From the NCBI GenBank assembly GCA_033030425.1, contig JAUFSD010000004.1, positions 310,001-374,000 of the forward strand: a stretch of DNA of 64,000 bases, given 5' to 3'. Shown here piece by piece: positions 1-64,000 of this stretch (its first letter is position 1; the number at the start of each line of letters is the position of its first letter). The position numbers and the translations under genes are program-made. A model generated the notes under the pieces. The model saw nothing but the letters and a program-made list of their open reading frames with translations, searched no databases and had not been told where the DNA came from. This stretch comes from Verpa conica. Lineage: Eukaryota; Ascomycota; Pezizomycetes; Pezizales; Morchellaceae.

Positions 1-531
1 CCGGGATCCATATGATAAAAACGCTTATGTTGATCATGGTTATCAGGAGAGCTGTGCCCCACTTGATATATTGCGCCTTCCTCTTGTCAAACATGACTAC
101 TGCACATCTATTGATGATAATCTGCATGAGTAGCTGAATTTGGCAAACCCAGAATATGACTAAACAAATGGCTTGTTAGTACTTAATTGTGGTAATGTAT
201 AAAAAAAAAGTCAACTGTTTTGCTTACGTAGTACAACCGCGTATGAAACACTGACATAAAATTAGCCTTCTATTAAAGATATCAAGAATAGTACTTGGAG
301 GATATCCTACTTTAGCGAGACTTGGTTTGTCAATAGAAGCCACCCTTGGATCGCGATCGCAATACATGCGACTATCTCTCCCCAAACCATGTACACAAAA
401 ACGGATTTCCATGGATTGCGGATCTGTTTACTCTGCTTGAATGCCTCCCATCCAGTCAAGAACCCAACCCCAATTGTGATACCAGCAGAGATACAAGCGA
501 CCTTAATGTCCGTGAGGTCAACTTCTGACAT
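1..531 (-). CDS. Fungal integral membrane protein, 5' part (C-terminus beyond left edge)
   Basis: Model: complement(join(<1..159, 228..250, 311..531)), introns of 68 and 60 nt. The start ATG is at 529-531. The visible peptide has a hydrophobic first helix, a conserved-looking R-N-P-x-x-S turn, a second helix beginning Y-M-V-W-G-E, a third helix with W-V-C-Q-I-Q-L-L-M-Q-I-I-I-N-R, and a fourth ending W-I-P. This order matches a widespread family of fungal polytopic membrane proteins of unknown function, usually annotated only as 'integral membrane protein'. The middle exon is just 23 nt, but it is needed to keep frame and to complete the third helix; a TACTAAC branch site precedes exon 3. Transport or signalling roles cannot be inferred. 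The family match is from memory of the sequence pattern; the C-terminal half cannot be seen. Confidence 0.75.
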
Positions 532-2321
532 TGTGAAAGATGTAACTGTAAAGGTAAGAAGAGAGTGTTGCTAGTTGGCCTTCGGGAGGATTTCTTCTAT
601 CTGGCGCGGCGAGCTTGGGGGGCGGAGGGGCTACTAAAAAGACCGTGAATGCTAAGGCACTTGTGTATCGAAATCCTTGGGTCTTCCAGTATTCTGGTGT
701 GCAGCCTAAGTGGTGGGATTGATAGTTATATATGTAGCCGGGTTCGCCAAAATCAAGCTAGCTGCTGTCAGAATGCCGGATCCGGGAATGCTCCTTTCTG
801 TCAACCCATAGACGAAACAGGAGCGTCAACAGAAAGTAATGGAGGGGGCCAAAACTTAGGATCTTCTACACTCTCTCTTCTCTCTATGGTTGTGGGGTTC
901 TGAAAGGTTCGAGCGCGTTTTCTCCTCCCACCCCCCCCTTCGCACAGTTGAGTTTTTCAAGGTCTCAAAAAAAATAAGCTGACAGAATGTGTGTGTGGCG
1001 CCCTGGTGTTTGTGGCCAATTAAGTTTGCACAAATTCTTCTGGAAAAGACTGCTCCCAAGACATATTGACGGTTCATCCATTCACAAAAACCCCAGAAAT
1101 GGGGGAGTGTGTCCCCCCCCCCTTGATTTTAAGTCCGGGGGTTCCAAAGGTTTCAAAGACTCGGTCGCGATCCATCCGCACCATAAAGTGTGCATAAATC
1201 TCGTTTGCCCGTCCATATCGTGATATCCTATGGTGCACACAAAAGCAATAATGGTAGCTGTCGATCAATCACTCCCTGGTACCCAGATCCCAGCAACTCT
1301 CTACCCATGTGCTGTGGCAACGCAGCAGGAACAAGCTCGTGCTCGTCCTGATAACTAAGATGCACGACCCGGTATTCAGCCCGATGTTACACCGGTTAAC
1401 ATAGACTGGTGAGTAAATTCATGGTAACTCACGATTCTCTTTGTTTTTTTGTCTGTCTGGGGACTCGCCACTATTTTATACATATAACTGACACAAGACA
1501 CCAATAGTATAAAAAAAATACCTAAGAAGAATCAGAGTGTACGTTTGACAGGACTATTAACTTTATGTAATAAGATTCGTAATGACAGGTAAGCATGTGT
1601 TGTAGAACACCACCTACCACAAGGCTGCAGAGGTTCCTTTTACGCCAAGTATCTTTGTGTCGTACACCTTGATTCCCACAAGAGCAAATCTAAGAGCCTT
1701 CCTAGATGGGGTAGTGGTAGTGGTGGCAAAGTGACTTAGCCACTTGTTAGGACCTACATGAAGTTCCAACCCAGCAAAGCCAAAATGTGATTTCGTTGCC
1801 TTGTAGACACGGTTCGCTACCAATATTCCTAATGACTACACAAAAAAAAAAAGAAACATAGAAGACCCACAACATTGATTCGCTTTCGTTGGAATACAAC
1901 TGCTACAATCTGCCATAAGCGGTGGCAAGCCATGAAAAAGAAAGGAAAAAAAAAACACTCAAAGGAGGTGCCTATATAAGCCCAATACCGAGATTTTCCC
2001 TAAACTGGTCCGGGACCTTGGGTCTCCCCATGTTGTAGAGTTTCAGAGCCTTTTCCCCGAGTATAGATACAGACACCAATTCGCCCACCTGCTTCTCCGG
2101 ACACCAGGTCCGTGGTCGAAAGTGGAGACCTGCATTGTCCGTCAACCGGACTATGAAAGCTGGAACCCGTGCATAGTGCCGGTTCTTAGATCTACCTAAT
2201 AGTACCCGAACTTGTAAAGGTGGAGAAATCCCTCCCCCCCCCTCGGATAGCCTAACTAATACCTCGCTACTCTCCGTGTAAGCCCCTCGGAGATTCTGTT
2301 GAGGGGTTTTTTTTTTTATAA

Positions 2322-2472
2322 CTACAAGTAGTCACCGGCGACATTATTGTAGAAACACGGGTTTATAGGCAGGGTTTCTATAGACAATAACACTACCAGA
2401 ATCTTTCACCGAGAACCTAGAGATCCAATAGAAACCTTTATCTACAATAATATCGCCGGTCGCTGTATGTAG
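2322..2472. repeat. Short inverted-repeat (foldback) element
   Basis: Arms at 2322-2353 and 2441-2472 (32 nt each) are reverse complements with about six or seven mismatches. The inner halves share ATTATTGTAGA and ACCGGCGA exactly. A second, weaker inverted pair (GGTTTCTA / TAGAAACC) is nested inside. It has no coding capacity. It could be a MITE relic; no clear target-site duplication is visible. Confidence 0.5.
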
Positions 2473-2869
2473 ATTGTCCCCCCACGGTAAAGACATGTTT
2501 TTAATTTTTTTGTTTTGTTTCCTAAAAATATAATTCTAACTCGCTTTTCAACAAAAAAAAAAAAAAAAAGCATCTACATGTTCCTCCTCTAGTCATACGT
2601 ACAACCCGGAACAAACCTTTTATTCCCCCATGGAAAGAGGACGAACACCTTTGTATAACCCGAGCGCTGTGGAGATCGAGAGTCAAGGTGTACCCCGCCC
2701 CTGTGACGTCCGTAGAAATATAATCCGGAAAGATATTGAATCTGAGATGTGAGGATGTCGCAGAGATACGTAAGCCAGAGGCGTAGGGGGGGAGGGGGAA
2801 GGAATAGAGTAATGCGACGTTGAAACAGACAAGGTTCTACATGCAGGTTTTTTTTTTTCCCCTACGCAA

Positions 2870-2892
2870 AAAAAAGAAAAGAAAAGAAAAGA
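2870..2892. repeat. (AAAAG)n microsatellite
   Basis: A run of A ending in repeated AAAAG units. Confidence 0.7.
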
Positions 2893-3634
2893 ACGCATGC
2901 ACTTCCCTCTCGGCGAATATCCCCCCCAGTTGGCGGACAGAGATTAATCGTATTGAGAAAAAAAAAGATAAAATACCCTAACCCTATTACTCCATTTGCT
3001 TACCCCCCCCCCCTGTTTGCCGCGTGGGAGTTGATCAGGGGGAGCATAAACGGGGGGAGGGGGGCAAAACGGCTGCTGCACGATATATATAATCGAATCT
3101 CTCCATGTGAAGTGAAAGGGCCCAAGGCTTAAAGCACCGTATGTACATGTACTATCTATTGGGGACCCGACTCGGTGAGCAAAAAAGAAAAAAAACAATT
3201 ATATGGTAAACCTAAACTATATCAGTGTTAAAATATTTCCGCTCTTGTACTAGTGAAAAGAAGACGCGGGCCCGGGACTCGAGATAAAATATCCCAGGAA
3301 TTAAAAGCCCTACTGAAATAAGCTAGTGGGTCAGAGGTCAGACCCGATAACAAGTGACTTTATGAATCAATGGCTTTTTTTTCCCTCTTGGTATCGCCTT
3401 TGACGCTGCATATCGCTATATAAAAAAATTGCCCCCCCTCCCCTTCTTCAGGTGCACACCTCGACTAGCCAGGTCCCCGGGCCCTTTATTCGGGATGATA
3501 ATAGGTAAGCCGTAAGGCTGTATATCTGATTGACGTCAAACAGACGCAAACTATAATTTATGTGGGGCTCCCCGATCTTACGGTTGGATTATCAATTAGT
3601 CAATCAATCCCAATTTTGCAGTATATACCGAGAA

Positions 3635-3635
<1 letters not shown>

Positions 3636-3666
<31 letters not shown>

Positions 3667-3672
3667 AAAAAA
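3636..3672. repeat. (GAAA)n microsatellite
   Basis: About eight GAAA units followed by an A run. The Lys/Glu-rich ORF crossing it is a repeat artefact. Confidence 0.85.
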
Positions 3673-4311
3673 ACAAGTGATGATCTATGACGCAAAAAAC
3701 AAAAACAAAAACTATTACACCGCTGCAGGTAATTTCCGTATGTTCCCGGATCATCATATTGTATTCGTAGTAGCTACTAATCATCCTTATCATAAAAATA
3801 CATACCCTAGGGGTTATGTCCAGACCGACGCGTGAATTATTATCGCTCTAGACAGCGAAAGGGTAACATGTTGTGATGGGAATGCCTGCCTGGCTGCCTG
3901 CCTCCATCCAGACTGGTAAAATCTAGATCTAGATCTACTGACATATCAACCCTACTTAACCGGGAGTTAAATAGATTTTTATTTTTTTATACAGGCATGG
4001 TCAGCCCTTTATTCATTACGGACAATAACTACAAAAGCCGTTAGTTGCTTCAACGCTGTTGTTCCAACAACCATCACGTACCTACCTACCTACATGGGGT
4101 AATTACGGTAGATGGCTATGGTGGGTGCCCCACAGCTTAGGTGGGTACCGTCGCTTCGGCTGCAACTAGGAGAAATATTAATGTAAATTTAATTAATTAG
4201 CCATCTTTCTTCAGTGGTCCTTCCTCCCCCCCAATCCCAGGTCGGCGAAGAAGACTTGGCCGGGGATTTCTAGGATATGCGACCGTTGCTTAATTAACGC
4301 CACGAATTATA

Positions 4312-4791
4312 CTGGCGCGGCCGAGAGGTTAATACGTCACGTGGATACTGACAGGGGTTAGAGGCACATAGCAACGGGAGAAAATTTCTCACTATCTTTG
4401 CTACTTGAGGCTCCAAAAAATTAGAAATTGTTCAGGTCTCTAGCCTAGTCCTCTATGAGGTATAAGAGAAAATTTGAGCTAGAGGGAAGCCAATAAGTGT
4501 TGTTGATGGGGGGATAAAGTGGGTGCTGCACATGAGCTACCAGGAGTGAATATAGAAACCTCTCAATTCTTCTGATATCAACCTGATATCAACCATATTA
4601 AGCCCCCTACACAAGAAAAAACAATGATAATTCCCAATATCACTCTAGCCATATAGGCAAATATACTCTCATTTTTTATACATTGTTTTCAGGGTTCTAA
4701 AGCCCATTCTCATGAGAATTTCCCCTCGTTGCTATGTGTCTTTAATCCCTGTTAGTATCCACGTGACGTATTAACCTCTCGGCCGCGCCAG
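4312..4791. mobile_element. MITE with long terminal inverted repeats and TA target-site duplication
   Basis: The element is 480 bp, begins CTGGCGCGGCCGAGAGG and ends with its exact reverse complement. The first 38 bp of the two termini are identical; similarity continues to about 79 bp with scattered mismatches. It is flanked by TA on both sides (4310-4311 and 4792-4793), as expected for Tc1/mariner-type insertion. The interior is AT-rich, contains a short direct duplication (CTGATATCAACC-like, near 4571-4592) and no ORF of note, so it is non-autonomous. The terminal repeat contains a sequence close to a Pol III box A. No transposase that could mobilise it is in the window. Confidence 0.88.
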
Positions 4792-7448
4792 TAGTAAAGC
4801 GCGAAGCGACGTCGACCGGTACTTTCATGTTTTTATAAACTGTATGCTAGATTTTGTACCTAGAAAAAATAAAGGGGGGGGACGTTGACCGATACCGTAT
4901 AAACTTGAATAAACAGACAAGGTTGGGAGACTCTAATCACATATACGTACGTACCCTTACAGAAAAAAACTCTCAATATGTCATCACACTTATTTATTAA
5001 ATACACAATAGAGCACTCGGGTATCGAACTCTCTATGACGACATAGGGGATTGCGACAACAATCGAACCGACCGACCGACCTTCCTTCCTAGTTATGTAG
5101 CCATAATCACAGCGCTCTCTCAAGGAAGAGGAGGAGGAGGAGTAATTAAAACGCACAGTTACAGGATACTAGCTGGCGTACGTCCTCCTCCTCCTCCTCC
5201 CTCGAAATAAGCTTTTTTTTTCTTTCTCGTCCGGAAATCGGCGCGGCATAGAAACCCATGAAGAAAAACCCACTACGGAAAATAACACCCGGTAGGGAGC
5301 ATACACCAAAGCTAAAAAATCTCGACAGCGGGTGTAGGGCAGTTAGAGTATAGTGCACATGCCCCCCCCCTTAATCGCCAGTACCTGCTCTTTCTATACG
5401 TTACCGGGACGGGAGGTCGTTATATGTCAAGTTTATTTTTAAAGAGTGGGTAACGGTACGGTACGGGGGGGGGGGGGTTTGTTTGTTAGTCGGTTAGTTG
5501 GTAAAAGCGTACATAGCTGGCTAGAACTTACGGTGAGGAGTAGAAAGTTCTCTGGCCCCTGTGATGTGGTACATACTGACCGGACCTCTCACAAGGCAGT
5601 GAGTGACCGGATATATACTACGCCATTTCACCTTCATCCTAACTAAACTCCAAGGCAGATTTTCGTACAGCGACCGGCAAAAAAAAAAAAAAGATCGAGG
5701 AATGCGAGACATAGGATTTAGCTTTTTTTATTTGCTCTTTAGCTTTTTGGCGATTCTAGTAGTAGGATTGGCCACAATACCCTGGTAGCAGACCCGTACG
5801 CTGTAGTCACCCGTTTATTGTAGAGGTTATTTGATAGAGGTGCCAAGACTTATATAATAAGTTTCTTCCGTTTCGCTGCTCTTACTCGCTAAGAGACTCT
5901 GTGTTCTAGCGACGAGGGTACATCGCAGGCTCCATATGGCCATCTTTTTAAAGCACCAAACAACCAAACCAGAACCCGCACAGCCGCCGTACTGATTTGA
6001 AAGAATTCCCCCCTATCCGGGGAATGTGGCTAGGTTGTTTTCCCCCTCTGCACACACATTATATATCCCTAGCCACATACCGACGCCGCTAGCTAGCTTA
6101 CCGGCGAAGTATTTGTATTATTATCCTCAGAGTATTTACTAATATACATGCCAAGAAAAAGCATTCATAATCGATTCTAGTCTTGGCAGACACTTTACAA
6201 AGAAATGAAAATAAGAAATAAATTTCTGTTAGGCAGATGTGAATATCTTCAGTTTCAGTAGACGTATCCGCAGGCACATTTTATAAGCATTAAATATATG
6301 GGTAAACAGAGCACCGGAGTGAGTGCGGCTGGAAAACACAATTAGTACTGTACGTAGTAGAAAACAATTAGTCTTGGACCTGCGCTAGCTAGTATTATAG
6401 GAACTAGTAAACTAATAACAACTACACTCCTCCGGCTATCGGATAGCTAGCGTTTCCTCAGAACTTATAAAAGCAGACATCCCTCAAAGCTCTTGGCCTT
6501 CCTAAACAAAATCATGTCATGGAAAAACTATGGGGGGAGGGAAAGCTCTATCACCGCGATCCGAACTTTCCCATGAAACGACGGTCTACCTTTTGCAAAC
6601 AACTGCGGCCTCTACTCCCCGGAAGTCCCTGTGGCAGCATATTTACCCACGGAAATGTCTGGCAGGGGCACAGATGCTATCCGAGAAGCTATACGCAGAC
6701 TCACAATAGTACAAGCTCTGTATAGCTAGAACTCTACAGGCAATTATTCCGTACCGGGAAAAGCCCATTGGGCCATACTGCCAGGAACTCATAGAATGGG
6801 AATACGCGAGCGTAGCCCCCCGTGTTATCCTGGGTAATGTCCTGATTTTCCGGGTGATATTACATGCCACAGAATGTTTCTACGTATCTTGGCGCCAAGA
6901 CTCCCGTGCCTCATTATGCTTACAATACTGTCTTTGAGAGGACTTCGGGGCTGACCCCGCGCCCGGAATACAAGAGGCATTGTTCTATGTGTTTTTTCTG
7001 TCGTCTGATGTCACAAACTTACTCATTGTCGTCAAAATATGGTACCTGATCAGCACCTTCAGATAGCAGAATCCTGACCGGACATGCCAGTGGTACCGGG
7101 GCAGCGCTCTCAGGAATAGAATCAGCTGTCCGAATACGGCAGTCTCGCTTTCTTACAAGATGTAGCTAGTTATAAATGAAAGAGCATTTCAGCAGATTAT
7201 GTTTTTTTGCTCCACTAAGCTTCCTGGAGAAACTAAGTCTCCAACCACATTCCTTTCTTTTCATTCATTCATTTTTATTTTATTTTTCATTCGTTCTTTA
7301 CCAAGTTCTAGACTGGATCTAGACACTTACATTCATTTTTCGTAGGGGTTTATTAGGTTTGTTGAATCCAACTAGAGACTCTTTATAAATGATTACTAAT
7401 AGTTTTCGGCTGATGTAGTTGAGGAGCTCATAACGGAATATCTCTATA

Positions 7449-10198
7449 ATGTCTTCTATGAGTAAAATCTATGTTGTCCTCTGCTATGCTCTCCTCCTTA
7501 GTTCCGCTGCTGCGGAAACATTAAAGGTACAAAGGAGTGAGGAAATTGAGCGGAGACACCTGTTAGTACACCTACTCAATATAGACTGTAGTGAAGACTA
7601 CTGACACTCTCCGGTAATATTAGTGAAAAGCGTGAACCAATTATCGGTGGATTGCTCAAAATACTACCAAAGGTAATACCAAAGGCAATACCAAAGGCAA
7701 TACCAAAGGCGGTACCTAAGGCAATACCTAAGGCGATACCTAAGGCGATACCTAAGACTATACCTAAGGCGATACCGAAGCCATCAGTACCTCCAAAGGT
7801 CAATATACCAAAACCAGTAACACCACCAAAGGTTACTGGTCCAAAGGGCGGGCCAACACCACCTAAGACTGTTCCAAAGGTACCGACACCACCAAAGACT
7901 GGACCAAAGACACCTCCAAAGGTACCGACACCACCAAAGACTGGACCAAAGACACCACCAAAGACGCCCACACCGCCAAAGACTGGACCAAAGACACCAC
8001 CAAAGACGCCGACACCACCTAAGACCGGACCAAAGACACCACCAAAGACGCCGACGCCACCAAAGACTGGACCAAAGACGCCGACACCGCCAAAGACTGG
8101 GCCAAAGACACCCACACCACCTAAGACTGGGCCGAAGACACCGACACCACCTAAGACCGGACCGAAGACACCCACACCACCCAAAACCGGGCCAAAGACG
8201 CCGACTGGACCAAAGACACCAACCGGGCCAAAGGCTGGACCAAAGACACCTACTGGGCCAAAGACGCCGACTGGACCAAAGTCTGGACCGAAGACGCCGA
8301 CCGGGCCGAAGACTGGGCCAAAGACACCAACCGGGCCAAAGACTGGACCGAAGACACCGACTGGACCAAAGGCTGGACCGAAAACGCCGACCGGGCCGAA
8401 GACTGGACCAAAGACCGGTCCAAAGACGCCGACTGGACCAAAGACTGGGCCAAAGACGCCGACTGGACCAAAGACTGGACCGAAAACGCCGACCGGGCCG
8501 AAGACTGGGCCAAAGACACCAACCGGGCCAAAGACTGGACCGAAAACGCCAACCGGGCCAAAGACTGGACCGAAGACCCCGACTGGACCAAGGTCTGGAC
8601 CGAAAGCGCCAACCGGGCCGAAGACTGGGCCAAAGACACCTACTGGGCCAAAGACTGGACCAAAGACACCGACTGGGCCAAAGACCGGGCCAAAGACGCC
8701 GACTGGACCAAAGACTGGGCCAAAGACACCTACTGGGCCAAAGTCTGGACCGAAGACACCGACTGGACCAAAGACTGGACCGAAAACGCCGACCGGGCCG
8801 AAGACCGGGCCAAAGACACCTACTGGGCCAAAGACTGGACCAAAGACGCCGACTGGACCAAAGACTGGACCAAAGACTGGGCCAAAGACCGGGCCAAAGG
8901 CACCAACTGGACCAAAGACCGGGCCAAAGACACCTACTGGGCCAAAGACCGGGCCAAAGACGCCGACTGGACCAAAGACTGGACCAAAGACTGGGCCAAA
9001 GGCACCAACTGGACCAAAGACCGGGCCAAAGACACCTACTGGGCCAAAGACTGGACCGAAGACGCCGACTGGGCCAAAGGGTGGACCAAAAACCGGACCA
9101 AAGACACCGACTGGGCCAAAAACCGGACCAAAGACACCTACTGGGCCAAAGACCGGGCCAAAGACCCCGACTGGACCAAAGGCTGGACCGAAAACGCCGA
9201 CAGGGCCGAAGACTGGGCCAAAGACACCTACTGGACCAAAGACTGGACCAAAGACACCTACTGGGCCAAAGACCGGGCCAAAGACGCCGACTGGGCCAAA
9301 GACTGGACCAAAGACGCCGACTGGGCCAAAGACTGGACCAAAGACGCCGACTGGGCCAAAGACTGGACCGAAGACGCCGACTGGGCCAAAGGGTGGACCA
9401 AAAACCGGACCAAAGACACCTACTGGACCAAAGACTGGGCCAAAGACTGGACCGAAGACGCCGACTGGACCAAAGACTGGACCGAAGACGCCTACCGGGC
9501 CAAAGACTGGACCGAGAACGCCGACCGGGCCGAAGACTGGGCCAAAAACACCACCTAATACCGGTGGACCAAGAAACACCGGCGGGCCAAGAAACACTGG
9601 TGGACCAAGAAACACTGGGCCAAGCAACACTGGTGGACCAAGAAACACTGGGCCAAGCAACACTGGTGGACCAAGAAACACTGGTGGACCAAGAAACACT
9701 GGTGGACCAAGAAATACTGGGCCAAGCAACACTGGTGGACCAAGAAACACTGGTGGACCAAGAAACACTGGTGGACCAAGAAATACTGGGCCAAGCAACA
9801 CTGGTGGACCAAGAAACACTGGTGGACCAAGAAACACTGGTGGACCAAGAAACACTGGTGGACCAAGAAATACCGGTGGACCAAGAAACAACGGTGGTCC
9901 CGGGAACAGCGGTAACCCCAGGAACACTGGTGGACCAAGAACCAACCAACAACCCAGCCAATGGAGAAACCCCGATAATTGGTTTAACGCCATCGACAGA
10001 GTCAATGACGTCGTGAATACCGGTATGAATGTCCAACAGCAGTGGCAACAACAGCAACAACAATACCAGCCGCAGCAACAATACCAGCCGCAGCAATACC
10101 AGCCGCAGCAATACCAGCCATCTTACCCACAGCAGAGTTATGAGCAGCCAGCTTATCAGCAGCCTTACCAGTCTGATCCTTATGGAGGGGGCTGGTAA
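7449..10198 (+). CDS. Secreted Pro/Gly/Lys/Thr tandem-repeat protein
   Basis: Proposed model: join(7449..7526, 7631..10198), 881 aa. Exon 1 begins MSSMSKIYVVLCYALLLSS and then AAAE, a textbook signal peptide. The 104-nt intron (GTACAA...AAAAG) is inferred because the repeat frame has no ATG of its own. After the junction comes a dibasic LKRE site that a Kex2-type protease could cut. The mature region is almost pure repeat: I-P-K-A tetrads, then P-P-K-T-G-P-K-T-P units, about 1.4 kb of decapeptide-like GPKTGPKTPT units, about 16 copies of NTGGPR interspersed with GPS variants, and a C-terminal tail (WRNPDNWFNAIDRVNDVVN, then Q/Y/P-rich, ending GGGW). A Lys about every four to five residues makes it strongly basic. 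It resembles structural or adhesive wall proteins in composition only; no known family is recognised. A different acceptor would change only a few residues. Confidence 0.72.
7652..9926 (+). repeat. Coding tandem-repeat array (12-30 nt units)
   Basis: The array is nested inside the secreted protein gene. Three blocks with different units follow each other: a 12-nt IPKA unit (about 7655-7790), a GPK/TPT unit of roughly 30 nt (about 7840-9550), and an 18-nt NTGGPR unit (about 9556-9926). All unit lengths are multiples of three, so several frames on both strands stay open. Confidence 0.85.
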
Positions 10199-12177
10199 TT
10201 GGGAGGGATAGATGGTAGGGATTTCTAGAGTAGTTAGTTAGAGACGGATGGGTAGTAGGAGCGGAGGAATGTGGGAAATGATTGATTTTTTTTGATTTTT
10301 TTTGTTGCAGTCGGCCCGCACTTTTAAAGATTGCTTATGACTGTAAGAAGCCAGATACTGTTTGTGACTCGGGCAATGAATGTAACGCGCTTTTCTATTT
10401 ATTTGATCTATCATATTTGATATCGTTATTTTTTTTTGAGGGGATGGGTGTTTGGGGGGAAGGGTACTGTACTAGAAAATGGTTAGTATTGTTTGCTTTT
10501 GTACTGTATCTAACGAATGGTTCAAAACCGATGACACTCTCAGATAAGCTCTTGTTTCCTGGCTGTTGGTGATAACCGGAACCAATATTCTTCAACACAG
10601 CAGACACAAACCCCGAGTGATTTCTCATGAAACGGCACAAGTACCGATAGCATCCGAAGTCTTCCGCCTAGAGTCTCCGTGCATTACGCGACCTCACACG
10701 GCTGGGGAAACTCTAATTTCCCAGGGTGGGGGGAATTGTGGCTGGACGTGGGGGCCGAGCCTTGGGCTATGAATATACACGTAGTGTAAATACGATGTGG
10801 CCTCTGTGTGCTACTATAATGAAGGTTAGTCGTAAAGAGACCTAAGGACCCCTGAGAGGTATCAATGATTCCGCAAGATTACTAATTTTGTGGTAGTACT
10901 CGAGCTGCCGTTTTGTGTCTTTTGCCTAGCACCGCAAGAACGCAAAAATAGACCGGTACTTCTGATATCCTAGATTCTGTCTAGATGAGTATTTTCTAGA
11001 TATCATCCGGTAATCTTTTTGCCGGCGGCTTATGATGGCAATAGATATGTGAATATACCTAGATACTGATTCGTTAGTATCTTAGTAAGGAGATGTATCC
11101 GGAAACTTCCTATTCTACAGTTTAGGTACGTACTGCAGATCAATTACCATGTGGGGAGTTGTAACTAACTGTTTAGTTTTGTCTCGGAAACAGCCAATCA
11201 GCCAGATGACGTCGAGTGCTGAATGCTGACAGAAACGAAACGAGCAGCAATCCTTTGGATAAGGGGCATCATTTCCAATGTGGTATGCACTGCGTAGCAG
11301 CTATATCGGGGTCAGGCTGGAGAAAAAGAAAGCATTATGATGGAGATGTTAGGCATTGGGCGGGGAAAGGTAGATTATTAACGTTTTGTGGTACCTATGT
11401 CTCGGTCTCTCGCATAAAGGGCGGTGAATGGACTACGGTGCGGGAGGTGAAGGGGATCTATTACAAGCGCGTCTAACACGATTAGGGTTTGGCGAGCAGA
11501 GAGTGAAACGGCTGCTAGGGGTGGTGGTCTGAGGATATATGTAGGTATGCATCTCTGTTGGGACATACGGGAGATTGATGGTGACACCGGGCGCCACAGC
11601 TCATATCTCGTGCCACATGCTGACAAACGGCTAGCCTTTCTTCGTTAATCTAATGTAACATGGCATTCCTTTACCCGAGAGGAGTTTAATGAGGAGAGAA
11701 GAGAGGAAGAGGGTACAGAGGGGGCATAGAGCAGAATAGAATATAGAGCGGAGGGTACAGAGGAGGGCATAGAGCAGAATACAGCAGAGTACCTGTATCT
11801 AATTGGTTAAAGAGACAGCGCGGGGTGCATAGATACATGTACTCTCTCTCTTTTTTAGTCCTCTCCATCGTATCGATCGGTCAAGTGCTGCAGCCTCTCT
11901 ACAAGCACTGTTGCCTCAGCCTCAGCCGCATCCCCCTAACGCAACCCGGCCTTGGCTAGCATCCGTTCTCACGTCAACGACAACCCTGGGCTTCTACCTT
12001 TTGGCCCGTTTGTTTCCCTTTCGCGTTATAGCTTGTTTGCACACTACATGTAGGTGGGAATGTCGAAACAATACCACACATCCTTTGACGAGACGACGAG
12101 GTCTCCAATGTCTGTCTATCCCTTCCCCTCCTCTCCCTCCTGACAAGCATATTACACTTCTTTGTGCGCTTGGAACA
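10199..12177. other. Intergenic region and 5' leader of the next gene
   Basis: No supportable gene is seen. A small imperfect inverted pair (GATATCCTAGA ... TCTAGATATC) lies near 10963-11003. From about 11890 the strand becomes pyrimidine-rich, typical of a fungal core promoter and leader, and leads into the gene whose coding starts at 12178. Confidence 0.55.
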
Positions 12178-15100
12178 TGTAAAACCCCCCATTTCAGCTT
12201 TCGCGTCACTAACGTGTACATCTATTACAGGACTTCACCACCTATCGGTACTCCTTCAGCTCCCCTTCTTGCTCCAGCCTTTAAAACGAACCTTAACCGC
12301 GCAAAGTCAAAGCGTTGGGTAGAGGCTAAAACCGTCGACTATGGTGGTGGTGGTTGGGGGGATGACAGTGATTTCGACGAGGACGACGAGTACGGCGATG
12401 ACGAGTACGGGTCATCCTCATACGGCCAGCCGAGAGACTCGTATGATAGAGAGGATGACGCGCCGCCAAAACCTGTAGTAAAGCTCTCGGAACTGGGTAG
12501 ACCGGCGAATGGAAATGTGATCCCTAGGATAGAGACCCAGTCTCCGGATCTTGGAATACCTTTACCGCCGACCCCATTGGAGATGGAGCAGCAGGAGCAG
12601 GCGTCGAGAAAGGTCTCTTTTCCGTTTTATAATAATTCAAGTTCACAGCAACAATCACCAGGAGGGATCCTGCAGTCTTTTTTGCCGCAGATCATCACCT
12701 CTCGTTCGTCGAGCCCTGCACGAGGAATCTTGAGGGCTCAGACAATGGGTGTGGATAAACCTCTCCCAATGACATCACACAGCCCAACTTCTCCTCCCCC
12801 TCCCCCTCCACCTGCTAAAGATAAATTTCTTCCTGGTGTGGACTATTACTCTCCAAGTTCGACTTCTAGGGCGTCTTCACCCGGGAGAGAAGCTGTACCA
12901 CCGCCTTTTGGAATGGGGTATGGATACTCTTCGGTGGGGCCCGGTACTAGCCAGACCCAACTTGGCTCGTTCTCTACAGTAAATTATAGCCCGGACAGTC
13001 CAGATAGACCTATGCCTCTTCCGAAAGATAGCCCAGCTGAGAACAAGCCTCTTCCATCTTGGCAGTATTCTCCTCCTACACAATCAAGCTTAACATCACC
13101 TACTTCACCTCCACCAAACCCGGTCATCACGAGAAATGAGCCAGAGACTGATCAGCTACAATTACGCTATGGTTCACCTGCCGGTTCAGAACAGTATTCA
13201 CCACCTCCTCCACCCCCACCTCAGAAAATAATGAGGGCAGAAACTGCCCCTCTAATGGCAAGTTGGGGCGCTACGTCACAAGGCTCAATTCATCAGAAAC
13301 ACTCAATCCCGAGGCGGCCTACAAATAAGAATAGGAACAGCGGTTATGGAGTAAAGACTTTGGAGAGTGATCAATCTGAGAGCAACAGGGACTCGCAGGA
13401 GCCCCAAGGATCTCAACTACCTGAGCAAAAACGTGACCAACCTGGAAGTCCCAGAAGTTCACAGGGGCGCCAATATCCCGAAGATAACGAATTGCCTGAA
13501 CAAAGACGTGAACAACCTGGAAGTAACAGTAATTCCCAAGGCCATCCCTCGCCATCTTACCAAGCAAATGAGTATGTAGATGAAGAGTACTATGCACCAC
13601 CTCCAAATTTCCAGTCTCAAGTTCAACAGCCACCCCAACAACTGTCTCATCAATCTTCATTCACACACCAGGACCAGCCTATGGTGTCTCAACAATCTAT
13701 GGTGCCCCCACAACAGTCTGCGCCGGTCACGATGGCGTTCAGTCCTCCCCCTACTCATTCCGCACCGTCACCCCCGCCCCCACCTCCGCCTACTCATTCT
13801 GCACCTTCGCCCCCACCTCCGCCACCTCCACCTGTTCACTCTGCACCTTCACCCCCACCACCTCCGCCAGCCCCCGAGTCCCCCGGAACGTTGACTCGCC
13901 CATCAGATATCTACGCACACGTCGCCGAAGAGCGCGAAACGGAACGCAGAGCAAGCGATGCAGATAGCAGAGCCCGAACTGCTCGTAGCAGCAGCATCGA
14001 TTCTACAGCCGGTGGTGGTGTCTCCATCACTTACAATGCCGGGTCCAGCACCGACTCCCAACGCGGCCATCTCTCCCCTAAACTCCCACAGCCCAGAAAT
14101 AGAAGCGGAGAGCGTATGCCTGAGCTCCGGGAAAACAATGGTAGCAGGCCTAGCAGTCGACAGGATATGGGGCCGGCCGCCAAGAGACACAGTCGTTCCG
14201 GAAGTCGCACCCATAGTAGGTCGAGTAGTCGTGCGGAAGGGTCTCGTCCAGGTTCTAGACAAGATATCGTGAGGAGCCCTAGTCCGTTTCCACCACCGAC
14301 TAGTGCGTTGCCATCAATTCCCTTGACGACGGTTCCGGCGAGCCCGGTTTATGAGGCGAAAATTGATGAAATGTTTGCAGAGCATGAAAAGAGGCAGCAG
14401 GAGGGGGAGGGAGTCTCTTCTTGGAATGATGATATTATTGCTGGTTATGGTGCCTCGGAAGATGAAGTTCCGCCACATCAACAGCCACAGCAGCAGTTTC
14501 AGCCATTTGACCCTTCGAGTTTTGGAGTTATACATGAACCTCAGAATCAGTACCAGCCGCAGCTACAAAGGCAGCCCGGGCCAATGGGGTACCCATCCAA
14601 CCTCCACCCTCAACCACAATTCGAGAACCCCCATAATCAGTCAGATTTAGAGAGGAGCCCTAGTGGTGGATTCAAGTCTATGGTTCACCATGCCTTCCAA
14701 AGACAAGACACCCTTATGCCTACACCTGCCACTCCGGTTTCCCCTATGCCATCAGACGACAACCTGGTCATTCCCCGTGGAAGCAGTATTGACGATGCCA
14801 TCTCCCCTATCCTACCATCTGAACAATTTGCGGCCATCAACCGTCCCGACTCAACCCCACTTCCGCCGATGTCATTTTCTCCACCACCACCACACTCACT
14901 GGAGAGAAGCCGGACTGAGAGAAAGGTAAGGGATGAAAACAGTGTCGGGAAATCACCATACAGGAGGTCAATGGGCGTAGAAAGAAGTGTTCCTATCATT
15001 GTCCCGCTTCTTGATACTCAAGGTTCACATGGGGAGATTGCGGAGGTTACGCCTGATACTCCGGCTCTTAAGCGGAAGGATGAACCACCTGTGTGGGTCT

Positions 15101-17633
15101 CTTCGCCGCAGAAGGAGGAAATCAAGGACACAGCAATAGAGCGTCAAGATAGCATGGAGAGTCAAGATAGCATGGAGAGTCAAGAGAGTAAAGAGAGTGG
15201 AAATAGTAATGGTGATAAAAGTGCTGAAGGAGACTACCTTGATACGTTCCTTGGTGAACTCGAAAGAGCACAGACTCCTAAACCGGAGGACACGCCACCC
15301 AGGGAACAGGAATCATATGATTCTTCTGCTTATGAGGTTGGATCTGTACCGCAGCCGCAATTTCAGGGACAACAGCAACAACAGCCCTTTGGGCCAGATA
15401 GTTTTGGGGCGGGAGGGTGGCAGCAGCAACAGTTATATGGGCAGGAGGAGGAGGAGCAGAGGATGCAGTATGAACGAGAGCAGCAGCAGCAGCATTTTGA
15501 TCCTTCGAGTTTTGGAGTTGTACATTCGCCTCAGCAACAACAGCAGCAGCCACCGTTTGATCCTTCGAGTTTTGGAGCTGTGAATGCGCCTCAGCAACAG
15601 CAGCAGCAGCCACCGTTTGATCCGTCGAGTTTTGGGGTTATTCACCAGCAGAACGAGGTGTCTCAACAGCAGCAGTATGAACAGCAGCATCAAACTCCAT
15701 ATGAACAGCAGCAACGATCCCAATATGAGCAGCAACAACAGCCCCACTACGCAGAGCAGCAGCCGCACGGGCACCCTCCGCCAGTGCAATATAATGAAAA
15801 TAACTCAAAGAGAGAGAGCGTTGGGGTTTTTGGTCTCTACGATAGCTACTGGACACAAGATGAAACATTACCTCCACCTCCACCTCCGCCGCCCTCAAAG
15901 AGTCCAAGAAGGCCAAGTGCGCCTGATCTACAACTCCTTGCGAGTATGTCTGTAGCTTCGCATCGGGATTCACAATCCGAGCTTCCTCCTCTACCACTTC
16001 CACAGGGAGGTCCCACTACAGTGAGAATTATTCCCCCACCGGTTGCGATCCCGGATAGGTCTGTTGAGATGGTGAGACCGGAACCGACACCTGCTAGTGC
16101 GTTGGAGACACCGGATAATGAACTTTTGGAGATGATGATTGCAAGGAGGCAATTTTTGGCGAGGACGCAGACAGGAGTTTCAACGGATGATGGGGAGAAG
16201 GTGGAAGGGAAAGGGAAGGGAAGAGGGCTGGAGGTGGAGGTGGGGAAGCAGGAGAAGGGGAAGGAGAAGGAGAAAGAAAAGGAGAAGGAGAAGGAGGTGG
16301 AGAAGGAGAAGGAGAAAGAGGTGGAGAAGGAAGAGGAGAAGCATGGAGATGAGTCAGAAGATGAAGAGATTTTGATAGTAGAAGGACATGAGGTAGTAGA
16401 GGATAGGTCGATGGGTGTTCCGGAATCAGTCGAGGAAGCTCTGGACAAAGGTGAAACTGCGGAGGTTAAGGTCAACCCAACACAAAGACTTGAAGTTATC
16501 CCGCAAACGCGTATCCTTGGCCCCGAAAGCGAAGGTATCGAAGCCATCACAGGTCCTACAAAGGTCATCCGGGAGGAGCCGCCGAAGAAAGAGGGTGAGG
16601 ACGATGGCGAGAAGGTACCCATGCAGAGCGACTATGCCCGAGAGCTCCTGAACCAGTTCTCTCGACCGCAGACATTGATGTTGAAAGACACTATGCCGAT
16701 GCCTTCTGGACTTCTTGTCATGCCGCCGATGCCGCCTAAGGAAGCAGGTGAAGAGGAAGTCCCCGACGTGGTTGATTTTAGCGTAAAAGATGGCGATACC
16801 GATGATGAGGACGCAAAGACTCGCAAAGGCGGGCTTTCGGCGAAGGCTCAACATAATGAGGGTACTGTAGACGTAGGGCAGCCAAGACAGTACATGGACC
16901 CGCGTGACGCTGCTCGTCTACCTAACCCTGAAGATCGGGTTGCAGCTTATGACCAGGCCCGTAAGGTGATCGCTGAGGCGCCAACTGGCTTGGGTGACTG
17001 GATCAAGTACATGATGGAAGAGAATGATGGAGAGCAGATTTTAAGTCTTCGAGTAGAGACGCAGACAAGGCCTGAAACAGCAAATGGGAGGCAGCAGCAA
17101 TATTTTACGCCGATGGCAAAGCAGCCAAGTGTTGAGTCTGATCATCGCTCAATTCCCTCTGGACCGCCGATGGGAGGTTCACCAGTCTCGCAGCTACCAT
17201 CGAGTAGTGTAAAATCGGGTCAAGCGAGTATGAATGGTGGAAATGGTGGAAATGGTGGGACAAATATTACGCCGACCCCTAGTGTCACAACTGGTGGCTC
17301 AGCAGCGTCCAATTTTGTGCAGAATATTGCGTATGCTCCGGGTGTGGATAAGGCTGTGGATAAGGCAAAAGGGTTCTTGAGTAGGTTTGGTGGTGGGGGA
17401 AAGAAGGTACGAGGTTTCTTGCTTTTTCTTATAAATGATTTTGTGTAATTGACTTTTTGTAGGGTAAGGATGTTAAGGAGTCGCCGTATTCGATGCCTTT
17501 GTCTTCGAATCCGATGCTTTCTCAGCCGGCTTTTCAACATCAGTCACGGGATGTTACGGTACAGGGACAAGTACAAGGGCATCAACGACAGTTTTCGCAG
17601 CAACATCAGGGGCCTGGTTTCGATCCTAGCAGG

Positions 17634-17670
<37 letters not shown>

Positions 17671-20600
17671 CACCGCCAGCTCCACTGCCAGCTCCACAGC
17701 AGACCCAACAAGCCCAGAATGATCTTGCACAGTTGGTACAGCGGGGGCAAATGATACAAGCTCAGGGTATACCACTACCTTCTATAGTATCCCAGCAACC
17801 CCGACAGCCGCCTATGACTTCAGGCTATCCCCCAGAACAACCATTGCAGAACAAACATAGGTCACAGCCACAGCCACCGCAGCTTATCATACCTGGTTCC
17901 GGCCAGCTACAGCAGCACTCGGTATCTGGACCGGGTCTATTTACGCAGCAGACAGATACGAATTCAACCAACATACAGTATCAGCCGGCGCAGCACAATC
18001 CTTCCCCTCCCCCTCCCCCTCCTCTAGAGTCTGCAAGATCGTCTCATTCTCATATTGAGGAAAAGAAGCCTGAGACTAGTAACCAAACTCCACCTCCCGC
18101 TGTTTCTCAAAGCCCTACAAAACAATTCCCAAAGAGATCGGATAGTTTGTATTCCCGGGAGCGGTTCCAGGACTCGCGTTCATCTTCTCCAGTAGTACAG
18201 AGACCCGATAGGAGTGACTCTCTTTCTTCTACGAGGGAGGTACATCAAAGGAACACGAGATCAGATTCACTTTCCCGACAGCAGCGAGTACAGCAGTCAC
18301 CGAAGAGGTCGGACTCGTTGACTTCTATACCTGCTTCGGTGGTTGCTAATAATATAGTCTCGCCTTTGTCTTCACCTCCACACAAGGCTCAAGGCGCATC
18401 CCAATCTATTCCACAAAAGCCATCGCCACCACCGCCGCCAGCTGAAAGTCGCTATGCAGGAGAGAGACGTGGACAGAACGCTTTTGCTCCTCGCGAGGAT
18501 GATCCTGAGGAGCCTGAGCCACCTAAGCCACTACAGGCACCGATACCGACACCGATGATTAGATCTATCTCAGATAATCCACCACTACCTAATAATTCGA
18601 AACCAGACCGCATAGTCGTACAAAGGTCCCAAACGAGTTATATGGACTCTCATCCTGGACCTTATATGGGTAATCAGCAGCAGCAACAAGGAGCTCTTCC
18701 AGAACTTAGTAGGCAGGATTCAGGCATGAGTACTGAAAATGACGATGATCTCTACTCTACGCCGCCTCCAATGATTCAGATGCAGCAGCCGTCACCACCG
18801 CGGGGAGGAGCACAGCAGCCACAATATCAGCAAGGTTATCAGAATGGGCCTCCTCCACAGATTGGTCAAGGTGGTTTCCCACAAAATCCGTCAGGGTTTG
18901 GAAGAGGTAGTCCAGAGTCTCAAACAAGACAGTTTTCTGGTGTGACGCAACCCCCACAGATTGGGTCCCCTACCCCCCAGATGGTTCCACAAGGTCCAAT
19001 GGGCCAACACATAGGTCAGCCTGGCCAACACATGGGTCCAGCGGGTCAACCCATCGGTGCTTACCAATTCGCACCTGGAGATCCTCGAGGTCAGTTCAAA
19101 GGTGGTCCCCAATTCCATCACGGGCCTCCGTTCCATCCTGGGCAGCCTATATCGATCGGACAGCATCCAGAGCCTGGGGTTAGGCGTACATCGTCGGGCC
19201 TAATGAAGACTCTTAGCGGCGTTAGCGGTAAACGACATTCTACAGATTCGAACCTCCAGCCACCAAATAGTGCTGGTTCGGCACAGTATGCCGGGTCAAC
19301 TACGAGTTCACAAGAAAGGAGACGGTCTAGCTTTTTTGGAAGTTTGAAGACGAAGATGGATGATAGTGTGAAATCTCCTCAGCAAACCCACAATCAAATA
19401 CCAAAAACGTCTAGTCCAGAAGATCCAAAGATGAAAGAGGGAGATAGGAGGACGTCGTTTATGAAGGGACGTAAGAAGGAGGGGTCATTGAGTTCAAAAG
19501 AGAGGAAGGAGAAGGAGAAGAAGGAGAAGAAGGACAAGAGTCATAAGAAGGGGTTTTCAATCGTAAGGGCTCTTATCCTATTTGATGGTTTGGAAGTGTT
19601 ATTGACTTTGTGTAGGATGTGTTTGGGAGGACAGGGTCTATGCTTGGTAAATTGACGAAGTCACCGTCACCCGCTCAGGCTCAAGTGCACCAGCCGCCGC
19701 CTCCACAGCAGCAGCAGCAACAACAGCAACAACAGCAGCAGCAGCAGAAGCAGCAGCAGCAACGGCAACAACAGTTCCAGCCACCCCCAGGGCAGCCACA
19801 ACACCAGCAACAACCTATTCAACAGAAGAATTATAATCAGTGGACAGGGAAATACGAGCCAACTGGGCAACAAGGCGTGAGTCAGGGTGTCTATGTCGAG
19901 AATTTGAATGCTCAGCAATCTCCACGTCTTGCTCAAGGACGAGGGGGTCCGCTAGCAGCTCCTACTGCCAGTCCTCAGCCGCCACCTCAGCAACAGCCAC
20001 CACAGCAATCTTCTATTCGCCAACCATCTACAGGTCAGCGTCCACCTCCACCATCTCAACAGGGAGGACAGCCTCAGTATGAACCAGTCCCTATTCCACA
20101 GGGTTATGGGCGTCTTCAGGGTGAATATCAGGCTGCACAGAGTCAATTTACGTACCAGCAACCGCAGCAACTACAACAACCGCAACAACTACAGCAACTG
20201 CAGCAGCCACAGCAAACCCAGGGGTACAGACAGGAATTTACGAATGTCGACCCAAGAACTGGTGGATCAACGTCTATTAATAGGAATCCTTCACAAGTTT
20301 CTTCGCAAATCTCCGATACTCGTCCTTCAATAGACCACACCATAAGCCCGAATCTATCGAGAGCAGGAACACAGGCTTCAAGGACGTATGAAACGACCCA
20401 TTCTTTGAGTCCTACTTCTGAGGTGGGTACTCAGTTTGGACGACAACAGTCTTTGCGGGAGGGAAGCATTGCAGAGCATCAAACGGCCCCTGTCCAGTTG
20501 TCACCGAGACCGTCTTTCAGAGAGGGACAAGGACATGAGAGTCAGCGGTATCAGCAGCCATTGCCGTTACCACAATCGATTGCTCAGGTCCAGAATGGAG

Positions 20601-21064
20601 CTAGCGAACACGAGAGATCCCCACGTAGTACACCACTACCAGTATCTCCTCCACCTATGAACGCTCCATATGGTCCGCCGCCTACCCAGGCAAGGTCTGA
20701 GACGCCTAGGAGTATTACATCGCCGACTCCACCTCCTAAGCAGCAATTTGAGCGTAAACTAAGCGAAGCAGAGACAAAGACATTTTACGATTCTGGGTCT
20801 TCTAGGGTTGGGTCTCCTGCTCCCCCTGTAATTACGGCTCCGTCGCCGACTACTACTGGTGCTACTCCTGCGGTGGAGCAAACTCCAAAGCCAAAACAAG
20901 AAGAGTATGATTACTCGACGGAAAAGATTGCTGTGAATCTGGATTTGCATGGGGAGTCGAGTAAGCCAGGGAAGAAGGGGGATGAGAGCGAAGAGGAGTA
21001 TACTATGAGTGCTACGGCTTATCCGGGGCAGGCGTGGGATCCAAGTTATTATGGATGGAATTAA
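12178..21064 (+). CDS. Giant disordered Pro/Gln-rich protein, 2908 aa
   Basis: Model: join(12178..12179, 12231..17406, 17463..19562, 19616..21064); introns of 51, 56 and 53 nt, the first and second with CTAAC/TTGAC branch sites. The start codon is formed across intron 1 (AT|G), giving MTSPPIGTPSAPLL; without this splice the first in-frame ATG is at 12583, after the best conserved-looking part. The N-terminus has NRAKSKRWVEAK followed by G/W/D/E/Y-rich acidic sequence; the C-terminus ends SATAYPGQAWDPSYYGWN. I recall both ends from long fungal proteins of unknown function. Between them lie poly-Pro runs (SH3/WW/profilin-type ligands), long poly-Gln runs, KEKEK charged repeats near 16260, four FDPSSFG motifs (near 14506, 15496, 15556, 15616) and recurrent RSDSL sites. 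No globular domain is evident. A scaffold role is inference only. Confidence 0.8.
12180..12230 (+). other. Intron that splits the start codon (AT|G)
   Basis: Donor GTAAAA, branch CACTAAC and acceptor ATTACAG are all present within 51 nt. Splicing joins AT (12178-12179) to G (12231) and creates the only suitable ATG for the conserved N-terminus. An alternative is the ATG at 12060 with a poor GTCTCC donor at 12101, which also keeps frame. Confidence 0.6.
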
Positions 21065-23495
21065 AGGGGGGGGTTAATTAGAGGCTGTGGTTTTTAAAAA
21101 GTGTCCCTTAGTTGTAATGTTTTTTGTTTTGTTTATTGTTTTTTTTCTTGCTTTTTGTCTTTTGTCTTTTTAATAGCCGGCGCATAGCTTGAATAATAAC
21201 TTTTTCTTTGGGAGTGTAGTGTAGTTTACGTACTGGTCGTACAGTTTCTTTGTCCAGAATTGATCTGATTTCATGGAGTATCACTCGGTATCGATAGACT
21301 AGTAACGTAATTACATCAGTGAGTAGTGACGTAGGTGCAGATCATGTGCTTTGTATTAGTTACTAGCCGCAGTTCTTAGTGTTGACGCGCGTTAGGAATG
21401 AGTCTTCGGGTACTTTAGGATATGTGGGGCGGGGCAGGGCGGGGCGGGTGCTCAACAAACTAGTAGAATAGTGGGTTTGTTATGATGGCGAGTGATTGCG
21501 AATGATGGGGAGAAAATCCTCAGAGCTCTAAACAATCAAAAAAACAAGAAAGTGTTGTCCAGTCTAGTCCAGTATGGTACAGTTCCTGCACCCGATCACC
21601 AACCAATAACATAGTACATACCTAGATCGACACCACGCAGAGCGGGTGGTAGCGTTCGATTCATAGTCTCATGGTGTCTTTTTGAGGGGGGGGGGGCACG
21701 CATAGGGGTTTTTTTATAACTATAGATATATTAAATAGTGGCGTGTTTTTTTATTTATTTATTTAACCAATCGGTCTTATTTTTTGGTACGCTTTGACCA
21801 ATCATGTTGTATATTTACATATGTAGTTGGAGTAAACAGTCTACCCGGTATATGTCTAAAAGAGAAGCATAACCCGGGGGGGGAACGGGGAGGCTTTTTT
21901 TTTTTTACTAGTATTTTATTCTCCGGAAAACAGATTCTTTATTTTACGCATCGAATATTCTACGGGGATTTCTTCTAACCCCCCTTCACCTCCCCTTTCG
22001 AGGCTTACTTTGGGTAATGTGTAGGGTTAGGGTTTGTACTATCAACTTTATTTCGACATCCAGCTGGGTGTTGTTATTGCTACCGGGAGGTACCGGGACT
22101 AATTAGTTAGTTGGTACTCTAACAAGGCGACTCTGGTTAGTGCATGATGGGGCGATATGTATGTAACCATTACGCCATGTGATAGTATCCTGATATTGAG
22201 GAAACGTTAGAGAGTGCAAAGTGCGAATCACCACGTTTATTAAAAAATATATGTTACTGTTTTTGTTTTTGGAAATAGCGGGGAGGGAGGAGAGAAGCCA
22301 AGAGAATAAGCAAAGTAGCCAAGTAAGCAGGCGGAAATAAGTAGTGTTTTTAGTTACTCGGCCTAGAAAGGAAGTTTTTTTTTTTTTTTCAAGCTGCCGA
22401 GGGATTCATCAAGTAGAAGAAGGCGGAGAGAAAGAACAAATAAGAAAAAAGAAAAAAAGAAAAAAAAGAAAGGGCTATGAATTGGCATTCTCATCATCTG
22501 GAAGATTGATCGGCTGGTGGCATAGCAACGGCGAGGCTGCAGATGTTTTGTGAGACATACATTGCTGGCCTTCGGAGAGACATTGATTATGATCAACTTG
22601 ACGGAGACGCGTGTAGCTTATCTTAAATCGGGGCCGGCAACTTAATCTAGTATTATGGCTCTCGGAGAGAGGGGGGGAGGGGGCGTGGATTCACATCGGT
22701 CGTTAGTACCGGTCCGGTTATGTTCTACGCGTAGCTAGCTAGTTGGGAGGAGATGTATTCTTTTTTTTCTTTTTTTTCTCCCTTCTTTGTTTTTTGATGA
22801 GGCTGTTTTTCCTCGCTTCTTCCTAGAATGTAATAGAATTGCACATCCTGTAAAATTGCAGCCTGTTTTTCCTCACTCCAAAGTTGTACAGGAAGTGCAA
22901 GACATGGTGGTTGATTTCAGAAGTTTGGTAGCACCATCAATATCCAGATAGGTACGTGAGGAGTAATATGGCCCGTCTCCCCATTATTATACTACCATTA
23001 TATATTTTATTTTTACACTACCCGCGGGCGGTGATAGGTCTATCTGACTCCCTTTGGGCGAACCAGACTGCGAGCCAGCCAGACAGCCAGACAGCCAGAC
23101 AGCACTGGCGCGCCCTGTTCACCGCTCCCCAGTACAACTAGTTTAGAATTCATCTATAGAGAAAGAATGACAACATGTAATCACGGGGCTATCCCTCATG
23201 TATGGTATGTGCATCTTTTTTTTTTACTCCTCCCCGCATTCCTACTTAAGGGCCGGATATGGTCCCATCCTCCTTCACCCCTCACTATTTGTACGAGCCC
23301 TCAGAGAAGTCAAAGCCTCCTATTATTCTCCTTATCTTCTTGGCCTTTTTATTCTCTCTCTGCATATTCACGTTTGACACCTTGGCCTTTCTCTCCCGGT
23401 AACCCCCCCCCAAGAAGTCCCTAAGAAGTGATACCCCGAAACAATTCCTGAGCGCTATTCTCTTGGCCCTCTTGGAAAAGAAAAGAAAAGAAAGA
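21065..23495. other. Intergenic region
   Basis: No gene is recognised. It contains a strong G-quadruplex candidate (listed separately), a telobox-like GGGTTAGGG near 22024, several poly-T and poly-G runs, and a CT-rich stretch just before the next ATG that looks like its leader. Confidence 0.55.
21425..21447 (+). other. Potential G-quadruplex
   Basis: Five G-runs of 3-4 separated by single C or CA loops, about 360 bp past the stop of the giant protein gene. Very short loops favour a stable parallel quadruplex on the plus strand or its transcript. Confidence 0.65.
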
Positions 23496-24581
23496 ATGTC
23501 GATTTCAAAGTCCAAATACCGCAGCCTCTTCACAGACATCGTTGGGCCCGTCCGCCGGACAGCTCGTACAAGGTCTACAGCAGCAAAGCATGGTTCTGTA
23601 CGAAAGGCTCCAGCACCAGCACCAGCACCAGTACCAGTACCAAGCAGTCCTGTTTCAAACTCGGCTTCATCATCCTCTTCTTCCCTAGGCTCAGCAAACC
23701 CAGGGGCACCGCTTTATGCAACTGCCTATGTCCAGGCTGGCCAGCGTTCTCAGGAGATGATCAAGGTTTATCCTAAGCCCGAAGGCAACGAGGTCCTCTC
23801 GGTGACTATTCGGCTGAGGGGTGACTATGACGGGGAAATCCTTACAACTACTGCTAGGTTTCAGTAAGTTGATTCCCCTATTGAGATTCACTATATATAA
23901 ATAAATATAAAAAAAAGACATTCGTTCTAATTATTTTTGTTTAGTGCCTATGATGGTCTTCAGAACCAGATTCAATCTACTCTACTCAAGAATTTCGGTA
24001 AAGGCGCAATTGGAATCGCGACACCACGAGGCAAAGTGATTACAGAAGACTGGCAAATCTACCAACTCGCATACCCGGGTGCCTCAACAACCTTCTGCAA
24101 CGTCGTATACGCCCGCGAAGACCACAAAAGCCACCCCCCAATCCTGGTCCGGGCAACAAAGCTGCTGCTCGAAGTCAACAGGAAGGACTTCAATTCGTCA
24201 AAGTCCGGCATGTTTATGTATCTTGATCCCAACGAGGGTTACGATACAACATATATCGACCAAGCGAGACTCACAATTATTCCCCCCGAGGAAGCAGAGT
24301 TTCAGAAGGATCTAGCTATAAGGAAAGGTTACTACTACAAAGACGTGGTGGGGCTGCCGAGTTATGATGAGATTAGCGTTTTCAGGTTCGGGAATGCTTG
24401 CTTCTCGGCGGATTGTGGGTGCTGCCAGGGTTGGATCCGTTCACAGAGTCAGGGCGCGGCGCCCCAGCGCTCACGGCGGCAAAACACACGATGGAGGGGA
24501 ATTGAGCTACAAGATTATGATGGGTTGACTCTAGAGCAGAGGAGATACTTAGTGAGGGGAGAAGATCAAACTAGGATGTGA
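23496..24581 (+). CDS. Hypothetical protein, 334 aa, unrecognised
   Basis: Model: join(23496..23863, 23945..24581) with an 81-nt intron (GTAAGT ... TTTAG). The ATG at 23496 follows a purine-rich AAAAGAAAG context and is the first in frame. The N-terminal 35 residues are basic. Then comes an Ala/Pro/Val tract (residues 38-50) and a Ser-rich linker. Residues 72-300 have the composition of a folded alpha/beta domain, with no family I can name. Features worth noting are L-P-S-Y at 260-263 (an LPxY-type WW ligand) and a cysteine cluster F-S-A-D-C-G-C-C near 276-283, followed by an Arg/Gln-rich tail. Codon use and the clean splice support a real gene. Function is unknown. Confidence 0.75.
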
Positions 24582-27500
24582 ACGGGAATGTTCTCTCATG
24601 GGCTGGTAATGGTAATGGTTGAAAGTGACGTCAAAAAGTCGATTAATTTTCCTCGGAAAGACTTTTTTCACTTTAGCGTCTGCTACCGGAATTTTTGGGT
24701 CTTATTCTCTACTCAATCTGATCGGCTAGTTTTTTTTATTAATTTTCTTCTCTTCTCTTCTCTACTTTTCTCTGGGTTAATCGGTTCATTTTTGGGGAGA
24801 ATGGAGGTACGTGGTGGGGGGGGTTCTTTTTTCTCTTCTTTTTTTTTCTTCTTAGGGGGTTTACCTATACTTTATGTTTCACATACATTTTTTTTTTTTT
24901 TTTGTGAACGGTTATGCCGTTGTAAACATTTACACAGTGGTCATGTTGTATGATGTTTACATGTATTTTAAGGAGATTCAGACCAGCTACACTTCATCAA
25001 ATTAGTGGCGACACATTATTTAACAAATAAAGTATAAAAAAAATAAAAGAAACTATGACTTGCATGCACTATACGTGATAAAATAGATATCGCTTACGAA
25101 CATAAGACTCCCCCCCTCCCCTCCCCCGAGATCCGGAGCTAGCACCACGTTCATAAAATAAATGTCTACCCTCTCGACATCTCCGACCTCAGGTGTCACT
25201 TCGGGTAAGAAGCGTATGCAGCAATTCAATAGACTGGTTGATCTTTCCAAACACGGTTGTGTAAGGGGTCAAAGCTCTTTTTCACAAGGGCTGTGCTGGG
25301 ATGGGGGGGAGGTTAATGATATCTGGTAACTGATCTTCTAGAAATAGACAGTATATTTAGGAATTCATCACGCGTTAGTTAATTACTGGCCCAATTTATC
25401 GCAAGAGGGGGGGGGGAGGGAGAGGGATTCTCTACACTACACGTAAGCTATATATATGTCTAGTATACTTCAGGAAAGAAAGAAAAAAAAGGTCCTACAA
25501 GAAAGTAAAGAATCTTGGGTTACTCTCTTAATCACGACGGAAACCGATCTCCCTCCGAGATTAAAATTACTTATAGCCGCACATATATACACACAGGTAA
25601 ATAGGTTTTTTTTTTAAATCCTCTTCTCTTTTATATTTCCTTCGATGATGATTTTAGAAACTTGATCGCCTCACATGTGTTTGTTTTTTATTTTCGGGTT
25701 GGCCGGATTCAGCCAAGACTTTATCTTCTCTCTCTCCGCGCGTTCGAACGTTTCTCACCAATTACGGACAAAGTGGTTCACCTAGACTTTTTTTACTTTT
25801 TTTTTTTTACTTTTCTTTCTTTTTTTGATATCTACTTTAGAAATATCATGATCGTCACTTCTATGGGAACTCCCGCGACGCCGAATAACGGATCTGTTAA
25901 TGCTCCGACCCGGCTAACAAATACCTATGGAACAAGATGTATTGACTCCGATTGGAGGCTGGGGGGGGGGGAGGGGGGGTAGAAGTAGGGATACCGTCAT
26001 CGATAGAGAGAGGGAGAGAGAGTATTTGTATATTCGGGAACAAGTCCAAGAAGGCGAAAGCGCGTGGTGTTGGTTGGTGCCATCATCTGGAACAATGTCA
26101 ACGCGGCGGTGACTGGAGTACCTCACCTCACCTCACCTCACACTCCCCAAGAAAAATGCTTGTTTCTGAGCGGGTGTTCGCATATTTATAGGGAGGTTTG
26201 GGCCGAGAGACGATTATGCACCTGTCGGCTTGGTTCCGCTTTTGGAAGCGCAGCCGATCGTTGCCCGGGGGAAAGAATCTTATCGGGAATATTTTTTTTT
26301 TATTTTTTTTTTTAAAGGTTGGTTGTGATTGGTGGGAACCCTGGAACTAAAGATGATCCGAATAACGTTATTGTGTTGTATGGGGTATTCTCTCTCTCTC
26401 TCGGATTACTTAATTTTTATTATACGGGGCCGACCTGGTATCAATGATAATGGTTACCACGGGCCCTTCTAGAGCTTGTCGAGGCTGTGAAACATTGCCA
26501 GGTTAAAAATAAGATAAGGTTCGTATAGCTAGTCGGGCCCTTAAACAATCATCACTAATCACTCACTTTGCATCTACGTACGTGGTAGCCGATCATTCAG
26601 CTGGGACGTAAAGAGACGGGTTACTTGGATCTGATGTACCACTACATGGGGTACTGGAACACTCTTTCTTCCTGATAGGAACATTGCCAAGATTGCACTT
26701 TATCTTGTAGGGGATATCTTGGCCGTTCAATACAGCCCAATCCTCACCGACCATCCTAATCTAGCCGTGTTGAAATCGAGAGGGGGGGAGCTTGGTATAG
26801 AATTTCGGCAAGATTTAATGGTAATGGATCAACCTAGGGGATTTACCCCGAGTTAAAAGCTACATAGAAGCATAATATGAAGGAACTGGAATACTTGCAG
26901 TAAGCAGGCAACAAAGTACCCGGGGAACGCAAGTCTTGGACAGGGAATGCCGGTTAGATCGGAGCTCTTCCTATGCAAAGTATGCATATGCCCCATTGGT
27001 GATGATACTGACTTGCATTATTTCTTTCCCGGATACTTGTTGCATGCCGCGAGTATAACCACCCTTCTGCAACGGAATTAACGGACCATGTGGGGTTTGC
27101 ACATCTTGGAATCTCGTTGAATATTCTCTAAACTGGTAATCAACAGACAACACTTAACACAAAGATACACATCGCAGCTATCCCTTGGCCTGCCTGCATG
27201 TTGAAAAAAATTGTTGGTTTCCAGGCTATCGCACACATGTTTAGGAGTACTATGCAGGAATTCCGAAGAGGGCCAGTGTTTTCGGTAGGAGTTTTTTCCC
27301 CCCCCTACATCGCCGGGCTGATGCAGGGCACCAACATGGTCCCGCGTGGACATGACCACGACGACCTCATTTGAAATTAAAGTCTAAGTGATTAAAGAAG
27401 GATAAAGCCATTTACGGAGCTATGGAGGGATTTTAGACTTATATCCGCCTAACTACTCCCCACCTATTAATTCGTGAGTAAGACTACCCCTACGACAATC

Positions 27501-28995
27501 GCAAGATTATCATCAGCAGGGTTAATTAAAAAACGAATGGTGGCCAACGAAACCGGGAGTAAAAAAAAGCTAATCCGCAATACCCGGCTTGGTTTGGCTT
27601 AATGCTATGATTTGCATACTAGGGTTCTGACATAAGGTCGTCTTACAACCCCATGTTAATTCATGGATCAATACGGAATCCGAAGAGAGATTATGTTCAA
27701 TTGGCCCCCTCCCCCCCAGTATCTATCCTACAGATGGTGATATGCGTCAGATAAAACGCTTTCTTACCGTATCCAACAAAAAAGAGCACATAGAATCTCG
27801 GGAATGAGCGGGAAAGCACGTAAATATGTATTGGCCAAGTAAGAAAGAAAAAAAAAATCCGTAAACCCGGGACAGGGATAGCCAAGAGTTTTCAACCCAT
27901 GAGTTGGCCAAGAGAGAGCTACATGTAGTGACCCCTGGTAAAAAAAAAAAAAAAAAAGAAACAAAATGTCGTGGTCCGTTTTGAATGAGGGCACCAATTG
28001 AACAACTGTAGGAATATTCTGACAGCGGAATGTCACGTAGATTTTCGTTTAGGATTATTTTTTTTTTCTTGCTGGATGGATGGATCATCAGGTAGTGTAC
28101 GATAAACCTATCATTTCCCTCCATCTAGCTAGGTGTTGGGAGAACGTGGGGATAAATAAACTTCATTAGCTAGCTGGCCGGTCGTTCGGTTTTAATTCAA
28201 TCCTTGTTTTTTTCCCCCCCCTTGGCCTCTGTATACATTGCCAACAGGGTGGGACTATCGATCATAAGCTTTGTTGCATGCATGTATCGGTAGTATACCT
28301 AAGGAGTTCTATAAGATCTTGCCGATTTTCAATTACCCAATCATCAATTTACACCTAGAATCCTTGAATATTGGTTCAGTATTTCCTGGATACACTGCCA
28401 AGGTGTTTTTTATAGTTCATATCCATGCGGCATAATCTGGCTTGATATATTGGCCTCTGGTAGAGTGTGGTTATTTAGTCACGATGTGTCACTCGATAGA
28501 GCTTCAAATACTTCTTTCGGTATGTATAAACATTGACTAACGATATAGGACTTAGTAAGATGGTCCCGTGGGACTGTTACATGGGATAAACCTGAAAGTC
28601 AAGAAAGTAACTCGATCTCTATGCTCCTATTACTAACTTATTTTGCAATCTAGAGATTGGGCTTGCACTTATCCTAACTATCTGAGGACTCTGCTGTAGC
28701 TGATTTGAAATAGGATGAAGTGTAGTCCGAGGGACGTAGATTTAGTTGGAAAATAAATAATCTAGAGCTATTTCTCACTTATGACATTCATGAATTTTTC
28801 TAGAGCGAATAGTAATCGAGTGATTTCTTGTGAAAACCAGAGGCAGTTTTTGTTACATATGTGCCTTCATTCTACCTGTAATACTACAAGTACCTAGTTC
28901 GGAGATGACCCAGATCTCTACTAGAAGGTGAGAGGACAATGAAATGCACAAAAGGCAGATAGGTAGTTATAAGGTATTTCAAGAGACTACGGTGT
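24582..28995. other. Long intergenic region
   Basis: I see no supportable gene in 4.4 kb. ORFs here run through poly-T or poly-A tracts and have no recognisable domains. The content is homopolymers, CT/GA runs (near 26010 and 26391), a (CTCAC)n tract at 26121-26142 and otherwise unique AT-rich DNA. Confidence 0.6.
26121..26142. repeat. (CCTCA)n microsatellite
   Basis: Four consecutive CCTCA units. Confidence 0.75.
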
Positions 28996-30450
28996 CTAAT
29001 TGCACTCAAAGATTCTTGTAGTGCTTACATTAATCCTGCTCCACCTCCTCCCAGTCACAAGGCTCCATAAAAACAGACCGGGCCAGTAGACATGATAAAG
29101 AAACCAAAATGGAAGCGGGTCCCAAACTTCAAACGTTGCATCTTTCCAGAACAGCACATGTATTGCAAAGTCCCTTAAGCTGGTGAAGAAAATTGTAATA
29201 TCAGACATCTGAAAAAGCGGTAGTAGTAAAAGGGAAACGAGGTCGTGCCCGATCCAGTAAAAGCCGGGAGTGGTAGCAACATCAGGAATGCAGACTTCCT
29301 TTGGGCAAGGGTCGAGTAAGCTGAGGTAGCACTCAGAAAGCTTTTCTGGGATACTATCGAAGAGTATAACGGCAGTGTGGGTCCGGGGGTTACACTCGAT
29401 GGGATATAGTTGGAGCTCCCGGTCGTCTTTCTTCTCTTTAACTATCAAGTCAAATGACAGCTGCCCGGTAACATTTCCATCTTCCAGACGTCTGGCGTAC
29501 TCCTTCGTGAATTCGAGCAACTTTTGGGAAATCTTGGAGTCCGCTGGTAATCCTTTATAGTGCATCAATAGTTCCGATGAAGCACAAGCGACAAATGCTG
29601 TGACATGGCCATCAACCACAACCCCATGAGTACAGAACTCATCACCTTCCACAAACTCTTGAAAAATCCAAGGCTTATCGGCCGTGATCTCCAACCCCTC
29701 AATCAACGCCGTAGTCTCTTCCAACGTCGGCCGAGGGTACAGGGTCATATCCGCTCGAGAAACATCATCCAACCACACCGACTTCAAAACATAATGCCTC
29801 GACTTTTTCCCCGCCAAAAACCCAAGGGCTTCTTCACGACTCTTGACCATCCTTGTTTCCGGAATATCAAGCCCAATCTCCGCCGTTTTCTCAATAAACA
29901 AGTTTTTTTCGTGCAGTGTTTTGCATGTTTCGGGTTCAGGCTGGAATACTTTGCAGGATGTTTCTTTTTCGATTTCGTGCTTTGCCAGTGCGTCCTCGAT
30001 TGTTGTTGCTACCCCGGAAACACAGACCCAAAGGTCTACCTTCTCTTTCTTGATTATTTCTACTAGGCGCCTTACGTATTCTTTCTTCTGCTCATCAGTG
30101 ACCGGTGTTGGCAGTTCGTAGTGCCGGGAAAGGGCCTTGGAGAAGCGTCCGCTAGATGGAATGTATGCTCGCTCGAAGTCGAGACCGATGACTTTATTTC
30201 CGGCTAGGTAAAAGGCTCGAGCGAGGGATAGGCCTTTTGTCATTGAGAGGGAGCTCACAAGGATTGTTTTCGGGGACGTCGAAGAGCGAGGTAGTGCTGG
30301 TGGCTCTGAGAGGAAGTATCTATAGAGGATGCATAGAGAAACTACAGTTGAAGTGATTGGTAAAAACACCAAGCTAAGGAGTATGAGAGAAAGGTTATTG
30401 AAAAGGTGTACCGCGAAAGAAGATTGCTGTGTCGATTTTTTATCTTCCAT
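28996..30450 (-). CDS. ATP-grasp ligase, MysC-like (4-deoxygadusol amino-acid ligase)
   Basis: Single exon, 484 aa, ATG at 30448-30450, TAG at 28996-28998. ATP-grasp features: the VLKSVW strand with the nucleotide-binding Lys (about 222), FQEFVEGDEFCTHG (263-276), a LSFDL strand, and the metal-binding Y-P-I-E-C-N-P-R-T segment (359-366). The ECNPRTHTA segment and the overall layout are those I know from MysC, which in cyanobacteria couples glycine to 4-deoxygadusol to give mycosporine-glycine. There is a long hydrophobic stretch near the N-terminus (about 20-46) and aromatic/hydrophobic segments near the C-terminus, so membrane association is likely. Its neighbours are the cyclase (same strand, 536 bp upstream of its start), methyltransferase and NRPS-like genes; this context supports the MysC call. 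The amino acid used cannot be read from sequence. Confidence 0.85.
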   Translation of the reverse strand: MEDKKSTQQSSFAVHLFNNLSLILLSLVFLPITSTVVSLCILYRYFLSEPPALPRSSTSPKTILVSSLSMTKGLSLARAFYLAGNKVIGLDFERAYIPSSGRFSKALSRHYELPTPVTDEQKKEYVRRLVEIIKKEKVDLWVCVSGVATTIEDALAKHEIEKETSCKVFQPEPETCKTLHEKNLFIEKTAEIGLDIPETRMVKSREEALGFLAGKKSRHYVLKSVWLDDVSRADMTLYPRPTLEETTALIEGLEITADKPWIFQEFVEGDEFCTHGVVVDGHVTAFVACASSELLMHYKGLPADSKISQKLLEFTKEYARRLEDGNVTGQLSFDLIVKEKKDDRELQLYPIECNPRTHTAVILFDSIPEKLSECYLSLLDPCPKEVCIPDVATTPGFYWIGHDLVSLLLLPLFQMSDITIFFTSLRDFAIHVLFWKDATFEVWDPLPFWFLYHVYWPGLFLWSLVTGRRWSRINVSTTRIFECN

Positions 30451-30986
30451 TTTTGTGAGAGAAATTTCAAGTAGTTAAGAGAAAAACAATATTAAGAAAG
30501 AGGCAGAGGAGGGCGGGAGCCTTTAAATATATGATGGTCTATCTTTTGGACTCCTCGACGTCATGCTACTTCTCTGGCAAACACTAAGGATTAGGCAAAT
30601 TCATTACTACAATATATGTGGGAGAAGGACCTTAGGCAACGAAACGGAGACAAGGCATTGATCGAACGGAAATTGCCGGTGTATCTACTTTGTTCTTTGA
30701 ACTGTTCTATGTCATAAGAATAGCTGTATAATACAGCTTGTTTAATATATAAATAGACAAACAGAAGCATTCTACTCAACATCACCTATTTCTATAAATA
30801 TCTAAGACATTTAGGTGGATAGAAGAAAACAAACTGTTACAGTGTTACAAGTCTGTATAAGTTTACTAGAAAAATTCCCTCCGCTAAGTCATCTTATGAA
30901 TTTCGTTTATCCCTAGGAAAAACTGATTCTACCAAAAATAGGAGAAAATAAATAGGCTTAATATTCTATGAGCTATACACACAGAC
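30451..30986. other. Spacer between ATP-grasp and cyclase genes
   Basis: 536 bp that must hold the ATP-grasp promoter and the 3' end of the cyclase, both on the minus strand. It is AT-rich; no distinct motif is recognised. Confidence 0.5.
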
Positions 30987-32404
30987 TCAATTTGGGAGCC
31001 CATTAGATTCCATCAAATGCACATCCGAGAGGCTAAAACGACCCATCTTCATGGCCGGAGAAGCAGCTGAAATGCGACCCTTAGAATCAGGTACGCCGGT
31101 ATCGGAGGCGTCGACAAATGCATCAAGGCCTTCTCCCTGTCTGGGGAATTCCTTAACTATCATTTTGTGTAATCTCAACGCTTCGTTCATATCATTAGCA
31201 GTTACATCATTGAGGAAGATGCACTGTCCCAAGGGCGCGGGAATAGCAGCACGGAGCTTGTTGTCGCGTGTCTTCAGGATGGCATCAGTGCCCTTGGCCA
31301 GAAGAACTTCGTCAAAGAGAGGATGGTCAATGGTCAACCCGGCTCTCGAGAAGAGGTGAAGAATCCTCATGTGGTCCTCCTCCGTGATGAGATTCTTCAT
31401 TCGTGCTAGTGTCGCAGAGTACGCCATATCGACAGAGATAGCATGACCGTGCCGCAGCGGGGTTTCGGGTGCAAGTTCGAGGGTTGGTGACCAAGTGTGG
31501 CCGTATGCAATAACACGGTCAAGCCCGATCTCGTGAAGGTTAGGGGTCTCGAGCTTCAACATGACGTGGATGCCTCTATGGTTGATTATATCGGCGGCCT
31601 TTTTGAGTTCTTCGGTGCTTCCGTCTGCGCGGCCGAACCTGTGGGATATCAATTTTTCGCAGTACTTGTCAAGAAGTTCGAAGGTTGTCAAGTCGGCACA
31701 GGTTGAAATCTTGACGAGTTCAGCGAAGCCGTTTCTGACTTGGGCTACAGGTAGGGTCCTGAGAAAGGTGAAGTCGAGGAAGGTGTGCATCGGAGCATGG
31801 TAAGCACCAAGCCTATTCTTATGTTTGCCATGATTTACAGCAACCTTAATCGATACCGAAGCGTCAATAAGACCGATAACTGTAGTCGGGACACGGATGA
31901 AGTTTGTTGTCCTGCGATAGGTTGCACACGCAAATCTAACAATGGTTGTTAGCAATTATTACTCGGGGTTAGGGTTAGTTACTAATTGTAACGCAAATAG
32001 AAAGGATCGGCGTTACTATTTACATACCCGGCAACATCGGTGATAAGCCCCCCACCAACTACAAGCAGAGGCTCCTTGCGGATGATACCGAAATCATTCA
32101 TGGCATCACAGATGGAAAGGAGAGTTGCCATGGTCTTTGCTTGTTCTCCGATCTTTGTCTTGTGGATGACCAATTGAATATCGTGAGCCTTGAAATACTG
32201 CTCCATCCGCTCACCATAAATTGCACAGACATTAATGTCTGTCACGGCCAGACAACGGCCCCATTTTTTGTACATATCCGCAAGCTGGGGGTTCTTGATG
32301 TCAAAAACGCCGTCAAGGAATGTGAAATCATAGGTGATTTTTTCGTAACCCTCGACATGGAAACCAGAGGGTGTCTCTGAAACGGTAGCCGTGAGATCAG
32401 ACAT
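30987..32404 (-). CDS. DHQS-like sugar phosphate cyclase (desmethyl-4-deoxygadusol synthase type, MysA-like)
   Basis: Model: complement(join(30987..31935, 32028..32404)), 441 aa, one 92-nt intron. Dehydroquinate-synthase fold: NAD-binding VVGGGLITDVAGFA at the splice junction (about 115-128), RVPTTVIGLIDASVSIK (about 140-156), NHGKHKNRLGAYHAP, and metal ligands E198 (AELVK), H272 (GHTWSP) and H288/H290 (RHGHAIS). NHGKHKNR and GHTWSP are the forms I associate with the EEVS/DDGS branch, which uses sedoheptulose 7-phosphate, rather than shikimate-pathway DHQS; in fungi that activity is also usually part of the AROM pentafunctional protein, not a stand-alone enzyme. Linkage to MysB- and MysC-like genes favours desmethyl-4-deoxygadusol synthase over 2-epi-5-epi-valiolone synthase. 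The first committed step of mycosporine synthesis is therefore the best guess. The intron contains a two-copy TTAGGG-type motif. Confidence 0.87.
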
Positions 32405-33909
32405 AATTTAAGATGAGAGATTGGGGGGGGGATATTGCAGTGGCTGCTTGTTGAAGACAGGATAAGGCAATAGGAAACGTTGTGTTGAAACTTATTCCTG
32501 TAGTTTCTAGTGGGAGAGAGTGTGTTCTAGATGACGGGAAGAGACTCGGCTTCTTATCTTGTTTCCTTGACGGGCATAAATTTGCTGTCGGTGAGCGTTT
32601 TTTTGTCTCATGACACCGTGATGTGTTTCACAACCCTCTCTCCTCGGAAGTTTCTCAAGAAAGGATACATGCGTCGGAGGAGGTATGATTCTAAAAAGTT
32701 TTTGTTAAAAGGCCGCTAAAATGACGTGATCGTATTTACGTAGGCGTTCTCCCTTTTCTTACTACTATTCCAAGCAGCTGTTTGTCTCTCCAACACAACG
32801 GCTATGTCGTGCTAGATTCCTTTGGCATAGCATGTTTCTCCAACAGAAATCTAGCACTATTTAGGCCCAGCAGTGTTTGTATGGGTTACATAAATTAAGG
32901 TAGCCTACATAATTTTCTGGTCCTATGTTACCTTAGTACGACTTATGCGGTGTCTTGAGTATATCGCCCATCTGATGGCGTGGGGAGGGACCGGCACGGT
33001 ATGTGGGTCTCCAGAAGATTGAACGATTCCTAAGTATAGCACGATCCCACTATAAGAATGGGGTTAGGAATTAAACAGAGTGTTCTTATAAACGGGTATT
33101 CTTACTTAACTGAGAAGTTTTAAAGCAAATATCCTAACGGATAAGGTTTAGAAAGATGCGTTTTAGAGCTTTCTATTAAGCATATTTATAAATAGTATTC
33201 TTATATGGATAGTATTGTGTCGAGAGGATAGTGTGGGTCTCTTTACCTGCCAAGTTTTACCTCACGTCATAAGATTGAGCCTTTTAGATCCCTCGGCAAC
33301 CACGGGGAGAGGGGGGGGGGGTTAGCCGTAATTTTCCTGCTGTGTTGGGCCCTTGCGTAACCAATTACTTCCGCCGCGGAGCTTCTACCAAACATATCTC
33401 ACTTAGGGGATCTGGGAGCTTGTGATTGGTGTTGACAGCTCGATGCTGGTGGAGTTAAGTGCTTGGGTAGGGTTTGTCAAGTGGGTACCTTAACATACCC
33501 TAACTCATTACAAGCCAATTAGAAGTCATAAACCACTCCGGTTTAATTTTGGTGGGTCGTACCATTACCCCTACGTGAACAATCTCAAAGGGAGCCGACA
33601 TACAAAAAGAAATGACTCCATATCGATATGCCGTGGGCAGGTTCAACTAGCAGATTTTCGGGAGCCCTCTTATCGAACGGATGTAATTCCGCAAAGTATT
33701 AGGCGGTTGGCCATCTCATCTAGATAAAGAGGGGGCTAGGCGATCCGTGTGGTTGTGATCATATGTCATGATCTTGGGATTAAGACCTCTAAAAAAAAAG
33801 TGGAAAGTTAAATAAATCACATTGGTTACGAATAACTCCAGGTCTTCTTCATATCCTACCTAATTGTAAGAAATCAAGAGCTTCCATTTTATAAACCTAC
33901 AAGAAAAAA
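32405..33909. other. Divergent promoter region of the cyclase and O-methyltransferase genes
   Basis: 1.5 kb between divergently read genes, the natural place for shared control of the pathway. It is AT-rich and unique, with poly-G near 33309 and no ORF of substance. No specific binding site is claimed. Confidence 0.5.
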
Positions 33910-34985
33910 ATGACTGGGTTCACGAGCAAGATCAGCTACGCTAAGCAACACGATGTTTTTGTAAGTAAATCTTTCGTACAGAGGAGAAGCACAAGTGATT
34001 TAAGCTACAAGACCGTGATAATTAGTAAGAGTGTAGGATTCTGACAAAGTGGGTACAATAGTTCGACGACGGCCGCGAAATTGAGCTACTCCAGAGGATT
34101 TTCTCACTTCCCGCACAAAAGCTTAATGGCCTCCGTAACAACCCCTCTGCGATTCTGGCAGCAATTGATGAATTCGCTACAGAGAAATATCTCATGAACA
34201 TTGGGGAAATGAAGGGTTCATCATCTCACCTCTTTACTACTCATCAATTCACTTGCATGAGTTGCTAACCTCTGCGAGGATAATCCAATAGGAAAAATTA
34301 TTACTGGACTCATCACTGAACATTGTCCAAAAACAATGGTTGAGCTCGGAGGTTATGTCGGATATAGTACCATACTCTTCGGTTCGCACCTACGCGATAC
34401 ATGGGAACGATCAGAGACGGCACATGAACCTAGATATTACTGCCTAGAAATGAACCCCCTCTTTGCGGCTATAATCATGGCTTTCGTTGACCTTGCTGGT
34501 CTTTCTCATATCGTCAAAGTATTAATCGGGCCTTCTTCTACATCATTGAAACGTCTACATCATGAAGGCACCATAAAAACGATAGACCTTTTGTTTTTAG
34601 ATCATTTTAAGCCTGCTTATGTCAGTGACTTGAAGCTCTGTGAGAGCTTGGGGTTCATCGTTCCGGGGAGTGTTCTGGCTGCTGATAACGTGATCAAGCC
34701 GGGGAATCCGCCGTATCTGAGATATGTGAGGATGAGTGTGGAGGAGAAGAAAGAAACGGAGAAGAAGGCTTTGGAAGATATGGTAAAAGAAGGGATTAAA
34801 TTGGTTGATGGTCGAGTTGAGCCAAGGGGAAATCCTGAGTTGGTTTACGAAAGTAGGATGGTAGAGAGCTATGAGCCTACAGGAATTCAGGTACGACTAT
34901 TTAAAGAAATTTGGCCTTTAGTTAATACTAAGTTGTGCTAACTTTGATATAGGATGCGGTCGAGATTACAGCTTGCATTAAGTAG
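33910..34985 (+). CDS. COMT-like SAM-dependent O-methyltransferase (MysB-like)
   Basis: Model: join(33910..33960, 34062..34215, 34292..34890, 34953..34985), 278 aa. The three introns are 101, 76 and 62 nt; the second has an unusual GTTCAT donor. Catechol-O-methyltransferase signature parts in order are EKYLMNIGEMKG, the SAM-binding VELGGYVGYS, YCLEMNP (ribose-binding acidic residue), LLFLDHFKPAYVSDL (the D of the metal site), AADNVIKPGNPPYL and a C-terminal TGIQDAVEIT strand carried by the 33-nt last exon. The length is close to that of cyanobacterial MysB, which methylates desmethyl-4-deoxygadusol to 4-deoxygadusol, and that role fits the neighbours. From sequence alone it could be any small catechol-type methyltransferase; location makes the pathway role likely. 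It faces the NRPS-like gene tail to tail. Confidence 0.85.
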
Positions 34986-35635
34986 TTAGGACTTTTATCT
35001 TTTGTTATTTATTTAGTTTATGCGTATGGCTGAAGAGGTTGTCTGCAATGATCAGCCAAGTAAATATATGTATCTAATATCTCCTTACGGTCGATTCGAG
35101 CCCAGAATATCGACTGTAGAATCATTACAATCTTGAGTACAGAGCCAATGGGTGGATATAATCGGTATAGATGGGTTTAATACGGTATTGTAAGTAGTTC
35201 AAACCTAAATCAACTATATTACTAGATTCCCCGGCAAGTACAGTAGTCTTCTAGCTTTAATTCTGTATCTTTAACCATGCGGCGCCACGCTTTTCTATAC
35301 TATATCCTTGCTCTAAAACTCGCCATTGTCTATTTATAGTGTATAATAATTCAACTGAATCAATTGATTAACAATATCTATTAAACAATGCCCGTTGAGG
35401 GGAGACCATATTCCGACGGATAAAGGAAATGTGCTCTGTTGAGGAACCTTGAAAAGCGAGGTAAAAAATCATCGAAAATAATAATAATCAAACAAAAGTA
35501 CAGTAGAAAAGTCTTCTATGTGGTGATGATGGGGCGATCCTTTGAATGAGGGCGCTTGATCGTCGACTGCTGAAACTCCTGATAGGTCCTTCGTTATAAG
35601 ATCCTTCAGGATCACAGAAGCCTTTGTTAAGCCGA
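34986..35635. other. Convergent 3' intergenic spacer
   Basis: 650 bp between the 3' ends of the methyltransferase (plus) and NRPS-like (minus) genes. AT-rich; no gene or motif is recognised beyond presumed 3' ends. Confidence 0.5.
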
Positions 35636-38600
35636 CTAAGCCCTAATAAATCCACACTGCACCCAGTACTTCCAAATACTCTGCACATACTCCCTATGTA
35701 ATTCCCAACCCTCTTTTCCAAGTGCTTTCGAGAACGCTACCATATTTCTCGTCTCAAACTCGAAACTTACCTTGTGGTCTGGACCGTTAGTTCCATAGCC
35801 GCTACAGGCTTCTTGCCCATACTGTAATACAATTAGGATCGTTTAAGGAAGATGAAGGGAAGAGGAAGGGAAGAATATTAGCATCTAAAACCGAGAATAA
35901 TAAGGATACCTTACCTTTGCTTCCCATAGCCCCAACAGTTTCTGGCTCGGATTTGCCGTTCCAGTATCCCCAATTTCGGCCAACCTTTTGACCCATTTAC
36001 TAGGTGTGACCCTGTCAAATTTCACATCACCAAGCTCCTTTATCCAATCCAGTACAGTACTCCAATTAATCGAAGTATTTGTATTCACTACATGGAATAC
36101 TGGGTCTCCTACGTGATTGTGAAGATTGTTGCTCAGTGCGATATCCAATATAACTTCAGCTGCTAGATCGACTGGAAGCCATGATAATTTCTAGGATGCT
36201 ACTAGTTAGTAAAACCAATCAATCAAAAGAATTATATATAGTGCCAGAAGTCTTAAAAGGGCATCAGGTATGGGAGAAATTAGAAGCTTTAGTAGCTGTG
36301 ATTTATTTGGCAAGCACTATGTCAGTACTATGCTCTGGTCAATAGAGTAGCTCACCAGAACAAATACCTACCAAAGCGCCTAATTCTCCCATAGCTTTAC
36401 CCCTTTAAGGTTTCTGGCACCATATATGTGGGGGTTGTGATCACTTCGTTTAATTCCGGAAGACACCCGACGACATTCGCGCTAGCAAACATCAGAGGCC
36501 ATGCCTCAGTCTCGTTCCACACTCCGTTCACTGTGTCCCCACATAATTGACCAATTCTCAAGACAGCCGCTCTACCGTTTATTTTCTGGCATATTTTCTC
36601 TGCGACCCACTTCGAACGACTGTATCCGAGTGGCGCAGCAGTACATGGATCATTCGTGAACATTTCCTTGACCGTTGTGGAGGGTTTGACGTCACCGAGG
36701 ACTGCTGCAGTAGAAGAACAAAAGTAGAGCCGGGCCCAATTACGTGAGTCTAGTGTTAGATTAATAAGATTGCGGGTTCCTATTGCTTTATATTAGAGTT
36801 GGACCATTTCTTATAGCCCGGCGAGAGCGCTGCACACCTGCAATGTGGTCTTTTTCAAAGCTCTCAAAGGATGCAACAAAATTGACAGCCCAAGCTGCCT
36901 GTAAAAGCATCAAATCGTGAGCTAAACTACATCCTAGATTAATGATAGTAAGGTACTTACATGAATAACCACTGTTACTTCCTCTTTTAATTGGCTATAA
37001 ATCATCTTGCCCAAGCCTAAATAACAATCCCCTAGTTCCGCTGCAAGAGCTATCACCTCAGGACCATCTCCAAAACTTGGGAGTTTACGATCCTGTAGGC
37101 TCTTCTCAACACGATAACGCGCATGTGCATGGTCCTTAGCACGACAAAGACACACAACCTTTATAACCTCTTTTCTAGTATGACATAGTTTATTAAGTAT
37201 GTGGGCACCCAAGGACCCGGTTGTGCCAGTAAGAATCTAGGTAGATTTTAATCGTGAGATTTGAGTAATAGCGAGTAATAAACTTACGATCACGTGTTTA
37301 CTCCTGGTACTATCTGCCCCCGCCACGCTCTGGTTTCCCAGATCACAGATCCTAATGCTGTCGACATATTTTTGCACCAAGTGAAGCATTAGCTGCTCTT
37401 GTTGGCTGGTACTACTCTCATTCACCTCTCCACATGTTGTAATAAACTTTACAAGCCTATAACAATTAGCATATGTTTTAAAACCTGTAAAGAGAATGAA
37501 GGATGGAAGCAGTAAACTCCTAGAACAAAACTAAGAATTAAGTTCTATTGTTATTCTTACCCCTCGATAGTTCTCTGCTCAAAAACCACATTCAATGGTA
37601 GTGGCTTCTTGATTTCCAAGGCCTATTTAAAAATTAGTCATAGATATCCAATTAATGTCTGATGCTCCCCCAAACCTTGACTAATCGATTGCGGATTTGC
37701 ACAACCATAGTTGAATCGACCCCAGCTATAAATAGATCAGTGTCGTGATTAATCACCTTATTAGTGACATCTCTGATAATTGCATGAACTATATTCCTCA
37801 CAACCCGGACATCCGTAATTTCCGTTCTTTTCCTAGACGTATCACACCCATATGCCTGCTGTATATCTTTCCAAAACATCTCACCAACAGCTCCCCGCAT
37901 TACGGTACCCTTACTATTTTTCGGGGGTTCCTCGTCAGCGCAGATGACAAGAACCATCTCCTCCCTGATCTCCATATGTGTCTTTTTGTTAACTTCCTTG
38001 ATATACTCCTTAATTTCTCCAAGTGGTATTCGATGGGCTTTCATAAATAGTAATAGTCCTGGAAATGGTCTATTATTCCCGAAAACTATCGCATCGCGAA
38101 TGGGGTCATATTTCTTAAAGGCGTCTTCGATATGGGTAGGATCGAATTTCTTCCCCTTTGAAAGTACAATTATAGCGTCGTTACGGCCGTCATATCTATA
38201 TGCATTTTTAATAGTTGGGTGCGGTACGAATAGATCTCCTGTTGCATAAGATCCATCTAGGCGATTGGGTTTTGCCTTACGAGTGATTAGCTATGACTAC
38301 AGGTGACCAAGGGAGAACATACGATCTGTGGCCACCCTGGAAGAACAATAAGTTCGAACCGTCCACAGCTATTTTCTTGTGGCTCAAAGCGTAATGCGGT
38401 ACATGTAGGTGAAACTCGGAGGTAATCCCAGTTTGGATCTGTGGTGAAATCGCGGTAGGACGACATAAGGACTAAATGATCCACGTGAGCTTATTAGCTG
38501 ACCCTCCAACGCAATACACAGTGGTTTTATACATCCACATTCACTGCTCCCGAACCTTGAGATAAGCTTAATCCCATTTTTGACCAACGCTGTGCCCACA

Positions 38601-39901
38601 TCTACTTTCAGTGGTGCTCCACCAACCCCCACTAAATCCATACCTACCATGCTCTGCAAAACCCTTTCATTCTCCATACACACCTCTAGCACATAGGGGA
38701 CAGCCGTGAACAATTTGACTGGTAGCATTTCTCGTTCTGCCGCCTGAATCACTTTCAGAATATGGTCACTCGTTACCGAAACAGACGGCGGGTACAACCA
38801 CAGCACAGAGGATGACATCAACGACCGCATTAAATCTGCAGTACCACCATGATAAAGTGGTGTAATGGTAAATGCTGCAGTCGGAGATTTAGGCGGGAGA
38901 TATGGAAGATAGGAGGTTGCAACGGCATGGGTCTGTAGGATGGGCTTCGGGAGACCCGAGGTCCCTGAGGTGTGGTGAATGTAGGCTACCGTTGAGCCAG
39001 TGATTTTGCTCGGTGTCGGGTATCGTTTAATTTTCGATGGTCTGGGAACCTCAAGAAGAACATGGTCCCTACAGGTCCCAGGCTTGGAAGAGGTAGAAAG
39101 CTTAGTAAAAGATTGGGAGTGAAATATATGTGTCGACTTTGTGGTTTTGAGGAGATGTGAGATTTCATTCTCGGTGCACTGAGGTCTAGATTCAATTTGA
39201 TCAACTTCCAAGATAATCACAAATTTGAGAATACTTACGCAATCAATACCACACAATAGCCAATCCGGATAAATGCAAAAAAATTCATGAGAAGTTCGAG
39301 GGAGCTCTCGGATAATATGGCTACACAAGGTGGGTCTTTCTTGATAGTCTCTTCCGAGACAGCTGGAACAATTTCTTCTGATACTAGTCTATTGGCCAGT
39401 TCATTCGAAATTTGAGATAGATCCGCAAAGGCTTCAAATATACCTATTACTATCGCTCAACAACCTAGAATCATAGATATACTCACAGAAAACTTTACAG
39501 CCCCATTCTTTCCCTAGGTCAGGCCCAGGAATTGGCATCGCTACCGCTGGTAATCCTGGATCGGAATTTGCACGTTCATCGAGGAGCTGAATTATTGTAT
39601 CTATTCCATGTGGCTTGATGGAATTGACTTTTTGTGCATGATCGAGAGTTGATGCGAAGTACGGAAGGACTGAAGGATCTTCTGAACCCTGGCCTGAGGG
39701 TATCCCGGCCACATCACCGTCCATAACTGATATAGAGAGCAATTTTCGACTTTGAGCTCTGTTAGCTAACACATCCGTATCACGAGTATCTCTGAAATGG
39801 CCAGAGAGGAACCTTATACTCTCCAATGGGATCATTCTACAAACAAACTCACATATTCTAAATTGAACGGTAATCTTGAGCAAATTTTCGTTAAGAGACA
39901 T
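35636..39901 (-). CDS. NRPS-like enzyme: adenylation - thiolation - thioester reductase
   Basis: Twelve exons: complement(join(35636..35821, 35915..36190, 36445..36779, 36838..36898, 36961..37236, 37288..37456, 37561..37622, 37676..38275, 38323..38471, 38533..39185, 39239..39443, 39487..39901)), 1128 aa; an in-frame ATG at 39722-39724 would give 1069 aa, nearer the family's usual length. The A domain has TSGTSGLPK (about 279-287), FGSSECG (418-424), YATGDLF (about 484-490) and GRNDAIIVLSKGKKF. The carrier domain has DLFIAGVDST with the phosphopantetheine Ser at about 662. The reductase domain has the NADP-binding TGTTGSLGAHI (about 754), SSTAAVLG and the Y-x3-K pair YSRSK (916-920). All key residues are present, so it should be active. 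This class activates a carboxylic acid and releases it as an aldehyde or alcohol. The substrate is unknown; context suggests a mycosporine or its amino acid. Intron 10 (254 nt, GTGATC donor) is the least certain join. Confidence 0.85.
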
Positions 39902-40172
39902 TAAAGCACCGTAGAGCTCGGAGTAAACGGATAGGTCGGCGGGATGTGATAAATTTCCATTTAGGGGACGTGAACCACAGCAATCGATAATGGAGCTCGA
40001 GTTGTAGCTCTACACCCCGCGCCATCAGGGCTAGGTTTCTAAGAATAGGTGATCTGCACTAGCCTCTCTTGGTAGCCACTCCCGACCCGAGCCGATTATT
40101 AAAGTTGGACACTCCTGTTTCAGAGAGTGACAGGTTGATGAGAAAACGAATTCTATCGAGAAGAGGCATCGT

Positions 40173-40364
40173 CCTACGAGATTCGACCCGCTGTAGCCGG
40201 GGTTAATATGCATTTTTGCGCACTTTTCAACAAAAAACAAAACAGGTTTACTCTGTTTCAGTACAAGTATGTATCTTTCTTGTCCTAGTGCCAGGAATTT
40301 TCGTGGTTGATAACTGTTCCAGCACCTGTTAATGCATATTAGCCCCGGGTCGAATCTCGTAAGG
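40173..40364. repeat. Imperfect inverted repeat in the divergent promoter
   Basis: Left arm 40173-40214 and right arm 40330-40364 pair over ACGAGATTCGACCCG and GGGTTAATATGCATT-like blocks; the left arm carries about 9 extra bases between them. The loop is about 115 nt. It could be a MITE relic or a palindromic control region. Confidence 0.6.
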
Positions 40365-40463
40365 TAGTACGGTATGGGTTACGTTACGCCATGGGGATAC
40401 CGAGGTACTAACCCCGCTATACTCTTAAGGGGTCAATCAGCCTACACCCCCTTCACCAGTCTT

Positions 40464-40469
40464 TATATA
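40464..40469 (+). promoter_or_regulatory. TATA box of the aldo-keto reductase gene
   Basis: TATATA lies 62 bp before the ATG, followed by a CT-rich stretch with repeated TTCATC, a usual fungal core promoter layout. Confidence 0.6.
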
Positions 40470-40530
40470 CCATTTCATCTCTTCATCTCTTTAATTTCAT
40501 CAACTTCATCAATCCAAATACCTATTCAAA

Positions 40531-41547
40531 ATGGCTAAGCTTTCGTTTACGGATGTTCTCCCACTTCCAGCCTCACCCCTTACGATCCCTCATATTGGTT
40601 TTGGAGTCTTCCGATCGGACGGAGAAACCTGCAAAGCTTCCTGTCTTACTGCTCTTAAGCTCGGTTATCGCCACATTGATACAGCTCAATACTACGAGAA
40701 TGAAATCCAAGTAGGCGAGGCTGTTCGTGAGAGTGGGCTGCCTCGTGAAGATGTATATGTTACAACAAAAATCATGAGCCCTGCTGGAGGCCCAGAGAAA
40801 ACCCTAGAGGCACTGAGGGAAAGTGTAAAGAAGATCGGGTTGGGCTATGTGGATTTATTCCTAATCCACAGTCCTAGCAGTGGGAAAAACGGAAGGAAGG
40901 AGTTGTGGCAGGCGTTAGAGGAGCTAAAGAAGGAGGGAGGAGCGAAAAGTATTGGTGTTAGTAATTTGTGAGTTTTCCTGCCCACCCGCCTTGACTCTAT
41001 GCCAATTTAACATTGGGAGTTCTACAGCGGGGTGAAGCATCTAGAGCAACTTAAGGAGTACTCAGAAACTATCCCGGCAGTAAACCAGATCGAGGTTTGT
41101 ACCTATTTCCCGCGGTTCTCTTTAAAAATAAATTTCTTGGCTTACCTGTTCAAGCTCCACCCCTGGTGCCAACAAACCGAGGTCGTTGACTATTGCAAAA
41201 AAGAAGGCATTGTTGTAGAGGTTTGCCCCCTCTCCCTATATCTCTTTTATACTATTCTAACAACAGTTAAGGCCTACGCACCTTTAGTTCGGGCCCAAAA
41301 GAACGATGATCCAACTCTTGTTTCCATTGCCAAAGCGCACAATGTTTCAGTCACCCAAGTGCTCGTGCGCTGGTCACTCCAGCGGGGATTTGTCCCACTT
41401 CCTAAGAGTGACAACCCAGACAGAATCAAGAAGAACGTAGAAGTATATGATTTCGAACTTACGGAGGAGGATATGAAGAAAATTGATGATAATGGCCTTC
41501 CAGGTGGTGAAGGAGCAATTTGCCCGTATCTTGCGGATTGTCCGTAA
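40531..41547 (+). CDS. Aldo-keto reductase, 281 aa
   Basis: Model: join(40531..40967, 41028..41094, 41155..41220, 41272..41547). Introns are 60, 60 and 51 nt; two use GTTTGT/GTTTGC donors. AKR fold with the full catalytic tetrad: D50 and Y55 in HIDTAQYYENE, K80 in VTTKIM, H113 in LIHSP. Near the C-terminus, PLPKSDNPDRIKKN is the NADP(H)-binding loop of the family. The length suits a compact fungal AKR. It would reduce an aldehyde or ketone to an alcohol using NADPH in the cytosol. It sits head to head with the NRPS-like gene, so the two probably share control; reducing an aldehyde released by that enzyme is a reasonable but untested role. A general housekeeping AKR next to the cluster by chance is the alternative. 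Confidence 0.9.
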
Positions 41548-43161
41548 GTACTAACCAGTGCTTGTTTTTGTTTTTGGGGGGGAACCGAGGCGTGGCTTTG
41601 TGGGAACTGTGGTTGAAAGATGGAAAAGCGGGCGGGATCGGGGTTCTCGTCTGAGAAGTGGCACATTTGGCAACGCATGACTTTGCCACTGCACCAATTC
41701 TCTTGATACACGCATTCCTACTTTCTTGCAGGGTAGGATAGGTTTGTGGAACAATAAACGCACCTCAATGTTTATTCTTTTGCTCTCCGATGTTAGACAC
41801 AGCTCAAGCAACCAGTTTCTTGCTCCAACCCTAGAGCATGTAACGCACTGGACTGGTAAGATAAATCACTGAGTGCATTCCTCTCCCCCCTCCCTCCCAT
41901 TATTATTATTAATTTACCACATTACACATACACAATTGAAGATTACAAAGCTACACAATATAAAATATATACTCAAACCCAAAATATCAAGCACAAACAA
42001 AGGCATACACAGTTTTCTGGTAGTTGAGACCACTGAGAGGGCAAGCAAGTGACATAGCACAGCCTTTCAGCGTACCTATCTGATATATGGCCTATAGACA
42101 GCCGTGATACACTCTTTCTAATGGGATTATTGCTATATTCTTAAGTATTAGATCTAAGAAGAGGCAGCGATACTATTGCATTTATCGAGGCTAGTCGTGA
42201 GGCGCAAAGGTTTATAAGTATTTCGAAGGGTCGCACCCCGGGGCTAAGCCGCGGCCTAGCTATTTCTAAAGCAAAAACCAGCATAACCGATTTCGTTATC
42301 CAGCGAGATCGCCCTATAAGAGTATGAGATTAGAATAGTATTGTATCTTTATAGGATAGATATCCTTGCAGAGAGGGTTCACACACAAAGTAATCCCTGT
42401 CTGGTCGGGAGGCGTCCCTTATAGAGCGATTATTCTTATAACTCGATCACTTATAGGGTGATTGTGCTGTAGTATCTGAGGAGTCCTATTTGAGTAGTGG
42501 CTATAACCCCTGGCTCAGGGTAACAAGTACGCCGTTTGCGTAGTACAGTGATGCCGAATGAGATTACGTTTCTTGAAATGGCAACTAACTCCGGTTGGGC
42601 TTTACGCTTACCATAGAGGCTACCCTATTTCATACATCAACATAGGTTTCTGCATTAGGAATAGTGGTACTAGTTACTGATGCTAAACATCAACCTAGAA
42701 AATATAGAGTAGAGTATCTCGGGATAATAATAGCTAATAAAAAACTTAAAACTTTAACATGACGCCATAAAAATAGACTACTGCATTACAACATTCTCTA
42801 GTACCTACAAGATCCTGACTGCTTATTAGTGAACACTAGACAGCTCGGTAGACCCGTAGCCAATAGGGCGCCGAAAATAGCAGAGGCTAAGCGGATATCG
42901 CGACTACACCTTAGCTGGGTAACGCGTGTACCGCACTAGCACAGTATATATACCACGTAGATAGCTTGTTAAAACATTATCTTAATCTCCATAAATAATC
43001 ATGACCATAAAACGTGATACCTGCTATTTAGATGGAACGGTGACGTTCTTTGAGTACATTACTCGGCATCTATGAACCAGACGTGGTTCATAGGTTTGGT
43101 ATTATCCTCAGTCTAGCGTCTAGCTATGAGCTTGTCCCATTTACTTCTTTTACCATTCGCC
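41548..43161. other. Repeat-like AT-rich region
   Basis: No gene is recognised. Broken reading frames and AT-rich sequence between about 42100 and 43000 look like decayed repetitive DNA, but no transposon family can be named. An AATAAA near 41752 may serve the aldo-keto reductase gene. Confidence 0.45.
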
Positions 43162-43572
43162 TCAACCTCTCTCTTGATATAGGTCTAAGCCTAGGTATTC
43201 GTATATCCATGAGGAATTTTGTTGGTCATGGTATTTTTTATACCATGTTAGCGTGTGTTGTATTTCTTTGAATGGGTGGATTTTGTAGGGTAGTTGTGTT
43301 ATGAGGTAGGTGTATTTTTTTTTAGCCATGTGATGAATGGGGTAGTAGTGGAAATGTATGCGGTTACGTAGGTCGGTAGTGTCTTGTATTATGTTTTTAT
43401 ACAGGCGGCATGTTCTAGTCATTGCCTCTAGTGAGCGAACGTTGCAGGATCTTAGGACCTTAATCCATATTTCAACTAGAAGCGGAGGTAGATCACCCGT
43501 CTTACATTTGTCTCTCCTCTTGGTGTCTCTTGAATCGATAAACATCCCTTCTATTTCTTTTTGATCTATCAT
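43162..43572 (-). CDS. F-box domain ORF, 136 aa (short or degenerate gene)
   Basis: An intronless frame from ATG at 43570-43572. Residues about 27-72 read as an F-box: L-P-P-L-L-V-E-I-W-I-K-V-L, then V-R-S-L-E-A-M-T-R-T-C-R-L-Y-K-N-I-I and D-L-R-N-R-I. The F-box binds Skp1 in SCF ubiquitin ligases. Behind it is only a short basic/aromatic stretch with Tyr and His, and no LRR, WD40 or other substrate-binding domain. Many fungal F-box proteins are lineage-specific and longer, so this may be a truncated copy. It sits alone in repeat-like DNA. Confidence 0.55.
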   Translation of the reverse strand: MIDQKEIEGMFIDSRDTKRRDKCKTGDLPPLLVEIWIKVLRSCNVRSLEAMTRTCRLYKNIIQDTTDLRNRIHFHYYPIHHMAKKKYTYLITQLPYKIHPFKEIQHTLTWYKKYHDQQNSSWIYEYLGLDLYQERG

Positions 43573-45332
43573 ATTATGATTAGTATCCGTTACCGAATAC
43601 TTCTATCTGTGTGCTTACCTTTCTCTATCTCTACGCAACTACAATCCCACATGGCGCCGTTGCCAATCCTTCCACTATATACGCAGAAGCTATAGTGTTT
43701 ATTATTTACTAGTGATGTAGAGGGTATGAGTATTTCCTCGTGTTGATTGGAACTTCTCCTTGCTCCACTTTTCGATGATTCGCCTTGGCTTGCATATTCG
43801 TTTTTATTTATAGGGATTTCGATATTAAATTTCGATGATTCGTCTTGACATATGCCAGTGTTTGTCTGTGTCGAATAATCTCTGTTTGCTAGTTAGTCGT
43901 TTACGCCATTAATATATGTATTTTGATGTGTAGGTACCCTTTTCTCTTATATCTTTTTGTTATTTTGCCGAGGCTTATAACTCTATACAACCATGGCGAA
44001 TGCTTTCCTTTAGCGATCCTACTGATTGATTCCAGAAACCTGTTTAGGCAGAATATCATATATATTAATTCATCAGTTGCATTGAATTTATGGCGCGGTG
44101 AAAGTCGGTGCTGAAAATATCCTATAGTCCAATATCTTCTCCGATGAGATCAGTGGGTGGTCTTTTCAGGTAGGTACAGAGAAAACAGGCCCCTCAAGCG
44201 CAATAGTTGATATAGGTATGATAGCTAAAGATAGGAGAGGGCTTAGATATTATACCTTGAACTCATGGGTGCGTCATGCGAGAAGGAGTGATGAAAGACG
44301 AGCGATCTTAAGGTTGAGTGAGAGGCCGTGAATGCCAAGACTCCACTGTTACCCAAGTTCAACCTAGCTCGGTTTACGTTTTACGCACTCAATCTGGCAC
44401 AGAATAATTTACATGTCACCTGCCAGGTTCACCAACACCAACTCGTATACTAAATTATCTACACTATTAAATCCCCTCCTAGAGAGACTCTAAGCTTAAA
44501 TTCCTACGTAGAGACAAAGACTGCCCTAAGTCCCTCCCTCCAAATTCCCACTTCCCTGAGAGGCACCACAATCTCCCCCCAAAGAATATCACGGGGACAT
44601 ATTGCAAAAATCACTTTTCCTATAATTCTTCCGTGCTGGGGTTACAAAAGTATACAGGATGTGCTACAGGGGTGTGTGCCATATTTACCACGCATACAAG
44701 ATCTAGTTGACGCTAATAGCAACTAAGCCTACACAGGGACACTAAAGTGAACATAGCTCCTGTCCCCCACATCAGTCCATCCAATCATGTCATAACTTGG
44801 GTCGGAGTTTATATCAGGAAACTACATCACCCCCTGGCCATCATAGAGTACACCCCCACGGGAGACGTGATTCCCTTTCTGCTTTTCCCCGCTTGAGCGA
44901 ACGTTGAGCTTGATTTTATTCGAAGAGTGGATTCTATTGGTTCGGCCATAGTATTTTTGTTTGATTCTCTTGAGGGGGTGCTTCTATTCCAGGTATAAAC
45001 CAGCAAAATCATTACACAAAAAGCATCTCTTATCTATTATCCCGCATGATGAAAGTGAGGTTTTCTGTGATCAGATGATGTTCTAGGAAGCTCTTGAGAG
45101 CCATTCGATTCATGAGCTCCTAAAATAATCGTCATTCTTTAACTCTCAGAACCCTCTCCTGTAACTCATCAGAATCCCCGAATACTTCATCATTCCCCTG
45201 CTCCCTGTCCCCTCTTTTTTGGCTCACATCAACAGCAAGACTACCAGAATAAGTTTAGAACTGGCTTCTTTGACGGCTACTTGAGCTTAGGCCTTAGGAC
45301 GTTGTAAAGATAGAACAAGCGACTTCGGGAAA
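43573..45332. other. Intergenic region
   Basis: 1.8 kb with no recognisable gene. Two near-identical short motifs (ATTTCGATGATTCGTCTTG-like) recur near 43770 and 43830. The last 300 bp are presumed promoter of the battenin gene. Confidence 0.5.
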
Positions 45333-47322
45333 ATGAGCATATCCACACCCCACCCACGAGAAAGTGGTGAGGGCCCAGCGGAGGAAACAAAGGGAAACAG
45401 TCTTTTTTCGCCTAGTACACGACTCTTTGTGTCGTTTTGGCTGTTTGGGGCTCTTATTGCTATGCAATTTAGGTGAGCCTAGTTCTGCTGGCTGATGAGA
45501 TTTAGAGGCAGTACATGTAGTTGGGATTGATGATGCCTAACTCGAAAGCATAGTGTTGTTGTTACAGCTGCGAACGAGTAAGTCCAAAAACCCCTCATCT
45601 TCTTTCACATCCTGCTACCAGTTTCTAAGCAAGTTCTTCAACAGCCTAGTAGCAGACAGAGCCCCTACAGGTCTAATACTCTTCGCCTACACTCTCCCTT
45701 CTGTGCTAGTCCGTACACTTGTTCCCTTCATCAACTTTCCCGACATTCGCACTTATATCCCTTCCAACCTCCGTCGAGACAGTCCCAGGCGCCTCCTTAG
45801 CCTCTACAGAGCACGAGCGAATGGAGAGGAGCCTAATAAGTTCTACTCTACAACACCAGACCCATCATTGTCTCTCACAGCATCTTCTAGAGGGGGCACA
45901 GCCTACAGGCAGGCGGAGAGGAGCAACTCACTAACGAAACATGTGAATTATCCCCTGAGACTGGCTATTTGCATTTTTAGCAGCTTTTTTGGACTACAGC
46001 TACTGGCATGGGCGGACCTTGTGGGGGTTAGGTTATTAGGCATTGGAATGGCGAGTTTGAGCAGTAATCTAGGGGATATGTTTGTTCTCTCTTACTATTT
46101 TCACTCTAATTTATTTAATAAGAGTCTACTAATACTTTACAGGTCTTTCCTGCAGCTCTGTTCTCGCTACCCCAAGACTATAGGTTCTGTATCTGCTTTT
46201 GGTGGATACACAACTGGTGGCGGATCAGCGGCTTTGGTGGGGGCTTTTATCTATACCCTTAGCACCTCAACATTGGGAGTCTCACCAAATGCGACAATCT
46301 CTGTTATTGGACTGCTCCCAGTGACTTTGCTATTCACATACTCATTTCTTCTCCCGCACCCGGCTGACGCAGGACAAGTTGAAGTGGTTGAAGGCACGGA
46401 TGAAATGAGAGAAGAGGGGATATCAGGGTTATCTGTTAAAGCGAAGTTGAAGATTACAAGGCCCATGTTTTGGAGATATATGGCACCCTTAGCAGCAATT
46501 ATGCTTGTCGAGAACTCCATCGTCCAGGTTTGCCTTTGTATTTCTCCCCTCTAATACCAGAACTAATATCATTTTCAGGGTGTTCTACCAACACTTCTTT
46601 TCTACCTCCCTTTCCTGCCATCAGCTCACTTCGCGGGCCTCCTCAACTCTATATTTCATACAACTCGTGACTTCTACCCCATTTATGTGACAGTTTATCA
46701 ATTTTCGGTCTTCGTCGGTCGCTCGTCCATCTCTTTGTTCCGACTACCAAACTCCCCAGTGACCTCATGGGGGCTTGTTATGATTGAGTTAGTGATCCTA
46801 TTATTCCAGATGAGCGAGAGCCTCTCTATGGTGGTACAGAACGATAGTACTAGTGTATTATATGGACCACTTGTAGTGCTATTTTTAGCCAGTTGTATGG
46901 GGCTATGCGGAGGGCTGGCTTTCAGTGATATATACTGGAAGGTGAATAATAGTATCCTACCAAGAGGAGTCTGGGACGCGTTAGAAATAGCACGTAGTGA
47001 GCACGATAGCCCAGGAAATGGTGGAAGCAGATATATGAGAGTTAGAACCATGGATGAACTCGACGATGTCAGCTTTCACACACAGCAAAGGGTGGCTATC
47101 CAAGAACTTCAGCATGAAGAGGACAACATCGAAGGACGGGAAGAAGGAAGAGAGAACGCAGAGAAAGAGATGGCCATGAGAGAGTTTTTGTTGAGTGCGA
47201 TTGCTCCCCCCGATACTTTTGCGATCCTATTAGCGAGTATAGTGGGTATGAAGATTCAGCCGGCCCTTTGTGGGGTACAGGTGGCGAGGGGGAGGAATTT
47301 GTGTCGGAAGACTAGTGTGTAG
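45333..47322 (+). CDS. BTN1: Battenin/CLN3 family protein Btn1
   Basis: Model: join(45333..45472, 45554..45577, 45630..46079, 46143..46527, 46579..47322), 580 aa. Battenin landmarks in order: FWLFGALIAMQF, VVVTAAND carried by a 24-nt micro-exon (compare the VVMLSAAHD segment of CLN3), a lumenal/variable stretch, ASLSSNLGDMSFLQL spanning exon 3/4, a GGYTTGGGSAALVGA glycine helix, and the QGVLPTLLF and YQFSVFVGRSS segments. The C-terminal end is REFLLSAIAPPDTFAIL ... PALCGVQ. Several hydrophobic helices fit a multi-pass vacuolar membrane protein; yeast Btn1 affects vacuolar pH and basic amino acid transport. The acidic insertion (about residues 500-535) makes it longer than yeast homologues. 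Intron 3 (63 nt) has no stop and keeps frame if retained. Confidence 0.88.
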
Positions 47323-48043
47323 TATACAGAAATGCAGCCTGAGCATTGAGATGTTTAGATATTTGTAACATAAAAATTTAGGTAATATCTCAAGTGACTT
47401 CAGAGGGAACACATGTATCAAGATAGATAGGAGCATGCAACATTACTACTAGGAATGGCATACGCACATAATGCCTAAATCAGACGCAGAGGGATATCCG
47501 TATTGAGTGGGTTGGCTTTTTGATGTTTTCCTGGTGAAGCTAGGTGGTGGTTTTTTTTGTTATATCTTAAATAATAATATCACGAGGAGAATGAATAATA
47601 AATCATCAATCATAATGAGGAGCGGTTCTCAAAATAAAAGTCTTACGAGTGATTCTTCATGACTTGAAGCCTTATTACTCCCCCAAAAAAACAAGTCTAT
47701 TGGTTTCGGTACCTCCACAACCAAAAAAGAAAATTGTCAAAGGATCCCTCTAAAACACAAATATCACCCAGAATTTTTGTAGGTTCCTAGATTAAAAAAT
47801 GCATCTACTCTAAAAATCTTAAAATTTGTTTATGAGAATAGTTCTATGAATGTTACAAAAAGTTAAGTTTTAGTGCAGTTTAGTTATAGAGGTACCGAAA
47901 CCAACAGACTTATTTTTTCAGCGAGTACAGCAAGACAAAGCCACTATTATACCACCATATATACCCATAACGAAAAACCGCCCAAAGTTCTAAAATATAT
48001 ACCCCCTAACCCAAGCCTCTAATATAAAGACCCTAAACACAAC
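47323..48043. other. Convergent intergenic spacer
   Basis: 721 bp between converging genes. It contains one inverted-repeat element (listed separately) and otherwise AT-rich DNA. Confidence 0.5.
47685..47917. mobile_element. Short inverted-repeat element (probable MITE)
   Basis: Arms near 47692-47721 and 47883-47912 are reverse complements with four or five mismatches; the core TTGGTTTCGGTACCTC is exact, and A/T runs extend the match outward. The total is about 233 bp with an AT-rich interior and no ORF. A target-site duplication is not clear because the ends fall in homopolymers. Confidence 0.62.
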
Positions 48044-49539
48044 CTATATTCTCACCCCCCACCCTCCCAAGCTCTCATCCCACACCCACCATTCCCTCAA
48101 TCCTACCGCTGTGTCCTTCCTCCAGCACCACCACCCCTCTCTCACTCCAAACACCCCCTTCCACACACTCACCGGCACCGGCTGGATCCCCCACACACCA
48201 CCATACCTCAAGTCATCGAAGAAAGGGCTACTAGTCATAATGAACCATGATATCGCCCACAAATACGGTACCCACCTCTCCAGCCACTTTCTCAGCGAAG
48301 ATGTAGATGGGGCAAGACGACGGTAGTAGTATAGGAATACTTGCTCGATAGCTATACCAACCGGCTGAGCGAGAAAAAACCTTGCGGAACCCCAACCGTC
48401 GGAAGAACGTGTGTAACAGCCTGTGAAATGGAGGAGTGCAGACATAAAGAATGGAGTGAGGAGGTGTAGGGTTATTGCAACGGGGGAGTTTTTAGGGAGG
48501 TTGAGAGCATGTGTTATGTATCGAGATGGAGATGTAAAAACCTATTATATCATTAGCCACACCCACGAAAGAGAAGGGGGGGGTGAGACATTAGACATAC
48601 ATATTTAAACATTCCATGCCACGCCTTTCCCCACCACCCCGCCAAACCATGACCCCAATCCCCTTCACTCCATCTCCCAAATAGATCCGGCCACGATCTC
48701 CAATCCAAATACCGTCTCCTCCAACTCCCAGGTGCCCCAACGCCCACAACACCACCTAGACAAGCCGCCACAAGTGCAATCTCAGTATAAACCCCATTCA
48801 TCGCCGTATAAATCAATGCCCCCTGTAATACCGTCCTAAACGAATACAACACCACCCCACCCTGGACCCCATGCGGCTTCGAGCTCGACGAAAACAACCC
48901 CCAGTAAACCGGCTCTCGCGGTGTCTCAGGATTATCATACGAATTCCCTTCCGGCAGAAAATACACACGATCCACATGATGCACCCAGAACATTGTAGCG
49001 TCCAGCCACACCCATATGAAAAACAACCTTACAACCCGACGGCGGAGAAAGAGGCCTAGTGATGCTATTTCGTCGGCTGGGAGCGGTGGGATTGGGTGAA
49101 TCATCCAGTTCCAACCAATACCACGCATGCCTAGTATTAGGTCCATTGACCAGCCTATACGGCGGCGGAGGGAGTGTTCGGGGTATGGTTCCCCAGTTTT
49201 TTTAGGGTCGGTGCCGACGACATGGGTGTCTGTTCTTTGAAACTCACGCCTAGGGTCCTGCAGGACTAGGAGGTCGAGCGAGTAGTATGCGTGGAAGATA
49301 ATGAAGGCTCCGATGACGAAGCCAGCTGGAGGGTTTAGAGATGTGGTCTGTAGGAGGTGGTGGTATGATAGTAGTAGTAGCGGTATCACCACTACAGTGA
49401 CAATGCGCCGGTGGGAGGGGATTAAGAATGAGAGGACGAGCAAGAAGTAGGGTATAAGAGCTTCGTGGAGAATGAGAGGTTGTTTAGATGCTGGTGGTTG
49501 GGTATGATCTATTGCCATAGTCACGTGAGAGATGGGCAT
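48044..49539 (-). CDS. Wax-synthase-domain membrane O-acyltransferase
   Basis: Model: complement(join(48044..48541, 48601..49539)), 478 aa, one 59-nt intron. It starts at ATG 49537-49539 (a second ATG is at 49516-49518). It is a polytopic protein of the fungal wax-synthase/MBOAT-like family. Diagnostic pieces are YSLDLLVLQDPRREFQ, MRGIGWNW, WWGKAWHGMFKYVFTSPSRYI across the splice junction, and FFMSALLHFTG with the presumed catalytic His. The family moves acyl or acetyl groups from CoA onto alcohols, and several members decorate fungal terpenoids or other metabolites. Whether this one belongs to the mycosporine cluster 6.5 kb away is doubtful: the battenin gene lies between. It may equally be a stand-alone lipid enzyme. 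Confidence 0.78.
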
Positions 49540-51800
49540 CCAGACCTCTCGATGTTTTCTAGAATCTATAAACCTATAGATGTAGTGAGTTCAGAATCTT
49601 GGGGTTTTCTATCTGAGGCTCTACCCCAGTACCTATGATATCATCAAGATCAAACCTGAATATCCAGAGCTGATGTTCCGTGAAACTTTTGACACATCTT
49701 GCTATTAAAAGATGCTTCCGGGGTATCCGTGTCGTGTCTTGATGTTGCTGTAACCTATGACGTTGATACTAATCATGCCTTGCATAGGGCTAGGGTTGTT
49801 GTCCCGCAGTGTCTTACTACAAGGTAGGATAATAGAAACCAGAATCTCATTACCAGTATCCAAAAGTACCCACAAACAAACAATAGAAACCCATAATAAA
49901 CACAAATCCTATACACACCCATTTTCCAGCAATTACAGCTGTCGAATGGGGGTACGTTTGCTAGATTACCATAGCGTACAGCCTTCGAAATCTTAAATGA
50001 GAATCACTATAGCCTAATTCTAGAGTCCCGGTGGGTAATAATCCATTCACTATATAAAAGAGCGTATCGGCTGTTTACCCAAGCCCGCAAAATAACGAAT
50101 ACTCACTACACCTAAATACCATAATCACACAACTTACTTTGAGACAAAACGCTAGCCCTGAAAGCCTCATCCTACATTCAGAGGTTCCCATTCAACCAAA
50201 TTAACCGCTTCTGAGAAGGAAAAGTATTTTCTAGCTAGTCTTTCATCCACTCCCGTAGTAAGATACCTAAGGCGATCGCAGAGCCATAATGATCAAATAC
50301 TCATCCTACCATACTTTCCACGATCTATATGTTATTTGTCAGAATAAATCGCAAAGAAATGTGATGAGCACATACTCTCAACTAAGAATATTAGCTATTC
50401 TTGCTCCTAAATTCATTATACTGAGATACATGTATGAGCTAGGCACGAGACTACCTAGTAGCTAATGATCCGATATCAGAGAGCATCATCTGCAGTAAAG
50501 TACTTGAATATCTGTTTCCCCATATGCAATTTTAAAGGACTATCTAACTATTTTGTATCTAGTCAATAGGAGTATCCCACTACAAAAAGAGTCTTGCTTG
50601 CTTACTTAGAGCCCTACTAAATTATTTACTAATAATATTGCTGAAAACGAGGTCCTCTTCCTAAGAAATATAGGACCAACGCCGTGCTAACATAGTTAGT
50701 TATAGGCCATATCTTTTGTGGGCCAATATAGATTTTTAGGACTAAGAGCAGCCCACTATCACTTTTCAGCGCAGTAGCTAGCATATATACCAACAAAATA
50801 CATGTCTCGTGGTAATAAGCTGAATTTAACACAAACCTATCACTCTAGCTAACGAATCAAATTCCCTTGATGCAAATCCAACGAGAACCTCGATATACAA
50901 TAATTAGACATTCCAGCAGCTATGTGCGAAATATCAAAGCTATTGTTGATGATGATACCTAATTGATATATGGAGGCGAAATACTAAGGAAGGATGCTAC
51001 GAGATAATATCTTATGTAGAACGAATAGTAAGCATTGTGTATACTTTACGACGAGTGATACCGCGAACCTCTCAACATAGTGTACCCATTTATTACTTAC
51101 CTTGAATTATCCGAGTACCCATCCCAACCGCTATCACCGATACTGGGATTCTGAATGAATATACTCACACACGATTTGCCCCTCTAATTCAGAAGTCCAT
51201 CTAATAAGTTATTAAACTAAAAGTCTTTCGTTATAGTAATATAACGTCCTGTAACAGTTCAACTACTACATACAGAGTCAGCACAGACATAGGAAGGGGG
51301 AAATAGGCAACTTGAAGTAATTTAAATATTCTATCTAGTTATAGAGGAGCAATAAAACTTCTAACCTTGTTATTTCGGAATGTTCACTGACGATAATTAT
51401 GGATGAATTGAGGGATGAAAAACACCAATGGTGGGGGTGAAATGAGGCAAACTGTGGGACGAAGTAGCTGAGTGATGCCCCATGTCCAAGGGTTAGGGGC
51501 CAGGTCGCGTTGATGAGTCAGCAAAAACATCTTCGCGATTTCTTCAACCTTCGCGCAGCTCAACTGAGCTTCATTCCCTCATCCCGACAAAGTCCACTGT
51601 TCCTCACCCCCCCAAGGAACTCGAAACCCCCTTACAACATCTGGCAACCCTCGCCGGAGCTGTCACTACATCCCTCACAATTGCCACTTTCCAGCCGAGT
51701 CCTCCCGCGCGTCCTAGAGATCTCATCACAGATCCTCCCAACGGCCACACCGGCCATCACACCCCCAGATCGCCCACAGTTCCAGATACCGTGATTCAGT
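49540..51800. other. Intergenic region and Ctr9 leader
   Basis: 2.3 kb, AT-rich in the middle. It contains a stray TATATAAAAG near 50052 with no ORF behind it, and a telobox-like GGGTTAGGGG near 51490. An upstream ORF begins with ATG at 51513 and ends at 51794, only 6 nt before the Ctr9 ATG. No other gene is recognised. Confidence 0.5.
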
Positions 51801-54800
51801 ATGACCTCTGCCGCAGCATTCCTAAGCGGCGCTTCATCGCTCCGGCGAAACCGTTTTTCAGACATTCCTCCGAGCATTGATATCCCCGTGTCAGCCGGCG
51901 ACGAGGACGACGATGACGAAACCGCCGTGGTCGAGGTAGACCCAGATTCGCTACCTGAGGACCCTACAGAGCTGTGTACTCTTCTTGAGAATGAGAGGAG
52001 TCCGAGACAGTTTTGGATGTATATCGCGCTAGCCTATGCGAAGCATGAGAAGGTCGATATTGCGATTGAGATTATGACGAAGGGGCTACACGCCCGGGCA
52101 AACGACACTGCTGAGAAACTACCAATGCTGAACTTGCTGACGTGGCTGTACCTGCAGAGGAGTCGAGAGGCAGTGAGAAACGTTGCTGGTATGAATTGAA
52201 ACCCTCCCCCCCTTTTCTCACGGCGTGTTCAGCTAGCTAACGTGCAATACGGCATCTACAGAAGGTGGCCTCATATCAGAGGCAAAGACGAAAGACCACT
52301 ACCTTCAACTCGCTACTGGAGCCCTCAATGAATCCTCACGTCTTGACCCCTCTTCAATGATCTCCGCGCTCGCCCGCGGTGTTTACTCCGTCTTCAAAGC
52401 GTCCGTTTCTAGCTCAACAGAAAAGGGTCACCACCTGGACACTGCGACAAAGATCTTCGATGACGCAATTCGGTCCTCTAGATCCGGAAACATGCTAGCC
52501 ACCATGGGCAAAGCGCGAGTCCTGTACGCAAGGAAGCGATTCGACAAGGCGCTGGAATGCTACCAGGAAGTACTACTAAAGAGACCCGATATGGATCCAG
52601 ACCCAAGACTCGGAATCGGCTTGTGTTTCTGGAATCTCGGGCATAAAGATGACGCAGCAATTGCCTGGGAGCGTGCGTTGGAGCTGGATCCAGATTCAAA
52701 AGTTGCACATATCCTTTTGGCGCTGTACCACTTGAATATCACTGCAAGCATGTCTGAGTATGACCCGGCGTTCATGGAAAACTACCGTCAGGTCATTGAC
52801 CATACTCAAAAGGCGTACAAACTTGATAAGAACTTCCCTGCGGCGTGTACCACTTTTTCAAGTCACTTTTTCTCAAAGAAGGGGTATGCACAGTGCGAGG
52901 TTCTTGCTAAGAAGGCGATTGAGTACAGTGACGTTGCGGCAGTCACTGCAGACGGATGGTATCTTTTGGGTAGGAAATGGCATGCGGAGGGTGAATGGGA
53001 GAAAGCATTAACGTACTATCGACGAAGTGATACCATGCGAGAAGGATGGCTCCCAGCAAAATTAGGAGTTGGGCAAGTCCAAGTTCTCATGAAAGGTACA
53101 TTATGCCCCTCCTATGCCCACAATATCTTTGACCAAAATCATCTAACATTACCCAGATATCTCATCTGCGAAGTACAGCTTTGAAGCTATCGTCCAAAGC
53201 TACCCCAAATGTCTTGAAGCAAAAACCATCCTGGGTACCCTCTACGCTCACGAAGTCCTCCAATCAATCCCCCGCACTGGCTTCGCCGCCTCGAAAGAGG
53301 ACGTAACACCCCTCCACAAGCGTGCCATCGTCCTCCTCGAAAGCGTCCGCGCCACCTGGAAAGGCGACAAGAAGACAGACCCAACCCGCGAAGCACTACT
53401 ACTTACCCTAGCCCGCCTGTACGAGAATGACCAACCCGAGAGGGCACTTTCATGTCTCTCTGCAGTTGAGGAAATCTATACCCAACTCAAGGAAACTGAC
53501 GAGGAAACCATGGTCCCCCTCCAGCTTCTTAACAATATGGCAACTTTCTACTGGCACCAGGAGAAATATGACCTTGCCCGGCAGCTCTACCAGACAGCTC
53601 TTAACTCAATTCCAGAGCTCAAGGAGAAGGATGAGACTGCGGATACAGACGCTTTAGCTACTACTTTAACCTACAACCTTGCTCGCTGCGAGGAAGCCGC
53701 CGGTAACCTTGAGGAGGCCACAAAGCAGTACGAACAGCTTCTCGCTCGGCATGACGACTATGTTGATGCAAATATGCGTCTTGCGTACATGGCCCTCCGT
53801 CGTGGCGGTGATGAAGGTCCAAAGCGGATTCAAAAGCTCATGCAAACCGACGGGAACAATCTCGAAGTACGTGCATTATATGGATGGTATCTTGGCAAGC
53901 AGAAACGCAAGACCGCTATCAACATCGCCGAGGATCCTGAACAGCGCCATTATAAGCACTCATTGCAACACCATGACAAGCATGACCGTTACTCCTTGAC
54001 GGGAATGGGAAATCTATACCTCCTCACTGCAAGGGAAATGAGGAGGGATTCAGAGGCGGATAAGGAGAAGCGACGGAAGACGTACGAGAAGGCAGTTGAG
54101 TTCTTTGATAAGGCTCTCCAATTAGACCCGAAGAATGCATATGCGGCGCAGGGCGTGGCGATTGCTATGGTGGAAGATAGGAAGGATTTGAAGAGTGCCG
54201 TGCAGGTGTTTACTAAGGTGAAGGAAACATTGGCGAAAGATGCCCATGCAATTGTGAACTTGGGCCATTGTTTGGCGGGGTTAGAACAGTGGGGGAGAGC
54301 TATCGAGAACGTGAGTCTTTTTTGCCCTTCGTGGATTCCAATCTTATTCCTTGCTTGTCTATTTAATGTCCGTCCCCTTTGATTTGGTGGCGTTACTGGG
54401 AAACGCGATACCTTTATCCCGGAACCCCGAGCATTTACCTTTACCCTGCATCAAATCTATTCCGACCCGCAATCGTTCGTTTTCTACTTCTATTTACCTT
54501 CACGCAAGATACCCCTGCTCTCATATATGATAAACTCATCTCCTACCCTACCTTACTCATCGCCATGGAAATTGGAACCGGTGCTTAGAAGCACCGACCT
54601 TATCACCCGATATTCTCGTCTTATTATCCTATTCAGCGTTACTTTGCTATAGCCTGTTTCCTCCTCAATACCCTATAACTTGCATTGCATATACCCCAAC
54701 CGCGCGCGACCTAACCCTTGTTCACGTTGTCACGCCTGCTCACGCAGAACCGTTACTCCCCCTTGTTTCGTATGCGGCATATACACCACCTTTCATTTCT

Positions 54801-56421
54801 ACACATCTAATTCAATAATTCCGGTTACATCGCTAAATATACCCCCAACTTTAATAATGGGGCTCTAAAAGCATGCTAACATTTAATTTCCTATTGTAGT
54901 ACGAGACTGCACTCAACAAATACCAGCATGGCAAGGACCCCACAACTTTAACCTGCCTCGGCCGTGTCTGGTTCGCAAAAGGGAAGAAAGAGAGAGAATC
55001 GGAACCGGAAAGGTCACTCGAGAGCTTTAAGAACGCGCTAGATTACGCTAAGCGAGTAAGTAACCGTACTATATACTCCTTGTACTGGACCGGGCTTGGG
55101 CCTTTTAAGCGAGGCGCGAGGATCATTGATGCTAATGTATGTGTTTAAGGCACTGGCAATTGCACCTGATAATGTCATGTTCATGTTCAATGTTGCGTTC
55201 GTACAGTTTCAGATTGTGCAATTCTCTATCAATCTGCCGGAGACACTGCGGACACTGGAGGATCTAGAAGCTGCGAGCAAAGGGCTAGATGAGGCGATTC
55301 AGTAAGTAAAACCAGATCCCTTCTTTCTTGATCGCCTACTTGCCGATGATTGCGACTTTTGCCTTTTGGTTACCTATCTGCCTACCGGCATGATGCCGAT
55401 ATCTTGATACCCATGCCGACAAGCATCACGGTGTATCTTCCCGCGTACCGGCAGGCATCTACCTCTCGGCAGATTATTTGATGATTACCCCGGATTTTTT
55501 TGAGGCTAACAAGATCTGTACTACTATAGAATGTTTTCGGATGTTGCACGCTCAAAAAACCCACCATACCCTGCACAAGAAATCGAAGCACGTTCCACCA
55601 TGGGTCGTAACACACTCCGGAAACAAATGGAGCGTGCTATCCAAAAGCAGCGCGAATATGAAGAAATGAATGCTGCGAAACTCGCCGAGGCCCGTAGAAA
55701 ACGAGACGAGGACCTCAGACGCCGAGAAGAAGCAGCAGAAAAAATTCGCCGCGATGAAGAGGATAAGAAACGTGCAATTGCAGAACAGCGCAAAAAGATG
55801 CAAGAGGAAGCCCGCGAATACGCGGAACGCAAGAATGCCGAAGAAATGGCAAGAGATGATCAAGACTTTGACGACAATGGCGACAAGAAGAAGAAGCGAG
55901 GTGGTGGCGGTGGCGGCAGGTCTGGCCGGGGTTCAAGAGGAAAACGTAAGCAGAAAGATGAGGTCGTCGGGTCTGACAGCGACTCGGACGGCGCCGCCGC
56001 CGCCGCTCCATCTGCTCGGATACGCCGAAATCGAAGCAAGAGCGCCATTACTGATGATGACGGTGAAAAGCCACCTACCAAGAAGAGAAAGAAGCTTACT
56101 CGGCGAAGAGCCGTTAGTCCTACTAAATTCAAGTCGAGCGAGGTTGTCAACAGTAGTGATGACGAAGACGATGACATTGGCGCAGCAGGCGGCAACGATA
56201 TTGCAGATATAGACGATGGAAAAAATAAGCCACAGAGGAAAAGAAAGCCTAGAGCGGCAGTTAGTGACGATGAAGACGAGCCGGATGAGAATATGGATGA
56301 TGACCTCTTTGGGGACGATGATGACAAACCGAGCACTCTGATTGGCCCTGGGGTAAAGGATGCAGACGTGGATATGCCCGATAGAGCCCCCACGCCTGGT
56401 GGAGGAGATGATGAGGATTAG
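51801..56421 (+). CDS. CTR9: Paf1 complex TPR subunit Ctr9
   Basis: Model: join(51801..52188, 52262..53095, 53157..54310, 54900..55055, 55150..55301, 55530..56421), 1191 aa. The opening (RFSDIPPSIDIPV ... EVDPDSLPEDPTELCTLLENE) is characteristic of Ctr9. The body is a long series of tetratricopeptide repeats, e.g. ALECYQEVLLKRPDMDPDPRLGIG, AAIAWERALELDPDS, FFDKALQLDPKNAYAAQG and ALAIAPDNVMFMFNVAFVQ. After GRNTLRKQMERAIQKQREYEE comes a charged coiled coil (R/E/K-rich), then a basic Gly/Arg segment and an acidic Ser/Asp tail. Ctr9 scaffolds the Paf1 complex, which travels with RNA polymerase II and supports H2B ubiquitylation and H3K4/K36 methylation. It is slightly longer than yeast Ctr9. Introns 4 (589 nt) and 6-proximal (228 nt) are long for this region. 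Confidence 0.92.
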
Positions 56422-57465
56422 ATTAGATTATCAACACTGATTACATGTGGGGCTCTTCCCGGTTTGTGAAGATAACGTGGGCGTGGAAGGTGGAGTCGAA
56501 GACAAAAAAAACCGGGGTTGTTGTAGATTAATTCGGTTGGCTGCTTCTGTTGGTACTGTTGGGAGCTATATTTTTCCTTTTTTTTCCCTTTCTTAAAGTC
56601 TTTATGCTTGCACAAGCTTAGCAGGGGGGTAGTTTAGCTGTCCAATGTAGTTTTAAACATTATACGGGATGCATCTTACTGTTTGTTTTTGTCTCTATAT
56701 TTACGTTTTGCTTTTTCTTTCTTTTATTTCCTCTCCACGCGCCATAACCTTTTACCCTTCTCCTACATAGAATCAATTGTGCACGCGGGGAACTGCGCGC
56801 TGCTAACGTGTACGTGCACGTGTCCAAACCCCTCCTTACTCCTTTGACTTTTTTTTTTCTCGTCGAGGAGCTCCTGCGATTGGGCATTATCCTACTGTAA
56901 TTTAGTTATTGCTCGATTCTTATGACTGTGTCTACGATCGAACCTACTGCGGCCCCGCGCGGCTGCCTGCTTAAGCCCAAGTCAGTGTCTTTGACATTGA
57001 ATCCTCACTCCCCCCGCGGCAACCCGTACCCAAACTTGGTACCTGCAATTTCGATACCATTATTTATTTATTTTCACTCTCGATCGTTGGATGATCATCG
57101 GATTGCGACACACTGGCATCTCCTCGGATGACCACTTGTTCCTCCAGGCGCGCTCTGGACAGACCTGGGCCAATGTCGTGTTGGGTGTTTGATAACTGAA
57201 TAATAGATGGCCCCCCTAACCCGTACGGCGGTTATCCGTGTCACAATAAAATAAAATAAAGAACGAATTAACTTCAAGATGTAATGACTGATAATATTTC
57301 TTATTATTTTTTTTTCTCCTCCCTTCTCAGTCGTGTTCGCAGAAGACCGAGTGATGAGCACTATATCTTCTTTGCTTAACCTATGCCCTTCGTGTGATTG
57401 ATCAAAAGAAGAAAAATAAACTATCCCTGATCTTCAGGGATACTGTTTTTTTGTTTTTGTTTTTT

Positions 57466-57501
57466 TCTTTTCTTTTCTTTTCTTTTCTTTCTTTTCTTTT
57501 C
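57466..57501. repeat. (TTTTC)n microsatellite
   Basis: Six or seven TTTTC/TTTC units in a T-rich run. Confidence 0.8.
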
Positions 57502-57643
57502 CCCTTCCCTCGTTCTGGATACCCCGTACACCAGCCACAATAGATCGAGCTTAATAATCGATCGTAGTTTTAAAAAGTATTTTATCGTGTCATCCACCAC
57601 TCGATCTACCTAATTTAAAGCACGAGGGGAGGGGGGTAAGGGA

Positions 57644-57669
57644 TAGAGAGAGAGAGAGGGAGAGGGAGG
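57644..57669. repeat. (AG)n microsatellite
   Basis: AG dinucleotides grading into GGGAGAGGGAGG. Confidence 0.75.
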
Positions 57670-59294
57670 GGGGGTAGGTTAATTGCTCCCGCGTTCCTTT
57701 TCTCGTGGGGTACGCGTGGCAGGACCCTAGACACGCATGAAATAATAATTGCTTTAGATCTCCCGGTAACCTTTTTTTTTTTTTTTTTTTACTTTCTCCC
57801 TCTTTTTTTTTATTTCTTATATTAATTGCTTTTTTAATTACCATTGGAACCTCCACACAGACCATGGTTGGGAGAGGAATGGAACCGCTGAGATGGGTAT
57901 ATATTACAGACGAGTTTGCAACACTAGGGTTAGGAGGATAAGGAAGTTTAGACGGACAGGCCGGGGGGTGAGTGAGTGAGTGATGGAAGGAGGGAATGTA
58001 GATCGGGAAATTATGTAGTTTCCTTTAATGAAAGGAATTCGTAGCTACTTCCATTTCTGGAACAAAAGAACTTGGATAGAGTACTAGGTATTTGGGGGAG
58101 GGGGGGGAGGAAAACAAAAAAAAAAAACCGTGAACATGGGTGATGGGTCCGGGGTAAAGTACCCGACAAAAGGGAGAACGAGGTGTTTTTCCTCTATCTC
58201 TATCCCCTTTTCCCCATACACCCACTCTGTGTTTATATAGGTATCGTTGTCAATAAGAGTAGAACAGAATACACATATGTTGTGGTTATTGCAGGGGTGG
58301 AGGAGGATGGAGTTTTAAACGGCATCACGGGCAGAGAAACCCGTGGGTACACAGCCGAGAACCGAGTGATAGGGTATGAACACCAGTAGTCGTTCCTAGC
58401 ACACCTCATTTGAAGGGGGGGAGGGGTGGTATTTTACCGTAGCTGGTTTTTTTTTTTTTTATTGTTCCGGAGCTCTGGTAACGAGAACCCGGCGGCGAGG
58501 TATATAGGTACATGTAGGAAGCGAGTACGTACGTACTAGAGTGTAGATAGGGTAGTTATCACCTCCCTCCCTCCCTCCACAATGCACGGTGAAGCACAAT
58601 CTATTAAACGTGAGGTCGAAAATCACTCACTCTAATGATCACCAAGTTAATGCAGGGCAAAGGCTTAATAGGCACATATGAAATAGTGATCATAACCATT
58701 GGGAAAACCATTTAGGGTCGTCATACGATCACAATGATGCCATACTATGCATATCACTGGCAATACTATATGTAACCTACAAGTTTTACTTTTTTTTCTT
58801 CTCTATCTCTCTCTCGTGAAGGATACACATGTATCTGTCAAACTTAAGCTTATTGATGTTTCTAAAGGGGGGTGGGGGGGTGGGGAAAGTGTCTACAATC
58901 CCGAGGTAAAAAAAGAAAGAAACAAACAAACAAATGCCGACATAAGACCTCGGGCCAAACAAGAACACAATCGATCCGTACTGTACTCAATTAAAACAAT
59001 AATTATTATCTAGACGTCTACTTGTTTCAAATCCGTTTCGTTCTTTACTCAAAAGTTAATAAATAAATAAAAAGTCATATCAGACTCCCCCCCCCGTTGC
59101 ATGAAACCTAACTTTCGGCAATAGCCTTCAGTGGGGATCGGCAAACTCAAAACTGGAGCGCGGGTACTAAACCCCACCGACCTTATTCTCTCCAACTTGG
59201 CTTTGCTTTTCATCGTTCCCGAGGTTCGGTTCAGGGATTGAGCTATTTGTTTTTTTTTTCCCTTTCCCCAGTATCTCCGGATCCTTCACCCTGG

Positions 59295-59316
59295 ACACAC
59301 ACACACACACACACAC
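59295..59316. repeat. (AC)11 microsatellite
   Basis: Uninterrupted AC dinucleotides, followed by G-rich GGGGTGA units. Confidence 0.9.
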
Positions 59317-59646
59317 GTGGGGGGTGAGGGGGGGTGAAGGGGGGGATAGATAGGATAGAGAGGGAGGGGTGGTATTGTACCGCGGAAGCGAAATTATGAG
59401 CATGGGAAAAGTGCGAGGGAGGTAACATGGTAAATCCATAATTGGATGGTACAGCGTCATGGTACGTGATGAAATAAAAATAAGATAAAAAAGCGAGATG
59501 AGGTTTTATGTAGCCGCATTAGTAGTGTGCACAGTACGACTTGTAGTCAGCGCGTCTTAATATTGCTTTGGGCCTTGCATGGTAACGGCAATAAATGCTT
59601 AACAAATGACAAGAATCAATCCGTACTGCATGTGGACCCCACGGCT

Positions 59647-59687
59647 AAAATAAAAATAAAAATAAAAATAAAAATAAAAATAAAAAA
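59647..59687. repeat. (AAAAT)n microsatellite
   Basis: About eight AAAAT-type units (AATAAA-like phase). Confidence 0.85.
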
Positions 59688-62600
59688 GGTAACCTAGTTG
59701 TCTATCAACTCTTAATAGCGAAGATCTCCCTAGTGCCACTAATGCCGTTTAATATACTTGCCCGCATTGATAGCTTCCCCATTCTCTATCAGTAAGGCCT
59801 TCCTATTCATTACATGATGACCATAGGGCTATGAGATGTGGTAATAGTACATGCATTATATTCGCCGACGTGCAATAACTCCTTTAATGTTTAAGTTCCT
59901 CCGAAGATAGAGATTCTCTCAATCCATGGAAAAGAAGGAGATATATCATCAACTCGAAACGTTTCCACTATTATGCTTCTATACCTGTATAGTAGGAAAT
60001 GAGCTGAGAGAGTGAGAGGGAGAACACGGTGTTTTAATATTTCCCCTAGTACTCAACTACCGATACATGCTAGCACCGACTTTGGGAATAGTCTTTTCAT
60101 AAATATTTCTCTCGCGTATACCAAATGACGTTTAGTCCCGGGTAATTAGGTCTCCGAGTAAGGAGAAACATAAGCACTCCACACCATCGTACCATCATAA
60201 TGAGGTTGCTGGCACTTTGTTCCAGGTCTTCACCTGACCAATCCTGACCCCCATTCTGACCGTCTGTGACAAAGTGTCTAAGAAACCCAAATGCGGTGCA
60301 TCCGGATCTAAACACTATCTTGGAGAGGGAACTCAATTGGGGCAGATCGGGCACGAATTGGGAATGACGTCAAACGCCTGAGGGTCAGAAGCTTAGACAA
60401 TATCTATATTGACTCCTAGATAGCGAGAACAAGCGAGAATATAAAACATTGGACGAGGGGGGGAAAAATAAAAAATAAAAAGACTTCACTCAGATACATA
60501 GCATTGTTGGTCCTTAGGGGTTGGGGTTGAGTTCGGGGAGATTTGAGGAGTAAGTTGTGTTGGAGATGCTTGGCATCTCATTCCCGATATGATTCGGGTC
60601 GCACATGACCAGAGGGCATATGGACTGGCGCAACGATCACCTAGTATAGCTATACCATATCTGTCGTGTGTCCCAGCACAGAGTCTCACGAACTGAGCCT
60701 AGTCAGGGAGCTGCCTGGTAGGTTCTCATCTGTCCGCCTCCGCAGAAAGATCATTCAGGAAATATTGAAATGAGGAGAAGCCTAGCTAAGATGCGGCACT
60801 GTATGGGTTCAATTGTCCGGCACATAGAGTACATGCAAAGGGGAGGACAAGAAACGGGGCATCTAGATGCAGCGGTACTTAGTTGCGCCCCCCAAAGGCC
60901 ACACTCACTAGCTACACTACCTACGGTATGGGTGCTGCAGCATATGCGCGTAGAGTAAACAAGGTCACGTTGGAGCACCCCTCCCTCCCTCACGTGCATT
61001 CGCGTGTTCTGGGAAAAACCCGGTAAAAGGGTAGAGGTTACACCTCTCGACTGGTGGTGATGAGTGTAGCGCTGCCGCGGCTTCTCGTAGCGAGTCGGAA
61101 GGCGTACGTAACGCACAAGTGCTGACTTCGCTTACGGGGTGTGGCAGCCTTCGGGTATGTACCGTTACGTTGACGGCCGCCGGTGACAGCAGTGACAGGT
61201 ATTTCATATCCCGCTGAGCTCGGGGAGGTCTACGAGGGCAAGAGGATCACGGCTTTGTTTCCCCTTTGCTCGACGGTGTCTTTGTTTGGGCAGCCACGGA
61301 ACCGTGAACCCTTGGGCGGTGGTGTGTAAGGAAGACCCGGCAACACTCCGATCCTCTATAGTGGGGGAACTGCCCATTGGTGAGCATGTTCTTCTTGCTG
61401 CCATGTTTCTTTTTCTGGATGGGTTTGCTGGCAGCGTTCCGGGTCTTTGGGTTCTGTCGGTTGGGTCTTTTGTTTGCTTTTGCGAATAGCTGCCGTAAAG
61501 ATTCCGAAACACGCTTGCCCAAGTAGTTACAAGCGCTGGCTCGCTGCGTGGTCTGTAACAGAAACCTTCTTTTGTTCCTGAATCACCTACACAGACACCT
61601 ACTGCTGCACGTCGAAGGCCCGGTATGCTCTCCATGTCGTTTGTTTTTCTTTACACTTCACTCTTTTCCTGAAGGGAATGCCGCGCTGGGCCGGCCAGCA
61701 TCAACCGTGCACGGGTCTTCTGCGCCGTAGTCATCTTACTGAGCAGTTCCCTTGCCTTTAGTACACTTGAGAGTTGACATGGGGGCACCAACGGGCCGGG
61801 AAGAACTCTCGGGAAACTCCGTCCCCTGCGCGAAAAGTTATTCCCTCCTATGTCTGTCTCCAGCCTCTTTTCAGAAGGGGGAAGGGTGAAGGGGAAAAAA
61901 AACACGGACACACACAAGCAAGTCTGTTGGACCTAGTGCCGTAAGTCATCCCTGAGTTAGCTTTGCCCTACGAATACAGACTCGCTCTTTATTCCTTGTT
62001 GGACGGAGATGCAAATGGAAGGAGAAGAAAGGGCCGGTATTCGGCGAGAGTACCGCTGCCTTACCAACGGCTCCTTTTTTGGCCCTTCGGCTCATGGCTA
62101 CTACGCTCGGGGGTCGATATGAAGTCCGTTCCTGCCCAGCCCAGCGATGATGATAACGATGATGAAAACGTTCACGAAGCTTTTCATGGGATGCGTGTCT
62201 CGATAAGTCTGGGATGAGGCTACGGAAGCCGTTTTGCACGCGGCCCCGCATCACTAGATCCCTTAGGAATCAATTGGATGGATAGTGTAAGCGGATGCAT
62301 ACATATCTAGACGCTGCTCTCTTGTGACGATTCGTTAGTCGTTACGTATATACCCATTCACGTTGGTGAAACCCTGAAGCCGTATTATTTCTTGGGAGAC
62401 TAGTCCAAAGGCAGAGTACATGTCTTAGGTAAGATGTAGACAACAGACGCCTCACGCCTCACAGAAGTGTAACTTGTAGATGGCCTTCCCCTTCCTTCCT
62501 CTGGCGTAACTAACTACCGATCGTGGAGCAGTATCAATTGCACAGACAGCTAAGTAGCGATGCGTTTTTTCTTTATTTCTCGGCGCAAGCGAACAGACGA

Positions 62601-64000
62601 CGTGCCGACACCCCGATGAACTTCGCATCGGCGGTAGCTGCTAGACTCTGGGGCACGCGGGTCTTGCCATGGGTGTCCTCTTCTCCCTTGACGTGGGGAA
62701 GGGGGTACAGATACTTCAAGGGCTCAGTCCAAAACCCCGTCGTCATTTTGCTAAATATCCCCGTAGAAATTCACACTGGGGGATCAGCAATCTAAAGTAA
62801 GGGAGCTAGGGAGTGCAGTCCAGGTAAGTGGCCTCGGCCTTCTGAGAGCTTTAGGGCTTGTATGTCAGGCTATTTTCTGACTTCATTTGAAGCGAGGAGT
62901 TTAGGTAGTTTACATCTCAGTTCATACGATAATCTGACCGGGGGGGGAGTGGACTCGTGTGCGGTTTGGACCCCTTACCAAACCGATGCTGTGGCTGAAT
63001 CGTGAATCTTCTAGGGAGCTTCTGTGGCAGGCAGTAACAGTGCGTAGACCGAGCACTTGCATAACCCTACAATGGTCTCAAACTCGCCGGGCAATTTTTT
63101 TAGCATGCATACATATCATACTATTATTATTATTACCATTTGCAAGGCATCACACACATCCGCTCCTCTGGCTTCCTGTTCTCCGCGCACATCTGCACTC
63201 ACTAAACCGTCTGCCTGCACCTCTGCAGCTTTCACTGCACTTCTGCACTTCGAATCCATCCATCTCTCTCTCTCTAACCTCCCCCATGCAGGTGTGGTCA
63301 CGGTAAAAGGGTGAAGAAGGTGGAGAAAACAAAAATATCTTACATTCCTTTGCTCGTTCTCGGTCTTTTCTCATCGTCATCACTACAGCTCCCCCCATCC
63401 CTTCCTTTTTTTAATATTATAAAACCGTCCCATCTATTTCCATATCTGAATATCCCGGTAAATCCAGCGGTACCTTACATACCGTAAACACCATCCCACC
63501 CACCACACCCCCCCTCCTCCCTGCCACTTTCAAAATTCGAATCCATTATCAACAACCCCCAACCTGCGCCGCATAGACGTATCCTCTTTAAGCGGCTCCA
63601 GATTCAAAAGTTGCAACGGTCTCTCTTCGGGCTTTGATCGGCCTTCCTCTTCCAACTCCCGAAGTTTTGTGCTACAACGCTGGCCACCAAGCGAAATCCC
63701 ACCCCCATTTACTATCCTTTCTCGTCTACCGTGCAGCAACTGAATTTATATCCACCCACCACCACCACCCCCCCCGGCATATATCTTCCTTCCTTCCCTA
63801 TTCTAAAAGGTAAGAAATCCCCCCCCTCCAATTATCCTAATTAACCTTTGGGATATACCACATTCACCGTTGGAACTCCAATTAATCAATCATAAGCCAG
63901 CAGTACGACAGATCCTCGATTAGTACCCTCGACTGGGAAATAAGCCTTACACACACACATTCTTTTATATATATACACACACGCTCACTTATGTTATGGT

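Follow-up and report, generated by a model that had tools for sequence, protein, structure and literature searches.

A predicted mycosporine locus of Verpa conica in which an A-T-R reductase and an aldo-keto reductase adjoin the three core genes

Introduction

Does a five-gene locus of Verpa conica, a Pezizales fungus close to the morels, encode a pathway for a mycosporine, a fungal UV sunscreen, and could it supply the steps that give fungal mycosporines their amino alcohol? Fungal mycosporines bearing glutaminol or glutamicol are known (PMC10057719) and are also documented in the accessible portion of PMC3083659, and three-gene fungal mycosporine clusters have already been characterised in Phaffia (PMC10057719). 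An enzyme for the fungal mycosporine amino alcohol is named in no paper found in a literature search that took in few subscription journals; nothing on fungal mycosporine enzymes was found in the accessible portions of PMC11195213, PMC11433233 and PMC12230676, and PMC7826186 concerns green algae. On balance we favour, by a modest degree, the reading that this locus is a mycosporine cluster in which an NRPS-like A-T-R reductase and an aldo-keto reductase (AKR) would add carboxyl-to-alcohol steps to the core trio and yield an amino-alcohol mycosporine.

Organization of the locus

Five intact genes fill nucleotides 28996–41547 of the window, the whole 64,000-nucleotide stretch of DNA that was analysed; their gene models have GT..AG introns and are free of internal stops. 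The minus strand carries the genes for an ATP-grasp ligase (MysC/ATPG homologue; 28996–30450, 484 aa, a single open frame in one exon) and a sedoheptulose-7-phosphate cyclase (DDGS/MysA; 30987–32404, 441 aa, two exons). The gene for a COMT-like O-methyltransferase (MysB/OMT; 33910–34985, 278 aa) lies on the plus strand in four exons (33910–33960, 34062–34215, 34292–34890 and 34953–34985), and the 1,505 bp gap between it and the divergent cyclase gene (32405–33909) is a candidate shared promoter region. Beyond the end of the methyltransferase gene come the A-T-R gene (35636–39724, minus strand, 1,065 aa, twelve exons) after 0.65 kb and the AKR gene (40531–41547, plus strand, 281 aa, four exons) after 5.5 kb. 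No further open reading frame of at least 120 aa was found among the five genes, apart from frames overlapping them.

The first-pass annotation had listed these five gene families, all of which proved present and intact by gene models and by domain and family matches, and its outer coordinates, 28996 and 41547, coincide exactly with the two outermost stop codons. The alternating orientation that it described applies to the last four genes, the first two being in tandem on the minus strand.

Splice sites of the methyltransferase and NRPS-like genes were set by comparison with homologues; the uncorrected models carried 10 extra residues at one intron of the former and 11 in total at three introns of the latter. 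The corrected models were used for the cyclase tree and for counting mysA-mysB-mysC order in bacterial loci. The uncorrected ones underlie the Pfam searches, the homologue, R-domain, A-domain and motif analyses of the NRPS-like protein, the paralogue search, the AKR tree and tetrad count, the first bacterial-locus comparison and the 48% methyltransferase match given below.

The core enzymes

Among solved structures the cyclase scored 493 bits against that of A. variabilis (5TPR) and 247 bits against ValA (4P53); DHQ synthases gave at most 112 bits, and the Pfam match was to DHQ_synthase (110 bits). Of 64 diagnostic columns 53 were MysA-like and two ValA-like. In the tree the protein joined 5TPR and 24 bacterial MysA sequences (node support 0.60), the next node, which adds ValA, having a support of 1.0. 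Judged from its sequence the enzyme is a DDGS/MysA, as first annotated, rather than a valiolone synthase.

The methyltransferase matches Methyltransf_24 (35 bits) and Methyltransf_3 (32 bits) in Pfam, and is 48% identical to the OMT half of one OMT-ATPG gene model (P0173). Its similarity to bacterial mysB products is weak (20–29% identity in 10 loci), and its matches lie between those to mysA and mysC in 19 of 25 bacterial loci (E <= 1e-3). The ATP-grasp protein, which is hydrophobic near both ends by hydropathy, is 43–73% identical to the best 120 homologues listed, the named ones being fungal. It scored 21.2 bits against PF02655 (ATP-grasp_3), below the cut-off of 23.2, and a search of solved structures gave one weak match only, a dehydrogenase. 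The top Foldseek matches of its AlphaFold2 model (pLDDT 89.5) were PylC, carbamoyl phosphate synthetase and GAR synthetase; the predicted fold is that of an ATP-grasp enzyme. The MysC-like identity proposed for it agrees with its matching the MysC position in 23 of the 25 bacterial loci (best E 1e-67). The two outcomes that the first-pass annotation had named as refuting it for these enzymes, a cyclase grouping with valiolone synthases and a ligase outside the MysC clade, did not arise: the cyclase falls with DDGS/MysA and the ligase is a MysC homologue.

All three core proteins found matches, arranged mysA-mysB-mysC, in 19 of the 25 bacterial loci, each of the 19 being actinobacterial; four loci had A and C only and two had A only. 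The three core homologues are common to this locus and the bacterial mysABC operons. In the latter, MysD and MysE are the second-amino-acid enzymes; their place is taken here by the A-T-R reductase and the AKR. The core mycosporine pathway is, as far as sequence can tell, very probably encoded at this locus.

Cyclase, methyltransferase and ligase genes stand together at 28996–34985 as they do in the fungal three-gene MYC cluster. That of Phaffia rhodozyma (DDGS-OMT-ATPG) specifies the same three core enzymes, and its DDGS and OMT genes are likewise divergent, with a gap of 1,568 bp as against 1,505 bp here; ATPG lies beside OMT in Phaffia (PMC10057719), whereas here it follows DDGS in the same orientation. 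Fungal clusters are said in the same paper to comprise the three core genes, and the Phaffia cluster is described without an NRPS-like or AKR gene (PMC10057719). The absence of an NRPS-type gene stated there is not matched in Verpa, where the A-T-R gene follows 0.65 kb past the OMT gene.

The A-T-R reductase and the aldo-keto reductase

From N- to C-terminus the NRPS-like protein contains AMP-binding, AMP-binding_C_3, PP-binding and NAD_binding_4 domains (Pfam). Its A, T and R catalytic motifs are intact and are conserved in the best 120 homologues; one, from Morchella sextelata (P0001), is 67% identical over 75%. By domains and catalytic residues it appears to be a fungal carboxylic acid reductase of the A-T-R type, and would as such use ATP and NADPH to reduce a carboxyl. 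It shares this architecture with NcCAR (8aep), and the sequences nearest to its R domain are those of NcCAR (112–114 bits) and MxaA (4u7w). Its family has an A-domain motif of its own, PLYHGG[IV]AD, with Thr at the I/V position in the window protein. When the same genome was searched for a closer paralogue, 17 candidates were scored and all proved to be at 43% identity or less.

Amino-acid-activating A domains carry an Asp (Asp235) where this A domain has a His. The His is present in all 119 readable homologues among the best 120 listed, and also in those three other A-T-R loci of the genome whose alignment spans the position. Because the Asp that anchors the amino group is replaced, a mycosporine-amino acid fits better than a free amino acid as substrate, which suggests that the reductase acts after amino-acid attachment, or on some substrate other than a free amino acid. 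Structure was compared using a homologue from Ascodesmis (P0002; model pLDDT 81.8) in place of the spliced window protein. The R domain of this model matches NcCAR and MxaA; the matches of its A domain are ties among acyl, aryl and amino-acid enzymes, and therefore carry no substrate information.

Intron 10 of the NRPS-like gene is 254 nt long and insertion-like, with an inverted repeat; a genome search found no second copy of the insert. A decayed gene was considered and rejected, since removal of intron 10 keeps the reading frame and the protein can be aligned with its homologues.

The AKR matches Aldo_ket_red (179 bits) and is 83% identical to a protein of Morchella snyderi (P0241). Asp, Tyr, Lys and His form the catalytic tetrad of the aldo-keto reductase family, and the corresponding residues D50, Y55, K80 and H113 are conserved in 121 of 121 sequences among the matches listed. 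A separate clade of cluster-linked copies was looked for in the AKR tree and was not found.

Linkage in other fungi

Linkage was surveyed for the NRPS-like, AKR and ATP-grasp genes, together with one OMT-ATPG gene model. Among the matches listed, and in counts made without a control gene, relatives shared a contig in five of eight comparable species for NRPS-like and ATP-grasp, four of five for NRPS-like and AKR, and five of six for ATP-grasp and AKR. Where locus tags are readable the linked genes lie 2 to 41 genes apart and are rarely adjacent; given a shared contig, they are only somewhat nearer to each other than expected by chance (combined P about 0.02, at an assumed gene density). For co-occurrence in relatives, which the first-pass annotation had made a test of its proposal, the survey covers three of the five genes and shows shared contigs, often with loose spacing.

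The strongest alternative is that the cluster consists of the three core genes only, the A-T-R and AKR genes being mesosyntenic neighbours, kept close by conservation at the scale of the chromosome, that make something else. The Phaffia core trio is reported to give mycosporine-glutaminol in S. cerevisiae, and mycosporine-glutaminol and its glucoside in a Phaffia strain lacking the cluster (PMC10057719). If three genes suffice, an A-T-R gene in the cluster is unnecessary; product identity in these experiments was based on retention time, co-migration and absorption spectrum, the main text making no mention of mass spectrometry (PMC10057719). Mycosporine-glutaminol has been found in terrestrial cyanobacteria too, according to the accessible portion of PMC3083659, so the amino alcohol need not rely on a fungal enzyme. 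Loose spacing, 13 to 41 genes in six of the eight pairs with readable tags, makes mesosynteny possible, and Aspergillus species abound among the AKR matches, with none among the 120 NRPS-like or 120 ATP-grasp matches listed. Against this stand the short distances to the methyltransferase gene and the lack of intervening reading frames of at least 120 aa in Verpa, a separation of two locus tags between the AKR and NRPS-like genes in each of two Xylographa species, and the joint presence of NRPS-like and ATP-grasp genes on a 195 kb contig of Sphaerosporella and a 406 kb contig of Tuber aestivum. We regard the core-only cluster as a substantial minority possibility, and the A-T-R enzyme as probably belonging to the mycosporine pathway. 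A possible parallel exists in the Hypoxylaceae, where predicted mycosporine-like clusters contain NRPS-like genes with homologues in most genomes of the family; in the accessible portion of that paper their A-T-R type is implied by the topic of the paragraph and unstated, and the comparison is by description only (PMC8403587).

Proposed pathway

In the pathway that we favour, the DDGS would convert sedoheptulose 7-phosphate to desmethyl-4-deoxygadusol, which the methyltransferase would convert to 4-deoxygadusol, and the ATP-grasp enzyme would couple this to an amino acid to form an oxo-mycosporine absorbing at 310 nm. Since the 4-deoxygadusol core is without a carboxyl, that of the amino acid is the sole target within the pathway for a carboxyl reductase. 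The A-T-R enzyme would most likely adenylate this carboxyl on the attached amino acid, load it onto its carrier domain and release it reductively as the aldehyde. The aldehyde could be taken to the alcohol by the AKR or by the R domain acting once more, and the end product would be a glutaminol- or serinol-type amino-alcohol mycosporine. It would make chemical sense for all five genes to serve a single pathway with such a product; the last two steps, carboxyl reduction and alcohol formation, and their order are inferred. We put the carboxyl-to-alcohol role of the A-T-R enzyme at an even chance. The fuller proposal, that it is the missing carboxyl reductase of fungal mycosporines, acting after the ligase on the mycosporine-amino acid and giving with the linked AKR the amino-alcohol side chain that many fungal mycosporines bear, is somewhat less probable, and the AKR is assigned as its partner only tentatively.

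A variant with the order of steps reversed would have the A-T-R enzyme reduce a free amino acid to the amino alcohol, which the ATP-grasp ligase then attaches. Glutaminol incorporation has been ascribed to the ATP-grasp ligase (PMC10057719), and of the clades I–VII of fungal A-T-R enzymes defined in the accessible portion of PMC9605436, clade I reduces amino acids. The invariant His in place of the amino-anchoring Asp opposes this order, which we consider unlikely.

It is very improbable that the NRPS-like gene is a MysE counterpart whose product attaches another amino acid and so yields an imino-mycosporine: although it stands beside mysABC homologues, its C-terminus is an NAD_binding_4 reductase with no thioesterase match in Pfam. 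Thioesterase is the C-terminal release domain of cyanobacterial MysE. Fungi, moreover, are said to make aminocyclohexenones only (PMC10057719).

The DDGS and valiolone synthase families are related and use a common substrate, and ValA is the second-best solved structure, but a valiolone synthase leading to gadusol or an aminocyclitol is rejected as scarcely credible on a DDGS bit score twice that of ValA, the tree, the diagnostic columns and the MysB and MysC homologues alongside.

Significance

What distinguishes this locus from the characterised three-gene clusters is the adjoining A-T-R and AKR pair, which could account for the amino alcohol of fungal mycosporines. With a carboxyl reductase and an AKR beside the core genes, the origin of that amino alcohol becomes directly testable. 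If the proposal is true, the A-domain family PLYHGG[IVT]AD would predict which fungi produce amino-alcohol mycosporines, and it may serve as a sequence marker from which to predict the sunscreens that morels, truffles, lichens and black yeasts make.

Organization of the locus

The V. conica assembly comprises 45.8 Mb in 25 contigs. Within it, 28996–41547 of the window is occupied by five intact genes specifying, in order, an ATP-grasp ligase (ATPG/MysC; minus strand, 28996–30450), a cyclase (DDGS/MysA; minus, 30987–32404), a methyltransferase (OMT/MysB; plus, 33910–34985), an A-T-R NRPS-like reductase (minus, 35636–39724) and an aldo-keto reductase (AKR; plus, 40531–41547). All introns are GT..AG and no internal stops occur in the gene models, which, with the Pfam domains, bear out the five families and the order described in the first-pass annotation. 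To the right of the cluster, Pfam searches revealed a CLN3 (battenin-type) gene (45541–47322), a TPR-repeat gene (52237–54382), which by eye we presume to be CTR9-like, and a weak match to MBOAT_2; three ORFs on the left and one on the right had no Pfam match. At 7576–10237 lie long tandem repeats, whose units measure 30, 18 and other lengths; they keep several reading frames of both strands open, those of the plus strand being rich in GPKTPT. The AT skew is 0.67 at 8001–10000, within this region.

Mycosporine core enzymes

In a search of solved structures, the cyclase scored 493 bits against Anabaena variabilis 5TPR, versus 247 bits against 4P53 and at most 112 bits against dehydroquinate (DHQ) synthases. 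We take 5TPR, listed in the database as a 3-dehydroquinate synthase, to be a DDGS, and 4P53, listed as a cyclase, to be the valiolone synthase ValA. In a tree of the window protein, 24 actinobacterial proteins, 5TPR, ValA, one Chitinophaga protein and two DHQ synthases, the window cyclase grouped with 5TPR and the actinobacterial set (node support 0.60), the node adding ValA having a support of 1.0. Of 64 diagnostic columns (one letter shared by all 25 MysA proteins, another in ValA), the window cyclase agrees with MysA at 53 and with ValA at two, and has a different letter at nine. The genome contains one other DHQ-synthase match only, on a different contig. The cyclase gene has one intron, which holds a telomere-like GGGGTTAGGGTTAG stretch at 31965–31978. 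The protein also has a 30-residue stretch close to the one which, in section 2.1 of PMC10057719, distinguishes fungal DDGS from DHQS.

Bacterial and archaeal contigs, one genome per species, were scanned using word patterns derived from the window cyclase alone; because the patterns came from one protein, the lack of cyanobacteria in the resulting list is uninformative. Twenty-five loci were recovered: 24 actinobacterial (Williamsia, Mycobacterium, Mycolicibacterium, Pseudonocardia, Marmoricola; cyclase identity 52–57% in the best segment) and one from Chitinophaga (29%, likewise). The fungal methyltransferase and ATP-grasp proteins both matched downstream of the cyclase match, in the order A-B-C, at 19 loci; four showed A and C matches only, and two A only (one a 4-kb contig, the other from Chitinophaga). 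The methyltransferase matches were weak and those of the ATP-grasp protein strong (23/25, best E 1e-67). Both earlier assignments thus stand: the cyclase is a DDGS/MysA and not a valiolone synthase, on bit scores, tree placement and diagnostic columns, and the ATP-grasp protein is homologous to MysC.

The AlphaFold2 structure of the latter, built with 40 sequences (pLDDT 89.5), gave PylC, carbamoyl phosphate synthetase and GAR synthetase as top Foldseek matches, and 29 residues are at least 97% identical across 63 proteins (the window protein, 39 homologues and 23 bacterial sequences). A second, distant ATP-grasp match (27%) lies in the same genome at G000:C21:1218705-1219559. In Oleoguttula sp. 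CCFEE 6159, a single gene model (P0173) specifies a methyltransferase followed by an ATP-grasp ligase, being either a true fusion or two adjacent genes merged in one model.

PMC10057719 describes fungal clusters as made up of DDGS, OMT and ATPG and reports, from deletion and heterologous expression, that these three make 4-deoxygadusol and a compound called mycosporine-glutaminol, the products being identified by retention time and absorption spectra; PMC5103461 reported the same three-gene cluster earlier. Should yeast truly need only these three genes for the glutaminol form, the cluster would require no A-T-R gene in that instance. Fungal mycosporines with glutaminol and glutamicol are named in PMC3083659, which also places mycosporine-glutaminol in terrestrial cyanobacteria. 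PMC8403587 mentions NRPS-like genes within predicted mycosporine-like clusters of Hypoxylaceae. A literature search found no paper assigning an enzyme to the amino-alcohol step.

The reductive enzymes

PMC9605436 divides 84 fungal A-T-R enzymes among seven clades, two of which have no characterised member. The V. conica NRPS-like protein, which across 75% of its length shares 67% identity with one from Morchella sextelata, contains AMP-binding, AMP-binding C-terminal, carrier and NAD_binding_4 domains (Pfam), its R domain being nearest in sequence to Neurospora CAR (NcCAR) and MxaA. Among the best 120 of the longer homologue list, the carrier Ser, the R-domain Tyr and Lys and the Asp and Arg of what we take to be motifs A7/A8 are invariant, and the presumed A10 Lys is retained in 119. 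Asp235 of GrsA is, we assume, the residue binding the alpha-amino group in amino-acid-activating domains. At the equivalent position the window protein has His, which an alignment to the LgrA adenylation domain pairs with the Asp of FDGS; in an alignment to proline ligase the register differs by one residue and Gly falls at this position instead. The His is present in all 119 homologues with letters at this position (among the best 120) and in three further A-T-R loci of this genome for which the alignment extends over it; other loci in the genome are at most 43% identical to this protein. As a lead rather than proof, this residue may argue against a free amino acid as substrate and for one whose nitrogen is already engaged; a mycosporine-amino acid would fit. 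Intron 10 of this gene is 254 nt long versus 47–104 nt for the others, and contains an imperfect inverted repeat (36234–36427; 28-nt arms 86% complementary, an overlapping 23-nt pair 78%); a genome search found no second copy of this insert.

The AKR is intact and 83% identical to a Morchella snyderi protein, with Asp50, Tyr55, Lys80 and His113 conserved in 121/121 sequences. In a tree of the best 120 matches of the longer list, it falls in an 11-member clade made up of Pezizomycetes and three unnamed sequences, and the eight copies located on one contig with another gene of the set form no clade of their own. The AKR is therefore probably ancient and vertically inherited, and may be no more than a neighbour of the mycosporine genes.

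Linkage in other fungi

Linkage was compared by eye in named species among the best 120 of 743, 1,055 and 7,997 matches in three protein lists, two matches being counted as one contig when the species and the size of the longest contig per match were identical. The NRPS-like and ATP-grasp genes share a contig in five of eight species in common (Tuber aestivum, Sphaerosporella brunnea, Caeruleum heppii, Candelina mexicana and Pycnora praestabilis) and lie apart in Lambiella insularis, Sclerophora amabilis and Circinaria calcarea, the last having contigs of only 11–14 kb. For NRPS-like and AKR the figure is 4/5 (two Xylographa, Ascochyta rabiei and Caeruleum heppii; apart in Paraphoma), and for ATP-grasp and AKR 5/6 (Tuber magnatum, two Xylographa, Piccolia ochrophora and Caeruleum heppii; apart in Chaenotheca, where the AKR contig is 3 kb). 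Assuming a 30-Mb genome, two random genes would fall on the shared contig with a chance of 0.7–3.2% in each of the five species in which the NRPS-like and ATP-grasp genes lie together. The linkage may reflect mesosynteny, since the counts cover the cluster genes alone.

Spacing could be read from locus tags for eight pairs: AKR to NRPS-like 2 (X. soralifera), 2 (X. trunciseda) and 13 (A. rabiei), ATP-grasp to AKR 17, 18, 21 and 41, and NRPS-like to ATP-grasp 33 (Candelina). Given a shared contig, these distances are shorter than expected by chance, with a combined P of only ~0.02 (one gene per 3 kb assumed). The first-pass annotation had named a lack of co-occurrence in relatives as refuting its five-gene set; for three of the five genes, homologues often share a contig in other fungi, frequently with loose spacing. 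The genes are packed in 12.5 kb here and stand up to 41 genes apart on one contig in several other fungi, a pattern that would fit tightening of the cluster in the V. conica lineage or its loosening elsewhere.

The region 28996–41547 thus contains a well-supported mycosporine core, a further member of an already known gene set. What is new is the compact arrangement in which an A-T-R reductase and an AKR adjoin this core; that these two make the amino alcohol is a testable, unproven proposal.
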